From assembly GCF_024300645.1 (NCBI RefSeq), contig NZ_CP101291.1, positions 1,674,001 to 1,738,000 on the forward strand: a stretch of DNA of 64,000 bases. Reading direction: 5' to 3'. Position 1 is the stretch's first letter, and each line of letters opens with the position of its first letter. The notes under the pieces are model-generated. The model saw only the letters and a list, made by a program, of their open reading frames with translations. It had not been told where the DNA came from and did no database searches. This stretch comes from Alteromonas sp. LMIT006 (GTDB lineage Bacteria; Pseudomonadota; Gammaproteobacteria; Enterobacterales; Alteromonadaceae). The translations under genes were made by a program, and so were the position numbers. Below, piece by piece: positions 1 through 64,000 of the stretch.

Positions 1-86
1 AACCCGATGTGTTTTGCCACTTTGCGAAGTACAAATAGCGCTGCAAAGGTAAAAAAGAAGACAAAAAAGAGCTCAATAATCATCAT
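1..86 (-). CDS. N-terminus of a second WecA-like sugar-1-phosphate transferase (partial)
   Basis: Reading leftwards from ATG at 86 (or 83) gives 28 codons that run off the window without a stop. The peptide begins M-M-I-I-E-L-F-F, contains a hydrophobic run, and then R-K-V-A-K-H-I-G. It has the same layout as the start of the complete WecA-like protein encoded at 1913-3052: Met, acidic residue by position 5, F-F-F-x-F-x-A-L, then a basic linker ending in G-L. I infer a paralogous membrane transferase of the glycosyltransferase-4 family, which transfers sugar-1-phosphate to undecaprenyl phosphate. Only the first membrane segment is visible, so the family call rests on similarity to the neighbour. 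Confidence 0.5.
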   Translation of the reverse strand, partial: MMIIELFFVFFFTFAALFVLRKVAKHIG

Positions 87-209
87 ATTCCATTAAATTC
101 GTCTTGAACGTGGTGAGTATAGCACATAAACTGAACATTGACGATGCATGTAATATGATGGTTTTGTGACATAATATTACGGATGCAATAAGGGCATGAA
201 AACACCGAT

Positions 210-1916
210 ATGAAAAGAATCTTTCAATCAATGCGATCCAAACGCTATGTGGCCAGTGTTTTATTGGTACTGTGTGATGCGCTTGCGTTTATGGGCATTG
301 GCTTGACCTTTTCCTTGATGGATCCGTCTCTTACACCAGACCTTCCATGGACGGTGCCCATCTCATACGCCATTGCGCTGTGCATCATTATGATGCTGTT
401 GTTCAAATACGATTTTTACACCTGTTATCATTCCCAACAACGCCATTATCAAAATAAGGTGATTGGCTTGTTAGTCAGTTTGTGCACGTTCTTTTTGTTG
501 TGCACGGTGATTGTATTACAACACCCTGTGGATACGTTGCCGGCGCTAGTCATGATCTTTGGTTTCATGGGCTATGTCTTGTGTTCACGTCTGGTGGCGA
601 CGGTGTTTTTTAAACGCCGAGAAAAGGTGGTCTATTGGGGAGATCACATTGATATCGCCATGGCGTGTCCTGAAACGGCCAAAGCGTATTTGGTTGGACA
701 GGTTGTGTGTCGTGACAGTATTCCGTTGGATTTCACCATTTATAAACGGGTAACGGATCATCAATTTTTTACTAAAAAATATCGTTTTCATACCTTAATC
801 ATCGATGACAAGGTGCTGTGTCGACTCAATTTGACGCAGTTCCAAGAGTTGTTGATTGAGCCAATTGTTTTACGGGTCTTTGATACACAGTCTAAACGCA
901 TCCGTCGACTCAATGCACTCGAGTTGATGCAGGCCACGCAAGCACACATCGGTGTCTATGGGACGCAAAGCCACACCACCAAGCAAACCGTTCCTGTTGT
1001 ATTGGACGGGGTCTGGCCAGAGACACTCAGAAATGGCCTAATTTCACAGATAACAACAACCGATGATGTGAATGCCGCAAACGTTCGCTGTGTGTATTTG
1101 CACTGCGCACTGGACGATGAGCACGTCCAGAAAATCCAATCTGACATCGAGCCTATTGCGGTGCAAAATGCATTACGGCAAGCATTAACTGAGATTGATA
1201 AGCTCAGCGCAGAGACGCATCTGATTGTGGTGTCGCAGTTCAGGCAAGGGATGTCTTTGCCTGCACGTTTATTACAGGGATGGTTAGAATTGGCCTATCA
1301 ACACAAAGCCGCAATGGTCAACGCATCCATCAATGTGGTGCGATTAGACAATACCCTTGACGATGTTGAACATTATTTGGGGACGTGCCAAACATCAGTG
1401 AACCAGCATCGCGCTTTGACCTTATTGTCCCCATATGAGCAGGTACGAGTGCATACACCGAAACAACTTTATGCCTGGGCGCGCTTTATCCACCAACTCT
1501 GTGAGAGACAACAATCAGGCATGTATCGCATCGAAAACAGTGTGCCATGGCATGAACTCATGTTGATGGAACATATGATTTTAGCCGAAGGGTTATCGCC
1601 TAAGATATATGGACAAAGTGTCCTGAGGCCGTATGAAGTCGCTATTGATTTTAGACAGGACAATGCGTTGTCGATACAAGACTATTTTAAGCACTCAGGG
1701 AAAGGGACTGGATGGCAGCATGTCATCGAATTACCTCAATCATCAATGACTCGAACGCAATTCAATCAAACCATGCATTGGTTGTTATCGCAAGATGCGG
1801 CGGCCCTATCAAGCCAAATGCTAAGGGTCTTACAAGGTGATGCGATACCTTCTGCCAAAGAGACTGATAAAGTCGTGAACGTGAGATTTGGTGAAATCTT
1901 TACGCAAAGAGGTTAA
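210..1916 (+). CDS. Membrane protein resembling a degenerate WbpM/CapD-type polysaccharide biosynthesis protein
   Basis: A 568-aa protein with four probable membrane helices in residues 14-135, followed by a soluble region of about 430 residues. The order of parts (four helices, a linker domain ending around R-R-L-N-A-L-E-L, then a Rossmann-like region) resembles the WbpM/CapD/PglF nucleotide-sugar 4,6-dehydratases of capsule and O-antigen synthesis. The G-x-x-G-x-x-G nucleotide loop and the catalytic Y-x-x-x-K expected in that family are not visible, so it may be catalytically dead or only distantly related. It ends on TTAA at 1913-1916, shared with the stop of the convergent wecA-like gene, and sits between two WecA-like genes, which supports a role in surface polysaccharide. 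The function is inferred. Confidence 0.45.
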   Translation: MKRIFQSMRSKRYVASVLLVLCDALAFMGIGLTFSLMDPSLTPDLPWTVPISYAIALCIIMMLLFKYDFYTCYHSQQRHYQNKVIGLLVSLCTFFLLCTVIVLQHPVDTLPALVMIFGFMGYVLCSRLVATVFFKRREKVVYWGDHIDIAMACPETAKAYLVGQVVCRDSIPLDFTIYKRVTDHQFFTKKYRFHTLIIDDKVLCRLNLTQFQELLIEPIVLRVFDTQSKRIRRLNALELMQATQAHIGVYGTQSHTTKQTVPVVLDGVWPETLRNGLISQITTTDDVNAANVRCVYLHCALDDEHVQKIQSDIEPIAVQNALRQALTEIDKLSAETHLIVVSQFRQGMSLPARLLQGWLELAYQHKAAMVNASINVVRLDNTLDDVEHYLGTCQTSVNQHRALTLLSPYEQVRVHTPKQLYAWARFIHQLCERQQSGMYRIENSVPWHELMLMEHMILAEGLSPKIYGQSVLRPYEVAIDFRQDNALSIQDYFKHSGKGTGWQHVIELPQSSMTRTQFNQTMHWLLSQDAAALSSQMLRVLQGDAIPSAKETDKVVNVRFGEIFTQRG

Positions 1917-3052
1917 CCTTTTTTGGCAAACTCATCCGAGGCTGAAGCGGTCGATGAAGTCGATGCGGGAGAACGCACGGCACGGATGGAGGACAACGTG
2001 CTGGGAGCGGTGTTCAAGACGTTTTGTGCAAAGTGATGCGGCCAGTTTTTATTTAGTGCGTAGGTGTAGACCGCAAACGTTAATAAGAAACTGATGAACA
2101 TCATAGATTCTGGCAGCATGATGTATTCGCCAAGGATCCCAAAACAGGCAAACCCCGCAGCCAACGAGCAGATCACAAATAAGGTCCCGGTTTTGCTGAT
2201 CCCTGCGTTGAGGCAAATGTGGTGCAAATGATCGCGATCTGGGGTAAAGGGCGATTGACCTCGTTTGATGCGTCTGAACATGATCGCCGTCATATCCATC
2301 AACGGCAACCCAATAAGCCACAACGCGGTCACTGGACGCATAGTGGCACTGGCATCGGGTTGGGTCATGGTGAGCAAGAACCAAATCACCACAAAGCCAA
2401 TCATCATCGAACCCGCATCGCCCATAAACACTTTGCGTTTGTGACCCAATATGCCTAGGTTAAACATTACATATGGCACTAGGGCGGCTACCACCACCAA
2501 GCAAACAAAGGCAAGATCGTGTAATGCGTGAAGGTTCAAGACAATGGCCATACCGGTAAAGGTAATGATGGCCAGTCCGCCTAGAAGACCATCGATGCCA
2601 TCGACCATATTAAATGCATTAATGGCACCAATCACTGCCAATATGGTAATAATCGGGGCCAGTGGGCCAAAGTACATGTCACCGAAGCCAAAAATATTAC
2701 CGACGTAATCCAACTGCATATGGGTGTTTGCAATCACTAGGATAGTTATTCCAGCTTGTACCAATAATCGCGGCGCAACGGGCATGTCGAAGCGATCATC
2801 AATGGCGCCGAGTATAACTAATACGGCAATGCATAGAACAAACAGCTCGGCGTGGGCCAAAATGCTCGGGGATTGAATAAAATAAAAAAAGAGGGCGACA
2901 AAAACAGCTATGCCGCCCACTAGGGGAATACTGCCTTGGTGTTGTTTGCGCAGGTTAGGCGTGTCAAGTAAACCTAGTGACGGGGCCAGTTTGGAAAAAC
3001 AATACAACGCGCAAAATGAAAAGAAAAAGGTAAAAACTAAATCTATCAGCAC
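1913..3052 (-). CDS. wecA: WecA-like undecaprenyl-phosphate sugar-1-phosphate transferase
   Basis: A 379-aa polytopic inner-membrane protein of the MraY/WecA (glycosyltransferase 4) family. Family landmarks are visible: N-M-V-D-G-I-D-G-L in mid protein, F-M-G-D-A-G-S (the Mg-binding Asp region), and D-R-D-H-L-H-H-I near the C-terminus, the His-rich loop typical of WecA. The family transfers a sugar-1-phosphate, usually GlcNAc-1-P, from UDP-sugar to undecaprenyl phosphate and so starts O-antigen, enterobacterial common antigen or exopolysaccharide repeat units. The start is GTG at 3052 with G-G-G-A six bases upstream. A Ser/Thr/Ala-rich tail of about 40 residues follows the last helix. The gene converges on the preceding gene, overlapping it by 4 bases. 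The substrate cannot be read from sequence. Confidence 0.85.
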   Translation of the reverse strand: MLIDLVFTFFFSFCALYCFSKLAPSLGLLDTPNLRKQHQGSIPLVGGIAVFVALFFYFIQSPSILAHAELFVLCIAVLVILGAIDDRFDMPVAPRLLVQAGITILVIANTHMQLDYVGNIFGFGDMYFGPLAPIITILAVIGAINAFNMVDGIDGLLGGLAIITFTGMAIVLNLHALHDLAFVCLVVVAALVPYVMFNLGILGHKRKVFMGDAGSMMIGFVVIWFLLTMTQPDASATMRPVTALWLIGLPLMDMTAIMFRRIKRGQSPFTPDRDHLHHICLNAGISKTGTLFVICSLAAGFACFGILGEYIMLPESMMFISFLLTFAVYTYALNKNWPHHFAQNVLNTAPSTLSSIRAVRSPASTSSTASASDEFAKKG

Positions 3053-3133
3053 AATTAATCCCTGTCGCTTGATTGGCTAAAGTAATATCGAAGCACTTTA
3101 GAAAAACATTAAGCTAAATTTTTAACGTTGTCT

Positions 3134-3150
3134 CTAAGCCTTTTTCTTAG
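3134..3150 (+). repeat. Hairpin-forming CTAAG/CTTAG element, copy 1
   Basis: CTAAGCCTTTTTCTTAG, extended by flanking bases to a 7-bp stem (3132-3152). An almost identical 17-mer (one mismatch) occurs at 12030-12046. This copy lies about 80 bp upstream of the lipoprotein gene at 3234 and the other about 190 bp upstream of the second repeat-protein gene. It may be a regulatory dyad or a small hairpin; the function is unknown. Confidence 0.4.
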
Positions 3151-3233
3151 AGGAGGTTAAAATCCAAGTGTTTTTGACTTGAACGCACTCAATGCGCTAT
3201 TATCATCCAAAATAATAATGATAAGTAAGTGTG

Positions 3234-3680
3234 ATGAAAGCTCGGTCCCTCACTCTAATTCTCCTCCTCACCCTGTCAGGGTGTTTATCTACGTCCGAAA
3301 AATTCCAGCAAGATGCCCAGTTTATTGTGGAATATTTGTTGTATGATTTTCCCATGCCGGCCGATGCCGAGATTGACAGTGATGAGAGCATCATCATGGG
3401 GACTGGCAGTTCTTGGTCTGGGCGGGTGAACTTGTTTGCGCCAGAAGCGCCGGGCAAACTCATGCGCTATTACACTGACACAGGCAAGAACATGGGGTGG
3501 CAATTAAGCTCCTCGACCATCTCGGATAACATCATCATGGTGTTCAAAAAAGCCAGTCGCACCGCGACGGTGGAAATCCATCGCCGCTCGTTTTTGGAAA
3601 CCAAAATTTTACGCAGTGATGGCACCAACATCACAATCAGCGTCCATCACCCCAAAGAGGGCGGTCCAGCCACACAATAA
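3234..3680 (+). CDS. Small outer-membrane-type lipoprotein, function unknown
   Basis: A 148-aa protein with a short signal peptide and lipobox L-S-G-C (acylated Cys at about residue 17), so it should be lipid-anchored. The mature part has P-M-P-A-D-A, a G-T-G-S-S-W-S-G-R segment, a Y-Y-x-D segment and a G-W motif, suggesting a compact alpha/beta domain of about 120 residues. I do not recognise a named family. The open frame begins with GTG at 3231, but the adjacent ATG at 3234 gives the more typical M-K-x-R lipoprotein start. It stands alone in front of another lipoprotein gene, 142 bp away, and within a run of exported proteins, so a role in the surface or matrix is possible but unproven. 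Confidence 0.7.
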   Translation: MKARSLTLILLLTLSGCLSTSEKFQQDAQFIVEYLLYDFPMPADAEIDSDESIIMGTGSSWSGRVNLFAPEAPGKLMRYYTDTGKNMGWQLSSSTISDNIIMVFKKASRTATVEIHRRSFLETKILRSDGTNITISVHHPKEGGPATQ

Positions 3681-3822
3681 AAAAGAGCATCTGTTGGGTA
3701 TCATCCTGTCATACGAAAGTTTTGTGAAACGAGGCATTTTGGTGTTGCATTCATGCGTATATATGCTTTAATGATTATATCAATTTTGAACATTACAGAA
3801 TCTTCGTTGAAAAGGATTTACC

Positions 3823-5415
3823 ATGAACTTCAAGTACTCTCAACTTGCCGTAGCATTAGCGGCATCTCTAGCTTTAGGCGGTTGCTTTGGTAGCAGCAAT
3901 GTATCAACCAATGTACCAGACGTTGTCATCCCACCACCTGTTAGTACGACGATTGATGTCGAAGTAACGGGTAACGTCATTGACTCTGTCACAGGGAATG
4001 CGATTGATGGCGCCACCTTAACCTTTTTAGTCAATGGTGAAGCCACAAATGAACCACGTTTGTTAGATACTGGTTTTACACGGATTTCAGAGCTGACGGC
4101 GACGGCCGGTGCCTTTGCGTTTGGTTTTGACAGCGATACGCTCATTGATTCGGTAACTATCTTAGTCGAAGCCGATGGCTACTTGACGCAAACGATTAAT
4201 TTTGACATTGCGAATGCTGCTTCAAATAACGCGCTGGCGTTCCCACTGATCGCCAAAGTCACGCCAGGTATTGCGGTGGTCGAAACGCAGGCAACTGTTA
4301 CTGGTCCAGTGGCTGAAGAAATTGTGATTGAAGCTGCCGCAGAAACGGGGGCTGCAACGGTCACAATACCAGTGGGCGTGGTCTTACAGAACGCACAAGG
4401 TGAAGCGGTTACTGGAGATGTGTCATTGCAAGTTGTTGCAATTGACTCGGACGCCAGCGAGGCATCATCGGCCAGTGTTGCTGACTTGCTGCCAGCAGGT
4501 TTACAAGACGCAGGGTCAGCGGATGTCTTCTTACCGGTAGCCGCGACCGTGATTAACTTTACGGACGCGCAGGGTAATCCTATCAAGCAATTCTCTTCGC
4601 CGATTACCGTAACCATGCAGATCCCATCGTCTCGCAACGTGGCCGAGGGCGACACCTTGACGTTGAAATCCTATGATGAAATCACTGGCGTGTGGACAAC
4701 AGAAGACGAAGTGGTCACCGTCGGTGCACAAAATGGTGATTTCTTCCCGGGCACGTTCCAAATCAGCAGTTTATCGATAAAAGCAGCGGGTAAACAGATC
4801 AGTAATGATGTGTGCGCAGGCTCAACCACCACCATCAACTTTACTGGCGACGCAGCGGTTGCCGGTTTGGTAGCAAACATTAGCCGCATTGCTTCGGGTT
4901 CAGCAACACGCACCTTGACCGATGACCAAGCACAATTGGCGTTAACGGACACGGCTTCAGCGTCTGAACTAGCGTCTGTTCGTGTAACGGATTCACAAGG
5001 CCGTGTATGGGGCTCAGTCACTGGCGCAACTGCATGTGGCGCGATCAATGTACCTCTGACTAATCCTGGCACTACCGTCAGCGAAAGCTTGAATGTCACC
5101 GCTATTTGTGAAGGTGACAGCACGGTCTTTACTGCTGATACAGCTGCCGTGGTTAACTATCGCTTGGCTGACAGTTCAGATGCAATGGCCTTGGCCGCTC
5201 ATGTGGGCGGGGGTAACTACCGTTTGCAATTATTGAACGATGGCGCTACCTATGATGTGAATATCAACTCAAGCATTGTCGGAGTACCAGATTATTCGGT
5301 ACAAATCACTGCCGATGGCCAAGACGAATCCGCACCAATCACCTATGATTGTAATGCAGGCACTGGTACTGGTGGTACCGGTGGTACCGGTGGCACTGGC
5401 GGTGGCGGTATCTAA
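3823..5415 (+). CDS. Large lipoprotein with carboxypeptidase-regulatory-like and beta-sandwich regions
   Basis: A 530-aa exported lipoprotein: signal peptide, then lipobox L-G-G-C with Cys at residue 21. Residues 45-130 (V-T-G-N-V-I-D-S-V-T-G, then G-A-x-L-x-F and V-E-A-D-G-Y) look like a carboxypeptidase-regulatory-like beta-sandwich. Residues 180-320 (ATVTIPVGVVL, then FSSPITVTMQIP and LKSYDE) resemble the ZU5-like beta domains of bacterial surface lipoproteins. The rest is beta-rich and Thr/Ser-rich, with isolated Cys pairs. The C-terminus is a low-complexity Gly-Thr tail. The start is supported by AAAGGA eight bases upstream, and a strong terminator follows, so the gene is monocistronic. 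Likely a surface or matrix protein; no enzymatic motif is seen. Confidence 0.75.
   Translation: MNFKYSQLAVALAASLALGGCFGSSNVSTNVPDVVIPPPVSTTIDVEVTGNVIDSVTGNAIDGATLTFLVNGEATNEPRLLDTGFTRISELTATAGAFAFGFDSDTLIDSVTILVEADGYLTQTINFDIANAASNNALAFPLIAKVTPGIAVVETQATVTGPVAEEIVIEAAAETGAATVTIPVGVVLQNAQGEAVTGDVSLQVVAIDSDASEASSASVADLLPAGLQDAGSADVFLPVAATVINFTDAQGNPIKQFSSPITVTMQIPSSRNVAEGDTLTLKSYDEITGVWTTEDEVVTVGAQNGDFFPGTFQISSLSIKAAGKQISNDVCAGSTTTINFTGDAAVAGLVANISRIASGSATRTLTDDQAQLALTDTASASELASVRVTDSQGRVWGSVTGATACGAINVPLTNPGTTVSESLNVTAICEGDSTVFTADTAAVVNYRLADSSDAMALAAHVGGGNYRLQLLNDGATYDVNINSSIVGVPDYSVQITADGQDESAPITYDCNAGTGTGGTGGTGGTGGGGI
5359..5412 (+). repeat. Tandem 9-bp repeats encoding a Gly-Thr-Gly tail
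   Basis: Several degenerate copies of GGTACCGGT/GGTACTGGT in tandem encode the C-terminal G-T-G-G-T-G tail of the lipoprotein. The unit is a multiple of three, so slippage would change tail length without shifting the frame. Confidence 0.7.
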
Positions 5416-5440
5416 GCGCCAATCTTGCTAACCGAACCTC

Positions 5441-5468
5441 AAAAAGGCTCAGACTCTGGGCCTTTTTT
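5441..5468 (+). terminator. Rho-independent terminator after the 530-aa lipoprotein
   Basis: AAAAAGGCTCAG, loop ACT, then CTGGGCCTTTTTT: a GC-rich stem with an A tract and a T tract, starting 25 bases after the stop codon. The following gene starts 68 bases later and must have its own promoter or depend on read-through. Confidence 0.8.
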
Positions 5469-5535
5469 GTGGTTGCAACGAATGGTAAACTATTTACAGT
5501 CAAGGATGTCACCCAGGATCCATAAGGAAGACAAG

Positions 5536-7761
5536 ATGACAATAACCCTTTCCCAAGTATGTCGACAGAGCTCAATGTGTTTGCGTATTGCGTGCGTAAG
5601 TGTCTGGGTCAGTGTGTGGACCATGGCGAGCGTTGACGTGATAGCAGGCACATCGAGCGATAGCCAATCTTCCACTGGTCGCATTTCATTACAGCCGTTT
5701 GTGATTGATACCGATGTCAACGTGCAGGGCTTTGGAGGCCTGATCAACGTCCCCAGCGCTCACGCCATCGGAGTAGGAGAGTTGTACTGGACCTATTCTA
5801 CCTTGACCGACAACGGCTCGTATCGCAGCGGTGAATCCGACGGCTTATATCAAGCAGGTCATAACCTATCCTTTACAGCCAGCCCGTTTCCAGGCGTAGA
5901 AGCGACGATCCGCAACTCAGGTGGTACATGGGACGAAGGATCTGATCTGCAAGCTAACATCAAATACCAAGCGACGTTCATCCCCAAAGACTGGTTTGCC
6001 TTGGCGGCAGGCTACCAGGATATTGGTGGGATCACCAATCATCTAGACAGTTACTTTGTGGTGGCTAGTAAAGATTGGCGAAATCTACGTTTAACAATAG
6101 GCACAGGTAAAAAACTAGATAAGATAAATAGATTTACGCTTGGAACTGTCTTTCCAAGACGCTATGAAGGAGGATTTTACGGGATCCAATACCAACCGTA
6201 CGAATGGCTACAACTGATGGCAGAGCACGATGGCGTCAACAATGCCGTGGCTGCCAAATTTAAAACCCCAAAACATTGGTTCGATGGCCAAATCCAACTG
6301 TATGGTTCGGTCATGACCGGCGATTACGATGCGGGCACTGGCAACGATAAGGTGTTTTTGCAAGTAGGGGTGAGAGCGAATCTATTCCAAGGCGTGGATG
6401 GCGCGTTGGATACACCCAACTATGAAACCCAATTACTGGACGAAGAACTGGGCTGGTTGATGGAGTCACACGATTATGGGGTGTACGAACCTGGTCAAGC
6501 GGCTGCGCATTCAGATTACACGCAAAGCACGCATTACGACGATAATGTGGTGTTGATGAATAAGCTGTTGGTAGCGCTTGAAAAACACGGTTTTGATAAC
6601 GTCTGGGTCGGCGCCCACAGTGAGCGATTGTACGTCCGCATCGAAAACGCCCTATACAACCGTAATCAGTTTGATGCCATTGGCGTGGCATTGGGCATGA
6701 CTGCGCAGTATGTGCCTGAACACATACAATCCGTGGACTTTACCTTGTCGCGTTACGAAGTCCCCACGTTCCGCGTGGCGGTGTCGGCGCAAAAATTGGT
6801 GGCGTTTTACAACGGTCAAATACGCGATCCCGGATTTGAAGCACGCGTCCCGCGCGATCGCAAAGACGTATTGGTCGACTGGGTGCGTGGGGTCAATCGC
6901 CCCTGGTTGAAACCGCGGGTAAAGTTTTCTCCAGTCTTGCCAAACTTTATCGGCACTGAGCTAGGCCAAGCGGATTTGAACTTAAGTGTGCGCGCTAATG
7001 TCCATATGCCATTATGGCGTGGGGGCGAGGTGTACGCCGATTATGATGTGAACATCTCAGAGAGTGAGGATTTTGACTTGGGCGGTGCGTTTTGGAAATA
7101 TCGCCAGCCCACTGGGTTAAAAAACGTGTTCTTGCGCCAAACTATGCAACTGCCTTGGAACGTCTATGTATCCGGTGGCCTTGGCGTTGCCAAACAACAA
7201 TGGCGTGAAGAGCACAATGTAGCGACCTTTCAAGCCGGCTGGCAATCACTGGATGGTCGACACCGCTTGAGTTATCACTATGGATATCTGCAGACTCGGA
7301 TCCCAGAAGGGCAAGACCGCTATATCTATACTGCAGAATATCGGCATTATCTGCCACTGTTGGATGTATCCATGTATGCTGAGGCAGGTCAGTTTTGGCG
7401 CGGTGATCGCGGCTACAAAGTTGGCTTTACCACGTCATTAGGTGATTCGACCCTCAGTGTGTTCATGAGCGAGACCGACGTCAGCATCAAAGGATTGGGC
7501 TTTAGCATTCCGTTGGGCAGTCGTAAGAACATGGCCCCAAGTCAACACGGCTATCAAGTGCGCATGGCGGAGCGTTGGCACTATTCACTGGGGACGTCCA
7601 GTTATAAGGGCACGAACCGTATCTTTGTGAACATGGCACTGCGACCAGGGTATTTGGCGCAGATGCAAGGGCGGTATTTTAACTTTGACCGCTTATCGAT
7701 TGCGCATTTAAACAACGCGCTACCAAGGTTGTTGATTGCGTATCGCGAGTTTGCTCAGTAG
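5536..7761 (+). CDS. YjbH-family outer-membrane exopolysaccharide-associated protein
   Basis: A 741-aa protein beginning at ATG 5536, preceded by AAGGAAG; the open frame extends upstream to 5425 but that part overlaps the terminator. After an N-terminal signal-like segment the mature protein starts with F-G-G-L-I-N-V-P-S-A and G-E-L-Y-W-T-Y-S, then SPFPGVEATIR. This pattern marks the YjbH/WbfB family, whose members are predicted outer-membrane beta-barrels tied to exopolysaccharide production. Many amphipathic strands with aromatic ends run through the C-terminal half. In enterobacteria yjbH sits with yjbEFG or gfc genes; those partners are absent here. It lies directly upstream of the curli-like locus. 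Confidence 0.7.
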   Translation: MTITLSQVCRQSSMCLRIACVSVWVSVWTMASVDVIAGTSSDSQSSTGRISLQPFVIDTDVNVQGFGGLINVPSAHAIGVGELYWTYSTLTDNGSYRSGESDGLYQAGHNLSFTASPFPGVEATIRNSGGTWDEGSDLQANIKYQATFIPKDWFALAAGYQDIGGITNHLDSYFVVASKDWRNLRLTIGTGKKLDKINRFTLGTVFPRRYEGGFYGIQYQPYEWLQLMAEHDGVNNAVAAKFKTPKHWFDGQIQLYGSVMTGDYDAGTGNDKVFLQVGVRANLFQGVDGALDTPNYETQLLDEELGWLMESHDYGVYEPGQAAAHSDYTQSTHYDDNVVLMNKLLVALEKHGFDNVWVGAHSERLYVRIENALYNRNQFDAIGVALGMTAQYVPEHIQSVDFTLSRYEVPTFRVAVSAQKLVAFYNGQIRDPGFEARVPRDRKDVLVDWVRGVNRPWLKPRVKFSPVLPNFIGTELGQADLNLSVRANVHMPLWRGGEVYADYDVNISESEDFDLGGAFWKYRQPTGLKNVFLRQTMQLPWNVYVSGGLGVAKQQWREEHNVATFQAGWQSLDGRHRLSYHYGYLQTRIPEGQDRYIYTAEYRHYLPLLDVSMYAEAGQFWRGDRGYKVGFTTSLGDSTLSVFMSETDVSIKGLGFSIPLGSRKNMAPSQHGYQVRMAERWHYSLGTSSYKGTNRIFVNMALRPGYLAQMQGRYFNFDRLSIAHLNNALPRLLIAYREFAQ

Positions 7762-7941
7762 CCCCCTTTATTCTTGTGATGGCGGCAAGGTGATACTAAT
7801 AAAATAACTTAGAACGAGGTGGTGAGTTTTTGCTACTTAAAATGGGAGAGTTACACTAGGAGTTTTTCTGAGTAGGGCAAAAAGCGATTGAAATACGTTC
7901 CATCAGGTACTTATACTGACATGACTGGTGCGCGGAAGGTG

Positions 7942-7957
7942 TACCACAAATATGGTA
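7942..7957. promoter_or_regulatory. Putative NarL/FixJ-type 7-2-7 operator, copy A
   Basis: TACCACAAATATGGTA is two inverted heptamers, TACCACA and (on the other strand) TACCATA, separated by AA. This is the arrangement known for NarL-type regulators. It ends two bases before a candidate -35 TTGACT, placing its centre about 43 bp before the inferred transcription start, a class II activator position. An identical 16-mer occurs at 12147-12162, also 90 bp before its ATG. Binding by the regulator encoded at 15919 is inferred. Confidence 0.6.
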
Positions 7958-7959
7958 TG

Positions 7960-7986
7960 TTGACTGAATTCAGGTGTGCGTATAGT
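7960..7986 (+). promoter_or_regulatory. Candidate promoter of the first repeat-protein gene
   Basis: TTGACT and TATAGT with a short 15-bp spacer, conserved in copy B. The suboptimal spacing fits an activator-dependent promoter. Confidence 0.45.
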
Positions 7987-8031
7987 GGATAGGGTTCAGG
8001 ACATGTTGTACAAATTTGATGGAGTAATGTC

Positions 8032-10296
8032 ATGTATCCTACCGTTTCATTCAAACGTTCGCTCGTTTACAGCGCAGTATTAACTGCATTGACCGTCCCG
8101 TTTTCCAAAGCAGTATTCGCAGCTGAGTCAATTGATCCAACTAAAAACAGTGCGATCAAACTGATCCAGGTCAATGACCAAACCAAAGACAAAAACCACG
8201 CAACGCTCACTTCAAACGGGCAAGGTGGTATTGTGATCACCACCAAAGACGACAGTGAAATCATTCAAAATGTCTTGACGCAATACGTCAATCGAGGAAC
8301 CTCGGGCGGATTCACGGGCAACATTTTAGACATCACCGTGAACAATGACGACATCAACTCACAAAACACCTTTTATTTGAGTCAAATCGGTGGGTCGTGG
8401 TTGGTTATGAACGTCAATGGTAAAAACAACACATTCACTATTGTCGATTTGGCGGGGGTAGGATATGACCCCGATGGCACTCAGCCAAGTGGGGCAGTGA
8501 CCATCAACGTGGCTGGGGACGACAACACCATTGATATTTCTCCAACGGTCTTGGGTAACATTGCCAAAACCTTACATGTGGACGTGGCCAGTTCGGACCA
8601 AGCCAGTCCCTACAATAATGTGAATGTCATTCATTTAGCGTACACGGATTTTTCTGAAATCACGACCAAGTTAGTCGATGCATCTTATTCATTCATTGAT
8701 GTGGAACAAAAAGATCTGTACTTCACAGATGCAGCAGACACCGAGCTATTGCCCAACATTGTGACTATTGACGTGGTTAATGCCATAGCAACTCGGGTTG
8801 AAATCACACAAAATGGCATCAACAACATCGCGAATGTCGATGTAAAATACGACCAAAATACCATTAATATCACTCAAGACAGTCCTAGTACGCTGGATAA
8901 CAACGTAGTCAACGTCAATGTCAGTGGCTTAGGGAACCGAGTAACCACGACCCAAACGGTCCTGTATCCAGCCGAAGATGCCAGCACCAATGACATTGAT
9001 GTAGATATTGTGCAAGGCTACAACAACATAGTGACCGTGACACAGAACAGTTATGGGCGCATTAATCCAGACTCTACGGCAGACGTCGATATCCACGGCA
9101 GTGGTAACCAAGCCACTATTGATCAGTCTATTGACATTGGTTCATTTGGCACTGACTTTGATTGGGGGGCAAGTCAAGACATCACTTTAAATGTCACTGG
9201 GGATGACAATATATACTCATTAAAGGGATTTTGGCATCATCGCTCGGAGGTTGCGCTGACTGGTCACGGTAATACAGTGACATTAAGCGACACCGCTCAT
9301 ACTACAGGGACGGTCGGCGATATTGACATCACTGGGCATAACAATACGCTTGAGGTTATCGGCAAACAAAGTTCAACCAACTTCTTTGATAAGCTGTATC
9401 AATCGGGGGACGACTCAGTAAACTACAGCTTTACGGTGTTTGGGAACGACAACACCACCACCTTCACCACATTGGGATTTGTGAGTTTGAGTTCTTTGAT
9501 TGATGGTGCAGATAACGATGTTAATTTAAACATCAATAGCTGGTCACATAATGACATCAATAGCGTATTGATTGGTGATGACAATGCGTTAACTTTCAAC
9601 ATTGGCGCCAACCCAAATAACACCTTGTATGGACATTATGGACAGTCTAATGTGACCTCCAAAATCATCGGTCATCGCAACGATGTCACCTTATCTTCCA
9701 CGTTTTTGGCCAGTGATTGGGTAGGTCCAGACAAGAACAACTACGACATTGATGTCTCAGGAAACGACAACAGCCTCGTCGTGCAAGACAATCGCAACGG
9801 CGGGTCAAACTTGGATGTGGATGTCTTGGGACATGCGAATACCATCCAGATTGGCTCACAAGAGACCGGGTTGGATACCACCAAAACCTTTGTGTATGTG
9901 GCTGGCGAACAAAATATCGTCACACTCGATGCGCATGTAAATGACAGTTACATGCATGTGGAGGGTACCGGTAATGATGTGACTATGACCGGGGCTGCCG
10001 TGGCAGATTCCCACTATCGTTCGTTTATCCGTGGCATAGATAATACCGTTGACATTGATGTGACCGGCTTAACGGCCGATGCTTACGTCGATGTCTCAGG
10101 GAATAATAACGTGATGTCGTTTCATCTTGGTGCCGGTTACATCGATTACGATCTGGTGGGTTCCGGATTCGAAGGCAGTGTAAAGACCTTCAACAGTCAA
10201 GCGTATTATCAAACGTTGTCTAAGTTAGGTACGGGCACCATCACAATGATTTCAGATGGTGGGCAAGTGAACATCAGCTCAAACATGGGCGGGTAG
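8032..10296 (+). CDS. Large curlin-like repeat protein 1 (predicted surface fibre subunit or adhesin)
   Basis: A 754-aa exported protein with a Sec signal peptide ending near A-V-F-A-A. From about residue 128 to 695 it holds some 18 copies of a short motif, hydrophobic-x-G-x-x-N-x-hydrophobic (for example VNGKNNTFTI, VSGLGNRVTT, VFGNDNTTTF, VSGNDNSLVV). They are spaced irregularly at about 20-40 residues, many followed by Gln or Asn. This matches the Asn/Gln/Gly logic of curlin (CsgA) repeats, which stack into a beta-solenoid, though the protein is about five times longer than CsgA. The C-terminal 60 residues (L-G-A-G-Y-I-D-Y, L-G-T-G-T-I) are shared with the paralogue at 12237. It has its own promoter and terminator. 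The fibre-subunit role is inferred from the repeats and from the nearby CsgG/CsgF-like genes. Confidence 0.65.
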   Translation: MYPTVSFKRSLVYSAVLTALTVPFSKAVFAAESIDPTKNSAIKLIQVNDQTKDKNHATLTSNGQGGIVITTKDDSEIIQNVLTQYVNRGTSGGFTGNILDITVNNDDINSQNTFYLSQIGGSWLVMNVNGKNNTFTIVDLAGVGYDPDGTQPSGAVTINVAGDDNTIDISPTVLGNIAKTLHVDVASSDQASPYNNVNVIHLAYTDFSEITTKLVDASYSFIDVEQKDLYFTDAADTELLPNIVTIDVVNAIATRVEITQNGINNIANVDVKYDQNTINITQDSPSTLDNNVVNVNVSGLGNRVTTTQTVLYPAEDASTNDIDVDIVQGYNNIVTVTQNSYGRINPDSTADVDIHGSGNQATIDQSIDIGSFGTDFDWGASQDITLNVTGDDNIYSLKGFWHHRSEVALTGHGNTVTLSDTAHTTGTVGDIDITGHNNTLEVIGKQSSTNFFDKLYQSGDDSVNYSFTVFGNDNTTTFTTLGFVSLSSLIDGADNDVNLNINSWSHNDINSVLIGDDNALTFNIGANPNNTLYGHYGQSNVTSKIIGHRNDVTLSSTFLASDWVGPDKNNYDIDVSGNDNSLVVQDNRNGGSNLDVDVLGHANTIQIGSQETGLDTTKTFVYVAGEQNIVTLDAHVNDSYMHVEGTGNDVTMTGAAVADSHYRSFIRGIDNTVDIDVTGLTADAYVDVSGNNNVMSFHLGAGYIDYDLVGSGFEGSVKTFNSQAYYQTLSKLGTGTITMISDGGQVNISSNMGG

Positions 10297-10349
10297 TCTG
10301 GACGCTCATCGAGCATGATGCACTAGAGTCATACCTTACACTTACCATT

Positions 10350-10394
10350 AGGACAGCTTTCGCAAAGGCCAGTAGCGATGCTGTCCTGTTTTTT
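10350..10394 (+). terminator. Terminator of the first repeat-protein gene
   Basis: AGGACAGC (10350-10357) pairs with GCTGTCCT (10380-10387) across a 22-base loop and is followed by six T. The downstream part resembles 32250-32282, beyond the end of the long operon (see the repeat entry there). Confidence 0.65.
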
Positions 10395-10455
10395 CTACGA
10401 TTACCTTAGTTGTTTTAATCACATAAGAATATCTATGATAAGTGTCTTTTTATGT

Positions 10456-11880
10456 TTACTCTTCACACCCTAGTTCGGTTCGAGATTGGGTATCATTGTT
10501 GATGGGACATAACTCAGAAGGTAGGGTATCTACCGTATATCGAGCCAGATTGTCATCGTAAAGCGAGTCGGATAAGAACGCAATTAAGTCTGCGCGTTCT
10601 TGCTCGGTCAAGGATAGAGGCATAAAACGAGGATCTAAATTGTCGTTCGCCACTTGTGGGATCCCGGCGATTTTGTAATCCACGACCTCATCAATACGGC
10701 TAAAGGTGGCCCCATGACCCAATATTGAGGTATCTTTGAGGTTATATAAAGTCGGTACTTTGAAGCGGTAATTGTCCATCGCGACGCCGGTGAATCCGCC
10801 TCGACCGCGTCGCACATCCTCCGGAACCATACCTATGATGTCTCGGTTCCAATCCAAATCCCCAAACCCAATGGCCATAAACAAGTCATCAGCAACGGCC
10901 CCGACCGGCGATGACAGGGCTGGGCCAGTGTGACAACTGACGCATTGCCCTGTACCAAAAAAGACCCGGGCCCCCGCGACCTGTTGGGGGGACATGGCGT
11001 GATTGTCGCCTTGTAGCCAGCGCTGAAAAGGCGCTTGGTTAGCCAATACTGAGCGTTCATAAGCTGCCACCGCTTTTGCAGCTGCCACCGACAACGATGC
11101 ATATCCTTGCGGAAACGCTTCTGCCAATAACGCTGTGTAGGTTGGGTGAGTGTTCAGTAACGAGGTGTCGCTGACATCCAAACGGTGTACACCTGCACCG
11201 GCAATCACTTGTGTTTCCAAGCCGCTTAAGCCAAATTGATTAGCCGCTTTGGGCGTGCCTTCTGGCATCAACTGCTCCACGGGCAGGCCGGCATTCACCA
11301 ACCCATTTTCTTGGTGACCAAACTGTCCATTCCAGGCCATGACTTCTTGGTAGGCAGTGTTTAATACAGTTGGCGAAGCAATGGGCTGTACATCGGCCAG
11401 CAGATCCAGACCATCCGCAACGCGACGGCCTTCACCCGCCATGCCAAAGCCTTCTCCACCTTCCCCAATGCCCTGAGCAACCCCCGCTTTAAAGCCGGCT
11501 TTGGCATGATGGCAGGACGCACAGGAGTAGGTGTTGGTCATCGATGTGATCCCGGCGGTGATGCCGGTTTCATGAAAAATCAGTTTACCCAATGTTATTT
11601 TGGCTTCGGTAATGGGATTTTGGGGATCCGCAGGAATATTGGCATAGTCCGTTTCGGACGGCAGTGCAAAATACGCGACAGTATTATCCGGAGCCGCCTC
11701 TGCCATCAAGGCTTCTAATGCCTGGTAAGATGCGATGACATCCTGATCCAGTCCACTGTTGTCATACCGTGAGGTAGTCGCTGCCGGTTCGGTAGGCGGA
11801 GGGGATGGCTCACTGATTTGCGGGTCTATGCCACAAGCGGAAAGGGAGAGCAGAAGCATCCATGAGAGTAAAGCACGCAT
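10456..11880 (-). CDS. Di-heme cytochrome c peroxidase / MauG-family lipoprotein
   Basis: A 474-aa exported protein with a lipobox (L-S-A-C) in the first 20 residues. Two c-type heme sites are visible: C-A-S-C-H at about residue 120 and C-V-S-C-H at about 313. The spacing and the flanking segments (G-K-L-I-F-H-E before the first, G-A-R-V-F-F-G-T-G before the second, and the later F-K-V-P-T-L-Y-N-L) are those of bacterial di-heme peroxidases and the related MauG oxidases. These act in the periplasm or at the outer membrane, reducing peroxide or oxidising protein residues. It lies between the two repeat-protein genes on the opposite strand. Whether it belongs to the fibre system or is a bystander of a duplication is unclear. 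Confidence 0.85.
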   Translation of the reverse strand: MRALLSWMLLLSLSACGIDPQISEPSPPPTEPAATTSRYDNSGLDQDVIASYQALEALMAEAAPDNTVAYFALPSETDYANIPADPQNPITEAKITLGKLIFHETGITAGITSMTNTYSCASCHHAKAGFKAGVAQGIGEGGEGFGMAGEGRRVADGLDLLADVQPIASPTVLNTAYQEVMAWNGQFGHQENGLVNAGLPVEQLMPEGTPKAANQFGLSGLETQVIAGAGVHRLDVSDTSLLNTHPTYTALLAEAFPQGYASLSVAAAKAVAAYERSVLANQAPFQRWLQGDNHAMSPQQVAGARVFFGTGQCVSCHTGPALSSPVGAVADDLFMAIGFGDLDWNRDIIGMVPEDVRRGRGGFTGVAMDNYRFKVPTLYNLKDTSILGHGATFSRIDEVVDYKIAGIPQVANDNLDPRFMPLSLTEQERADLIAFLSDSLYDDNLARYTVDTLPSELCPINNDTQSRTELGCEE

Positions 11881-12062
11881 AACGTATCCATAATGTCGAA
11901 AAAAGTCGTGAATACACTTTACCTCATCGCGCTTATGATATCGCTACTATAAATATGGTACAGACAGATATGACGAAATGGTTATTGGCGGGTGAGCGAG
12001 CCGGTTGAGCTTGCTTAATCATTTAAGGACTAAGACTTTTTCTTAGATTATCCCAAAATGAT
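11881..12062. other. Intergenic region upstream of copy B
   Basis: The 356-bp gap between the divergent peroxidase and second repeat-protein genes holds the 17-bp hairpin element at 12030-12046 and, from 12063, the duplicated promoter region. The part nearest the peroxidase gene contains AT-rich DNA with a lone TATGGTA heptamer at about 11951; I see no gene in it. Confidence 0.5.
12030..12046 (+). repeat. Hairpin-forming CTAAG/CTTAG element, copy 2
   Basis: CTAAGACTTTTTCTTAG, one mismatch from 3134-3150 and in the same orientation. It forms a 6-bp stem with a five-base pyrimidine loop and lies just upstream of the duplicated promoter block. Confidence 0.4.
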
Positions 12063-12146
12063 TAGGAGTTTTTCCGAGTGGGCTGAAAAGTGATTGAAAT
12101 CGGTTTTATGGGGTACTTATACTGAAAATGTTGGTGCGTTATGCCG

Positions 12147-12162
12147 TACCACAAATATGGTA
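12147..12162. promoter_or_regulatory. Putative NarL/FixJ-type 7-2-7 operator, copy B
   Basis: TACCACAAATATGGTA, identical to copy A and at the same 90-bp distance from the start codon. Confidence 0.6.
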
Positions 12163-12164
12163 TG

Positions 12165-12191
12165 TTGACTGAATTCAGGTATGCGTATAGT
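12165..12191 (+). promoter_or_regulatory. Candidate promoter of the curli-like operon
   Basis: TTGACT, 15-bp spacer, TATAGT, identical in both boxes and spacing to copy A. It would drive the second repeat-protein gene and the genes up to about 22 kb. Confidence 0.45.
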
Positions 12192-12236
12192 GATGTGAGT
12201 TCAGGACATGTTGTACAAATTTGATGGAGTAATACC

Positions 12237-14639
12237 ATGTACCCTACAATCTCATTCAAACGTTCGCTTGTTTACACAGCGGTATTGACCGCGTTGACCG
12301 TTCCGTTTACCAAAGCAGTGTTGGCTGAAGAAGCGGTGGATCCAACCAAAAACTCAGACATTCAGCTGATTCAATCGAATCAATCTAATGTCGAGGATAG
12401 AACTAAAGCCGATAACCTTGCGTTTATTCGCTCAGAAGGTCAAGGCGGCGTGGTGCTTAAAGGCGCGGATGCATCGGGTATCGTGCAACAGATCATGCCG
12501 GAGTTGGTCAACCGAGGCGAGCCATACGATTATTTGTCTAACGTACTCGACCTCACCATCAACAATGACAACGTGAACTCGCAAAATACTTTCTACATCT
12601 CACAGATTGGTGGCTCGTGGTTGGTCATGAATGTGGATGGTGAAAACAATACGGTCAGAATCGCCGACTTAGCGGGTATTGGCTTTGCAAAGGCCAATGC
12701 CAAAGATGCCAGTACCGACGATGCGCAAGCTCCAGAAGAAGCCACCAAAATCAATATCACCGGTGACCATAATGATTTAACCCTAACGCCAAACACAGTG
12801 GGCAACATTGCGCGTAAAATGCAGATCACGATGGATGAAGGACAGGGTCTCAGTCAATATAACGTACTCAATATCAGCTACTCGGATTTCTCTGACATCA
12901 TCACCAATCTCAAAAACGCCTCATACAGCACCATTGATGTGACTCAGACGGATTTCACGGGCGATGTGGATGAGGTGTCAAACAATCCCAATATCGTGTT
13001 CATTGATGTGGTGGATGCAGACAATACTACGGTAGTACTGAATCAAACCGGGTTGGGTAATAACGCGACATTAAACGTGACCAATGATTTTAACACGATT
13101 AATTTAACGCAAAATAATCAGATTGGGGCGCTAAGTAACCAAGCCGATATCAATGTGGATGGGTACAACAATACCGTTACTGCCGAGCAAACGGTGGGAC
13201 AATATGCCTATTTAGATAACAAGATTGACATTGACATTATTAATGGTGATAACAATACCATCTCCGTTATTCAAGATAATGGCAATGTCGATTTTTTTGA
13301 AGGTACTACAGCCACTGTACATGTCTCTGGCTCGGATAATGATATTGGGATTACGCAAACGGCCAATCATTCATATAGCGGTCAGCAACAAATCACGCTT
13401 AAGATCCAAGGTGACGAAAATGATTTTATGATAAATCATGGGTTTGAATGGCTCGATTTAACCGCCTCTGTCAAGGGTGATGGTAACCATCTTACGTTAG
13501 AAAATATCTCGGATAAGAGCTGGGCCGATATATGGGGTTCGCTCAATGTAATGGGCGATTACAATGACCTGAGTGCACGCTTTAATAGTGGCTATGTCAG
13601 TTTTGAACATTTTGACATTTTAGGCGGCGGAAATACCGTAGTATTAGGAGTGGGCGAAGGTGGGATGCATTATGAAAACGTCATCATTGATGGCGTACTG
13701 AACACGCTAAGAATGGATGTTTTTCGTTCATATTCGCATCTAGAAAACCTTTCCATGCTCGGTGAAGAAAACCAGATACACATACATAATATCAATAGCA
13801 ATTTACGACTCAATACCGATATTTTGGGTAATCATAATCAGTTTGATTTGAACATTGAAACATTTGTTGACGATTATTATTGGGGAGGAGACAACCGCAT
13901 CAATACGTCCATCCAAGGCAGTTTAAATGCTGTAGATGTATGGATTGAACAATCCGATGATGTTCAAGATTATTATGACCAAACAATCAATACTACGGTA
14001 AGCGGATTGGCCAACCGAGTCCGTTTACACTCAAGCATGTCTAATTTAAACACTCGCTCTGACCTTTCTTATGATTTGGATCTAAATGGGCATCACAATG
14101 TCGTTCTAGTTGATGATCACAGTGCGAACAATGTCACATTGGATTTTGATGTTCTAGGTAACGATAACCGTATTGAATATACCTCAGATACAGAGCACAG
14201 CGTTGATCAAACCGCAAACATTGACGTCATTGGGGATCACAACCGACTCTTGCTCAACCCATCCATTAGCAACAGCACTTATACCATAACCGGTGATGAT
14301 AATTACCTGAGCATGACAGGCCATGCGGATGAACTTTCGTCCAGTATCATGTCTATCCATGGCAATGATAACACCATTGAGATGGATGTAGCCGGGCTGG
14401 ATGGCGCGGTCAATATCAGCTTCGATGGGGATAACAATGTGATGGGCTTTACGTTAGGCGCGGGGTATTTGGATTACACGTTAACAGGCTCAGACTTTAT
14501 TGGCGCGGTCAAAACCGTTGGTTCAGCCTATTATCAACAGATTGAGCGGTTAGGGACGGGGGTGATTAATATGGAAACTGCTGCGGGCGTCATCAATATT
14601 GCTTCCAACTGTGGCCAAACCTGTGGTAACGCGATTTAA
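12237..14639 (+). CDS. Large curlin-like repeat protein 2 (predicted surface fibre subunit or adhesin)
   Basis: An 800-aa exported paralogue of the 8032 protein. The signal peptide and first 40 residues are nearly the same, the segment S-Q-I-G-G-S-W-L-V-M-N-V is shared, and the last 60 residues align (L-G-A-G-Y-L-D-Y, R-L-G-T-G-V-I-N). Between about residues 135 and 740 I count about 21 copies of hydrophobic-x-G-x-x-N-x-hydrophobic (VDGENNTVRI, ILGGGNTVVL, VLGNDNRIEY, IHGNDNTIEM). Unlike its paralogue it ends with two Cys (N-C-G-Q-T-C-G). It is the first gene of the operon, with the CsgG-like start 15 bases after its stop. Predicted substrate of the CsgG-like pore; the middles of the two paralogues have diverged strongly. 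Confidence 0.65.
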   Translation: MYPTISFKRSLVYTAVLTALTVPFTKAVLAEEAVDPTKNSDIQLIQSNQSNVEDRTKADNLAFIRSEGQGGVVLKGADASGIVQQIMPELVNRGEPYDYLSNVLDLTINNDNVNSQNTFYISQIGGSWLVMNVDGENNTVRIADLAGIGFAKANAKDASTDDAQAPEEATKINITGDHNDLTLTPNTVGNIARKMQITMDEGQGLSQYNVLNISYSDFSDIITNLKNASYSTIDVTQTDFTGDVDEVSNNPNIVFIDVVDADNTTVVLNQTGLGNNATLNVTNDFNTINLTQNNQIGALSNQADINVDGYNNTVTAEQTVGQYAYLDNKIDIDIINGDNNTISVIQDNGNVDFFEGTTATVHVSGSDNDIGITQTANHSYSGQQQITLKIQGDENDFMINHGFEWLDLTASVKGDGNHLTLENISDKSWADIWGSLNVMGDYNDLSARFNSGYVSFEHFDILGGGNTVVLGVGEGGMHYENVIIDGVLNTLRMDVFRSYSHLENLSMLGEENQIHIHNINSNLRLNTDILGNHNQFDLNIETFVDDYYWGGDNRINTSIQGSLNAVDVWIEQSDDVQDYYDQTINTTVSGLANRVRLHSSMSNLNTRSDLSYDLDLNGHHNVVLVDDHSANNVTLDFDVLGNDNRIEYTSDTEHSVDQTANIDVIGDHNRLLLNPSISNSTYTITGDDNYLSMTGHADELSSSIMSIHGNDNTIEMDVAGLDGAVNISFDGDNNVMGFTLGAGYLDYTLTGSDFIGAVKTVGSAYYQQIERLGTGVINMETAAGVINIASNCGQTCGNAI

Positions 14640-14654
14640 TCAAGTTTGACTTGT

Positions 14655-15476
14655 ATGCAACGCAGTTATCATTTGTGGCACATAACGTGCCTGTTGGTTG
14701 TAAGTGTGTTGGCTGGGTGCGCATCCAGCCAGCAGACTAAGCCATCCCATCCACTGACCAGTGTTCCCCCTTTACAAGCCCACAAGGAGTTCGTGGCATC
14801 CGTCAAAACCTTTGGCGGGGACAAGGATGTCTTCACTGTTTCGGTACAAAATTTTGAAGACCTGTCTGGCTCACGCTCCGAGGGAGGGATTTCGACGTCG
14901 GTGGCCGCGTCAGGCAAATTTTTGACCGAGTTTTTGCTCAGCTCCCCCGAGTTGCGCAGCAAGTTTCACGTGTTGAATCGCACCCACCTTAACGCGCTGC
15001 TCACGGAACGCAAGCTGGCTGAGGCCTTTAATGAAGATCGCAAGGCGCGATTGATTGAACAAGCAAACCCAGTATTAAAGGAGATCCTCGCCAATTCACT
15101 GCAACCCAAATACGATTTTCCCGCGCTTGAGCCGGCTGCGTATTTGTTACATGGAGCCGTGATTGGCTATGACAAAGCCGTAGATGAATACGGTCAGGGA
15201 TATGGTTTAATGGGGGCAAATACCAAAGAGAAAACCTCCATTGATCAGCTCTATGTGATGGTGCAACTCATCGACACCAACACAGGCGAAATCGTCAGTG
15301 TGGGAACGGCGACAGAACGCGTCAACAGCGTACTGTCATCCGCTGGTTTTTTTGGTTTGATCAACCCGTATCGAATTTTGGAATTAGAAGGGGGAGGGGT
15401 CAAAAACGATCCCACGACCATCGCGTTTTTTACGGCCTTACAAGCTGCCATTATGGAGATGTTTAACAATGTATAA
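14655..15476 (+). CDS. csgG: CsgG-like curli secretion lipoprotein
   Basis: A 273-aa lipoprotein (lipobox L-A-G-C, Cys22) starting at ATG 14655; an upstream TTG at 14646 is in frame but would misplace the signal. Features of CsgG are present in order: V-S-V-Q-N-F-E-D-L-S-G-S (compare the V-x-L-Q-D-F-E-N-Q-T-G-S start of the CsgG domain), H-V-L-N-R-T-H-L-N-A-L-L-T-E-R-K, A-A-Y-L-L-H-G-A-V-I-G-Y-D and the S-I-D-Q-L-Y-V-M-V-Q-L-I-D-T-N-T-G-E-I strand. CsgG forms the nonameric outer-membrane channel for curli subunits. Length matches E. coli CsgG (277 aa). No CsgE-like gatekeeper is encoded nearby. It overlaps the CsgF-like gene by 8 bases. Confidence 0.85.
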   Translation: MQRSYHLWHITCLLVVSVLAGCASSQQTKPSHPLTSVPPLQAHKEFVASVKTFGGDKDVFTVSVQNFEDLSGSRSEGGISTSVAASGKFLTEFLLSSPELRSKFHVLNRTHLNALLTERKLAEAFNEDRKARLIEQANPVLKEILANSLQPKYDFPALEPAAYLLHGAVIGYDKAVDEYGQGYGLMGANTKEKTSIDQLYVMVQLIDTNTGEIVSVGTATERVNSVLSSAGFFGLINPYRILELEGGGVKNDPTTIAFFTALQAAIMEMFNNV

Positions 15477-15891
15477 ATTATGCCTTCTTTTATTGCTGTG
15501 CTGCAGTGCCTTCGCGCACGCTGAAGCCCAACGATTCAATTTTAACAACCCGACATTTGGCGGGAATCCGTTTGTTGCCAATCACTTATTTAACTTGGCC
15601 AACAAACAGCAGATCCCCGAAAAAAAAGCCGATAACACGCAATCGGAATTGGAGTCCTTCGCGGAACAGATACGACGTCGTACGCTTTCGAGCATTTCCT
15701 CTGCGATTGCTGCTAATGTCAGTGGGTTGAGCATCGATGATCTGACGGACGAGAACGGTGTGATCAAACTCGATGGCATCGAAATCACCTATTATCAAGG
15801 CGAAAACTGTAATATTATCTTAGAACTTGCAGGTGAAAATGACGAAGAAATCGTGCTCGATATCCCTGATTTTTCATGTGGTGGTAACTAA
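15469..15891 (+). CDS. csgF: CsgF-like curli assembly factor
   Basis: A 140-aa protein with a cleavable signal peptide ending near H-A-E-A. The mature N-terminus, Q-R-F-N-F-N-N-P-T-F-G-G-N-P-F, is the diagnostic CsgF start, which in E. coli inserts into the CsgG channel and anchors the nucleator. A helix-rich stretch (L-E-S-F-A-E-Q-I-R-R-R-T-L-S) and a short beta domain follow, as in CsgF (138 aa). Two Cys occur in the C-terminal part (N-C-N-I and F-S-C-G). Its start ATG overlaps the end of the CsgG-like gene, so the two are translationally coupled. It is the clearest family call in the locus. Confidence 0.88.
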   Translation: MYKLCLLLLLCCSAFAHAEAQRFNFNNPTFGGNPFVANHLFNLANKQQIPEKKADNTQSELESFAEQIRRRTLSSISSAIAANVSGLSIDDLTDENGVIKLDGIEITYYQGENCNIILELAGENDEEIVLDIPDFSCGGN

Positions 15892-15918
15892 GCAACTAAG
15901 TAACATAAGGGGGGGATA

Positions 15919-16578
15919 ATGGCCTCCAAACCACCTTATCAGGTCGTTGTGTTAGAAGATAACTCACTGATCTTAGAACGTTTTTGCAACGTCTTGCGAC
16001 AATGGCCCGATGCACAGGCCGTGCATCCATGCTTGACATTGCATGAGGCGCAAAGCGTTTTTGGGCGCCACTCTGTGGACTTGTTGGTAACCGACCTAGT
16101 GTTGCCGGATGGGGACGGGGTCAGTGCCATCACCGAGTGCTTAACCGCCCACCCAGAGGCTCAAGCCATTGTGATCTCAGCCTTGTCCAGCCGCCGTCAG
16201 GTCCTTGATTCATTTCGTGCCGGCGCAGTGGGGTATATTCTCAAAGACGAAGAAGATTATTCCATTATTGAAATCTGCGACCACATCATGCACGGTAAGT
16301 CCATCATGTCACCGTCCATCGCCAGAATGATGCTCACTGAATTGACCCAGTCCAGTGTGGTGCCGCCCGCACCGAGTGACAATCCACTGACCGCCAAAGA
16401 AACCGAAATTCTCTCTCTCATTGGCAAGGGCTACGCCTACAAAGAAGTCGCCCAGTTAAAAGACATTTCAGTGGGGACAGTGCAGGTACACATTCGCCAT
16501 ATCTACAAAAAATTACAAGTGAACAATCGTTCCGAAGCCTTTTATGAAGCCAAAAAAATGGGCCTCATCGATGACTAA
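15919..16578 (+). CDS. NarL/LuxR-family response regulator of the curli-like operon
   Basis: A 219-aa regulator. The receiver domain (residues 8-125) has the acidic pair E-D, the phospho-acceptor D59 in L-V-T-D-L-V-L-P-D-G-D-G, the conserved S-A-L-S and K-D-E. The C-terminal GerE-type HTH (about 155-215) reads L-T-A-K-E-T-E-I-L and V-Q-V-H-I-R-H-I-Y-K-K-L. It has the same overall class as CsgD, but the receiver looks fully phosphorylatable. It is followed by its likely kinase with an 8-base overlap. A strong ribosome site (AAGGGGGG) precedes the start. Predicted to bind the two 7-2-7 dyads upstream of the repeat-protein genes (inference). Confidence 0.88.
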   Translation: MASKPPYQVVVLEDNSLILERFCNVLRQWPDAQAVHPCLTLHEAQSVFGRHSVDLLVTDLVLPDGDGVSAITECLTAHPEAQAIVISALSSRRQVLDSFRAGAVGYILKDEEDYSIIEICDHIMHGKSIMSPSIARMMLTELTQSSVVPPAPSDNPLTAKETEILSLIGKGYAYKEVAQLKDISVGTVQVHIRHIYKKLQVNNRSEAFYEAKKMGLIDD

Positions 16579-18454
16579 GTTCACGCGGTGTGTGTTGCTG
16601 TTTAGCGGATTCGCCATCCTGGCGACGGTCTTCATCATGATACTGCTTGAGCAATACAAAATCCCCGCGGACGCGCTGAGTATCCACAGCGTGCTCGACG
16701 TCGACACCGGTCAAACCTTGTCATTGCCACTGCGCCGGATGAATCACACGGGCGAATCACAACAATATCGGTTCCGTGCTGAACTGCCTAAATCGGTTTT
16801 CTCTGACCACGCGGGGGATGAACCTTGGTATCTGTATCTGCCACGGTTTGAACAAAACATCACGGTTACGGTCAACGGCAAACGCATTTCCGCATCACAC
16901 AACACCTCTGCCTGGCGAGGGCCATTGGTCTTTAATTCGGCGTTTATGCTCATCCCAACCGAACTTGTGTCTCAATCTCAGGTTCAGGTTGAGGTGGTGA
17001 TCCGCACCACTACCTTACCTCCGGTCAGCTTGTATCCCTTGTATATTGGAACCTACTCCCAGTTGGGACCCATTTACACTCTGCAAGTTCTCCTTGAGTA
17101 CGATGTGCGCCTGATCAGTACAGTGTTGCTGTGCATTGTCTGTGTCATGGCCTTGATCGTGTTTGTCAAAACGCCCACGCAACGAGCCTACTTGTGGTTA
17201 GCGTTGGCGTGTGGTTTGTTTTTGCCGATCCGCATCACCAATATCGTGCCGCTTGCGGAAGAGTGGCTGATGTATATCCCTTGGTTGTATTTTTTGCTGC
17301 CATTTGCCGCGCTGTCGATTTTGCATTATGTGCGGTATTTATCGGAAGCCTCTCGGTTTAACATTCCTTTACTTGCCCTGGCGTTGACGACCGTTGTGGG
17401 CGCGTTGTGCGCGGGATTAGGTCTATTGCCACTGCGTCAATCGGTCATCTTATTTGTCTTCCCATGGATCTTGGTGACACTCGCCGGTGCCGTGTATTTG
17501 CTGATCCAGCATGCCCATCGAACGGGGTCCTGGGTCTTTGTGCTGTTACTCACGTGCTTATTGGGGGTATGCATTGGGGTGGCACACGATGTATTGGTGC
17601 TCAATAACCTACTCGATCACGCCTTCATGGTGTCCTATCTGTGCGTTTTCTGCTTAATGATTGCTTTGTTGTTGCAGCTATACTACAAATTGGTCAGTCT
17701 GTTGGATATCGTCAATCATGCCAACGAGCGCTTAGTCGATGAGTTGGCCAAAAAAGAAGCCGCATTGCAACACAGTTATCAAGAACGCCAGGCCTTCGTT
17801 GTGCAACAATGTCTCAATGCTGAACGCGATCGCATCACGGCAGAATTGCACGATGGAGTCGCTGGACATTTAACCTCCATTCTGACCATTGCGAATGCCG
17901 CTGATCCCAAAGCGCATCCAAACCAATCCATCGTGTCTTTAACCAAGTACGCCATCAATGATGTGCGGTTGTTGGTCGATACGTTCTCCAGTGTGGGATC
18001 CGATCCGAATGTACTCTTTGCCATCATCAAAGAGCGCTGTTTTAGTCCATTGGCGAGTGCCAATATCCGTTTGCATTGGGACGTTACGACCATCCCTGAG
18101 CATTTATCCATTGATCCGGCGTTGGGTCTGGATTTGATTCGGATCATGCAAGAAATTTTGAACAATGCCATCAAGCACGGCGCTCCCACTGAGTTGTCGT
18201 GTGTCAGTGACATAGACCAACACACACTGACCATCACGGTGACGAACCAAGGCGGTATCGCACTGGACCACTCACGTTGTGCGTCGCCGGGACACGGATT
18301 ACTCAATATCCGCAAACGCATTGCCAAATTTCCAGCGGGTGCGTTTGCGCTGCTGCCCATCGCGACAGGCGCGCGTGCGGTATTGTCGTTTTCGTTGGTG
18401 GATCGTCCGGCCGAGCCGACGCATCCTCCCACTTCCACTCATTCTGTCACATAA
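16571..18454 (+). CDS. 7TM sensor histidine kinase (DISM-type sensor, HisKA_3)
   Basis: A 627-aa inner-membrane kinase. I choose ATG 16571, which overlaps the regulator stop (ATGACTAA), over an upstream in-frame ATG at 16544. Order: one membrane helix (residues 8-27), a periplasmic beta-sandwich of about 130 residues, seven helices (about 175-385), a coiled coil, then a HisKA_3 H-box (E-R-D-R-I-T-A-E-L-H-D-G, H427) and an HATPase domain with N-box E-I-L-N-N-A-I-K-H-G and G-H-G-L-L-N-I-R-K-R. The 7TMR-DISM architecture with an extracellular domain typically senses carbohydrates or other ligands; the ligand here is unknown. Very probably the partner of the regulator just upstream. Confidence 0.85.
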   Translation: MTKFTRCVLLFSGFAILATVFIMILLEQYKIPADALSIHSVLDVDTGQTLSLPLRRMNHTGESQQYRFRAELPKSVFSDHAGDEPWYLYLPRFEQNITVTVNGKRISASHNTSAWRGPLVFNSAFMLIPTELVSQSQVQVEVVIRTTTLPPVSLYPLYIGTYSQLGPIYTLQVLLEYDVRLISTVLLCIVCVMALIVFVKTPTQRAYLWLALACGLFLPIRITNIVPLAEEWLMYIPWLYFLLPFAALSILHYVRYLSEASRFNIPLLALALTTVVGALCAGLGLLPLRQSVILFVFPWILVTLAGAVYLLIQHAHRTGSWVFVLLLTCLLGVCIGVAHDVLVLNNLLDHAFMVSYLCVFCLMIALLLQLYYKLVSLLDIVNHANERLVDELAKKEAALQHSYQERQAFVVQQCLNAERDRITAELHDGVAGHLTSILTIANAADPKAHPNQSIVSLTKYAINDVRLLVDTFSSVGSDPNVLFAIIKERCFSPLASANIRLHWDVTTIPEHLSIDPALGLDLIRIMQEILNNAIKHGAPTELSCVSDIDQHTLTITVTNQGGIALDHSRCASPGHGLLNIRKRIAKFPAGAFALLPIATGARAVLSFSLVDRPAEPTHPPTSTHSVT

Positions 18455-18465
18455 GGAGACGCATC

Positions 18466-20352
18466 ATGTTGCACAGAACAGTATTGACCATGGCGTTACT
18501 CATCGGCCTCAGCGGGTGTCTGAGTGATTCCGATGATACCCCGCGCATCGATCGCAGCCAAGGCCCCAACCTCACCATCACCACCATTGACGTGGCTAAC
18601 CTGAACTATTATGTACCCGGTGAAACCATTCGCGTGGATTTTGAGCTGGTGGTGCAGGAGTTGGATTACCCCGATGTGGACATTGATTTTTATGTCGTGC
18701 ATGCTCAAGACTCAGCAGGAGAAGGCGAAGAAATCGAGGAAACCCATTATTTGGGGACCAAACGCTTATCCAAGGTCGAAAATGGGTCGGTGATTGCCTC
18801 ATTTGTTGAGACCGTTCCTGACGTGACCATCACCGGCAACTATTGGATCATGGCCGTAGTAGACCCACAAAATACCGTGGAGGAGGCCTTTGAAGACGAC
18901 AATCATCCCAACCTTGAGAATGAAGCCCATACCGAAGGCAATTTTCCGTATGCGATTGTCGATCTCGAGCATACGTTCAAACACGATTTTGCCATTGTCA
19001 ACGCCGCTCTGAGCGAAGAAGTCCTTGTTTTAGATACCCCTGCGGTGCATGCCAACACTGCACTGGGTACCAATAACGCCGACATGCATGGGTACATCGA
19101 TGCGCTGTATTATGGTCAAGAAGTGGCTCAAGCCAAATTGCTGGTGGAAGTCATGATTGATGGGAATTATGAGCCCATCGAGATCTGGGTTAATCAGGTC
19201 GACCAAGCCACCACCTTGGATCAAGAAGGGTATCAACTGTCTAAGCCCATGGATTTTACCTATAACCGAGAAGAGCATATCTTTGGTCTGGATCTGCGCT
19301 TGACGCAATCTCAGATTGAACGCTTGTACGCCTCGTACGACGCCAGTCAGCGCAATACGTTATCAGTGCGATTTGAGGTGGTGGATAACACGGACTACCA
19401 AGAAGAGTTTGATGACAGTAATAATATTCTGGATCTAGAAGTCCCTCTGTATTTCTTTGAAGATGAGACCGAAGCGACTTCTGGTAAGGCTGCCAAAGCG
19501 TACTCCTTTGACAACGGCCAGTTTGACGTTAATAGCGGGTACAGCAATGGGTTTGGGGACGCCTCCAAATTTAAGGTCGGAATTGATTTTGACTCGGACA
19601 TGCAAATCGATTTGCCGACCGGATCGGCGCATTTTGAAGCCGCCGGCGCCATGGATTTATACGTCTTCAACAAAGCCAATAGTATCTTCAGTATCGATGT
19701 GGACAGCAAAGCCTCGGTGACAGGCGAAAACACTGGCGTGTCTGGCGATGTGGTGTTATTCAACAAAACCGTGTACGAGCAATCCATTTGGCGGGATGCG
19801 TATACGTTGGATTTTTCCAAAACTTGGGAAGAAAACAAAACCTTGGTTCAGTCTACGTTCTTCATCGGGCCAGTGCCATTGTCGGTGGAAGCCGGAATCA
19901 GTGGCGAAATGGGAATGGGCGCGAACTTGACCTATGAAGCACTCACGTTGACGGTGACCGGTGACTTATTCAAAGCCAGTTTAGGCGGTGCGGCCAATGG
20001 CGGGATCAACACCGGTGTCGCAAAAGCCGGTATCACCTTGGATTTGACGGTCTTAGAAAACGTATTAGCCATGGAAGCCACCACGGATATGCGCGCCTAT
20101 GACAACAACACCGGTGGGCCAACCATTGATTGGTCGTTTGCCATTGTGGATGACATCAATGCGATTGAAGGCAAGTTTGGTTTATATGCTGAGACCTATG
20201 GTTTGAAATGGTGTAAGAAAAAAATCTTCGGTAAAAAAATCAAATACCCCTGTGGCACCAAAACGTACCATTATGACTATTGGTTCTATCAAACGCCGAG
20301 TATTTTTTCTAAACATTGGACCATTTATAGCGAATCAGGTCGGTTACAATGA
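18466..20352 (+). CDS. Large lipoprotein with CARDB-like domains in the curli-like operon
   Basis: A 628-aa lipoprotein (lipobox L-S-G-C within the first 20 residues). ATG 18466 has AAGGAG eight bases upstream and lies 11 bases after the kinase stop; the longer open frame to 18277 lies inside the kinase gene and is rejected. Residues 28-130 (N-L-T-I-T-T-I-D, Y-Y-V-P-G-E-T-I-R-V, D-P-Q-N-T-V-E-E-A-F-E-D-D-N) resemble a CARDB-type Ig-like domain, and a second one appears to span about 170-330, ending D-D-S-N-N-I-L-D-L. The last 250 residues are beta-rich with Gly and aromatic alternation and end in a basic Cys-containing segment. Probably exposed at the surface; a role in fibre assembly or anchoring is inferred only from position. 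Confidence 0.65.
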   Translation: MLHRTVLTMALLIGLSGCLSDSDDTPRIDRSQGPNLTITTIDVANLNYYVPGETIRVDFELVVQELDYPDVDIDFYVVHAQDSAGEGEEIEETHYLGTKRLSKVENGSVIASFVETVPDVTITGNYWIMAVVDPQNTVEEAFEDDNHPNLENEAHTEGNFPYAIVDLEHTFKHDFAIVNAALSEEVLVLDTPAVHANTALGTNNADMHGYIDALYYGQEVAQAKLLVEVMIDGNYEPIEIWVNQVDQATTLDQEGYQLSKPMDFTYNREEHIFGLDLRLTQSQIERLYASYDASQRNTLSVRFEVVDNTDYQEEFDDSNNILDLEVPLYFFEDETEATSGKAAKAYSFDNGQFDVNSGYSNGFGDASKFKVGIDFDSDMQIDLPTGSAHFEAAGAMDLYVFNKANSIFSIDVDSKASVTGENTGVSGDVVLFNKTVYEQSIWRDAYTLDFSKTWEENKTLVQSTFFIGPVPLSVEAGISGEMGMGANLTYEALTLTVTGDLFKASLGGAANGGINTGVAKAGITLDLTVLENVLAMEATTDMRAYDNNTGGPTIDWSFAIVDDINAIEGKFGLYAETYGLKWCKKKIFGKKIKYPCGTKTYHYDYWFYQTPSIFSKHWTIYSESGRLQ

Positions 20353-22085
20353 GTATGACCTGGCGCCAACGAGCGTCTCTTGCTGTCAGTGCGCTGTGCC
20401 TTGGCGCATTGTCTGCTCACGCTCTGGCCTTGTGTGAACGCACCTTTGCGGTGACCATCGACACGCAAAGCACCTTTGCATTGACGCAACAAACCGACAC
20501 CATGCAGCAATCGGTGCGTTTGTCCATAAGGCCGTTACCCAACACACCGCTGCCAGACGGGCAAACCGGGCAATGGCTTGGGATCCAAGTCGAACCTATT
20601 GCCTCTAGCGGTACCGCTGCGTCTGCGATGGAGCCGTCCATACCGCCTTTTGGTATGTTATTCGATCCGTATGGCGTGATTGTGGACCAGATGTTTTTGC
20701 CTGGGTTATCAGATGCTCAGCGTCAACAAGCCATGGGCTATGCGTACTGGTTGCAGGTGCCACAACACACCACCTCGACGCAGACCCCAACCATACCGGC
20801 CAAAGGCATTCGTTATCAGGATAATAACGGCCAGTTTGAACCCCAATTTATCATGAGCGAACCCACTCAGTTAGCTTATCGCAACACGGGGTATCTGTCG
20901 GTGGATCCGCAATTGGGTCAAGATATTGTAGTGGAGGAGGCACAAGCGTCTTACCAGTTGGATGCGTGTGGGTTTGCGGATTTTACGCAGCACACCTGGC
21001 TCACCTACACCCACCCTGCATCCGCTCAATTGTCATTGCGTGCACAACAGCATGTGCAAGGTAAGGTGATCCCAGCGGATCCAGACACGTTATTGTGGCA
21101 ACTGCCGGATAATCTGCGGTTATGGCGCACTGCGCCGTCAACGCCACTGAGCGAGACGCAACGCAACGCATTGACGCAACAGCTAGAAAAATGGCTCAAC
21201 ACCACCGATTGGTTGAATCAACCCCCTGGGGAACTGAGTGAGGCATTGCGTGCATTTGATGCTGTGCTGGACTATATTCCCGAGTTACTTTTGCACCAAG
21301 GGTGGAGTGACGCACAACAGATGCGTATTATCCATGCCTTGGGATTACTTGACACACCACGGGCACAATCGAGCTTGGTGAGTATGTTGACGCAGGACGC
21401 GCACACCGAGACCAATCAATTTCGTGCCTTACGCGCATTGACGCAAGGTGATACGGCATTATCCGAAGAGGCGGTCCTCGCGTTAATGGCACACACCGAC
21501 GTGGCGTTGCAACGGCAATCCGAGATGGACCACGCGTTATTGTTGCACATTGGTATTTTGTATGACGTACGCCCAAAGACAGCCTTGTCTGCCAAGTTGT
21601 TAAATGGGTTGCACGAAGCGTTGCACGCAGCCCCTGATCACAAGACACAAGCCACATTAATTGCGGCAGTAGGCAATACCGCACACCCAGACAGCGTAAA
21701 AATTCTGGCGCGTTTTCAACACGCTACGGATCCTGCAATCGTCGACAATTTGGCGTTCAGTCTGGGACAGATCCAAGGAGAACAGTCCTTACAGGTATTG
21801 ACGCATTTGCTCAACCGTGAGGAAGTGTTGCACAAAGCCAGTGTGATAGGGGCCTTGCACGCGTTTGATTTGGACACTGGCGCCATGCAAACCATTACCA
21901 CGCTGGCTGAACAGCAGAACGATCATCAGACTCGCCGTGCGGCCATCAAAACCTTGGGGGCCCAAACCCATCGTAAAACGGAAGCCGCGGCGATGTTGCG
22001 CCATCTATTGCAAAATGAGTCCAATAAAGCCAATTTTAAACGGGCCGCCAAAGCGATTGCTGAATTGGAGCGAGAGGGAGGGTAG
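20349..22085 (+). CDS. Exported protein with C-terminal HEAT-like repeats
   Basis: A 578-aa protein with a signal peptide (cleavage near A-H-A-L-A). The N-terminal half is a beta-rich domain with two Cys; from about residue 290 the sequence turns helical with repeated A-L-x-A-L, S-L-G-Q-I, V-I-G-A-L and A-I-K-T-L-G units typical of HEAT repeats, a scaffold for protein binding. Its start overlaps the preceding stop (ATGA), indicating translational coupling and membership of the operon. The last 67 bases, from codon 559 to just past the stop, are repeated perfectly at 32137. Function unknown; a periplasmic adaptor for the lipoprotein or fibre is a reasonable guess. Confidence 0.6.
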   Translation: MSMTWRQRASLAVSALCLGALSAHALALCERTFAVTIDTQSTFALTQQTDTMQQSVRLSIRPLPNTPLPDGQTGQWLGIQVEPIASSGTAASAMEPSIPPFGMLFDPYGVIVDQMFLPGLSDAQRQQAMGYAYWLQVPQHTTSTQTPTIPAKGIRYQDNNGQFEPQFIMSEPTQLAYRNTGYLSVDPQLGQDIVVEEAQASYQLDACGFADFTQHTWLTYTHPASAQLSLRAQQHVQGKVIPADPDTLLWQLPDNLRLWRTAPSTPLSETQRNALTQQLEKWLNTTDWLNQPPGELSEALRAFDAVLDYIPELLLHQGWSDAQQMRIIHALGLLDTPRAQSSLVSMLTQDAHTETNQFRALRALTQGDTALSEEAVLALMAHTDVALQRQSEMDHALLLHIGILYDVRPKTALSAKLLNGLHEALHAAPDHKTQATLIAAVGNTAHPDSVKILARFQHATDPAIVDNLAFSLGQIQGEQSLQVLTHLLNREEVLHKASVIGALHAFDLDTGAMQTITTLAEQQNDHQTRRAAIKTLGAQTHRKTEAAAMLRHLLQNESNKANFKRAAKAIAELEREGG

Positions 22086-22088
22086 CCG
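22022..22088 (+). repeat. 67-bp perfect direct repeat, left copy (3' end of the HEAT gene)
   Basis: Identical over 67 bases to 32137-32203. This copy comprises the last 21 codons of the HEAT-like gene, its TAG stop and three bases more. The two copies bracket a 10,048-bp segment holding only two genes. A small perfect hairpin (GTAAGAA, AAA, TTCTTAC) follows at 22106-22122. Confidence 0.95.
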
Positions 22089-22179
22089 ATGGAAAGACGG
22101 ACATAGTAAGAAAAATTCTTACTGCAATTTTCATAAAAAAATATAAAGATGTATATAACGTGTACCGGACAAGCATATT

Positions 22180-23121
22180 ATGAACGCAATATCCAAAATT
22201 CTCTTCGTCTTGATATCAGCACAACTCATCGCATGTGGTGGTGAGACATCAACAGGCGAAGAACGACCGCCCAACAATTCGAATATTCGGTTTCAACAAA
22301 ACGAAAATGAAAGTGCACCTAATCCCAACCTTGTTAGGTTGCCTCAAGATGTCAACCCTGAATTTGTCAATGTTATCCCCACGAATACGATACAAGAAAA
22401 TGACCAAGTCGTCGCGAACGCGATACAACAAATAACCGGGTTAGAGAAAATGGTTTTTCCTCAACTTGAAGGGGAATGGCAAGGCGAAATGGCGGTTAAA
22501 GGGACGAAGCAAGACACATTATTGTTCGTGGATAAGTTTGGCATGGTCATGATTGACCTGCCGGATTTGGCCAAGATAACCCACTTAACGGATATCAAAC
22601 CACATGAAGAGAACGCCTTTTTGGCTAATATGACCCTCAATGGTCAGCAACTACCCATAAAAGTTGAGTACAGCAATGCGCGCATCGAGTTTATCGCCAG
22701 AAATGCTGAAAGCGTAGAGTACACATTCGCCACTTTTGGTCGAAAAAAACAACAGACCCAGTTGGACATTGCAACGCTGAACGATTTGAAATTGTCCTCC
22801 AAACCGTCCACAGATCAGCAAACTGGATTAGAGATGTATTTTGACAAGAGTGGTAATGGCGTCATGTCTTTGGGTGATTGTAAAATGTCGGCAAATGCTG
22901 TCGATAATATCACCTTCACTACTATCCGATTTATACCCAGAGAGGATGCAAAATGCCAAGGGTTTGGTTTGAAAAATGCGTCCACAAGCATTGTCAAAAT
23001 GAACCAAAACAATGAACTGGAAATTCGATTTTTGGATGAAAAGAACACTCGAAGTCAAAGATTGAATATTGACCTCGAAACATTACTAGTAAGCTCTGCA
23101 GTGGTTGAAAACGGAAAATGA
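22180..23121 (+). CDS. Lipoprotein partner of the giant lipoprotein
   Basis: A 313-aa lipoprotein with lipobox L-I-A-C-G-G. After a disordered Asn/Pro-rich linker, the mature part has a beta-strand region (L-E-G-E-W-Q-G-E-M, then V-D-K-F-G-M-V-M-I-D-L), two Cys (G-D-C-K and D-A-K-C-Q-G) and no motif I can name. The stop overlaps the start of the 2996-aa gene (ATGA), so the two are coupled and probably work together. Base composition is visibly more AT-rich than in the upstream operon. It lies inside the segment flanked by the 67-bp direct repeats. Confidence 0.65.
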   Translation: MNAISKILFVLISAQLIACGGETSTGEERPPNNSNIRFQQNENESAPNPNLVRLPQDVNPEFVNVIPTNTIQENDQVVANAIQQITGLEKMVFPQLEGEWQGEMAVKGTKQDTLLFVDKFGMVMIDLPDLAKITHLTDIKPHEENAFLANMTLNGQQLPIKVEYSNARIEFIARNAESVEYTFATFGRKKQQTQLDIATLNDLKLSSKPSTDQQTGLEMYFDKSGNGVMSLGDCKMSANAVDNITFTTIRFIPREDAKCQGFGLKNASTSIVKMNQNNELEIRFLDEKNTRSQRLNIDLETLLVSSAVVENGK

Positions 23122-26100
23122 AACACTTTTTACTCATATTTACATTGTTCGTAGTCACCATACTCTTAACTGGATGTCGTGATAATTTTTATGTCGAAAT
23201 TGAATGCAAGAGCTGTCTGGATAAATCTGGCAATGTTGATGGACGAAGTACGGACGGTCAAGGTGTATTTGCGATCTACATGATCAGTGATGGTAATGTG
23301 GTGGATGCACGTTACTTTACAGAGGATGGAAATGAAACATCCGATTTGTTTACCGCGTTTGGAAATGAACATTTTTTACCTGAGTATCTGTTAGATGAAG
23401 GCGAAGCTCGTAACAGTTTCAACAGAAGTAAACGATTATACCCTTTTAGAAACCTTCCCGGTGACGACTATCTGGATGTTGAGACCTCTAAAGCCCTCGT
23501 CCCTTCACAAATGCCGAGTGCTGACGATAACAACTACGACGTAACACGTAACATTGCCAAAAATACATCAGCATTTCGTTTCACTATCCCATTTGGTTCA
23601 AAAATATATGACGATGGCGATGAGGAGTTTCAAACCGCCTTTGGTAATGGTTATGTGTCACTTGATAATCCCATCGATAAAGTGATTGTTGTGACCCCTT
23701 TAGGCGGGGTTTTTGCAAGTCAATGCGTGCCATACCGTGATTTTTTTCAAAGTATGAATCCATCAAACCGTTTCAAAGATGTTATTTGTAACAACTTTTC
23801 GCATACCTATCTTTACGATCCTATTTATTACATTAGTTCATCAGCTACTGATCAACTTGACGGTTTAGCGGGTGAAGCTTTCTTTCTCGCTTTCCTTTAC
23901 AACCCAGGTTCTTTTGTACCCTTTATAAAAACAACGAACTATAGGGTATCTAATATCGACCAACTTAATGCGTTTCCACCCTATAATTTACGATCCTATA
24001 CCTATTATGACGGTTTAGAAAAATTACAAGAACTCACTGGTTCAAATGATTTTAAAAACATTGTCATTAAATCAGACATTCCCTTTACCGTTTATGCCAT
24101 CGACGAGTTAACGTCACCGAATATTGCAACACCTCTAGAGTGTCTTGTTCAAGAAGGCAAAATATCAAACTTAGCGATCAATGATGAGCAAACACTTTTA
24201 ACGTTAAATACATCAGTAAAAATATCCCCTTACATTGTTTTAAATGAATTTAAAAAAAACTCTTCTCTTTCAAGAATTGAAGAAGTTCAAATTTTAAGTC
24301 ATGTTTCTAATGCTAATGGTGAACCTTATTATGCTTCCTTTGAAGGCATCAACCTATTCGAATTGTGTACAAATCAGAATTGTGACCCCATGACCATAAA
24401 ACCGTATTCTTATAGTGAAAACGGTTTTTATCTCCACGATTTGTACAGCGATGAAAGCATGACCATTGAAGATAATTGTCAATCCAATTCGATCAGTGAT
24501 ATCGCGCTTTATGGTAAATATTCAAACAACACAGTCAATCGTGTCGGAGAGACGGTTCGTATTCAAGTTGACTTTACTTTTCCAACAAAAGTCAGCCCTT
24601 CAGGTCGAAACAATTTTTCAGACCACAGCATTACGTTTTCAATCGGCGAGCAAGTGGTAACGGCTTTTGGTGATGAGATAATCACGGATGGCTTATCGAC
24701 AGAACAAATTGAAAATAACTATATTTCAGGAATGGTGTTTGCATTTACCGTGACTGAAGACATGTATTCAGAAGATGGTATTCAATTCAATGATTCTCGT
24801 GATGAGCTGTATTTTGATAAGCGTTATGTTTCGTTCAATCTAAGACAGTTTGAGAGGGCTATCCCAATGCATGATAGTTTGACGATTGCCAGCAACAATG
24901 TCTCTATCATGCCAGAAGTTAATGCACCGAGTGTTCTCGAATACCAAGCGATCCTGTCGCAGGAGATGCATGTTTCTCCGAATTTTAAATTGGATGATAA
25001 TCAGTCGACGGCTAACGCAAAAGGCTCAGGTCCGTATTGGTCTGAAGGCCGTTTGTCTTCCGCAATATACGAAACCGCAATCGATATTTTGCCGTGGCAA
25101 AATAATACCACGCTATCGTACCGAGTTCATTTTTCAGATGAGATATCTGGATTAGATACGGATGATTTTCAGTTAGTGGATATCAATGGTCAAGCTTCTG
25201 CTGCTATCCTTGAAGTACGTCCGGCGACATTAACCGGGGCCGCGACACGATCTCAGAAAACATCATCTGACCGATATATTGTGACAATAGGAGAGTTTTC
25301 AGGACAAACTGCGTTTAAACTGGTACTAAAAGACGACGCCACATTTTACTCATCGGTGGGCGGTCGAGAAATTGAGGGCGTTGTTGAAAACTATTCAAAT
25401 ATGGATTTTTACGAGTTACCAGGGAGTATTATTCGCTTCAATGACGCGTTAGATACCCCCAAGCTTGGCGAGTTAATCACCTCTGATTCATTTTATCCCA
25501 ATGGTGTGCCGACCGAAGTCAATATGTCACTGAATACCATCTTGCCAACCTTTATCCCCTCAAGAGACCATTTCGAAATTATCATTTTGTTGAAAGACGG
25601 TACGAGTTTCTCTAAGTTGGAACAGGATATTCAACTGAGTATTACTCCCACCTATGATGTGTGGTTAGAAGAGTTCCCTCATTTTTACAACCTTAAAATA
25701 GATTTATCCTCTCTAGCGCAAGCCAATATTGATTTTGCTAATTTGACGGTTTTTGTCAACACAGAAAATACACAGCCGCTTATGACAAAATGGGGTATAA
25801 GTCATCTTAATGCCATTGGGAGTACAGTCAATATCACAGCACCGACCGTTGATAATATTCGACTGCACTCTGTAGACAATTCGCAGGTCACATTTGCGTT
25901 AGATACCAGCGAATCGGTGTACATAAAAAACACGGAGGATTTCTTACAATGTTGTCAGCTGCAAACCGCTGCCGGCACGATATTACCATTGGCATTAACA
26001 GGCCTGAACGAAGGCACTACCTTTTTGTTGCAAGCGGATGTATCGGATTTGTCTCACAATGAACGACTCACATTCTCGTTAGAACAATGGAATTTTCCTT

Positions 26101-29100
26101 TAGAGGGGACTGATGGGAGCGGCGTAGGCAATACGCGCCTATCACTGCGAAATAGTTTTGATGATCTGGATATCATATTAGATAAACAGGCGGCTGAATT
26201 AACCGCAAGCTCGGTTTATTTTACCAATAGTGGGCCAACACTCACACTTCAGTTTGATGAGCTGGTCAGTACGAATTTATCCACCTTGCCCAGTTTGATT
26301 AGTACTGCAAATGATCAGGTTCTTGACGTTATTGATGTCGTTGAAAATACAGACCAAGGCTATTCGATATTTGATATAACATTTACTATCCCGCACCAGC
26401 AGACGGCAGCACAGATCAAAGTAGATCTCAGTAATGCGGTCATTCAGGATGACTTCAATAATCGTTCGTTGTTTCAAGCGCCTCAAGATTATGAGTTATG
26501 TTTTCCAAATTTGATCCTACATGACATGGAAAGCAATATATTCGGCGATGATACAGCAATCCAGTTATTAGAAGGAGCGGAAGCCAAATCAATGAGCCTG
26601 TCTCTGGCTTGTCCGCCTTCCGATACGATTACCGTGCAGGTTGTCAGAGACGGTGATGATGCGATTTCGATAAATGGAAGCACAGATCGTACTACCGAAC
26701 TGACATTCACGCCGTCAAATTGGAATGAACCACAATTACTTGCACTTGAGTTATTGGATAACGATTATTTCGAAGCGGATAGAACTATTGCTCTAAGCTT
26801 TGAGTTTATTGATACAGCGTCAGATGAAATGGGTTATCAGTTGGCGCCAGGTAAAGTCATCAATTTGATGTTACAAGATGATGACTATTACTTAAGAACA
26901 GATGATCCTTATCTGGGCTTTGTGTTAGAAGAAGGCATAACGTCACCACAAATCAATGTGTCTGGAAATGCAGTAAGTGAAATTCCTACCACATTGATTT
27001 TGGAGGTCATCGGGGCTCAGTTTCTTCAACCGGTGGAAAGTTTGTTGATTAGCAAGAGTGAATCTGCCGATTTGAATGCGCAACTACTGGGCAATTCTGG
27101 CGTTAAATACGTGTTTTCAGCCGAACCGAATGGACCTACCGAAAACAATACCTCCATTCAACGGGTTGAGTTCATCGCTCAGTCTGAAGTCGTTGCGTGG
27201 TTTGATATCAAGGTTGAGCACAGTGAAGTGCTTACATCGGTGACTGAACAAGTATTGGTGGAAGGCGGTGATGCTGCAACATTAACGGTCCAATTAGATT
27301 CTCCACCCATTGAACCCACACGTTTTGCTGTTACGTCTTTTGATGAAACAGAATTAACAGTTTCGCCTGATGTTCTTGAGTTTAATGAATTTAACTGGAA
27401 TCAACCTCAACAAGTAGTCATCACTCCAGTGCAAGATATTGAACAAGATGGTGATACCAATGCATCGATTTCACTCTCTGTCAGCGATACAATAGAATAT
27501 AATCCGGAAAATGTTTATGCCCAGTATCCTGCCAAAACGTTTGAATTTAATGTGCGTCAATCAGCACTTTCTTCATTTACGGTGTCTGAACTGAACGGTC
27601 AAATAGCCGAAGGAGGACAAGCTCAATTTACAGTAGTGTTAAATGAGCCGCCGACATTACCCACAAACAGTCAAACAATCTTCATAACGACTAATAATAA
27701 TGAGGCGAACATAAGTACAGGGGAGTTATTGTTTACCTCTGATAATTGGAATGTGCCACAAACGGTCATTGTGCAAGGTACGGATGATAACAACGTCGAT
27801 GGCACGTCTAATGTGACGATCGCGATTCGCTCCGTTACGGGCTCAACATCATTACAAGGGACAAATACGTCCATCAAAACGACGGTCTCAGATAATGATA
27901 CGTGGCCTAAACCTGACTTTACTATCACAGTACCTGAATTTTATGAGGGGCTTGATCAGTTCCCTTCTTGGATGCATGAAGATATAGCGCTGAATACCAC
28001 GTTCACTGCGAAGCCAAATCAACCCACAAAAGCGACTTTCGAGGTGGTTTATGACGTAAATAATGAACGTGTTGGAAGAAAACAATGTCCGAGATATTCT
28101 GATGAATGTTCATTAATCAAAAAAGAACTCTTTACCCTTAGTGGGGGAGAATGGAATAGCTACGACTCTATCTACGTTGAGGGTCTGTCTAGCATTAATG
28201 ACGATATCTATAATGGTACAAATACTATCACTGGTGTGATTCGCTATATTGAGGGTGACCCAGTATGGGAAGGCTTTGAAAAAGAATTTACCTACCAATT
28301 AGTGGATGATGAAATAGGGTTTCAATTAACTGACTTACCTTTGCAGATTACCTCAGGAGAATCTTGGGATTTTAATGTTTATTTATCAGCATTCCGTGTG
28401 GGGGAAATGGCTGGGTTTTTCGAAAATAGACGACCGACTGAACGATACGCTGACATTCAACTGTCGACCAATGACCCACAGGTTTCGGTATCGCCTACTT
28501 CAATGAAAATTGAATCACATACTTGGGATAAAAACCGCCCATACCATAATGAAACAGATATTAGATTAACCTATATTCAAGATGGGGACGATTTGCAAGC
28601 AGGCATATTCATTAACCAGCAGGCATTAATCTTTAATACAGATAATTGGAATGTCCCTCAAATCATAGAAATCGAAACATATGGTGAGGTTGACTCTGGT
28701 CAAAGTACAATTTACGGCGTAAGTTTAAATATTGATGAAACCATAGAAAATAGAGACAGCCGATTTGATGCTTCTGATGTTATTTTTGAGGTTGCGTTGG
28801 TGAATGAGCTACCAGAGGCTTCTGATGATTCGACGCAATCAAGAACGAATAAGCCAGGTCTCATTTTATCTGAAAATATCATTTATACGTATCCGTCAGA
28901 AACTGCCTCAATTGCAGTATCTCTTAGTCAAGCACCTCAAGGAGAGGTAAGGGTAAGGGTAAATGATTTGGGTAAACAGGTTAAATTACAACTGCGCTCA
29001 ACAGGTCGTGATGGGCTAAAAGTAAAACCCAAAGACGTCATTATGTACGCTCAAAAAACACTTGGTCTTGTTGAAACGGCACTTTCTGTCACTGAGAACG

Positions 29101-32100
29101 AAACACAGATTGGATTACTGAATCCAAGTTATTCTGCCGCTGTTACCCTAGGGGATTCTAAATATAGTGACTTGTTCAGCATTACGGATAATATTTTATC
29201 GCTGAGTGCGCCATTGGACTATGAAGTAACCTCTGAACCCATTAGTCTGCCATTGTACATAACGGATTCATTTGGTAATCAGGTTACTCAAACCATTACC
29301 GTAACAGTCATTGATGCGAATGATGCGCCAGTAATAAACATATTGAATAGCTTAACAGCGGAAGAGGGGGAGTCTGTCAGTACTCGTTTTACTTATACCG
29401 ATCAAGACGGGGATACCGTTTCTGCAACGGTCAGTACACCTCCGTCCAATGGTTTGGCGTCGGTGGATGGCACGAACGTGACCTACACACCCGCAGCCAA
29501 CTTCCATGGCTCCGATAGCTTTGTTCTGACCTTAACCGATGGGAATGGTTATGAGACGACCCAAATCATCAATGTGACGGTAAACCAAGTCAACGATGCC
29601 CCGGAGGCATTTGATTTACATCGAGCGACAGAAATCGACACTGCCACAACATTTGCCTTGATAGGTAGAGATGTTGACGGTGATGTGTTGACATATGAGA
29701 TAGTATCGACACCAAACAACGGTTCTCTTGTGGTTGAACAAGGTAGCAATAAGGTCACCTACACGCCTGATAATGGCTTTAGGGGCATAGATACGTTCTC
29801 TTATCGTGTCATTGATAGTTCTGATGCAGACAATAATCAAAGTGACATCAGTAGGGTGACGATAAATGTCTCCGCAAAAACCTGGCTCAGTCAGTTAGGT
29901 GAAGATATTCTCGGTGTGCCAACACGAAGTAAATATGGTAGATCCGTGAGTTTAAGTGCCGACGGTCGCACCATGGCAATTGGCGATTTCAATGAAAGAC
30001 AGAATGGTGTTTTTACCTCTGGAACTGCCGGCCGTGTTCGTGTGTATACTTACCGTAACGATGATGAAAACTTAGGCTGGCAACAGCTTGGCGTCTTTTA
30101 TGGTGAAGAGTTAGGTGACAAAGCAGGGCATTCAGTGAGTTTAAGTGCTGACGGTCGTACGGTAGCTATTGGCGCCTATATGAATGACGGAAACGGCTTA
30201 TATTCAGGTCACGTTCGGGTATATACCTACGAAACAGGCGGAGAGAGTGCACGCTGGAAACGTTTAGGGGGAGACATTGATGGTGAGTCAACACAAGATA
30301 ATTCAGGTTGGTCTGTCAGTCTCAGTGCCGATGGTCGCACTGTTGCCATTGGTGCTCCATTTAACAGTGACAATGGTCGCAGCGCGGGCCATGTACGCGT
30401 ATATTCTTATCATGCAAAAGAGTGGCAACAACTGGGGGCAGATATCGATGGTGAAGCGGAAGGAGACCGTTCAGGTTACTCAGTGAGTTTAGGTGCCGAT
30501 GGTCGAACACTGGCGATTGGTGCGCCTTACCATGACGGCAATGGATCATCTTCAGGTCAAACACGCATTTACCGCTATAATTACAAGTTGTTTGGTTGGG
30601 AGCAGCTGGGCACAGATATTAACGGTGAAGCAGAAGGTGATCAATCGGGTCATTCAGTGAGCTTAAGCGCTGATGGTCTCACGGTGGCGATTGGAGCGCC
30701 GTATAATGGCCAAGCACTCGAAACACCATTTGATCCCTCATCTTCAGGACATGTTCGCGTTTATCGCTATCACAACGAGACGCTTGCATGGGAGCAGTTG
30801 GGTATAGATATCCATGGTGACAGGTATGCAGCAGAGCAAGGGGATATGCGTGAAGGAAAGCAACTTGGTGACGCGTCATTTGGTCACTCTGTTAGTATAA
30901 GTGCCGATGGGCAAAAGGTCGCAGTCGGCGCAACGGAATATTTTTATCAACATGAGAATGAGATTATAACCTTTGGACATGGTCAAGTTAGGGTGTACGA
31001 GTACAACACAGAGCGTGAAACGCCCGAGTGGCATCAAGTGTCAAGTCGAGAGGCACATGTTGGTTTGAATACCTCCATCAATTTAAGTGGCGATGGCAGT
31101 ACAGTGGCAGTAGGAGCGCCATATGATTATGGGCTTAGACCTTGCTTACAGACTGCAAGTATCATGAACTGGGAAGACTGTCCTCCTGCTTCAAATGACC
31201 CTTGGTATTTACAAAGTTCTGTAGGTGCTTATCGGTTGAAAGATACGGCCCCAGTTGCCATAGCGCAATCTCTTACGACAAATGAAGGGGCTGCTATTGA
31301 TATCACATTAACAGGCACAGATGGGGATGGAGATAGTCTTCGTTTTACGGTCGATGACTCAACCCTTGAGCAGAACGCGATATTGACGGCTAAGGAAGGA
31401 GAAGAAAACACATATATCCTTACTCCAACGGCGTACTTCCATGGGGAGTTAATATTTACCTTTACCGCTCGAGACGGCAGATCAAACAGTATGCCTGCTA
31501 GTGTAATCGTAACGGTGAATGCGTTAGATAATGCTGTGGATGACGGTGTTGTGTATGGTTTTAATTCAGCCGATTCCGCTAGTGTTGGTGTCGAAGATAC
31601 TTCTCAAGTATTAACGATGCCAAGTGTGGATAGAGATGGCCAAACATTGGTATATGATATTGTGACGCAGCCAACCAATGGTGTAATTTCGGTAAATGGT
31701 CATGTGTTCACATACACACCAAACACGAATGCGTTTGGAGAAGACAGTTTCACATACGCTGTTACAGATAATCCTGCAGATGAAACACGCTCCGTCACAC
31801 AAACTGCATATATAGTTGTGACGTCAGTCAATGATGCACCGTATTCAATACCCATTCCTGAACAAGCGTTTACGCCAGGAGATTATCTTGAATTTAATGT
31901 AGTCGATTTTTTTGGTGACGAGGATGCTAATGATGAATTGGCTTTTACTTTCGCCAACCAACCTATGCTTAATTTAGAAATCATAGACGGTGTGATTAGC
32001 GGATATGTTGATACTGAAGAAAGTTTCTCAGTGACTGTGACTGCAACGGATAGTCAAGGTCTCTCAGTGTCGGCAGAAATACGGTTTGTGAGTCGTTTTG

Positions 32101-32108
32101 CACAATGA
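23118..32108 (+). CDS. Giant (2996 aa) multidomain surface lipoprotein with Calx-beta-like, cadherin-like and FG-GAP propeller regions
   Basis: It starts with a lipoprotein signal (L-L-T-G-C, Cys20), so it is anchored to a membrane. Residues 20-1100 are a large unassigned beta-rich region with scattered Cys. About 1180-1600 holds Calx-beta-like units (E-G-G-x-A-x-F/L-T-V-x-L, then F-x-x-x-N-W-N-x-P-Q-x-V), with a related unit near 1850. About 2065-2255 are cadherin/VCBS-like domains (N-D-A-P, T-Y-T-P-A-A-N-F-H-G-x-D-S-F). Residues 2255-2705 carry seven copies of S-V-S-L-S-A-D-G-R-T-x-A-I-G-A (about 2275, 2338, 2398, 2455, 2513, 2591, 2653), the FG-GAP pattern expected of a seven-bladed propeller. 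About 2708-2996 are further cadherin-like domains, the last of dystroglycan type. Probably an adhesion or matrix protein; no catalytic motif is seen. Confidence 0.8.
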   Translation: MKHFLLIFTLFVVTILLTGCRDNFYVEIECKSCLDKSGNVDGRSTDGQGVFAIYMISDGNVVDARYFTEDGNETSDLFTAFGNEHFLPEYLLDEGEARNSFNRSKRLYPFRNLPGDDYLDVETSKALVPSQMPSADDNNYDVTRNIAKNTSAFRFTIPFGSKIYDDGDEEFQTAFGNGYVSLDNPIDKVIVVTPLGGVFASQCVPYRDFFQSMNPSNRFKDVICNNFSHTYLYDPIYYISSSATDQLDGLAGEAFFLAFLYNPGSFVPFIKTTNYRVSNIDQLNAFPPYNLRSYTYYDGLEKLQELTGSNDFKNIVIKSDIPFTVYAIDELTSPNIATPLECLVQEGKISNLAINDEQTLLTLNTSVKISPYIVLNEFKKNSSLSRIEEVQILSHVSNANGEPYYASFEGINLFELCTNQNCDPMTIKPYSYSENGFYLHDLYSDESMTIEDNCQSNSISDIALYGKYSNNTVNRVGETVRIQVDFTFPTKVSPSGRNNFSDHSITFSIGEQVVTAFGDEIITDGLSTEQIENNYISGMVFAFTVTEDMYSEDGIQFNDSRDELYFDKRYVSFNLRQFERAIPMHDSLTIASNNVSIMPEVNAPSVLEYQAILSQEMHVSPNFKLDDNQSTANAKGSGPYWSEGRLSSAIYETAIDILPWQNNTTLSYRVHFSDEISGLDTDDFQLVDINGQASAAILEVRPATLTGAATRSQKTSSDRYIVTIGEFSGQTAFKLVLKDDATFYSSVGGREIEGVVENYSNMDFYELPGSIIRFNDALDTPKLGELITSDSFYPNGVPTEVNMSLNTILPTFIPSRDHFEIIILLKDGTSFSKLEQDIQLSITPTYDVWLEEFPHFYNLKIDLSSLAQANIDFANLTVFVNTENTQPLMTKWGISHLNAIGSTVNITAPTVDNIRLHSVDNSQVTFALDTSESVYIKNTEDFLQCCQLQTAAGTILPLALTGLNEGTTFLLQADVSDLSHNERLTFSLEQWNFPLEGTDGSGVGNTRLSLRNSFDDLDIILDKQAAELTASSVYFTNSGPTLTLQFDELVSTNLSTLPSLISTANDQVLDVIDVVENTDQGYSIFDITFTIPHQQTAAQIKVDLSNAVIQDDFNNRSLFQAPQDYELCFPNLILHDMESNIFGDDTAIQLLEGAEAKSMSLSLACPPSDTITVQVVRDGDDAISINGSTDRTTELTFTPSNWNEPQLLALELLDNDYFEADRTIALSFEFIDTASDEMGYQLAPGKVINLMLQDDDYYLRTDDPYLGFVLEEGITSPQINVSGNAVSEIPTTLILEVIGAQFLQPVESLLISKSESADLNAQLLGNSGVKYVFSAEPNGPTENNTSIQRVEFIAQSEVVAWFDIKVEHSEVLTSVTEQVLVEGGDAATLTVQLDSPPIEPTRFAVTSFDETELTVSPDVLEFNEFNWNQPQQVVITPVQDIEQDGDTNASISLSVSDTIEYNPENVYAQYPAKTFEFNVRQSALSSFTVSELNGQIAEGGQAQFTVVLNEPPTLPTNSQTIFITTNNNEANISTGELLFTSDNWNVPQTVIVQGTDDNNVDGTSNVTIAIRSVTGSTSLQGTNTSIKTTVSDNDTWPKPDFTITVPEFYEGLDQFPSWMHEDIALNTTFTAKPNQPTKATFEVVYDVNNERVGRKQCPRYSDECSLIKKELFTLSGGEWNSYDSIYVEGLSSINDDIYNGTNTITGVIRYIEGDPVWEGFEKEFTYQLVDDEIGFQLTDLPLQITSGESWDFNVYLSAFRVGEMAGFFENRRPTERYADIQLSTNDPQVSVSPTSMKIESHTWDKNRPYHNETDIRLTYIQDGDDLQAGIFINQQALIFNTDNWNVPQIIEIETYGEVDSGQSTIYGVSLNIDETIENRDSRFDASDVIFEVALVNELPEASDDSTQSRTNKPGLILSENIIYTYPSETASIAVSLSQAPQGEVRVRVNDLGKQVKLQLRSTGRDGLKVKPKDVIMYAQKTLGLVETALSVTENETQIGLLNPSYSAAVTLGDSKYSDLFSITDNILSLSAPLDYEVTSEPISLPLYITDSFGNQVTQTITVTVIDANDAPVINILNSLTAEEGESVSTRFTYTDQDGDTVSATVSTPPSNGLASVDGTNVTYTPAANFHGSDSFVLTLTDGNGYETTQIINVTVNQVNDAPEAFDLHRATEIDTATTFALIGRDVDGDVLTYEIVSTPNNGSLVVEQGSNKVTYTPDNGFRGIDTFSYRVIDSSDADNNQSDISRVTINVSAKTWLSQLGEDILGVPTRSKYGRSVSLSADGRTMAIGDFNERQNGVFTSGTAGRVRVYTYRNDDENLGWQQLGVFYGEELGDKAGHSVSLSADGRTVAIGAYMNDGNGLYSGHVRVYTYETGGESARWKRLGGDIDGESTQDNSGWSVSLSADGRTVAIGAPFNSDNGRSAGHVRVYSYHAKEWQQLGADIDGEAEGDRSGYSVSLGADGRTLAIGAPYHDGNGSSSGQTRIYRYNYKLFGWEQLGTDINGEAEGDQSGHSVSLSADGLTVAIGAPYNGQALETPFDPSSSGHVRVYRYHNETLAWEQLGIDIHGDRYAAEQGDMREGKQLGDASFGHSVSISADGQKVAVGATEYFYQHENEIITFGHGQVRVYEYNTERETPEWHQVSSREAHVGLNTSINLSGDGSTVAVGAPYDYGLRPCLQTASIMNWEDCPPASNDPWYLQSSVGAYRLKDTAPVAIAQSLTTNEGAAIDITLTGTDGDGDSLRFTVDDSTLEQNAILTAKEGEENTYILTPTAYFHGELIFTFTARDGRSNSMPASVIVTVNALDNAVDDGVVYGFNSADSASVGVEDTSQVLTMPSVDRDGQTLVYDIVTQPTNGVISVNGHVFTYTPNTNAFGEDSFTYAVTDNPADETRSVTQTAYIVVTSVNDAPYSIPIPEQAFTPGDYLEFNVVDFFGDEDANDELAFTFANQPMLNLEIIDGVISGYVDTEESFSVTVTATDSQGLSVSAEIRFVSRFAQ

Positions 32109-32136
32109 ACACTGAGCAATAGACGGTAAGTTTACA

Positions 32137-32203
32137 CAATAAAGCCAATTTTAAACGGGCCGCCAAAGCGATTGCTGAATTGGAGCGAGAGGGAGGGTAG
32201 CCG
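32137..32203 (+). repeat. 67-bp perfect direct repeat, right copy
   Basis: Identical to 22022-22088. Here it is a stranded 3' gene end beginning 28 bases after the stop of the giant gene; the reading frame it belongs to is not open upstream. A terminator follows 11 bases later, where the original operon presumably ended. Confidence 0.95.
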
Positions 32204-32214
32204 GTGTCGATAAG

Positions 32215-32240
32215 ACTAGCCTAGCCACTCGGCTAGTTTT
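32215..32240 (+). terminator. Probable original terminator of the curli-like operon
   Basis: ACTAGCC, nine-base loop, GGCTAGT, then TTT. It lies just downstream of the right copy of the direct repeat, so before the 10-kb segment arrived it would have followed the HEAT gene stop by about 30 bases. Confidence 0.6.
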
Positions 32241-32249
32241 GCGGTGGTA

Positions 32250-32282
32250 CAGTAGCGCTGTGGAGATGTTTTTTCTACGATT
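32250..32282 (+). repeat. 33-bp segment similar to the end of the first repeat-protein unit
   Basis: CAGTAGCG, nine variable bases, then TGTTTTTTCTACGATT. The same two blocks with the same spacing occur at 10370-10402 in the terminator of the first repeat-protein gene; 27 of 33 positions agree. The two transcription units that share a promoter therefore also share sequence at their far ends. Confidence 0.6.
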
Positions 32283-32318
32283 GTTCTATGAGATTTAACC
32301 ATCAAATAAGGAAATCAA

Positions 32319-32546
32319 TTGAAAGACATCAGAACCACTCTCAGCTGCAGAGAAAGACAAATCGCTCAACTAAAAACCATGGGAATGACCAACCGTGAAA
32401 TCGCCCACGAACTAGCTATTGGCGAGCGCACAGTACGATTTCATATTCATAACATTTATCGGAAACTCAAGGTCCCCAATACTCTGACACTCAACTATGT
32501 GTACGGCGATCAGTTTCGGCCTATCTATCCGCAGTATCTTAGCTGA
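32319..32546 (+). CDS. Stand-alone LuxR-type HTH protein 1
   Basis: A 75-aa protein consisting almost wholly of a GerE/LuxR HTH: L-S-C-R-E-R-Q-I-A-Q-L, T-N-R-E-I-A-H-E-L and E-R-T-V-R-F-H-I-H-N-I-Y-R-K-L, with no receiver or ligand domain. It starts at TTG 32319 with TAAGGA six bases upstream; starting at an internal ATG would cut into the domain. It is one of three similar small proteins within 3 kb. Such HTH-only proteins bind DNA constitutively or are controlled by protein partners. Its targets are unknown; adjacency to the operon end makes the surface genes candidates. A terminator follows. Confidence 0.75.
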   Translation: MKDIRTTLSCRERQIAQLKTMGMTNREIAHELAIGERTVRFHIHNIYRKLKVPNTLTLNYVYGDQFRPIYPQYLS

Positions 32547-32575
32547 ATTAAACCTATATAACGTCTCCCAGCTTG

Positions 32576-32606
32576 AACGCTACAGAATGTTGTCGTAGCG
32601 TTTTTT
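32576..32606 (+). terminator. Terminator between the first HTH protein and hipB
   Basis: AACGCTAC, 11-base loop, GTAGCGTT and a run of six T. Confidence 0.75.
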
Positions 32607-32607
32607 C

Positions 32608-32635
32608 TTGTATACGCTATATAAATCCCTATAAT
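32608..32635 (+). promoter_or_regulatory. Candidate hipBA promoter with an imperfect dyad over the -10
   Basis: TTGTAT, 16-bp spacer, consensus TATAAT, about 40 bp before the hipB start. AATCCC and GGGTT flank the -10 as an imperfect inverted repeat (32624-32641), a plausible autoregulatory HipB operator. Compare the TATCC-N8-GGATA operators known in E. coli. Confidence 0.45.
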
Positions 32636-32673
32636 TGGGTTATTGATTAATAAATACCTAAATATGGTGATTT

Positions 32674-32964
32674 ATGTCCGAGGTGGAATACGCGAAAGTG
32701 TTACTAGGAAAACTCATTAAACACACCCGTGCTACACAAATGGATCAACATGAATTGGCACTGCGAACTGGGACAAGCAAAAATACCATTAGTCGTTTAG
32801 AGCTTGGCCAAGGGGTAAATGTTGATATCTTATTGGCTGTTTTAGACCACTTAGAACTGCTCGCTCCATTTGTGGCAAACGTTGAAGAGCAATATGCATT
32901 AGTTAAAAATAATCCGCAACGAAGTTCTTCTAAGGTAGAGAAGGAGTTGCCGAATGACTTCTAG
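32674..32964 (+). CDS. hipB: HipB-like antitoxin / XRE-family repressor
   Basis: A 96-aa protein with a Cro/C1-type HTH in residues 8-65: T-Q-M-D-Q-H-E-L-A-L-R-T-G-T-S then N-T-I-S-R-L-E-L-G. The hydrophilic tail ends in basic and acidic residues, as in HipB antitoxins, where the tail contacts toxin or promotes proteolysis. Its end overlaps the start of the HipA-like gene by 11 bases, the usual antitoxin-first order. Expected to neutralise the kinase and repress the shared promoter. Confidence 0.8.
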   Translation: MSEVEYAKVLLGKLIKHTRATQMDQHELALRTGTSKNTISRLELGQGVNVDILLAVLDHLELLAPFVANVEEQYALVKNNPQRSSSKVEKELPNDF

Positions 32965-34168
32965 AGCGTATGTTTTTATTGATGGCTTGGAAGATAAGCC
33001 CGTCATCTGTGGCATTGTCGAGCTCGATCCTATCGCTAAATTAGGCAAATTCCGCTATGGTAAATCTTATCAGCAACGTGAAGATGCTTTCCCGCTTGAT
33101 CCGATACATTTACCTCTTACCGAGGAGCAAATCATAACCCGAGTAAATCATGGTATGTTTGGTGTTATTTTAGATGCGGGTGCTGATAGTTGGGGACGTA
33201 AACTCATTTATGCTCTACATTCAACAAAACCGAAGAATGATTTAGAGCTTGTGATGGCCGGTTCTGGTATGGGTGTTGGTGCCCTCACATTTAGTTTGTC
33301 GAGAACGGCCAGTAAATCAAAACACAACAAAAACTCCCTCGAAGATATGGCAATCTTGTTGCAAGGTAAACAGGCTATATTAGCAGATCAGGCTCTATCT
33401 GATGAAGTCAAAAAATCGTTTCAGTTTGGCTCTAGCTTAGGAGGTGCAAGACCTAAAACGACTGTTATGGAGGACAAAATTAGTTATCTTGCGAAATTTA
33501 ATCGCACTGATGACCTCTTTAATGTATGTCGTGTTGAGCATGCTTGCATGAAAATGCTATCAGAGTTAACAGACCTAAATGTGCGGGTTGCGAACACACG
33601 GTTGCTTAATAATCACGATGAAGATATTTTACTGGTCGAGCGTTTTGACTGTTTAGAGAGTCGACCGACTCATCATCTTTTGAGTGCGAATTCATTGATT
33701 AATCAAATGAAGGTCACGGAGCAGTCCAGTACAACTTTCTACAGCTATGGCGCTTTAGCGGAATTTAACATGAAATATGGTGCTGAACCGAAAGATTCCC
33801 ATGAATTGTTCGCTCGCATGATATTTAATATTTGTATGGGCAATACGGATGATCATTCGCGAAATCACGCTTTCCTATATTCATTCAAGAACAAACATTG
33901 GCGATTATCTAAAGCGTATGACGTGTTGCCCATCAACAATACAAGACAGCATGGTATTGGCATTGGTGCTCAAGGCAGATTAGGTAGTATTGACAATGCT
34001 ATGTCCCAGGCGAAGCGTTTTGGACTCAATAGTAGAAAGGCAAAAGCCATTGCAAATATGGTTGTGGAACTGACGTCGGAATGGGCCTTTTATTTTGGCA
34101 ATAACGGTGTTTCAGAGTTGGACATCGAAGTATTAAAAGGGGTTGTCCCAGACTCTAGTAGACCCTAA
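32954..34168 (+). CDS. hipA: HipA-family serine/threonine kinase toxin
   Basis: A 404-aa HipA-fold kinase. Visible landmarks: G-S-S-L-G-G-A-R-P-K-T (the Gly-rich loop with the autophosphorylated Ser in HipA proteins), Y-L-A-K-F-N (ATP-contacting Lys), E-H-A-C-M-K, I-L-L-V-E-R-F-D, the catalytic loop N-T-D-D-H-S-R-N-H and the metal-binding A-Y-D-V-L-P. E. coli HipA (440 aa) phosphorylates glutamyl-tRNA synthetase and induces persistence; the target of this homologue is not known. All kinase residues I can check are present, so it is probably active. It is coupled to hipB and flanked by stand-alone LuxR-type HTH genes. Confidence 0.85.
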   Translation: MTSRAYVFIDGLEDKPVICGIVELDPIAKLGKFRYGKSYQQREDAFPLDPIHLPLTEEQIITRVNHGMFGVILDAGADSWGRKLIYALHSTKPKNDLELVMAGSGMGVGALTFSLSRTASKSKHNKNSLEDMAILLQGKQAILADQALSDEVKKSFQFGSSLGGARPKTTVMEDKISYLAKFNRTDDLFNVCRVEHACMKMLSELTDLNVRVANTRLLNNHDEDILLVERFDCLESRPTHHLLSANSLINQMKVTEQSSTTFYSYGALAEFNMKYGAEPKDSHELFARMIFNICMGNTDDHSRNHAFLYSFKNKHWRLSKAYDVLPINNTRQHGIGIGAQGRLGSIDNAMSQAKRFGLNSRKAKAIANMVVELTSEWAFYFGNNGVSELDIEVLKGVVPDSSRP

Positions 34169-34465
34169 TATGGCTTTTCTTGTATCAAATATATTAACTG
34201 ACTAACACAGTTCCATCTCATCTCCTACAACCAAGGTCTACTCAGTCCCCCAAAAGTGTAGACTAACTCCCCCGACCACCTAGCCGAAGGGATAGTTCCA
34301 ATATTAAATTAACCTTATTAATATAATGAAAACAATAGTTTGTAAATATACATTAGTTTCTTAAGTCTTTCGACCAGTGGCACAAAATCCTTCTTAGCCT
34401 AAGCTTATTACACGTCGTCTAGACGTAATTAATTTAAAACTTTTAGCAACGCATAGGAGAAATTT

Positions 34466-34678
34466 ATGCACACAACTATTCATATACTTTCCAAACGGGA
34501 ACAAGAAGTCGCAAAACAAATTGCATTGGGAAAAACCAATCGAGATATCGGTGATTCTTTGTATATTTCTGAACGCACCGTAAAATTTCATTGTGCCAAT
34601 ATTTACAAAAAATTAAAGATTGCTAATCGCAGCACGCTCATTTCTCGTTACGCCGATCAAATCCGTCAATTACACTGA
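34466..34678 (+). CDS. Stand-alone LuxR-type HTH protein 2
   Basis: A 70-aa HTH-only protein: L-S-K-R-E-Q-E-V-A, T-N-R-D-I-G-D-S-L, E-R-T-V-K-F-H-C-A-N-I-Y-K-K-L. ATG is preceded by AGGAGA at five bases. The 297-bp gap before it contains two short palindromes (CTTAGCCTAAG at 34393-34403 and CGTCTAGACG at 34416-34425) that could be operators. It is closest in sequence to HTH protein 1. Confidence 0.78.
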   Translation: MHTTIHILSKREQEVAKQIALGKTNRDIGDSLYISERTVKFHCANIYKKLKIANRSTLISRYADQIRQLH

Positions 34679-34888
34679 TTCAAATTTTCCACAAATCGTG
34701 TAAGCGGATCGTGCATTACCGCTTCACATAATTCTGTCACCCTAAAGAGTAAATAAAGAAAAATGTCCGTTTGGTGATAGTTTTTGTCCGTTAGAGAAAA
34801 GAAATAAATCTTTGCAATATTAATTTATTGTCTACGCTATAAAAGAAATTAAAAACTAAGGAAATATTAGGTTAAGGAAGAAGTAAAA

Positions 34889-35095
34889 ATGTCACAAGAT
34901 TTGCCGTATCTGAATACCCGTGAAACACAAATTGTTAACTATTTGATACAAGGTCTTACCAATACCGAAATAGGAAAAGAGTTGCACCTTTCAGTACATA
35001 CTATCAAATATCATTTAGGTCGTATCTATCAAAAGCAAGGTGTCAGTAATCGGGCATTGTTGATTAAAGCCTATTATGACAGGCAAAGTGAGTAG
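34889..35095 (+). CDS. Stand-alone LuxR-type HTH protein 3
   Basis: A 68-aa HTH-only protein: L-N-T-R-E-T-Q-I-V, T-N-T-E-I-G-K-E-L, V-H-T-I-K-Y-H-L-G-R-I-Y-Q-K. AAGGAAG lies upstream of the ATG. More diverged than the first two. The 210-bp gap before it is AT-rich and shows no gene. Confidence 0.75.
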   Translation: MSQDLPYLNTRETQIVNYLIQGLTNTEIGKELHLSVHTIKYHLGRIYQKQGVSNRALLIKAYYDRQSE

Positions 35096-35125
35096 TTAAT
35101 CTTTGTAAAACATAAGTTTAAATAA

Positions 35126-35242
35126 CATGAACGTATTGCGTATGACTCTAAAATTGCTCCGGGTGAGTCAGACGCTTTTATCGACGCTGCAGAATTTGCT
35201 CGTTCAGTTCGAAATCGTCAAGATATGATTAACTTCGAATAG
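35126..35242 (+). pseudogene. Possible 3' remnant of a broken gene
   Basis: From just after an in-frame stop (35123-35125), 38 codons stay open to TAG at 35240-35242 without a start codon. The peptide (E-R-I-A-Y-D-S-K-I-A-P-G-E, then A-A-E-F-A-R-S-V-R-N) has ordinary protein composition. It overlaps the end of the convergent transporter gene by 14 bases. I do not recognise it; an open stretch this short could occur by chance. Confidence 0.2.
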
Positions 35243-36104
35243 GACGCTGCAACCGCCGTGTCCACAACGCGCCAGCCATCGCCAACCCAAACCCTGGCAG
35301 CGTCCACCATGAGGGGGTTTCACCGACCACAGGCCAAGCAAAAAACGCCCCCATTGCTGGCACCAAAAACATGATCGCCGTCGCTTGCGCCAACGAACCT
35401 GTTCTGACCAAAGCGAACATCAAGAGCATGCCAATCACCGTGTTAACCACGACCAAATGCCCAACGCTCCAAAACAGTGCCTCCGACGGAACATAAATCA
35501 CGCCCTCAACCAGCCAAGCGAGTGGTGCTGCGATCACTGCGGCAAAACAATATTGCACCCAAGTGGCGGTAACCGGATGAACGTGCAGTTTGCGATTCTT
35601 CTCGATGACTTGCCCAACTGACATGCCCAAAACCGCCACAAATCCCAATAACGCCCCCAGCAAATACCCCGTTTGCCCATCCATATTCAAGCCGACAATC
35701 CACCCCGCACCGGCAAGTCCGAGCCCTAATGCACACCAAGTCTGCCAAGATGGCCAACTTCGGATATACAAGGCACTGGCCAAAATAATCAACGCCGGTT
35801 GTGACGCCGCAATTAAGGCCATAATGCTCGCACTGGCGCCAAGTTTCATTCCGACATACATGGTGCCAAAATGCCCAATATGCAAAAACACACCGGTCGC
35901 AGCGAGTTGTTTGATAGTAGACAGAGGCGGCAGGGATAACCGCATGAAGATCACAAAAGGCGTGACAAATAACGCCGCCCCAACGAACCGGTAGGCGAGA
36001 AGATTAAACGGCTCAGTGTATTCCAAAGCCAGCTTAGCCACCGCGTAACCCGTTGACCAGACAACTAAAAACAGCCAAGGAAGAAGGCGTGTGAACATCG
36101 GCAT
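35229..36104 (-). CDS. EamA/DMT-family inner-membrane transporter
   Basis: A 291-aa protein with about ten hydrophobic helices in two similar halves, the drug/metabolite transporter pattern. It begins with a helix containing V-W-S-T-G-Y-A-V-A-K and has the typical end of the first repeat (A-A-S-Q-P-A-L-I-I-L-A-S) and of the second (A-M-G-A-F-F-A-W-P-V-V-G-E). The family exports amino acids and other metabolites; the substrate cannot be predicted here. The preceding gene in the same direction (methyltransferase) ends at its own terminator. Confidence 0.85.
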   Translation of the reverse strand: MPMFTRLLPWLFLVVWSTGYAVAKLALEYTEPFNLLAYRFVGAALFVTPFVIFMRLSLPPLSTIKQLAATGVFLHIGHFGTMYVGMKLGASASIMALIAASQPALIILASALYIRSWPSWQTWCALGLGLAGAGWIVGLNMDGQTGYLLGALLGFVAVLGMSVGQVIEKNRKLHVHPVTATWVQYCFAAVIAAPLAWLVEGVIYVPSEALFWSVGHLVVVNTVIGMLLMFALVRTGSLAQATAIMFLVPAMGAFFAWPVVGETPSWWTLPGFGLAMAGALWTRRLQRPIRS

Positions 36105-36115
36105 ACCCGTGACAT

Positions 36116-36145
36116 AAAAATCGCCATGCTAGATGGCATGGCGAT
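36116..36145 (-). terminator. Terminator of the homocysteine methyltransferase gene
   Basis: Read leftwards: TCGCCATGC, six-base loop, GCATGGCGA, then five T. The stem of nine GC-rich pairs makes this strong. Confidence 0.8.
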
Positions 36146-36215
36146 AAACGCAAGTGCGCCTTTAGTCGTATGCTATTAATGCAGTTCGTGCTCGCCAATG
36201 AGTGATGCAAAAGCT

Positions 36216-37148
36216 TTAGCCTAACTTGGCCTTTACCGCCTGTATATGTTCTGGAGTGACTTCACAACAGCCACCGATAATACGTGCGCCTTGGCCAAAC
36301 CACTGCATCGCAAACTCAGCGTATTGCGCCGGCGCTAAATCTTGTCGACGTTGTAAAGTACTGACCGTTTCCCCAGGATACAACGACTCGACGCTGACAA
36401 ATCCATTGGCATAAGCACCTGTGGTAACCCCTAAACTCAGTAATTGAGGTAACGCCGCCGTGATGGCTTCAGGGCGAGAGCAGTTTAGGAGCACAGCATC
36501 GGGCTGATACTCAGCAATCGTCATTAGGGCCTCGCTTAATGGCTCACCCCCTCGTAATTGCTGAGGCGCGCTATCTGATACTGAAAATGCCACCCAGACC
36601 GGTTTACCTGATGCTTTAGCTGCCGTACACGCTGCAGTTGCCTCAGCAATAGAGGACATGGTTTCACACAAAAACACATCACAGTCGCTTTGTAATGCCA
36701 CTAGCTGTTGGTAGCTTGCCAATGACTGGGCAAAATCCGGTGCTACATTGGGTCGATAACTGGCCAATAAAGGCGGTAAACATCCAGCAATCAACACATC
36801 TTCTCTACCTGAGGCTGTAATGGCTTCTCGCGCTGCGTATAGTGCCTTTTCATGTAACGTTTCCAGCCAGTCCAATGCGTTATTAGCGTCGAGTCTGTCG
36901 GGCGTTGCGGTGTAGGTGTTTAAGGTAATGACATCGGCGCCTGTGGCAATAAATTCAGCGTGAAGCTCAGTCACTAATTCAGGCTCATAAAACATGATAT
37001 CGCTCGACCAGAGATTAGAAAGCGGGCGTTTAGAGCGCTGAATCAGAGTTTGTCCCATGCCCCCGTCAAGACAAATAAATGCTTTGCCGTTCAGGCCAGT
37101 TAGACCTGCCAGCTTATGCACATGAAGAGAAGCCGTTTTATGCGTCAT
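36216..37148 (-). CDS. mmuM: Homocysteine S-methyltransferase family protein
   Basis: A 310-aa cytosolic enzyme of the Zn-dependent homocysteine methyltransferase family (MmuM, BHMT, and the N-terminal domain of MetH). Seen: an N-terminal L-D-G-G-M-G, I-T-L-N-T-Y, the Zn Cys in L-L-N-C-S-R-P and the paired Cys of I-I-G-G-C-C-E-V-T-P at the C-terminus. The reaction would be methyl transfer from S-methylmethionine or a related donor to homocysteine, giving methionine; the donor is not decidable from sequence. It appears to be transcribed alone. Confidence 0.85.
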   Translation of the reverse strand: MTHKTASLHVHKLAGLTGLNGKAFICLDGGMGQTLIQRSKRPLSNLWSSDIMFYEPELVTELHAEFIATGADVITLNTYTATPDRLDANNALDWLETLHEKALYAAREAITASGREDVLIAGCLPPLLASYRPNVAPDFAQSLASYQQLVALQSDCDVFLCETMSSIAEATAACTAAKASGKPVWVAFSVSDSAPQQLRGGEPLSEALMTIAEYQPDAVLLNCSRPEAITAALPQLLSLGVTTGAYANGFVSVESLYPGETVSTLQRRQDLAPAQYAEFAMQWFGQGARIIGGCCEVTPEHIQAVKAKLG

Positions 37149-37309
37149 TTAGCCACTTAAAATAAACCTAAACAATGCGCTATGATACCTTGTATAAGCA
37201 CAATAATGAAATCGTATGCATCGCCCATAAAGTATTAATTTAATGTAAGCTAATCAAATAATTTAAGAGTATTTTGTATTAATCGGCTATGTGATTAAGG
37301 GATAAAATA

Positions 37310-39217
37310 ATGACAAAAAGCACTTCGCATATCATTGCGTCAGCAATAGCGGCGACCGCATTAGGCGCAGGTCTCATGGCTTGTTCACCTGCTAAACAAA
37401 CCGCTGAACCAGCTAACGCCCATCAAGAGGGATACATTGTGGCGCAACCTGAGCATGTTAAACCTGTCGTTTATCAGGTGTTTACTCGATTGTTTGGCAA
37501 CACCAATACGACCAATAAGCCATGGGGCACGGTAGCAGAAAATGGCGTGGGCAAAATGTCTGATTTCACCGATGAGGCACTGATGGGGATCCGCGAACTT
37601 GGCGTGTCTCACATTTGGTATACGGGGATCCCGCACCATGCATTAGTCGCTGATTATACTGAGTATGGTATTTCATTGGACGATCCGGACGTGATCAAAG
37701 GACGCGCCGGTTCGCCTTATGCAGTCAAAGATTATTATTCAGTGAATCCCGATTTGGCAGATGATCCAGCTAATCGCATGGCAGAGTTTGAAGCGTTAGT
37801 TCAGCGCACTCACACACACGGCATGAAGGTATTAATTGATATCGTACCCAATCACGTGGCGCGACAATATGAGTCATTGGGCAAGCCAGACGGGGTAGAG
37901 GACTTTGGTGCGAATGATGATACCAGTGTGGAGTATGCACGCAATAACAATTTTTATTACATACCAGGCCAAGATTTTATGGTGCCTGAGTCGACCGATG
38001 GCTATCGGGCATTAGGCGGTGATTCTGCGCCTTTACTCGATGGAAAATTTGCAGAAAGCCCGGCCAAATGGACGGGTAACGGCTCGCGTTTAGCGCAACC
38101 GAACATCAATGACTGGTATGAGACAGTCAAAGTCAATTATGGCGTTCGCCCAGACGGGACCTATGATTTTCCAACGTTGCCAAAAGAATATCGCAAAAAA
38201 GGACTCGCTGAGCATCATGCCTTTTGGCAGGACAAAGACTTGCCAGATTCGTGGTATAAGTTTGAACACATTGTGCACTTTTGGTTAGACAAGGGAGTCG
38301 ATGGTTTTCGCTTTGATATGGCCGAGATGGTGCCCGTGGAGTTTTGGTCGTTTTTGAACTCTTCCATTAAAAACAAAAATCCTGATGCCTTTTTATTGGC
38401 TGAAGTCTACAATCCGAGCCTGTTTCGTGATTATTTACATCTAGGCAAAATGGATTACCTATATGACAAAGTGGATTTTTATGATTCGCTCAAATGGGTC
38501 ATTCAAGGTCACGGCAGTACCGATGCACTTGAGCGCATTCAGTCGGAAGTGCGCGACATCGAAGAACACATGCTACACTTTTTAGAAAACCACGATGAGC
38601 AGCGCATTGCCAGTCCAGATTTTGCCGGTGACATGCACAAAGGCAAGCCTATGCTGGTAGTATCTGCCCTGATCAGTCGCTCACCGACCATGTTGTATTT
38701 TGGTCAAGATGTAGGTGAAGATGGTTCAGAAGTCCCTGGCTTTGGTGGACCCACGCGTACGTCGATTTTCGATTACATCGGGGTACCTGCACATCAGCGC
38801 TGGATGAACGAGGGTAAGTTTGACGGGGGGCAGCTCACAGAGGAAGAACAAGCGTTACGTGAGTTTTATATTAAAGTGATGGACATCGCGGCATTTCATC
38901 CCGCCATGGCAGGTGAATATATTTCTCTGCACAGTGCGAATAAAGCCACTGAAGGTTATACTGACAAGCACTTTGCGTTCACTCGATTTACCCTGGAAGA
39001 CCGTTTGATTGTGGTGAATAATTTCACTACTGAACCCATGCAAACGACTCTTACGATTCCCGCAGCGGTGGTGTCGCAATTACAGCTGCGTGCAGGGGAA
39101 AATGCACTGAAAGATTTGCTTAGCGAGGCTGATTACGCGTTGCACGTAACGAATGGTGTGGGCGAGTTAACCCTGAATTTGCAAGGGCTTGAATCGGTTG
39201 TGCTTGAGGTCAACTAA
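37310..39217 (+). CDS. Exported GH13 alpha-amylase lipoprotein
   Basis: A 635-aa protein with a lipobox (L-M-A-C) near residue 25. The GH13 regions are present in order: D-I-V-P-N-H-V, G-F-R-F-D-M-A (nucleophile D336), L-L-A-E-V-Y (acid/base E365) and L-E-N-H-D-E-Q (D429). A C-terminal beta domain follows. It should hydrolyse alpha-1,4-glucans at the cell surface or in the periplasm. The GH31 gene starts two bases after its stop, so the two form an operon for starch or glycogen breakdown. No transporter or regulator gene lies beside them. Confidence 0.88.
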   Translation: MTKSTSHIIASAIAATALGAGLMACSPAKQTAEPANAHQEGYIVAQPEHVKPVVYQVFTRLFGNTNTTNKPWGTVAENGVGKMSDFTDEALMGIRELGVSHIWYTGIPHHALVADYTEYGISLDDPDVIKGRAGSPYAVKDYYSVNPDLADDPANRMAEFEALVQRTHTHGMKVLIDIVPNHVARQYESLGKPDGVEDFGANDDTSVEYARNNNFYYIPGQDFMVPESTDGYRALGGDSAPLLDGKFAESPAKWTGNGSRLAQPNINDWYETVKVNYGVRPDGTYDFPTLPKEYRKKGLAEHHAFWQDKDLPDSWYKFEHIVHFWLDKGVDGFRFDMAEMVPVEFWSFLNSSIKNKNPDAFLLAEVYNPSLFRDYLHLGKMDYLYDKVDFYDSLKWVIQGHGSTDALERIQSEVRDIEEHMLHFLENHDEQRIASPDFAGDMHKGKPMLVVSALISRSPTMLYFGQDVGEDGSEVPGFGGPTRTSIFDYIGVPAHQRWMNEGKFDGGQLTEEEQALREFYIKVMDIAAFHPAMAGEYISLHSANKATEGYTDKHFAFTRFTLEDRLIVVNNFTTEPMQTTLTIPAAVVSQLQLRAGENALKDLLSEADYALHVTNGVGELTLNLQGLESVVLEVN

Positions 39218-39218
39218 C

Positions 39219-41591
39219 ATGAAACGAAACCCCATAATAAGTGGCGCGTTGTTCGCGCTGCTTGGCTTCTCGACCCAAGCTCAAGTCACATCACACGTGC
39301 ATAACGACGCAACATTGATTGTGCAAACTGAGCAATACCCGATACACATTACTCAGCTCAATACTGGTGTATTTGAAATCGTGGTTGAGAGCGAACAAAA
39401 TATGCTGCCATCGTTTGCATTACCAGACAATCACACGCCTAAGACTGCTGAATTAATCCAGTCTACAGACACACTCATGTTTGGTGGGCATGGATATACA
39501 GTGCACGTAGATAAAGCCACCACCCGTTTATCTTTTGTGAAAGACAATGAAGTCTTGGTTGCAGAAGAAGCCGGCGCGTTTGTTTATCCCAATATGCGTG
39601 GCTTTCGTTTTGCGATTGATGAAGGTGAAGCATTTTACGGTGGTGGACAACGTGTGTTAGGAATGGATCGTCGAGGCCACAAAATGCCATTATACAACCG
39701 TGCGCATTATGGCTATACGACCGAATCCAACCAGATGTACTATTCGCTGCCAGCAGTCCTGTCTGACCAAAACTATGCGATTTTGTTTGATAATAGTGCG
39801 AGCGGTGAGCTGGATATTGGTGCTGATGAGTCCAATATTTTAGAATTTACCGCGCAAGCAGGGCGTATGGCGTATATTGTGGTCATGGCAGAAGATACGG
39901 CGCGTTTATCACAAAAAGTTACGCAAACCACTGGTTTACAGCCTGTCCCAGCGCGCTGGAGCATGGGGAACTTTGCCTCGCGCTTTGGCTATCGCAGCCA
40001 AACACAGACGCTTGAAACCGCGCAGAAGTTTCGCGATTTAGGTGTACCCTTAGACGCTATCGTACTGGATCTGTACTGGTTTGGCCCTGAGATGAAAGGG
40101 GACATGGGTAACTTAGATTGGGATCGCACTGCATGGCCTGAGCCTGAGCAAATGATTGCACAGCTTGCTCAAGATAATGTCAAAACTGTATTGATCACTG
40201 AGCCATTTATATTAACGACCTCTAATCAGTGGGACAACGCGGTCAATAACAATGCATTAGCCAAGGGATTAAATGGACAGCCAAAGCGTTTTGATTTTTT
40301 CTTTGGCAATACCGGGTTGGTCGATGTCTTTAGCCCTGAGGGCACACAGTGGTTTAATCAATTTTATCAAACTCTTGCCGACCAAGGTGTAGCCGGTTGG
40401 TGGGGGGATTTGGGCGAGCCTGAAGTTCACCCAAGTGATTCACTACATCAGCTTAATGGCGTCACGCGCACTGCTGACGAACTACACAATGTCTATGGTC
40501 ATCAATGGGCTAAGAACCTTTATGAGCTATCACGCCAACACCAGCCAGAGCAGCGCCCATTTATTATGATGCGTGCCGGGTTTCTTGGCTCCCAGCGTTT
40601 TGGCATGGTGCCGTGGACGGGGGACGTTTCACGTAGTTGGGGCGGATTGCAGTCACAAGTAGAACTCTCATTACAAATGTCGGTGTTTGGCCTTGCTTAT
40701 ATTCACTCTGATGTGGGCGGATTTGCTGGTGGTGAGGTGTTCGATCCTGAACTTTATATTCGCTGGACACAACATGGGGCGTTTAGCCCTGTATTTCGTC
40801 CCCACGCGCAAGAAAATATTGCACCAGAGCCAGTGTTCCATCCAGGCCCTGCGTTAGACATTGCAAGGGACTATATTCAGCTCCGCTATTCTTTGATGCC
40901 GTATATTTATTCCATGGCACTAGAAAACAGTTTGACCGGCATGCCATTGATGCGTCCGTTGAGTTTCTATCACAAAGATGCCTTTGCTCGCAGTGCTGAT
41001 AGTTACTATTTTGGTAAGTCGTTCTTGGTGACGCCAGTGACAGAAGCTGGGGTGACTGAAATCGCAATCAACCTTCCGGACGGCGTATGGTTTGATTATT
41101 GGAGTAAAGCCAAACGCGAAGGGGGGCAAGAGGTCTTAGTTGATGCGCCATTAGCGCTGATGCCGGTGCATGTTCAAGCGGGGAGTTTTGTCCCGATGTT
41201 AGCTGAGGCACCCATGCACTTAGATGACTATTCCAGCCAAGACATCGTGATTGAATACTACGCTGATAACAGTGTGCAAAGTGCTGCGAGCACTTGGTAT
41301 GAAGACGATGGGATATCGCCTGATAGCTTGAGTGACGCACAGTATCAACGTGTTTTGATGAGCGCTGAGCAGCGCTCAAATACGTTGTCATTGCGCTACG
41401 ATGTCGTCGGAACTTATTCTACAGCACCTGCTCAGCGTAACGTTGAGCAAGTGATCTATGGCTTGCCAAAGCCAACCCAAGTTTCAGTCGATGGACAGAT
41501 ATTATCATCCTCCCAGTGGCGCTATACCAATGGAGCCTTAAACTTTATTTTGTCACTCAAAACGGCAGCAAGCGTGTCGGTTGCTTTTTGA
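39219..41591 (+). CDS. Exported GH31 alpha-glucosidase / transglucosylase
   Basis: A 790-aa protein with a signal peptide (cleavage near T-Q-A). Start ATG 39219 follows the amylase stop by one base; an upstream in-frame codon at 39189 lies inside the amylase gene. The GH31 barrel shows V-L-D-L-Y-W-F, the nucleophile in W-W-G-D-L-G-E-P-E (D397) and the acid/base in I-H-S-D-V-G-G-F (D498). The D-L-G-E-P-E form, rather than D-M-N-E, is to my knowledge seen in the oligosaccharide 4-alpha-glucosyltransferase branch (Cellvibrio Agd31B-like), so transglucosylation is possible. It works with the upstream amylase on maltooligosaccharides. Confidence 0.87.
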   Translation: MKRNPIISGALFALLGFSTQAQVTSHVHNDATLIVQTEQYPIHITQLNTGVFEIVVESEQNMLPSFALPDNHTPKTAELIQSTDTLMFGGHGYTVHVDKATTRLSFVKDNEVLVAEEAGAFVYPNMRGFRFAIDEGEAFYGGGQRVLGMDRRGHKMPLYNRAHYGYTTESNQMYYSLPAVLSDQNYAILFDNSASGELDIGADESNILEFTAQAGRMAYIVVMAEDTARLSQKVTQTTGLQPVPARWSMGNFASRFGYRSQTQTLETAQKFRDLGVPLDAIVLDLYWFGPEMKGDMGNLDWDRTAWPEPEQMIAQLAQDNVKTVLITEPFILTTSNQWDNAVNNNALAKGLNGQPKRFDFFFGNTGLVDVFSPEGTQWFNQFYQTLADQGVAGWWGDLGEPEVHPSDSLHQLNGVTRTADELHNVYGHQWAKNLYELSRQHQPEQRPFIMMRAGFLGSQRFGMVPWTGDVSRSWGGLQSQVELSLQMSVFGLAYIHSDVGGFAGGEVFDPELYIRWTQHGAFSPVFRPHAQENIAPEPVFHPGPALDIARDYIQLRYSLMPYIYSMALENSLTGMPLMRPLSFYHKDAFARSADSYYFGKSFLVTPVTEAGVTEIAINLPDGVWFDYWSKAKREGGQEVLVDAPLALMPVHVQAGSFVPMLAEAPMHLDDYSSQDIVIEYYADNSVQSAASTWYEDDGISPDSLSDAQYQRVLMSAEQRSNTLSLRYDVVGTYSTAPAQRNVEQVIYGLPKPTQVSVDGQILSSSQWRYTNGALNFILSLKTAASVSVAF

Positions 41592-41620
41592 ACCATCATC
41601 CGGCACTTCCTCACAATGAA

Positions 41621-41640
41621 AGCTTAATTTACGGTAAGCT
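41621..41640. terminator. Weak bidirectional hairpin between convergent genes
   Basis: AGCTTA, eight-base loop, TAAGCT, flanked by short T and A runs, between the GH31 gene and the convergent receiver gene. Confidence 0.3.
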
Positions 41641-41642
41641 AT

Positions 41643-42071
41643 TTATTCATTGAGTAGCTCAGCAATGGTGCTTACTAACACTTGGTTCTTAAATGGTTTT
41701 TGGATAATGGCATCTGCTCCATCTACGAGTGCTGCGTGTAAATGTTGATTCGCTGAGCCTGACACAACAATTATTTTTATATGAGCAAATTCAGTTTGCT
41801 CACGAGTAAATTTGAGTATGTCTAAGCCATTTATACCTGGCATATTAACATCTAACGTCATGACCACAGGTCGATGTTCATGTAATAATTTGCCCGCCTG
41901 GAAACCATCTGCTGCCAAAATCGGCTCCCAATGAGATTGACGAATAATTCGGCCAATACTCTTTAACATTTCTAAATCATCTTCAATGACTAAAATTTTG
42001 GGTTTTTGCAAAACCGTTCTCGGTGTTAATGATAGCAGTTCAGCTATTTGTCCAGTCGATAAGTATTCCAT
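41643..42071 (-). CDS. Receiver-domain protein with a truncated MerR/excisionase-type HTH
   Basis: A 142-aa protein. The first 20 residues (Y-L-S-T-G-Q-I-A-E-L-L, then T-P-R-T-V) are the start of a MerR/excisionase-like HTH that normally continues for 30 or more residues with a wing. Here it passes at once into a receiver domain: I-L-V-I-E-D-D, L-D-V-N-M-P-G (phospho-acceptor Asp), V-V-S-G-S and Q-K-P-F. Full-length proteins of this HTH-receiver type exist, so this looks like an internal deletion that keeps both frames. The receiver residues are intact. It is divergent from the beta-barrel/EAL pair, so it may act with it. Confidence 0.75.
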   Translation of the reverse strand: MEYLSTGQIAELLSLTPRTVLQKPKILVIEDDLEMLKSIGRIIRQSHWEPILAADGFQAGKLLHEHRPVVMTLDVNMPGINGLDILKFTREQTEFAHIKIIVVSGSANQHLHAALVDGADAIIQKPFKNQVLVSTIAELLNE

Positions 42072-42157
42072 ATATAAATCCTTTTATTTAGAATGTCACA
42101 ACTCCAGAAAGTCGATTAACAGACGAAATAATAGTGTTACTGTAAACAAGGAATGTT

Positions 42158-43219
42158 ATGAAAACAGCATATTTGTTGAAAAGCTTAATCCTAAGCGCAT
42201 TTTGCTTGTCTTTTTCTTTATCGGCATTGGCTGGTGATAATGAAACGATAAATGCGACAAATACGAACAAATGGACACATCGAGTACAAGGTTTTGTGTT
42301 GTTTCGCTATGAGGATGAGCGTTTTTCTTTCCGCAGCGACCGCTCTCGCTTGCGTTTTATTGGAAATCTTGGCATTGCCTTAAGCAATGAACAGTGGTCT
42401 ATTCAGTCTCGACTCACAACAGGGTTGCGTGATAAACAAAATGTCCCAGCGATGACACTTGTGCATTTTTCTGAGCAACCACAGCCGGATTCAGACATTT
42501 ATGTTGACCGTCTCTTTATTCGCTATCACAGTTCTCAATGGGGAGCGGTTACTTTGGGTAAGCAGCCTTGGCCTTTAAAAAATGCAAGCGATGCTTTTTG
42601 GGATCGTCATTTGCACCCAATTGGGGTAACTTGGCAGGGGACATCAATGCCGCTTACGTTGAGTTACCTTAAGCCATTAGATGGCGCTAGCAGTACGGTA
42701 GGTGAAATGTTTCTCGCTCAGGCGCATTTAACAGGGCAATTCTCACCGGAACTTTCTTGGCAGCTGTACCCTTGGTTTGTCTCTTATCATGGCGCACAGG
42801 CTGAATATGCGACTCGAGACACATTAATTGACCACATGTCTTGGCGCCTTTCTTCATGGCTAACGTTCAAAAACTTCCAATTGGGATTAGACTTAGGTAA
42901 GAATACAGATGCTCCCAAAGAAGATTATGGCGATTTGAGTTGGGCGATTCAGCTTACCCATGGTGAGTTGCAACACGTGGGTAATGCGCAATGGCATGTT
43001 CGAGTTTTGCAAACAGAGCGCTATGGCGTTGTTACTGAATTTGCTCAAAACGCCGTTGCGGGTTTTTCTACATCAAACATTAAAGGTTTTGATGTTCGCT
43101 ACCGATATAGAATTAATCCAAAAGTTTGGATTGGTACTCGGTATAGCGACATAAAAACCATCAATAAGCCTGTCAAAGAAGGTCAACGACTCCGCATTGA
43201 ATTAGGTCTCACACTATAA
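42158..43219 (+). CDS. Putative outer-membrane beta-barrel (porin-like) protein
   Basis: A 353-aa protein with a clear signal peptide (cleavage near A-L-A-G). The mature part is made of alternating amphipathic strands with aromatic girdles (for example G-F-V-L-F-R-Y, V-T-L-G-K-Q-P-W) and ends in a short beta strand. The pattern and size fit a 14-16 strand barrel of the sort found as putative porins in marine gammaproteobacteria. No specific family is recognised. The receiver-EAL gene follows after 9 bases, indicating co-transcription. Confidence 0.6.
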   Translation: MKTAYLLKSLILSAFCLSFSLSALAGDNETINATNTNKWTHRVQGFVLFRYEDERFSFRSDRSRLRFIGNLGIALSNEQWSIQSRLTTGLRDKQNVPAMTLVHFSEQPQPDSDIYVDRLFIRYHSSQWGAVTLGKQPWPLKNASDAFWDRHLHPIGVTWQGTSMPLTLSYLKPLDGASSTVGEMFLAQAHLTGQFSPELSWQLYPWFVSYHGAQAEYATRDTLIDHMSWRLSSWLTFKNFQLGLDLGKNTDAPKEDYGDLSWAIQLTHGELQHVGNAQWHVRVLQTERYGVVTEFAQNAVAGFSTSNIKGFDVRYRYRINPKVWIGTRYSDIKTINKPVKEGQRLRIELGLTL

Positions 43220-43228
43220 GCGAATAGT

Positions 43229-44893
43229 ATGAATACAAAAAAAGCCTCCATCCTAGTTGTTGACGATGAAATTAATATTTTAAAGTCACTGCGCCGTTTG
43301 TTTCGTAACAATGGATACGATGTACATACTGCAGAGTCTGGAGCAGAGGCCTTAAATTTGCTGGATGAACAGTCAAATATTCAACTAGTGCTATCCGATT
43401 TCAGAATGCCCAAAATGAATGGAGGCGAGTTACTATCGGAGATCAAACTTCGTCACCCACACATCGTCAGCATGATCATCTCTGGTTACACGGACTTTAA
43501 TTCAGCCTTGACTGTATTGAACAATGGCACAGCCTTCAAATTTTTAACGAAGCCTTGGGATAATCAGAACCTGTTGGCCGAAATAGACGAGGCTTTAGCC
43601 CATGCCAAAGCACGTGAGGCGGAAAGCAATTTATTAGGCGAAACAAATTATCTAAAAGCTCAAAAAGCGTTTCAAGCTGCCGTAGAAGAATGTCAATTTG
43701 GTCATGATAATCATTGTGCCATGTATTTTACGATTGATAACGCTTTAGATCTAAAACGGAACGGCTGTGCGCTTGATTCAATACTCGTTTCACTTGCTCA
43801 AGAAATTCAGAGCTTTTGTCATGTCCCTGTTCGCTTTTTTCAACCTAATGATTCAGAAATTCTCGCGTTGGTTCCATGGCCAGACAAAGAAACAATGGCG
43901 ACTAAAATGTCGCAACTCATTCGTACTATTTGTGATTCACAATGGATAATAGAAAACGAACTAGTCATCGATTTGGCCTCGAGCTATTTTGCCACAAACG
44001 ATTTGAATGTAGCCCAAAATTATCTATATGAAACGTTAAAAGAAGCTCGAGTTTTATTGCGTTCTCAAGAAGAGTATGTGGCGATCACCGAGCAATACAT
44101 CCAAGCCAAAAAGCGCCAGCTCACGATCAAATCAGATGTTGCTAAAGCCCTAAATAGTAATCAGTTCAGCTTGATGTATCAGCCCAAAGTGACTATGTCA
44201 AACGGTTTAATTCAAAGTGCGGAAGTGTTACTGCGCTGGAAACACGAAAAATTAGGCTGGATTTCTCCTGTTGAATTTATTGAAATTGCTGAAAATGATG
44301 GGCAAATTATCGGCATCGGTGACTGGGTACTGAAACACGGGATCGCCCAGTTGTCTAGATTGGCACGTATGAGTCACGATTTTGAACGCTTATCAATCAA
44401 CGTATCGGTTAATCAATTAACCAATCTAAATATAATTAATACGATTAAACGGCATCTTGCAGAATACCAAGTGGATGCGTCGAAACTCGTACTGGAAGTG
44501 ACTGAAACGAGTTTGATTAAAAACCTAAGATTGATCAGAAAAACACTGAATGGGTTGAAGCAGCTTGGTGTCAAAATCGCCATTGATGATTTTGGGGTGG
44601 GGTATTCTTCATTTGCTTATTTAAGCAAATTACCGATTGATATACTTAAGATTGATCGAGCGCTAATTGATGATATTGAATACAATACTGATACGCAAAT
44701 TCTCATTAGTAACTTAGTACAAACGTGTCATGAATTGAATATTGAAGTGGTTGCTGAGGGTATTGAAACCCAGTCTGTGCTAGAAAAAGTCAATGTGACA
44801 AAGTGCGATTACGTGCAAGGATATTTTTACTCAGCTCCTGTTCAGCCTAAAGAAATAGAGCATATGTTGGTTGCTCAACCCTTTCGTCAGTAA
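43229..44893 (+). CDS. Receiver-EAL cyclic-di-GMP phosphodiesterase
   Basis: A 554-aa cytosolic protein. An N-terminal receiver (V-V-D-D-E, L-S-D-F-R-M-P-K-M-N-G with the acceptor Asp, T-K-P-W) is followed by about 170 residues resembling a degenerate signalling domain and then an EAL domain from about 310. EAL landmarks: Y-Q-P-K, A-E-V-L-L-R-W (E-V-L form), N-V-S-V-N-Q, E-V-T-E-T, I-D-D-F-G-V-G-Y-S-S, L-K-I-D and A-E-G-I-E. All metal and substrate residues I can check are present, so hydrolysis of c-di-GMP to pGpG is expected. It probably links a two-component signal to motility or biofilm. The cognate kinase is not in the window. Confidence 0.85.
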   Translation: MNTKKASILVVDDEINILKSLRRLFRNNGYDVHTAESGAEALNLLDEQSNIQLVLSDFRMPKMNGGELLSEIKLRHPHIVSMIISGYTDFNSALTVLNNGTAFKFLTKPWDNQNLLAEIDEALAHAKAREAESNLLGETNYLKAQKAFQAAVEECQFGHDNHCAMYFTIDNALDLKRNGCALDSILVSLAQEIQSFCHVPVRFFQPNDSEILALVPWPDKETMATKMSQLIRTICDSQWIIENELVIDLASSYFATNDLNVAQNYLYETLKEARVLLRSQEEYVAITEQYIQAKKRQLTIKSDVAKALNSNQFSLMYQPKVTMSNGLIQSAEVLLRWKHEKLGWISPVEFIEIAENDGQIIGIGDWVLKHGIAQLSRLARMSHDFERLSINVSVNQLTNLNIINTIKRHLAEYQVDASKLVLEVTETSLIKNLRLIRKTLNGLKQLGVKIAIDDFGVGYSSFAYLSKLPIDILKIDRALIDDIEYNTDTQILISNLVQTCHELNIEVVAEGIETQSVLEKVNVTKCDYVQGYFYSAPVQPKEIEHMLVAQPFRQ

Positions 44894-45037
44894 ACGCAAG
44901 CCCTTTGATAAGTGTACATGGTCGAACTATATTCACGAGGTCGTCGTTAAACCGAATTTGTTGCACTAGCCCAAAATATTTGCCTTCCCATACAGATCCA
45001 TTAAACTTGTCGACCAATTCATTGAGTTGAGGTCTGT

Positions 45038-46057
45038 ATGTTTACCAAAAGTGTTCTAACCAGTGTTTTTGCTCTTTTGCTATTATCCAGTTGCTTTAGT
45101 TGGGCAAATCAAATTGAAACCAGTAAGCAGGGGCCAATTGCCATTGCATTACACGGTGGAGCCGGAACGTTATCCCCTCAACAATTCACACCAGAACTGA
45201 AAGCGCAATATTATGCGAAACTCTCAGAGGCATTAGAAGCAGGTTATCAAATCTTGCAAACAGGTGCTGATGGACAAGACGCCGTGGTTGCTGCCATTAT
45301 GATTTTGGAGAATTCTCCATTATTCAATGCCGGCGTTGGCGCAGTGTATACATTTGATGCTGAGCACGAATTAGACGCCTCAATCATGCATGGTAAAAGC
45401 CGAGAAGCAGGGGCAATAGCCGGTGTGAAACACATCAAAAATCCAATTTTGGCAGCGCAAGCGGTGATGAATCATTCGGTGCATGTCATGCTCAGTGGTG
45501 ATGGGGCGGAAACGTTTGCTGAACAATTTGCGATTGAACGCGTAGACAACACCCATTTTAATACTGAGCGTCGTTTGCAATCACTGCACAAAGCCAAAGC
45601 ACGTATCAAGCGCCAAGCTTCGCTGAATTATCAACACCCAGAAAAATTTGGCACCGTAGGAGTGGTTGTGCTCGACCAATCAGGTAATTTAGTTGCTGGA
45701 ACCTCGACCGGTGGTATGACTGCGAAGCGTTTTGGGCGCATTGGGGATTCTCCAATCATCGGCGCAGGAACCTTTGCTGATAACGCTTCATGTGCCGTTT
45801 CAGCGACAGGGCACGGTGAATATTTTATTCGTTATCAAGTCGCCAGTGATATTTGTAAGCGCATGACTTATCAAAATCTTTCCTTAGTGGAAGCGGCCGA
45901 TGAGGTAATTAATCGAGTGTTAGTTGACGCTGGGGGTGACGGTGGCGTCGTGGCGGTAGACGCTCAAGGTAATGTGGCAATGCCGTTTAATACCACAGGT
46001 ATGTATCGCGCCAGTATTGATGCAAATGGTGTCAAAACAGTAGCGATTTTTGAGTAA
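45038..46057 (+). CDS. iaaA: Exported isoaspartyl peptidase / L-asparaginase (Ntn hydrolase)
   Basis: A 339-aa plant-type asparaginase. Seen: I-A-L-H-G-G-A-G, N-A-G-V-G-A-V-Y-T-F-D, L-D-A-S-I-M-H-G and the autocleavage site F-G-T-V-G-V-V-V-L-D, with T206 becoming the nucleophile of the beta chain, then T-S-T-G-G-M and G-A-G-T-F-A-D. The N-terminal 23 residues form a signal peptide, so it is periplasmic, unlike E. coli IaaA. It cleaves isoaspartyl dipeptides and asparagine. hrpA begins 9 bases after its stop, so the two may be co-transcribed though functionally unrelated. Confidence 0.88.
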   Translation: MFTKSVLTSVFALLLLSSCFSWANQIETSKQGPIAIALHGGAGTLSPQQFTPELKAQYYAKLSEALEAGYQILQTGADGQDAVVAAIMILENSPLFNAGVGAVYTFDAEHELDASIMHGKSREAGAIAGVKHIKNPILAAQAVMNHSVHVMLSGDGAETFAEQFAIERVDNTHFNTERRLQSLHKAKARIKRQASLNYQHPEKFGTVGVVVLDQSGNLVAGTSTGGMTAKRFGRIGDSPIIGAGTFADNASCAVSATGHGEYFIRYQVASDICKRMTYQNLSLVEAADEVINRVLVDAGGDGGVVAVDAQGNVAMPFNTTGMYRASIDANGVKTVAIFE

Positions 46058-46066
46058 TTGACACAG

Positions 46067-49000
46067 ATGGCATTGACTCCAGAGCAACAGGCTCAACGAC
46101 AATCACACATTCCTAAAATAACGTATCCAGATCTGCCGGTTGCGCTCAAAAAAGACGAAATCAAAGAAGCGCTTGCCAAGCATCAAGTGATCATTGTGGC
46201 TGGGGAGACCGGGTCAGGTAAAACCACACAACTACCCAAAATCTGTTTGGAACTTGGCCGCGGGGTTGCCGGTATCATTGCGCATACTCAACCTCGTCGC
46301 TTAGCCGCTCGCTCAGTCGCAGACCGCATTGCTTCAGAATTAGGTGTCGCTGTGGGTGGGGTTGTTGGATGTAAAATTCGCTTTAGTGATCGTTCGGCGG
46401 ACAACACCTTAGTTAAGCTGATGACAGATGGGATATTACTCGCTGAGATCCAACACGACAAACTCTTGTCTCGCTATGACACCATCATCATTGACGAAGC
46501 ACACGAACGCTCATTAAATATCGATTTCTTGTTGGGGTATCTCAAACAGCTATTACCTCGCCGTCCTGAATTAAAGGTGATTATTACCTCAGCTACTATC
46601 GATCCTGAGCGGTTTTCTAAGCATTTCAATGACGCCCCAATGGTCACTGTTTCTGGTCGTACTTATCCAGTTGAAATTCGCTATCAACCGCTGTTTGATG
46701 AACACTCCGATGGCGATGGCGATCTCGCAACGGGCTTAGTCGAAGCTGTGAATGCCTTGCGCCTTGAACCTTTGGGCGACATATTGATATTTTTGAGTGG
46801 TGAGCGCGAAATCCGAGAAATTGAAACCACCCTTAACAAACAAAAATGGCGCAATACCGAAGTCATACCTTTATACGCTCGATTAGCCGCCAGCGAGCAA
46901 AATAAAATCTTTGCTCCGCATACAGGGCAACGCATTATCCTTGCCACTAATGTGGCCGAGACCTCTTTGACGGTACCGGGTATTCGCTATGTAATCGATC
47001 CTGGTTATGCGCGTATATCGCGTTATAGTTACCGTACCAAAGTGCAACGTTTGCCGATTGAAGCCATTTCACAAGCGTCAGCGCAACAACGAGCTGGTCG
47101 TTGTGGTCGTGTCGCAGATGGGATCTGCATTCGATTGTATAGCGAAGAAGATTTTGTTACCCGACCAGAATTTACCGATCCTGAGATCTTAAGAACCAAT
47201 CTTGCTTCGGTCATTTTGCAAATGCTCGGGCTTGGTTTAGGGGATATTCAATCGTTTCCATTTGTGCAAGCGCCCGATCAGCGTTTTATTAATGATGGCA
47301 TGCGTCTCTTAGAAGAGTTAAACGCGATTGTCAAACACAAGCGAACACTCTCACTCACCCCTTTGGGCAAACAATTAGCGAAATTACCTGTCGATCCTCG
47401 GTATGCACGCATGGTTGTGGCCGCCAAAAACTCACCAGCGCTACCTGTTGTCAGTATCATTGTGGCCGGTTTAAGTATTCAAGATCCCCGTGAAAGGCCT
47501 TTGGATAAGCAACAACAAGCTGATGAAATTCATCGCGAGTTTGCGGATGATGATTCTGATTTTATTACGTTGTATAACATCTATGAGGCATTTGTTGAGG
47601 CCAAAGCGAATCTCAATAACTCGCAGTTGCGCAAATGGTGCAAAAAGCACTACCTACATTATTTGAGGATGCGAGAGTGGCAGGATATTATTTTCCAAAT
47701 CCAGCAAGTCGCAAAGCAGCTCAAATTTTTACCCACAGGCGAGCAAGAGCCCGATTATCGAGATATCCATTGTGCTTTGGCTTCCGGGTTACTTTCGCAT
47801 GTTGCGATGCATGATAAAGACCGAGATTTTATCGGGGCTCGCAATGCTAAGCTCATGATCTTTCCGGGCTCCCCATTAGCTAAAAAGCGTCCAAAATGGA
47901 TGATCGCAGCGGAACTCGTTGAAACATCCCGCTTATTCGCGCGATATGTCGCAAGAATCGAACCTCATTGGTTAGAGCCACTGGCTGGACACCTCAGTAA
48001 AAGCCATTTATCAGAGCCCTATTGGTCAGCCAAGAAAGGAGCGGCGATGGCGCTTGAAAAAGTCACGCTATTCGGGCTCCCTATTGTGGCGCAACGTCGC
48101 ATCGTGATCAGTCAACGCGAGCCACAGATTGCACGAGAATTATTGATTCGTGAAGCGTTGGTCAATGGCTTTACCCGCATGAAGTATGAGTTCTTACAAC
48201 ACAATCAAGCGCAAGTTGATGTGGTAGTTGAATCAGAACAAAAAACCCGCCGACGTGATTTGCTCGTCAGTGAAGATGTGTTAGTCGATTTTTATCAAGA
48301 GCGGATCCCAGAGCACGTTGTATCCGAAGCGAGTATGCGCAAATGGCTGCAGAAACTCTCCGATACGAGTATGCTTAAATTTGACGCTGCCATGCTATGG
48401 CACAATGAAATTGGGTCAAATGCGTTGCTCGCTTATCCAGACACATGGCAACAAGGTGCTTTGACCTTGCCGTTAACGTATGTGTTTTCGCCCAATAGTG
48501 AAGATGATGGTGTGACTGTCCATATTCCACTGGCTTTGCTTAATCAAGTCACCCCAAACGGCTTTGAGTGGCTGGTACCAGGATTACGTCATGAGTTATT
48601 AGTGACCTTGATTAAAAGCCTTCCTAAACGGTTACGCCGCAATTTTGTGCCTGTGCCGCACTATGCGGATGCGTGTTTAGCAGCGCTAGAGCCTACGGAT
48701 GAAGAGGGTAACTATCACGCTCTGTTACCCGCATTAGCGGATAAATTGGGCAAAATGAGTGGTATGCGATTTGCTGTAGAACAGTGGGACGATCTCGCTT
48801 TACCCGAACACTTGCAGATGCGTTATGCGGTGGTCGATGACAAGGGTAAAGTAATTCGTGCAGGACGCGATTTACTTGAGTTAAAAGACGCTCTCAAAGA
48901 ACGCATTCAGGCGTCTTTAGAGCAAGTTGCCACACCTGAGCTAGAACAATCGGGGCTCGTAGAATGGAATTTTGTTGACTTACCTGAGACGTTTACGCAT

Positions 49001-49822
49001 AAAACGGCTGGCTTTTCGATTCAAGGATATCCAGGATTGGTGGCTGAGTCTAACTCAGTTGCGATTAAAATATTCGATCAGCCTCATGTGGCTCAAGCGT
49101 CTCATCAGCAAGGGTTGTATAAACTGATCCAACTTGCTATACCATCGCCCATAAAATACTTGCATGAAAAGCTACCCAACAAAGCCAAGCTTGGGTTGTA
49201 TTATAATCCGTTTGGCAAAGTAGCAGCCTTGATTGACGATTGCATTATTGCTGGGATTGCGCATTGTGTACAGGAGTACAAAAAACAACAGAAGGTGACT
49301 GACATTCGTGACAAAACGTCATTTGCTGAGGTTTGTGAGTGTGTTCGAGAGCACATTAATGATGAGGTGTTGGCTATAGCGCAGCAAGTTGAAGCGGGTC
49401 TGACCTGTGCGAATGACATCAAAAAGTCCACAAAAGGTAATATTCCACTGACCATGCTCGAAGCCGTAGGACATATTAAGAGCCATTTGGATGAGCTTGT
49501 CTACCCACACTTTGTATCAGACATTGGTGCTGAGCGGCTAGGGGATTGGCAACGTTACTTGCAAGCTTTACGCAAGCGAGTTGACAAGCTGAAAGTCGAC
49601 CCCACTAAGGATCGCTTGCATCAAATTCAAATTGATAAAATCAATGCACAGATCCAAAAACTCAAAAATACGCTTCCAAAAGGCACCGCGCTACCCGATA
49701 CCTATTATGAACTAAGGTGGATGGTAGAAGAGTTGCGAGTGTCTTTTTTTGCGCAGCAACTCGGCACGAAATATCCGATATCAAGCAAGCGCATTGAGCA
49801 AGCGATTGCTCAGCTTACTTAA
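46067..49822 (+). CDS. hrpA: ATP-dependent RNA helicase HrpA
   Basis: About 1251 aa, DEAH-box family. Walker A G-E-T-G-S-G-K-T-T, D-E-A-H-E-R-S-L-N, S-A-T-I-D-P-E and the Q-R-A-G-R-C-G-R motif are all seen, followed by the helicase-associated and OB domains and the long HrpA C-terminal region. Compared with E. coli HrpA (1300 aa) it lacks the first ~60 residues and starts just before I-T-Y-P-D-L-P-V. I use ATG 46067; a TTG at 46058, directly after the preceding stop, is an alternative. The enzyme unwinds RNA and is implicated in rescue of stalled ribosomes. Confidence 0.92.
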   Translation: MALTPEQQAQRQSHIPKITYPDLPVALKKDEIKEALAKHQVIIVAGETGSGKTTQLPKICLELGRGVAGIIAHTQPRRLAARSVADRIASELGVAVGGVVGCKIRFSDRSADNTLVKLMTDGILLAEIQHDKLLSRYDTIIIDEAHERSLNIDFLLGYLKQLLPRRPELKVIITSATIDPERFSKHFNDAPMVTVSGRTYPVEIRYQPLFDEHSDGDGDLATGLVEAVNALRLEPLGDILIFLSGEREIREIETTLNKQKWRNTEVIPLYARLAASEQNKIFAPHTGQRIILATNVAETSLTVPGIRYVIDPGYARISRYSYRTKVQRLPIEAISQASAQQRAGRCGRVADGICIRLYSEEDFVTRPEFTDPEILRTNLASVILQMLGLGLGDIQSFPFVQAPDQRFINDGMRLLEELNAIVKHKRTLSLTPLGKQLAKLPVDPRYARMVVAAKNSPALPVVSIIVAGLSIQDPRERPLDKQQQADEIHREFADDDSDFITLYNIYEAFVEAKANLNNSQLRKWCKKHYLHYLRMREWQDIIFQIQQVAKQLKFLPTGEQEPDYRDIHCALASGLLSHVAMHDKDRDFIGARNAKLMIFPGSPLAKKRPKWMIAAELVETSRLFARYVARIEPHWLEPLAGHLSKSHLSEPYWSAKKGAAMALEKVTLFGLPIVAQRRIVISQREPQIARELLIREALVNGFTRMKYEFLQHNQAQVDVVVESEQKTRRRDLLVSEDVLVDFYQERIPEHVVSEASMRKWLQKLSDTSMLKFDAAMLWHNEIGSNALLAYPDTWQQGALTLPLTYVFSPNSEDDGVTVHIPLALLNQVTPNGFEWLVPGLRHELLVTLIKSLPKRLRRNFVPVPHYADACLAALEPTDEEGNYHALLPALADKLGKMSGMRFAVEQWDDLALPEHLQMRYAVVDDKGKVIRAGRDLLELKDALKERIQASLEQVATPELEQSGLVEWNFVDLPETFTHKTAGFSIQGYPGLVAESNSVAIKIFDQPHVAQASHQQGLYKLIQLAIPSPIKYLHEKLPNKAKLGLYYNPFGKVAALIDDCIIAGIAHCVQEYKKQQKVTDIRDKTSFAEVCECVREHINDEVLAIAQQVEAGLTCANDIKKSTKGNIPLTMLEAVGHIKSHLDELVYPHFVSDIGAERLGDWQRYLQALRKRVDKLKVDPTKDRLHQIQIDKINAQIQKLKNTLPKGTALPDTYYELRWMVEELRVSFFAQQLGTKYPISSKRIEQAIAQLT

Positions 49823-49921
49823 CGTAAAATCGCTTTTTATAAATTAGATTACTTTGACAAACATATCGTTTACGCCTAAACCTTAATAGTCGGATGGATT
49901 TTTTATGGAGTTTATAAAATA

Positions 49922-50209
49922 TTGGCGTACGAAGATAATCGCAATTTTTACCGCATATTGATCAATGCACAATGCAAAATTAGTTTTGATGAACAACAGG
50001 TAATGGGTGTATGTAAGGATCTCAGCGCCACGGGAATGTCGTTTGCTTTAACCCAACAAAAATTTCCTGTTGGCACCATGCTAGAGATTGAAATCGATTC
50101 TCAAAATCGAGAGGTCCCGTCTTTTTCCGCACAAGCGGAAGTTATTCGACCAGCGGTTCAGCGCGGCGATGAGTATGTGATTGGGGTTAAGTTTCACAAA
50201 ATGAACTAA
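49922..50209 (+). CDS. PilZ-domain protein (c-di-GMP binding)
   Basis: A 95-aa single PilZ domain. Both ligand motifs are present: R-N-F-Y-R near the N-terminus (R-x-x-x-R) and D-L-S-A-T-G-M (D-x-S-x-x-G), so c-di-GMP binding is expected. The only sensible start is TTG 49922 (GGAG 11 bases upstream); the nearby ATG at 49905 is in another frame. It converges on rnhA, overlapping by 4 bases. It may act as a small effector or adaptor; its partner is unknown. Confidence 0.8.
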
Positions 50210-50676
50210 GTTTGATAACCGGTATCAGGCTGACCGTTACCGGCTTTTGCATACTCTGCCGCTTTTCGCGCAAGCTCATCACAACGCTCGTTTTCAGGCT
50301 GACCTGAGTGCCCTTTTACCCAAAACCATTCAATAGTATGCCGGGCAATTGCTTTGTCCAAAGCTTGCCATAAGTCGACGTTTTTTACGGGTTGCTTGCT
50401 GGCGGTACGCCAGTTGTTTTTGCGCCAGTTGTGGATCCATTGATTAATTCCATTTTTGACATAAGTACTATCGGTTGTGAGGCTGACACGACAAGGCTGA
50501 GTAAGGGCTTCTAAGGCTTTAATGGCAGCTAATAACTCCATGCGATTATTGGTGGTTAAGGTAAACCCTTCAGCGAGTTCTTTGCGTTTACCACCGTAAG
50601 ATAAAATAGCTCCATAACCGCCAGGGCCAGGATTATCGAGACAACTCCCATCTGTCCAAATTTGCACATGTTTCAC
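50206..50676 (-). CDS. rnhA: Ribonuclease HI
   Basis: 156 aa from GTG 50676, which has GGAAG eight bases upstream and aligns with the usual RNase HI start (V-Q-I-W-T-D-G-S-C). The open frame continues to 50751, but that extension overlaps the divergent dnaQ promoter region. Catalytic residues are visible: T-D-G-S, M-E-L, T-D-S-T and C-D-E-L-A. The enzyme degrades RNA in RNA-DNA hybrids. The divergent rnhA-dnaQ pairing is the classic gammaproteobacterial arrangement. Confidence 0.93.
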
Positions 50677-50749
50677 GCCGAGAACTTCCGCTAATTGTTT
50701 AAAATCTTGATATACTATTCTACAAGCATAACACACAGTGAGTTTGAAC

Positions 50750-51466
50750 ATGCGTCAAATTGTTTTAGATACTGAAACGACCGGGATGAACCGCGAAACG
50801 GGGGGCCATTTTACCGAAGGCCATCGGATTATTGAAATCGGTTGTGTTGAACTGGTTGATCGAAAGTTGACCGGCAATCATTTCCATGTGTACATCAATC
50901 CGCAGCAACCAGTTGATCCTGAAGCATTTGCTGTGCATGGGATCAGTGATGACTTTTTGGCAGATAAACCGGTGTTCAAAGACGTCGCCCAAGATTTCAT
51001 TAATTTTATCCAAGATGCAGAGATTATTGCCCATAATGCACCGTTTGACGTGGGCTTTATGAACTTGGAATTTGCCATGAATCCAGCCACGGCTCTGATC
51101 CGTACAGATCAAATCTGTCAGGTGACGGATAGTTTGGAGCTCGCCAAAAAGCTTCGTCCAGGACAGCGTAATAACCTGGATGCTTTGTGTAAAGAATACG
51201 GTATTGATAACTCACATCGCGATTTGCACGGAGCATTGCTCGACGCCGAGATCCTTGCCGATGTGTATTTGTTGATGACCTCATCACAAGAAGTGTTGAG
51301 CCTTGACCAACACACTGCGCAAAGTGATGCATCTGGGATTGTACGCATTACGCCCCCACAAAAACCATTAAAGGTATTAAGTGCCACGGCCGATGAAATA
51401 GAGGCGCATGAAGCGCGTCTTGATATCATTGAACAAGCAGGAGGGACGTGCTTGTATCGCCAATGA
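50750..51466 (+). CDS. dnaQ: DNA polymerase III epsilon subunit (3'-5' proofreading exonuclease)
   Basis: 238 aa from ATG 50750; an upstream GTG at 50738 is possible. DEDDh exonuclease motifs: [18 protein letters not shown] and the H-x-x-x-x-D region H-G-A-L-L-D-A-E. The C-terminal tail E-A-R-L-D-I-I-E-Q binds the alpha subunit in E. coli. About 70 bp separate its start from that of rnhA, so the promoters overlap. Confidence 0.95.
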
Positions 51467-51692
51467 TGAGAGTTTCACGGCACGCAGAAATAAGCACTTA
51501 TCTTTATTTGATTCGCTATTTTAATGTGCGCGTTGTGTTTTAGCGTTGTTGTTGCTCGACAAGCTGGCGTTCAAAAAAACGTCAGCCGCAGATGAGTCAG
51601 TCTAAAATGTTCCATTAAATAAACAAAAACAGCTGTTTTTGCACATTATCTGCTCAAACTCAAAAATATGCTTCATTTTGTTAAAAAATCGG

Positions 51693-51721
51693 TTGACGAG
51701 AGGGGCTCATGAACGTATTAT
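51693..51721 (+). promoter_or_regulatory. Strong stable-RNA promoter of the tRNA-Asp operon
   Basis: TTGACG, 17-bp spacer, TATTAT, followed by a GC-rich discriminator (CTGCGCCCGC), as in stringently controlled tRNA and rRNA promoters. It lies about 40 bp before the first tRNA. The rest of the 298-bp gap after dnaQ shows a small GC-rich hairpin at 51563-51586 and nothing else I can identify. Confidence 0.75.
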
Positions 51722-51764
51722 CTGCGCCCGCAATGAGGTAAAACACATTGCACGATGAAACAGC

Positions 51765-51841
51765 GGAGTGGTAGTTCAGTTGGTTAGAATACCGGCCTGT
51801 CACGCCGGGGGTCGCGGGTTCGAGTCCCGTCCACTCCGCCA
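51765..51841 (+). tRNA. tRNA-Asp (GTC), copy 1
   Basis: 77 nt including encoded CCA. Acceptor stem GGAGTGG/CCACTCC, anticodon loop CTGTCAC, TTCGAGT in the T arm. Almost identical to E. coli tRNA-Asp. Confidence 0.98.
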
Positions 51842-51866
51842 TTTTTCATCATTGTTTGCACGCGCT

Positions 51867-51943
51867 GGAGTGGTAGTTCAGTTGGTTAGAATACCGGCCT
51901 GTCACGCCGGGGGTCGCGGGTTCGAGTCCCGTCCACTCCGCCA
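51867..51943 (+). tRNA. tRNA-Asp (GTC), copy 2
   Basis: Sequence identical to copy 1, separated from it by 25 bases. Confidence 0.98.
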
Positions 51944-51975
51944 TGTAAACGACACTTATCTTTTTGATATACTGC

Positions 51976-52052
51976 GGAGTGGTAGTTCAGTTGGTTAGAA
52001 TACCGGCCTGTCACGCCGGGGGTCGCGGGTTCGAGTCCCGTCCACTCCGCCA
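51976..52052 (+). tRNA. tRNA-Asp (GTC), copy 3
   Basis: Sequence identical to copies 1 and 2. The three form one operon behind the promoter at 51693. Confidence 0.98.
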
Positions 52053-52133
52053 TGTATCAGCATATAACTACCTTTGTTATTGAATTCCCAATCAAATTCG
52101 TCCATCATCAAAAAAAATTCCGTCTACTGTTCT

Positions 52134-52817
52134 ATGGATCCTAAACAAATAGCTGTATGTTTATTGCAAACAGCTGACCACGTCTTTTTAACTTATGATC
52201 ATGCTCATCGGCAGAGTTACCCTTTGACTTTTCGTGTTGGCGTTGGAAAAGCTACCTATTATCAATCTGTGAGGAATACATTCTGGCAAAGCCAGCCCAA
52301 ACGTCAAATTACAATTGGGGCAAAGATGGTTCAAGATAAGTTATCTTCTATCAATCAAGCTAGTTTATGGCGTACAGCAAAAGAAATAAACACTCAGCGC
52401 TATTGGGATGGAAAACTCACTCCACAAACGCTTTTATGTCATACATTGCTCCACGAATACGCACATTATCATCAAGAAACAAAAGGATATAGGAGAGCAA
52501 ATAGTGTACACGACGCTGGTTTTTATAGATGTCTCGATGCCTTGTATGAGGGCCCTGTGGCACAGAGTCTGATGGATGCGTTAATGGAGCATAACGTATT
52601 TTGTGAATTGGATTTTGCTGAATCAGATGAATCAATTGGTCCAGCAAATTCTCATTTTTACGTCGGTCAAATCATATCTTTTGAATATGCTAAGGAGACT
52701 CATGTTGCGACCATCTTAAAGGTAAACAGGGTGCGATTAACGGTTGAGTTAAAAAATGGCTCTACAATGTACGTCCCAAAATCTCTCGCCCGACCAATTG
52801 ACGCAGATAAAAATTAA
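52134..52817 (+). CDS. SprT-like zinc metalloprotease-domain protein
   Basis: 227 aa from ATG 52134; the open frame runs upstream to 52074 but without a better start. A zinc-binding H-E-Y-A-H motif (H107, H111) is followed by H-Y-H-Q and a later H-D-A-G-F, the layout of SprT/minigluzincin domains. A basic beta-rich C-terminal domain of about 60 residues (Y-V-G-Q-I-I-S-F-E, L-K-V-N-R-V-R-L-T-V) may bind nucleic acid or partner protein. Function unknown. It converges on the DUF2721 gene with a 4-base overlap. Confidence 0.6.
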   Translation: MDPKQIAVCLLQTADHVFLTYDHAHRQSYPLTFRVGVGKATYYQSVRNTFWQSQPKRQITIGAKMVQDKLSSINQASLWRTAKEINTQRYWDGKLTPQTLLCHTLLHEYAHYHQETKGYRRANSVHDAGFYRCLDALYEGPVAQSLMDALMEHNVFCELDFAESDESIGPANSHFYVGQIISFEYAKETHVATILKVNRVRLTVELKNGSTMYVPKSLARPIDADKN

Positions 52818-53257
52818 GGAGTGGGGATCTTTAGGGTGCGACTGGCGATACTCACTTCGATAAAGAAACTGAACATTCCCCCGGTGATCGCTAACATGCC
52901 CAAAATAAACAAACCCAAAATAATATTGTCTAGAGGCGTTATCAGAATACCGTTAAATAGTAATAAAATAACGGTTAAACACACGATGATCGCCGCTGCA
53001 GTCACAAAGTTGATCGCAAAGTTAGAAAAGCGCATACGACGGCGTAACGCATCAAGCTCTGCAATATGTGCGTCATTAAATTGTTCAATGATGCCTTGGC
53101 TATGACATTCTTCATACCAACGTGCCCGATCAATAATACGGGCTAACCTGCCGGTCATGACGTTCAGCATTTGACCGATACCTACCAACAAAAATACCGG
53201 TACAAGTGATAGTTGAATGAGTTGAGAAACCAAATTGTTATCTATGTGAATTTCCAC
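52814..53257 (-). CDS. DUF2721-family membrane protein
   Basis: A 147-aa protein with three probable membrane helices (near residues 8-28, 78-102 and 108-135) and the short basic loop G-R-L-A-R-I-I-D-R-A-R-W after the first helix that is typical of DUF2721. No biochemical function is established for the family. Confidence 0.75.
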   Translation of the reverse strand: MEIHIDNNLVSQLIQLSLVPVFLLVGIGQMLNVMTGRLARIIDRARWYEECHSQGIIEQFNDAHIAELDALRRRMRFSNFAINFVTAAAIIVCLTVILLLFNGILITPLDNIILGLFILGMLAITGGMFSFFIEVSIASRTLKIPTP

Positions 53258-53319
53258 AATGACGCTCTAAATAACCAATGATCATCATATTGTAACGTTA
53301 AAGGCCTATTTTTGACTAC

Positions 53320-53358
53320 AAAAAATGCCCCCACCGCATGAAAACGAGTAGGGGCATT
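53320..53358 (-). terminator. Terminator of the GH13 alpha-glucosidase gene
   Basis: Read leftwards: AATGCCCC, a long loop, GGGGCATT and a run of T. Confidence 0.75.
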
Positions 53359-53382
53359 GGACACACACAATGATAAGGGAAA

Positions 53383-55065
53383 TTAAGCCAGTTTAATGAT
53401 GACCGCTTGCCATGGCTTCAATTGATAATGACCAGATTCGACCACTAAGTCATCGTAGTTATTCAATTTCACATCAGATGACAACAGTTCACTGTCTAAG
53501 CTGACCGTCTGGTTATCACTAGAATAGTTTAATAGGATCAATAAAGTTTCATCGTCCAACGTGCGGGTGTAACTAAAGATGTTTGGATCTTCTAGTAAAT
53601 ACACTTTAAACGCACCATATATTAATGATAAGTGATTTTTGCGAAATGCAGTCAACGAACGAAAGTAGTTCAAGGGCGATTTTGGATCAGCTTCTTGTGC
53701 CGCAACGTTGATAGTTGGGTAATTTGGGGTCACTTTTAACCAAGGTTTACCTTGGGTAAAGCCTGCATTCGTCGAACTGTCCCATTGAATCGGAGTGCGC
53801 GCATTGTCTCTGCCACTGAGTTTATGAGAGTCAAGTAATGCTTGGGTATCACCGCCTTCTTGCTCGGTTAATTTATACCAATTGATGGTCATCAAATCGT
53901 TATAATCTTCAATGCTCTCAAATCGAGCATTGGTCATACCGATCTCGTCACCCATGTAATAATAAGGGGTGCCTCGCATAGTTAGGAGCATCGTACTGAG
54001 TAGTTTAGATGACGCTTCACGATGCTCATCACTGTCATCGCCAAACCACGATACTTGACGTGGAAAATCATGATTAGTATGCCATGTTGTGCCCCAACCA
54101 GCGTGATCAAACTCAACAGCCCAATCGCATAATATCTTTTTATATTTTACGAGATCACGATGGTCAGAGTTGACCATTTTCCTTGAATCTAACCCTAGCT
54201 CAACATGTTCGAAATGATAGTTCATATTGAGTTCTTGACGTGTTTCGTCTACGAGATCGTGGATGTTGTGAATGTGCGTACCTGGCCCTTCAGCCACCGT
54301 CATAATATCGTAGTGTTGCAACACTTCACGATTCATTTCGTGTAAATACTCATGCAGACGTGGTCCTTGGGCATACACATCAATCATTGCTTCGCCATGG
54401 ACACCTTCAAAGACCGGATAACCATCATGTTTAGAGATAAAGGTGATCACGTCCATGCGGAAACCATCGATGCCTTTTTTGAACCAAAAATGCATCATGT
54501 CATAAATCTCAGCACGGACCTTGGGGTTTTCCCAATTTAAATCCGGTTGTTCTACCGCAAAATAGTGTAAGTAGTAAGAGTTGGTCGCTTCATTGAAACG
54601 CCAAGCACTGGCGTCAGGGGCAAAAAAGCTCCAGCGCTCTGGTGGAGTACCATTTTCAGCCGGCCACCAATGGAAATAGTCGTAATACGGGTTATCTCGG
54701 GATTGAATGGCTTGTTGGAACCAGTAATGTTCGCTGGAGCAGTGGTTGACAACAAGGTCCATGACAACCTTGATACCACGTTCATGCATACCCTTGAGCA
54801 ATTCGTCAAAATCCGCCATATCGCCAAACTCTGACATGATGTCGCGGTAATCTGAAATATCATACCCATTATCGTGATTAGGCGATTTATAAATTGGGTT
54901 AAGCCAGACTACGTCAATACCAAGTGATTCAATGTAGTCAAGACGGTTTATAATTCCGCGTAAATCACCTATGCCGTCACCATTACTATCCTGGAAAGAA
55001 CGCGGATAAATTTGATAAACCACGGCCTCTTTCCACCATTCACGATTCATATTGGATAATAACAT
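53383..55065 (-). CDS. Cytosolic GH13 alpha-glucosidase (oligo-1,6-/maltose-type)
   Basis: A 560-aa protein without a signal peptide. It starts E-W-W-K-E-A-V-V-Y-Q-I-Y-P-R-S-F, the typical opening of the oligo-1,6-glucosidase / alpha-glucosidase subfamily. Catalytic regions: D-L-V-V-N-H, G-F-R-M-D-V (D205), V-A-E-G-P (E259) and N-H-D-F-P (D333). ATG 55065 has GGAG nine bases upstream; an internal ATG at 55050 is possible. It would finish the breakdown of maltooligosaccharides or related alpha-glucosides produced outside the cell by the enzymes at 37-41 kb. Confidence 0.88.
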   Translation of the reverse strand: MLLSNMNREWWKEAVVYQIYPRSFQDSNGDGIGDLRGIINRLDYIESLGIDVVWLNPIYKSPNHDNGYDISDYRDIMSEFGDMADFDELLKGMHERGIKVVMDLVVNHCSSEHYWFQQAIQSRDNPYYDYFHWWPAENGTPPERWSFFAPDASAWRFNEATNSYYLHYFAVEQPDLNWENPKVRAEIYDMMHFWFKKGIDGFRMDVITFISKHDGYPVFEGVHGEAMIDVYAQGPRLHEYLHEMNREVLQHYDIMTVAEGPGTHIHNIHDLVDETRQELNMNYHFEHVELGLDSRKMVNSDHRDLVKYKKILCDWAVEFDHAGWGTTWHTNHDFPRQVSWFGDDSDEHREASSKLLSTMLLTMRGTPYYYMGDEIGMTNARFESIEDYNDLMTINWYKLTEQEGGDTQALLDSHKLSGRDNARTPIQWDSSTNAGFTQGKPWLKVTPNYPTINVAAQEADPKSPLNYFRSLTAFRKNHLSLIYGAFKVYLLEDPNIFSYTRTLDDETLLILLNYSSDNQTVSLDSELLSSDVKLNNYDDLVVESGHYQLKPWQAVIIKLA

Positions 55066-55356
55066 CGAATAAAGTCTCCACTGCCACCTGAAGTCAGCAC
55101 CACCCAGGTGTTAATTAATTGTTATCAAAAGAAGATGGCAATTCTAAACTTAATCGTTTAAGAGTGCAATTTGTTTGGCTGAATAAAGGTAAAATTATTG
55201 TAATAAAATGCGTTCATTCCCAATTATGTGCTGTTTGACTAACCATGAGATAACCGGTTGTTTTTTGAACAAGAATAAAATCAAAGATGTATAGGCAAAA
55301 CAGAGGGCATTTGCTACCATAATTGCATCATTTGATTGGTCTAAAAAAACAACAAA

Positions 55357-56031
55357 ATGCATCTAACGTGTCAACACATCTCGAAGTCCTATCACGATGG
55401 TGATGATTGTATTCATGTTCTTCAAGACATTAACTTTGAGGTCGCAGCAGGTCAATCCATGGCAATTGTTGGCAGTTCAGGCTCCGGTAAAAGTACGCTG
55501 ATGCATATTTTGGGTGGCTTATCCTCACCAACCTCTGGTTCAGTGTGTGTTGGTGAGCATAATTTAGCTGATTTAAGAGATGATGAGTTAGCAAAAGTAC
55601 GCAACCAATACATTGGCTTTGTATATCAATTCCATCATTTATTGCCTGAGTTTACCGCGCTTGAAAACATTGCAATGCCTTTACTTATTCGTGGTGTGGC
55701 ACGCCATCAAGCTATGCAAGAAGCACAGCAATGGTTATCCCAGATTCGGCTTGAAGACCGCGCTGAGCACTTTCCCGCACAGTTATCAGGAGGTGAGCGT
55801 CAGCGCATAGCCATTGCTCGTGCAATGATCACAAAACCCGCGTTTTTGCTTGCCGATGAACCGACAGGCAACCTTGATGAAAGCAATGGTCAAGTCATCT
55901 TTGAATTGTTACTCGAGTTGCAGTTCAGTCATCAGACGGCATTAATTATTGTTACGCATGATATGAATTTAGCTAAAAGCCTTGAACGTCAGTATATTTT
56001 GCAACATGGACAGCTTACCTTATGTCCCTAG
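55357..56031 (+). CDS. lolD: Lipoprotein-releasing ABC transporter ATPase LolD
   Basis: 224 aa. Walker A G-S-S-G-S-G-K-S-T, Q-loop F-V-Y-Q-F-H-H-L-L-P-E-F, signature L-S-G-G-E-R-Q-R and Walker B F-L-L-A-D-E-P-T-G-N-L-D are all present. LolD powers release of outer-membrane lipoproteins from the inner membrane to LolA, directly relevant to the many lipoproteins in this window. It overlaps the permease gene by 10 bases. No lolC lies upstream. Confidence 0.93.
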   Translation: MHLTCQHISKSYHDGDDCIHVLQDINFEVAAGQSMAIVGSSGSGKSTLMHILGGLSSPTSGSVCVGEHNLADLRDDELAKVRNQYIGFVYQFHHLLPEFTALENIAMPLLIRGVARHQAMQEAQQWLSQIRLEDRAEHFPAQLSGGERQRIAIARAMITKPAFLLADEPTGNLDESNGQVIFELLLELQFSHQTALIIVTHDMNLAKSLERQYILQHGQLTLCP

Positions 56032-57248
56032 CATGGTTCCTCGCTAGACGCTTTCGCGCACACGCGCTGCAAGGCAGTAGTCGATTTATCAAAAATGCAG
56101 CGGTGACAGGCATTGCTTTGGGGTGTTGCGTATTAATCGTGTTGTTATCCATTCTCAATGGGTTTGAGCAGGCGCTTAAAACACGATTGCTGGCCAGTAT
56201 TCCTCATGCAGAGTTGTTTGCAGTAGAGAATAATGGTTTACCTGACGTGGCTCAATCAGTCATGGCAATTAAGCAACAACAAGGTGTTACCAATGCGTTT
56301 GCTTACAGTAAAGCAAGCGCGATGTTGCAGCGTGACAATCAGTTGGACGCATTGCAACTATTAGGATTACCGCTCGATAGCAAGCAACATCCGTTGTTTA
56401 AGTTTCGCACTGATTATGCACAAAATGCGATTTCTGATGCCGCCCATCCCTTGATTTTTTTGGGTAAACAACTGATTGCCAGCCACCAATACTTACCAGG
56501 GGATACGGTTGAGTTACTTCTGCCAAATCCGAACGACCCCAACTTTCGTTCTCCACAACTCGTTCGATTCACCTTAGCGGGTGAGTTGTATATTGGTGGA
56601 GGCGCAGACAATATTATTGGGTTAGTGGATCTGACTAGTTTACAATCACAGCTAGAACTTACCCATGCTGCTCAAGGGATCCAGATTTATTATGATGATC
56701 CTTTTGCGGCACAGGCAATGACTTATCAAATTGGTTACCAATTTCCATATCCAGTGTATATGTCTGATTGGACTCGTACCCATGGGCATTTATATCAAGA
56801 CATACTATTGGTTGAATTTATTGTGTACTTGGTCTTAGGGTTAGTCATTGCCGTAGCTTGTTTTAATATCGTGGTAACCTTAATGATGACGGTAAAACAC
56901 AAGCAAAAACAAATTGCCATTTTAAAAACCATGGGGATTGCACGTCAGGTACTTGTGTATACTTTTGTTTTATCTGGTTTGCAAAGCGCACTGACGGGGA
57001 TAGTGGTGGGATGCGTATTCGGTATTATGATAGCGTTGAATCTATCGGATGGGGTCCAAATACTACAAAACGCATTGGATGTATCTTTGTTATCGGCAGA
57101 TGTGTATTTTGTAGATGCTTTACCAGCACAGTTGCTTTGGAGTGATGTGTGGCTGACCGCCTTAATCGCGGTAATGTTGGCATTACTGGCAACGTATTAC
57201 CCAGCGAAAAAAGCCGCGAGCATCGTCGCGGCAGAGCATTTACACTAG
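56022..57248 (+). CDS. lolE: LolC/LolE-family lipoprotein-releasing permease
   Basis: A 408-aa MacB/LolCE-type permease: one N-terminal helix (A-V-T-G-I-A-L-G, then V-L-L-S-I-L-N-G-F), a large periplasmic domain (about 50-265) and three C-terminal helices with the cytosolic coupling segment K-Q-K-Q-I-A-I-L-K-T-M-G. Canonical systems have LolC before LolD and LolE after it; here only this permease is present, so either lolC is elsewhere or this protein acts as a LolF-like homodimer. Confidence 0.85.
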   Translation: MSLAWFLARRFRAHALQGSSRFIKNAAVTGIALGCCVLIVLLSILNGFEQALKTRLLASIPHAELFAVENNGLPDVAQSVMAIKQQQGVTNAFAYSKASAMLQRDNQLDALQLLGLPLDSKQHPLFKFRTDYAQNAISDAAHPLIFLGKQLIASHQYLPGDTVELLLPNPNDPNFRSPQLVRFTLAGELYIGGGADNIIGLVDLTSLQSQLELTHAAQGIQIYYDDPFAAQAMTYQIGYQFPYPVYMSDWTRTHGHLYQDILLVEFIVYLVLGLVIAVACFNIVVTLMMTVKHKQKQIAILKTMGIARQVLVYTFVLSGLQSALTGIVVGCVFGIMIALNLSDGVQILQNALDVSLLSADVYFVDALPAQLLWSDVWLTALIAVMLALLATYYPAKKAASIVAAEHLH

Positions 57249-58543
57249 ATCTTTACGTCCTCTACATCCGGGTCATTGAAGACGCTTTCGTCCAATTCAC
57301 CTTCAGACTTGGCGACAATGCAGGCAACCATGCAATCCCCAGTAACATTGACGGCAGTCCGCGTCATATCTAATAAGCGGTCTACACCGATAATTAAGGC
57401 AATGCCTTCAACCGGCAAATTCACTTGTTGCAGTACCATGGCGAGCATAATTAAGCCAACACCTGGCACACCGGCTGTACCGATTGAAGCTAAAGTTGCA
57501 GTAAGGATCACCAGCAAATAATCCGTCACCGACAAATCCACGCCATAGACTTGTGCGATAAAGACGGTTGCAACCCCTTGCATAATAGCCGTGCCGTCCA
57601 TGTTAATGGTGGCGCCTAAGGGGATGGTGAAACTGGCAACGCTTGGTTGCACCCCAAGCTTTTGTCGGGCAGTTGCCATCGTGACAGGGAGGGTGGCATT
57701 AGAACTTGAAGTACTAAAGGCAAACAAACACGTTTGCTTCATTTTATTTAATAGCATTCGCGGGTCTAATCCCGTAAGAGTTTTGAGTAAAACAGGATAG
57801 GTAACTAAACCATGGAATACTAAAACGAAGAATACTAAGAAAAAGTATTTCGCTAAACCTAATATGGTATCGAAGCCTATACTGGCAAATAATTTTGCCA
57901 TTAATACAAAGACACCATAAGGCGCAATGGCCATGACCATCGATACGATTTTCATCATGACGTTATTCAAGTCGTTAAACGCGGCCTTTATGCGCTCTCC
58001 GGAGTCACCAGCCAAGGTCAAAGCTACACCAAAAATGACTGCAAACACAATGATTTGCAACATATTACCTTGTGCCATCGATGCAATCGGATTGGATGGA
58101 AACATATTGACAAAGACTTGACTCAAAGCAGGGGCTTCTTTGGCGCTATAGGTTGCCTCTGTGGTCAGATTCAGCCCTTCACCTGGCGCGATAATCAATG
58201 CCGCAATAATAGCAGAGCTAATGGCGATGGCAGTGGTCGTGATGTAAAGAGCGATGGATTTACCGCCTAATGAACCGAGTTTTGCCGGCTCAGATAAACT
58301 GGATGTGCCGCAAACCAGTGATATAAATACGAGTGGCACGACTAGCATCTTTAAACTGGCGATGAAAATTTGACCTAAAGCACCGAATAATCCATCCACT
58401 ACATTATCGTTGAGCGAGACTCCAGCAATCACCAAATCGCCCGACTCGCCAAACACAGCATTTAAGAGTAAACCGGCTGCCGCACCGGCTACCATGCCGA
58501 TAAAAATACGAACGGTTAAGCTGAGTTTTTGAGGTTCTGTCAC
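57245..58543 (-). CDS. Dicarboxylate/glutamate:cation symporter (DAACS family)
   Basis: A 432-aa polytopic inner-membrane protein. Family signatures: the serine-rich hairpin F-S-T-S-S-S-N-A-T-L-P-V-T, the N-M-D-G-T-A-I-M-Q-G motif that binds substrate and cation, and G-I-D-R-L-L-D-M-T-R-T-A-V-N-V near the C-terminus. The final Arg region resembles glutamate/aspartate carriers (GltP-like). Convergent with the permease gene, overlapping by 4 bases. It lies next to astB, and import of amino acids before arginine or glutamate catabolism would fit. Confidence 0.9.
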   Translation of the reverse strand: MTEPQKLSLTVRIFIGMVAGAAAGLLLNAVFGESGDLVIAGVSLNDNVVDGLFGALGQIFIASLKMLVVPLVFISLVCGTSSLSEPAKLGSLGGKSIALYITTTAIAISSAIIAALIIAPGEGLNLTTEATYSAKEAPALSQVFVNMFPSNPIASMAQGNMLQIIVFAVIFGVALTLAGDSGERIKAAFNDLNNVMMKIVSMVMAIAPYGVFVLMAKLFASIGFDTILGLAKYFFLVFFVLVFHGLVTYPVLLKTLTGLDPRMLLNKMKQTCLFAFSTSSSNATLPVTMATARQKLGVQPSVASFTIPLGATINMDGTAIMQGVATVFIAQVYGVDLSVTDYLLVILTATLASIGTAGVPGVGLIMLAMVLQQVNLPVEGIALIIGVDRLLDMTRTAVNVTGDCMVACIVAKSEGELDESVFNDPDVEDVKI

Positions 58544-58613
58544 GTTGTTTCCTTTTGTTATTCTTATCTAATGACAAGCAGATTACCGTAACAAAACCTC
58601 AGATACAACGACC

Positions 58614-59975
58614 TTAATCTTGTTGAAAGGAATAGACACTGCCCAAGCCAAGGATTTGGGTCAATTCATCTAAAGCAGTGTAGGATTCGGTGAGCAAATT
58701 AGGATCAGCCAAATCGGCTGGAGCTAATTCGTCTCGATAATGTTTATCCACCCATTGATACAACACTTCAAACTGCTCAGAGGTTAAGAAACACTTGGGG
58801 TTTACTGCTTTTAGTTGAGCTTTATTTAGGGCTACGCGTAACCGGAGGCAGGCCGGTCCACCGCCGTTTTTCATAGATTGCTTAACATCCAAATAATGAA
58901 CGTGTTTAATCGGTGTCCCCGCGTCAGTGAGTTTGGATAAATACGCATGTACGGCGGCATTTTCACGACATTCTGTGGGCGCTATTAAGGCCATGTGAAC
59001 GTCGTCTTGTTCACGATTAATGGTCAGTAACTGGGTATTAAATAAATAGCTTTTCACGGCATCTTCCACACTTACTTCGACGGTCGGGACCTCAATAAAA
59101 TGCATATCTTTTATACCTACAGTCTCTCCTTTCTGAGCTAATTCAGTTTTAACTTGCACGGTATTGTGAAACGCCTGTTCATGGTAAAACAAAGTATTTT
59201 GATTCCCCACTGCAATCACGTCATTGTGAAACACACCTTGGTCAATGACGTCGGGATTTTGCAGTGCAAATACGCACTGGTTTTCATTTAAGCCGTGCAG
59301 ACGCGCAACCGCTTGTGAGGCTTCTAACGTGTGACGCGCTGGAAATTTGGTAGGCGCGGGTACATCGGGTCGCATGGCTGAGCGGCCGTAGACAAAAAAC
59401 TCGATACCAGTCTGGTCATATTGAGCACAGAAGCGAGTGTGATTCGCAGCGCCTTCATCGCCAAAGCTGTCTTGTTCAGGTAAATGGGTATGATGCGCAA
59501 AATGTGCCTCGTCTGAGAATACCGACTTGAGGATTGCGCCAGTTTGCGTCGGTTCAATGCTCCGATGCAGTTTATTATTTAGGTTCGCAGGCGTAAAATG
59601 CACTTTTCCATCTGCAGTATCGGCACTGGGAGACACCGTTGCGGCATTGGCTGTCCACATAGAAGAAGCCGAGTACATTGCCGCTAACAAAGCCGGTTCG
59701 GTTTTGGCGACCTTGTTGATGACTTGAGTATCACTGCCACTAAAACCCAGACGTCGTAAAATATTGATATCAGGTCGAGCGTTAGGGGCAAGTACACCTT
59801 GGGGCAAGCCTAATTCAGCCACTGTTTGCATTTTGCGGAGTCCTTGCTGGGCTGCAGCTTTGGGTTGACTGGTGCCTTTGGCATGTTGTTTGGATGCGAC
59901 ATTACCATAAGATAGGCCAGCATAATTATGTGTTGGGCCGACTAATCCATCAAAATTGACTTCTACGCCAGACAT
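58614..59975 (-). CDS. astB: N-succinylarginine dihydrolase
   Basis: A 453-aa enzyme of the arginine succinyltransferase pathway: N2-succinylarginine to N2-succinylornithine plus CO2 and two ammonia. The start ([17 protein letters not shown]), [10 protein letters not shown] and [14 protein letters not shown] are characteristic of AstB. E. coli AstB is 447 aa. Other ast genes are not adjacent; here it stands alone between the symporter and topA. Confidence 0.95.
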
Positions 59976-60262
59976 ACAAGTTTCTCCAAAAGTATGATCG
60001 CTTGCTAGGCAACAAGCATAGTATAAGGATATAAATAAGGCGCTAGATTACTGTTAAAGCGTTGAGATGGCAAATTGATTTTATAAAAAAATCAATAAAA
60101 TTAATGGCTTACATCACTTAAAGTGGGTAAGTATGAAGATTTTCTTGTTTTATATGCAATTTACCGATATATCTTTAAAAAGAGATTGAGTATCAAATTT
60201 CCCCGTGTACAGCCAGATTTGTACAGTTATATATATGTTTTTCAAAGGATAAGCGTTTTCTC

Positions 60263-62914
60263 ATGGCAAAATCATTAGTCATAGTCGAGTCACCCGCCAA
60301 GGCGAAGACCATAAATAAATATTTAGGTAAGGATTTTATCGTAAAATCCTCCGTCGGACACATCCGCGACTTGCCAACCAAAGCATTGGGAAAAGTAGAA
60401 GCAAAGATCCCAGCTAAAGAATTAAAAACCTGGCCAGAAAAGAAAAAAGAAGAATATTTAAGACGCCATGAATACATGAAGTTGGTGGATCGTATGGGGG
60501 TCGACCCCGAAAATGATTGGCACGCCCATTACCAAATTCTACAAGGCAAAGAAAAGGTGGTCACCGAACTCAAAAAACTCGCCAAAGAAGCAGACACTAT
60601 TTATCTTGCAACGGATTTGGATAGAGAAGGTGAGGCCATTGCGTGGCATTTGCAAGAGTTACTTGGTGGCAAAGGCAAAACATTCCAGCGCGTGGTGTTT
60701 AATGAGATCACTAAATCGGCCATCCAAGATGCGTTTAGCGCCCCAGGCGAAGTCAATATAAATCGGGTCAACGCTCAGCAAGCACGTCGCTTTTTGGACC
60801 GTGTAGTGGGCTTTATGCTATCGCCACTATTGTGGAAAAAAGTGGCTCGAGGGTTATCCGCCGGTCGCGTGCAATCGGTTGCCATGCGCTTGGTGGTTGA
60901 AAAAGAACGCGAAATCAAAGCCTTTACCCCAGAGGAGTTTTGGGATATTCACGCTGATTTGCGTTATTCAACAGTGTCGCTGACTGATGTTCAACTCAAA
61001 ATGTTGGTCGCCAAATACCAAGATAAGGCATTTAAGCCGACCAACAAAGCAGAAGCGGAAGCGGCGACTTCTGCATTGCAAGCTCAGCAATATGTGGTTT
61101 CAGCAAGAGACAGTCGACCTACAACGTCAAAACCAAGTGCCCCATTTATTACGTCTACCTTACAACAAGCAGCTTCTACACGCTTAGGTTTTGGTGTTAA
61201 GAAGACGATGATGCTGGCACAACGCTTATATGAGGCGGGACACATCACCTATATGCGTACTGACTCAACGAATCTATCCAAAGAAGCCGTGAGCAGTGCA
61301 CGCGATTTTATTAATGAACACTTTGGCGCTCCTTATCTTCCATCGCAGCCGAACATCTATGGTGCTAAAGATAACGCACAAGAGGCTCACGAAGCCATCA
61401 GGCCGTCAAATGTGAATGTGCAAGGGGCAAGCCTGTCTGACATGGAAAGAGACGCACAGCGTCTTTATGAGCTCATCTGGCGTCAGTTTGTTGCCTGTCA
61501 GATGACCCCTGCTAAATATGACTCAACCACTTTACGCGTGAAAGCCGGCGATTATGAATTAACGGCTAAGGGGCGCGTATTGAAGTTTGCCGGGTGGACC
61601 AAAGTGCAAACGCAGATCAGCAAAAAAGGCGAAGACGTTACCTTACCTGATGTCAAAGTAGGGGATGTGCTTGCGCTTGAAAAGCTCGATCCCCAACAAC
61701 ATTTTACCAAGCCACCAGCGCGTTTTAACGAAGCATCTTTGGTTAAAGAGTTAGAAAAAAGAGGCATCGGTCGACCTTCGACTTACGCCAGTATTATTTC
61801 TACCATTCAAGATCGTGGATATGTGCATTTAGACAATAAACGCTTTTACGCAACGAAGATGGGCGAAATCGTTACAGACCGTCTCTCGCAAAACTTTGCT
61901 GACTTAATGTCCTATGACTTTACCGCCAAAATGGAACAACGCCTCGATGATGTTGCGCACGGACATAAAGCTTGGAAAGACGTATTAAACGCCTTTTATG
62001 ATGATTTTTATGCCTTATTGTTGATGGCAGAAAAACCAGAAGAAGACGGCGGCATGCATGCCAATAGTGCGGTACAAATCGAACTGGATTGTCCAGAGTG
62101 TTCGCGTCCGATGAATGTTCGTACCGCAAGCACAGGCGTGTTTTTGGGGTGTACAGGATACAACTTACCTCCCAAAGAGCGTTGCACTAAAACCTTAAAC
62201 CTCACACCTGGCGATGAAGCCGTTGCTGTGGTAGACGAGGAAGATTTTGAGACTGAAGCGCTGCGTGCTAAAAAACGCTGTCCTTTGTGTGACACCGCGA
62301 TGGATAGTTATTTGGTAAACGAAACCACCAAACTCCATGTGTGTGGAAATACGCCCAATTGTCCAGGTACTGAGATTGAGAAAGGCACATACAAGATCAA
62401 AGGTTATGATGGCCCCGTCTTGGAATGCGACAAATGCCAGTCTGATATGGAGCTCAAAAACGGCCGTTTTGGCAAATATTTTGATTGTACTAACGAAGCA
62501 TGCAAAAACACTCGTAAGTTACTCAAAAACGGGGAGCCTGCTCCACCGAAAGAAGATCCGGTGCATTTGCCAGAATTACCATGTCAAAAGTCGGAAGGAG
62601 CCTATTTTGTTCTGCGTGATGGCGCATCAGGTATTTTCTTAGCTGCGCATAACTTCCCTAAATCTAGAGAAACGCGAGCACCTTTAGTCAGTGAGCTTAA
62701 ACGCTTTAAGGACCGTATCTCGCCTAAGTTTTATTACCTAGCGGATGCACCAGCAAAGGATCCTGACGGACAACCTGCTATTGTTCGTTATAGTCGCAAA
62801 ACCAAACAGCAATACGTTATGTCAGAGAATGAAAACGGTAAAGCATCAGGTTGGGCTGCTTGGTTCCAAGAAGGTAAATGGGTAGTTGATGATAAACGCA
62901 AGAAAGCGAAGTAA
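60263..62914 (+). CDS. topA: DNA topoisomerase I
   Basis: An 883-aa type IA topoisomerase that relaxes negative supercoils. TOPRIM residues (V-E-S-P-A-K-A-K-T and A-T-D-L-D-R-E-G-E), the active-site Tyr in I-T-Y-M-R-T-D-S (Y330), H-E-A-I-R-P and G-R-P-S-T-Y-A are present. Three C-terminal tetracysteine zinc ribbons follow from about residue 615. The last 100 residues are basic. The length is close to E. coli TopA (865 aa). AAAGGAT precedes the start. Confidence 0.97.
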
Positions 62915-62946
62915 TTTCATTTCTTAAGCGACAAAAGTTAGATATT

Positions 62947-62978
62947 AAAAAAGGCACTTCATTGGGAAGTGCCTTTTT
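62947..62978. terminator. Bidirectional terminator between topA and rne
   Basis: AAAAAAGGCACTTC, loop ATTGG, GAAGTGCCTTTTT: a near-perfect stem with T runs on both strands, serving the convergent genes. Confidence 0.88.
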
Positions 62979-63003
62979 GGTTTGAATGATTCAAGTCATT
63001 CGA

Positions 63004-64000
63004 CTAGTCAACACTTGCTGGTCTAGTCATTGGAGCTTGTGCACGATTCACGACTGAGGCAATCGCTGCTTGGCGTGCAGTGCGAGCAATAGTCGGACGA
63101 GATGCATCATTTAATACGTTGATAACGATATCGCCAAACTCACTTTCTAACGCTTTTGGTAAAGCAGTAGGATGTGATGCTCGAGCTTTACTTGGTAATG
63201 CAGCTTGTTTAGTCGGTTCTGCATCCACTAACTTAGCTGGTTCAGCATCCACCGGGGGGTGAATATCAATACCCGGCTCAGTGACTGTCTCAGTAACGGC
63301 AATCTCGCTTTCAGCGACCATTTCCGTGACACTCGCCGTTTCCACTGCTTGGGTAACTTCAGCCGAGGTCGACGGTTCAGCTTGCTTACCAGATTCGGCC
63401 ATAATAGTCGCATCTTCGTTTTGTTCACTCACGACTGGCTCAACAACGTCTGATTCAACCGCATCGTCCAGTGGCAGTTCTGCTTGCGCCTGTTCTTGTT
63501 TGCGTTTTTGCCCCGCTGCACGTGCATGCCGTGGTGAGCGGCGAGAGCGAGTACGACGCTCTTTGTGTTCAGAGGCTTCATTCTCAGTGTTTTCAGCAGT
63601 ATGCTCTGACACCGACTCCGTTGCAACAGCTGAATCAGTGACTGGTTCAGGTTGCTCTGCCGCTGTATCCGGCGCTGAAGGTATTGTAACAGGTGCTTGA
63701 GTAGACTCAGATACGTTAGGAGTCTCGGTAACGCTTTCTTGCACAACCACTGATGAATCTAGTTCACCATTACTTTCTGCTTCAACTGGCGCTACACGAA
63801 CCGACCTGCGATTATCGCGACGCTTGCGACGTTCACGTGGTGGCTTGCTGACTGTTTCCGCTTCAGCAGCTTCACTGGCTGCACGTTTTGTCTCATTGCG
63901 CTCTGTTTTTGCATTGCGGTCTCTTTTGTCATGCTGTTCGTTGCGTTCGTTACGCTGAGAACGACGTGATTTAGACTTGCGTTCTTTATCTCCATGATCC
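63004..64000 (-). CDS. rne: Ribonuclease E, C-terminal part (partial)
   Basis: 331 codons plus stop, entering from beyond the right edge. The sequence is the disordered, charge-patterned tail of RNase E: an Arg-rich region (S-R-R-S-Q-R-N-E-R-N-E, R-E-R-R-K-R-R-D-N-R), a long acidic Val/Glu/Thr-rich stretch, a second basic patch (R-R-T-R-S-R-R-S-P-R-H-A-R) and the terminal A-P-M-T-R-P motif. These segments bind RNA and degradosome partners. The catalytic N-terminal half lies outside the window, so the call rests on this tail and on its position. Confidence 0.8.
   Translation of the reverse strand, partial: DHGDKERKSKSRRSQRNERNEQHDKRDRNAKTERNETKRAASEAAEAETVSKPPRERRKRRDNRRSVRVAPVEAESNGELDSSVVVQESVTETPNVSESTQAPVTIPSAPDTAAEQPEPVTDSAVATESVSEHTAENTENEASEHKERRTRSRRSPRHARAAGQKRKQEQAQAELPLDDAVESDVVEPVVSEQNEDATIMAESGKQAEPSTSAEVTQAVETASVTEMVAESEIAVTETVTEPGIDIHPPVDAEPAKLVDAEPTKQAALPSKARASHPTALPKALESEFGDIVINVLNDASRPTIARTARQAAIASVVNRAQAPMTRPASVD

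Follow-up and report, generated by a model that had tools for sequence, protein, structure and literature searches.

The locus at positions 7857-22085 of the window (the whole stretch of 64,000 nucleotides of Alteromonas sp. LMIT006 that was analysed) carries genes for two giant repeat proteins, the curli secretion proteins CsgG and CsgF, a two-component system and two accessory exported proteins, all with intact reading frames. Its features are:

7857-8031, plus strand: promoter region of giant 1 (blastn)
7942-7957: 16-bp near-palindrome TACCACA-AA-TATGGTA in the giant 1 promoter, candidate operator
8032-10296, plus strand: giant curlin-like protein 1, 754 aa (ORF, repeat counts, curlin comparison, AF2)
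10456-11880, minus strand: MauG-type di-haem cytochrome c peroxidase gene (PF03150, 78.5 bits)
11945-11960: third copy of the palindrome, TACTATA-AA-TATGGTA
12063-12236, plus strand: giant 2 promoter region, a duplicate of the giant 1 promoter region (blastn)
12147-12162: copy of the palindrome in the duplicated giant 2 promoter
12237-14639, plus strand: giant curlin-like protein 2, 800 aa (ORF, repeat counts, curlin comparison)
14655-15476, plus strand: csgG, outer-membrane secretion channel lipoprotein (PF03783, solved CsgG, alignment)
15469-15891, plus strand: csgF (PF10614, solved CsgF, alignment)
15919-16578, plus strand: NarL-type response regulator (RR), REC and LuxR HTH (Pfam domains)
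16544-18454, plus strand: sensor histidine kinase (HK), 7TMR-DISM/HisKA_3/HATPase_c (each domain below its Pfam cut-off)
18466-20352, plus strand: CARDB-type lipoprotein, accessory (CARDB Pfam match below cut-off)
20349-22085, plus strand: exported HEAT-repeat protein, partner of the CARDB protein (HEAT_2, 62 bits, over the Pfam cut-off)

The gene calls of the original prediction were all found in place. From giant 2, the first gene, to the HEAT protein the genes form a tight co-directional run (12237-22085): 15 nt separate the stop of giant 2 from the csgG ATG, csgG and csgF overlap by 8 nt, a gap of 27 nt leads to the RR gene, which overlaps the HK gene by 35 nt, and 11 nt further lies the CARDB gene, overlapping the HEAT gene by 4 nt. 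The single overlapping operon proposed earlier holds for this run but does not extend to giant 1, which is a separate unit since the minus-strand peroxidase gene, unmentioned earlier, intervenes between the giants. A homologue of the peroxidase (64% identity over 436 residues) is present in another genome (G004), where no match to the giants was found. The first ATG of csgG is at 14655 and the ORF list begins at a TTG (14646); similarly, the first ATG of the CARDB gene is at 18466, the ORF list beginning at an upstream TTG. Export signals and lipoboxes were judged by eye, without a predictor.

At the sequence level the identities of CsgG and CsgF are established. CsgG scores 84 bits with PF03783, over the cut-off, aligns over residues 9-268 of its 270 with CsgG chains of known structure (best E 7e-16) and carries the lipobox cysteine conserved in all 15 aligned sequences. 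CsgF scores 52 bits with PF10614, also over the cut-off, matches solved CsgF (E 3e-5) and retains the N-terminal core NPxFGGNP, in which N, P, F, G and G are invariant in 15/15 aligned sequences. Identity to 14 relatives is only 23-27% for CsgG and 16-25% for CsgF, and in the CsgG tree the window branch, 3.3 substitutions per site long versus 0.1-0.7 for the 14 others, is too long for placement (surrounding support 0.00-0.73). Excerpts of PMC9245180 give Y51, N55 and F56 as the constriction residues of CsgG. The usual constriction residues are absent from the window CsgG, which has G, T and S at these positions in the ungapped alignment; an alternative alignment, matching an STxV motif with a loop three residues shorter, puts G at N55 and I at F56. 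CsgG-family genes occur in 5 of the 9 other genomes of the host's genus (about 80-90 bits) and were discarded as kin of this system, none of the five loci (L024-L028) matching the window CsgG (phmmer, E <= 0.01). CsgF was found in one of the ten genomes of the genus, namely the window's own.

The locus is without a recognisable CsgE, as had been stated: PF10627 gave no match in the host genome, with a positive E. coli control, and a profile of eight ORFs taken as CsgE by position gave there a best E of 0.4, for a stop-containing stretch. Since CsgE absence is published for Alphaproteobacteria (PMC3521004, in excerpt), its absence here is not decisive against curli.

The two giants are 42% identical to each other. 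The many-copy GxxN-type repeat described for both was borne out, the pattern GxxNx[VILFMAY] occurring 18 times in giant 1 (mean 2.6 and maximum 8 in 500 shuffles) and 24 times in giant 2 (mean 3.0, maximum 9). Giant 1 has 20 arcs and giant 2 has 24, with a median spacing of 24 and 23 residues, respectively; spacing is irregular, 26 of the 47 successive GxxN spacings falling at 20-30 residues and the rest within 6 to 100. A hydrophobic residue stands at position -2 of the turn in 18/20 arcs of giant 1 and 23/24 of giant 2 (41/44 together), a glutamine in one arc of each (1/20 and 1/24), and glutamine at +9 is found in 3/20 and 3/24 arcs. In CsgA of the same family QxGxxN glutamine turns alternate with hydrophobic VxGxxN turns; of these two types only the hydrophobic one persists in the giants, where most glutamines of the core are gone. 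A set of 29 curlin ORFs, from 15 of 16 loci (L095 yielded none), had been chosen by at least three QxGxxN and is biased to glutamine at -2, so the turn count was redone on every ORF of 17 loci with at least five GxxN regardless of glutamine (25 ORFs; L102, of 3.2 kb, has no such ORF), among which the lowest glutamine share at -2 is 12/31. Ice-binding solenoids were considered and rejected, as threonine at both +4 and +6 occurs in 3/20 and 1/24 arcs and no regular TxT face is formed.

In the whole 2.53-Mb genome the Curlin_rpt model (PF07012) gave two matches at E <= 1, and these are the two giants. Giant 2 has E 0.0043 and, with neighbouring repeats summed, 26.1 bits against a cut-off of 20.7, and giant 1 has E 0.15, below cut-off; the filtered Pfam scan made no curlin call for either even at E 10. 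Alignment of the giants with seven of eight same-family CsgA (L099 left out) by hhalign gave 97.7% (E 2.4e-12), compared with at most 0.8% for 40 column shuffles and 0.1% for the reversed control. In phmmer against the 29 curlin ORFs and 580 shuffles, the best real E values were 1.8e-5 and 3.6e-5 and the best shuffles 0.11 and 0.096. With an HMM of the 23-residue unit, made from 433 curlin turns, giant 1 was not reported and giant 2 (E 0.064) did not stand out from a shuffled sequence (E 0.043). DUF3060 matched the giants weakly (E 0.036 and 0.92, below cut-off) and is a possible alternative for their C-terminal repeats. With similarity beyond the shuffle controls, the best reading of the giants is as degenerate curlins. 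The original prediction had found no recognisable CsgA or CsgB, which is true of the default Pfam scan, but the giants themselves are curlin-like, and they look like the curlins rather than something replacing them.

In the AF2 model of giant 1 strands and turns begin near residue 97 (pLDDT 67.6, pTM 0.65; pLDDT below 50 for 168/754 residues). Foldseek gave 206 matches to the PDB, none at E <= 0.001; among the best 50 of these, autotransporter passengers and tailspikes come nearest, with TM-scores of at most 0.28. The structure check suggested earlier thus gave strand-turn-strand units in repetition, at moderate confidence, and no known fold that matches significantly; on this model the giants are likely to be stacked beta-solenoids.

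The promoter regions of the giants are 82% identical over about 244 bp, extending into the gene (blastn), and the 16-bp box is the same in both duplicates. In giant 1 it sits 2 bp upstream of TTGACT-N15-TATAGT (7960, 7981); each duplicate also has, at corresponding positions upstream of the box (7888 and 12094), a promoter-like site that may be the real promoter instead. When up to one mismatch is allowed, the genome has the palindrome at three sites, each of them upstream of the giants. Counted in the window with up to three mismatches it is not enriched (9 versus 6.0 expected, 17/100 shuffles reaching 9), and scans for promoters (24 versus 23.6 expected) and terminators (12 versus 13.6) are uninformative alone. 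The linked regulator may use the palindrome as its operator. The NarL-type regulator described earlier is there, with a probable 7TM-type kinase beside it: in the RR both Response_reg (48.9 bits) and GerE (50.9 bits) are over cut-off, and the candidate operator is found at both giant promoters. Scores with the MadR (100.2), NarL (95.9) and CsgD (48.6 bits) models are all under the model cut-offs. The RR translation contains DLLVTDLVLPDGDG, whose Asp we take to be the phospho-acceptor. The HK has HisKA_3 (23.7, cut-off 24), HATPase_c (21, cut-off 26.4) and 7TMR-DISM (20.5, cut-off 29) in the expected order and matches the MadS kinase model under its cut-off (E 1.7e-10); ERDRITAELHDG in its translation is presumably the H-box.

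The CARDB lipoprotein and HEAT protein were confirmed as tightly packed members of the operon, but the pair is not curli-specific, as it is also present in Motilimonas eburnea, a genome (G046) without a CsgG match. Probably the two are co-regulated, act in the envelope or in connection with exopolysaccharide, and stand outside the secretion machine. A predicted CARDB structure (pLDDT 42.5) was set aside. In a sister genome, whose contig ends within the RR gene so that the comparison there covers CARDB and HEAT, the HEAT protein shows 94% identity, which does not exceed that of the DNA. The CARDB protein, of which that genome has a partial copy, reaches 98% where the DNA is at about 94%, a sign of purifying selection on the CARDB gene.

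Homologues of giant 1 among 60 genomes, and of the giants among 394 and 369 genomes (partly overlapping samples, each including the host), were found in the host genome only. A pattern scan of contigs, weak in that it used two N-terminal peptide patterns only, gave 32 candidates with none confirmed, and giant 2 as sole query had no plasmid match. As no second genome with giants and csgG/csgF was found among those searched, their linkage cannot be shown as conserved.

We read the locus, with a probability of roughly 0.7, as a curli (type VIII secretion) operon that has diverged strongly and in which the giants are duplicated, degenerate CsgA-type curlins. The sequence itself shows the identity of CsgG and CsgF, a likeness of the giants to curlins above that of shuffles, the promoter duplication, the gene packing and the lack of a CsgE match. 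The giants would be exported by Sec and be held unfolded in the periplasm; they would then pass, with no CsgE adaptor involved, through a CsgG nonamer collared by CsgF. Once outside, each would form an extended beta-solenoid, its strand-arc-strand repeats numbering about 20-24, and would stay at the CsgG-CsgF pore, or polymerise from it, as an extracellular matrix fibre. The linked kinase, on a signal that it would sense, and the NarL-type regulator would control both giants through the palindrome in the duplicated promoters.

That the giants leave through CsgG-CsgF and form no amyloid, being single aliphatic-core beta-solenoids at the surface (an adhesin or matrix protein), appears rather unlikely. 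The hydrophobic -2 position, with a glutamine share far from the 12/31 minimum of the comparison ORFs, and the scarcity of glutamine at +9 speak for it, and spacings of 6 to 100 residues would upset regular stacking. Against it, degenerate-class (D) CsgA, with hydrophobics in place of N/Q and with arc insertions, is still modelled as a curli solenoid (PMC10192328, in excerpt), and therefore glutamine loss alone does not exclude fibres. Put more widely, as a type VIII branch without the amyloid part, in which a CsgE-free and constriction-less CsgG/CsgF pore exports giant aliphatic-core beta-solenoids devoid of the glutamine ladder, under its own phospho-relay and a 7-2-7 palindrome, the idea is a tentative one; if true, curli-type export and amyloid chemistry would be separate.

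It is highly improbable that the giants have nothing to do with curlins and are surface beta-solenoids using another export route, with the adjoining csgG and csgF serving something else. The silent filtered scan, the weak DUF3060 match, the failed unit HMM and a fold matching only the broad beta-helix type would fit this, but the likeness to real CsgA is above the phmmer and hhalign shuffle controls, the genome has no further curlin-repeat match at E <= 1, giant 2 lies directly before csgG, and none of the 20 Pfam-scanned proteins of the window is an autotransporter or two-partner secretion barrel. A decaying remnant, in which CsgG, CsgF and the curlins diverge under relaxed selection since they no longer work, is improbable as well. 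The long CsgG branch, the missing CsgE match, the absence of csgF from the 9 other genomes of the genus and the HEAT protein of the sister genome agree with decay; the intact frames and the identical box in both promoters argue against it, as does the purifying selection suggested for the CARDB gene alone.

Curli are the reference functional amyloid. Read as a diverged curli operon, the locus keeps CsgG and CsgF while one glutamine turn is nearly completely lost in both curlins, and CsgE and the residues of the pore constriction are missing too; such a natural operon would test what export needs as against amyloid assembly, and the linked kinase, regulator and candidate operator are a directly testable regulatory circuit.

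The locus is an unusual form of the known curli system and not a new kind of system. The original prediction set it apart by its large multi-repeat substrates, taking known CsgA as about 150 aa with five repeats, which is true of Enterobacteria only. Excerpts of the literature describe CsgA of up to 529 aa and 22 repeats (PMC3521004) and homologues with 4 to 62 repeats (PMC10192328), and each of the eight canonical csgG loci examined in the same family has a CsgA-type ORF of 479-581 aa; the idea that size makes the giants substrates of an altogether new type was accordingly rejected. With csgBAEFG-type curli of Alteromonadaceae the locus shares CsgG, CsgF, long exported GxxN-turn curlins and one gene direction; it differs by lacking a CsgE match and a separate short CsgB, and by its two giants, diverged CsgG/CsgF and a two-component system in the operon. 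CsgD-controlled curli likewise have a LuxR-type HTH regulator adjoining the secretion genes, but here the regulator comes with a complete receiver domain, and a kinase gene lies next to it. The giants themselves resemble the D class of CsgA, known to us by description only (PMC10192328, in excerpt, where a glutamine ladder is held to stabilise the curli solenoid): both have N/Q columns substituted by hydrophobics, arc insertions and repeats longer than 23 residues, and the giants differ in a loss that is near-complete for one turn type along the whole chain of 754-800 aa.

The locus is best read, with a probability of roughly 0.7 for this reading as a whole, as a strongly diverged curli operon in which the two giant repeat proteins would be degenerate curlins exported via CsgG-CsgF. 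Its open reading frames were found where the original prediction had placed them, in a genome consisting of a single 2.53-Mb contig. A run of seven genes (giant 2, csgG, csgF, a NarL-type response regulator, a sensor histidine kinase, a CARDB lipoprotein and a HEAT-repeat protein) is spaced by 15, -8, 27, -35, 11 and -4 nt, negative values being overlaps, according to ORF coordinates and start codons read in the sequence. The features of the region are:

3823-5415, lipoprotein gene preceding the YbjH-type gene
5425-7761, YbjH-type gene, upstream of the locus
8032-10296, plus strand, giant 1 (754 aa)
10456-11880, minus strand, MauG-type/di-haem peroxidase gene (Pfam) between the duplicated giants, absent from the original prediction
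12237-14639, plus strand, giant 2 (800 aa)
18466-22085, CARDB-HEAT gene pair

The YbjH-type gene has homologues in four other genomes of the genus and the lipoprotein gene in three of those four; their neighbours, as read from ORF starts, appear to be polysaccharide genes. A homologue of the peroxidase (64%) sits elsewhere in another comparison genome, G004. Three tandem tRNA-Asp (GTC) genes lie at 51765-52052.

The giants share 42% identity and, as predicted, abound in the motif GxxNx[hydrophobic], with 18 and 24 copies versus shuffle means of 2.6 and 3.0. In the whole genome Pfam Curlin_rpt gave two matches at E <= 1, one per giant, the best at E 0.0043 (26.1 summed bits, cut-off 20.7) and the other at E 0.15. 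Against 29 curlin ORFs out of 15 csgG loci the best real matches had E 1.8e-5 and 3.6e-5, versus 0.11 and 0.096 for the best of 580 shuffles. Alignment by hhalign to seven CsgA of the same family gave 97.7% (E 2.4e-12), 40 column-shuffled controls reaching at most 0.8%. Two results speak against a curlin identity: with the limit raised to E 10, a filtered Pfam scan of the giants still listed no curlin but a weak DUF3060 match, and they could not be told from shuffles by a short unit HMM. For giant 1, an AF2 model from an input of two sequences is made up of strands and turns beyond residue 97 or so (pLDDT 67.6, pTM 0.65), and Foldseek found no PDB match at E <= 0.001.

The predicted CsgG and CsgF were confirmed by Pfam (84 and 52 bits, each above cut-off). 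Among PDB sequences CsgG matched 5 distinct chains at E <= 0.01, all of CsgG, and CsgF matched 4 at E <= 0.1, all of CsgF. No CsgE was found in the genome, either by Pfam or with a profile built from 8 ORFs assigned by position. The CsgG has a lipobox and is alignable along its full length; in the alignment it lacks the C-terminal tail, and Y51/N55/F56, the constriction residues according to PMC9245180, are not conserved. Its branch in a 15-sequence tree measures 3.3 substitutions per site versus 0.1-0.7 in the others. CsgF was found in one of ten genomes of the genus, this one. A sister genome from the same genus (G007) carries the regulator, kinase, CARDB and HEAT genes at about 94% DNA identity; its csgG side is unseen because the contig stops within the regulator gene.

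Scanning of genome contigs matched the CARDB protein at three loci, in the sister genome (a MAG), in Motilimonas eburnea (34%) and in a Gammaproteobacteria MAG (22% across 176 residues), all three with a HEAT protein gene directly after it; in the last, the HEAT protein has a Vitellogenin_N match as well (26.7 bits against a cut-off of 24). The pair, seen in three lineages, occupies 12545-16050 in comparison locus L057 and 8435-12441 in the Gammaproteobacteria MAG locus (L066). Since the Motilimonas genome holds the pair and has no CsgG match, the pair is a separable module.

The 3' end of the HEAT gene contains a 70-bp sequence (22022-22091) that recurs about 10 kb downstream (32137-32206, 69/70), and between the copies lie genes for a 313-aa lipoprotein and a 2996-aa Big_9/cadherin/FG-GAP protein. 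As the sister locus (L055) passes straight from flank to flank and lacks both genes, the segment was apparently inserted or duplicated once the lineages had split, or else lost from the sister.

Upstream of the two giants the DNA is 82% identical across 244 bp, and both regions contain the near-palindrome TACCACA-AA-TATGGTA, 2 bp upstream of TTGACT-N15-TATAGT; if this is the promoter used, the palindrome would lie at about -43, and a second promoter-like site lies upstream of it. A third copy at 11945 differs in sequence. With at most one mismatch the palindrome occurs at these three genome places only, which is no evidence because the pattern was derived from them, and two of the copies are the product of one duplication. 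Two mismatches add nine further places; a backwards-pattern control gave 22 matches per strand versus 9 and 8 for the palindrome, and at three mismatches the count in the window was not above chance (9 versus 6.0). NarL-family sites have a 7-2-7 geometry, and the linked regulator may bind this candidate operator. The 35-bp leaders before the giant start codons (7994-8028 and 12199-12233) are identical, the promoters otherwise being 82% so, and leader-level control is possible.

Among the open-access matches listed, no paper deals with a Glaciecola curli locus and none mentions a kinase-regulator pair encoded in an operon with csgG. We regard the locus as a new, extreme variant of curli. Same-family CsgA measure 479-581 aa across 8 loci, and seven aligned ones alternate between Q-x-G-x-x-N turns and turns of the kind hydrophobic-x-G-x-x-N, the strand of the latter closing in Q at +9 (10/12 to 10/10 per protein). 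The giants retain the hydrophobic kind alone (18/20 and 23/24 arcs), with its closing Q left in 3/18 and 3/23; Q at -2 occurs in 1/20 and 1/24 arcs, the lowest among 25 comparison ORFs being 12/31. Because substitutions of this type are described for a degenerate CsgA class in PMC10192328, the giants stand at the extreme end of the described range.
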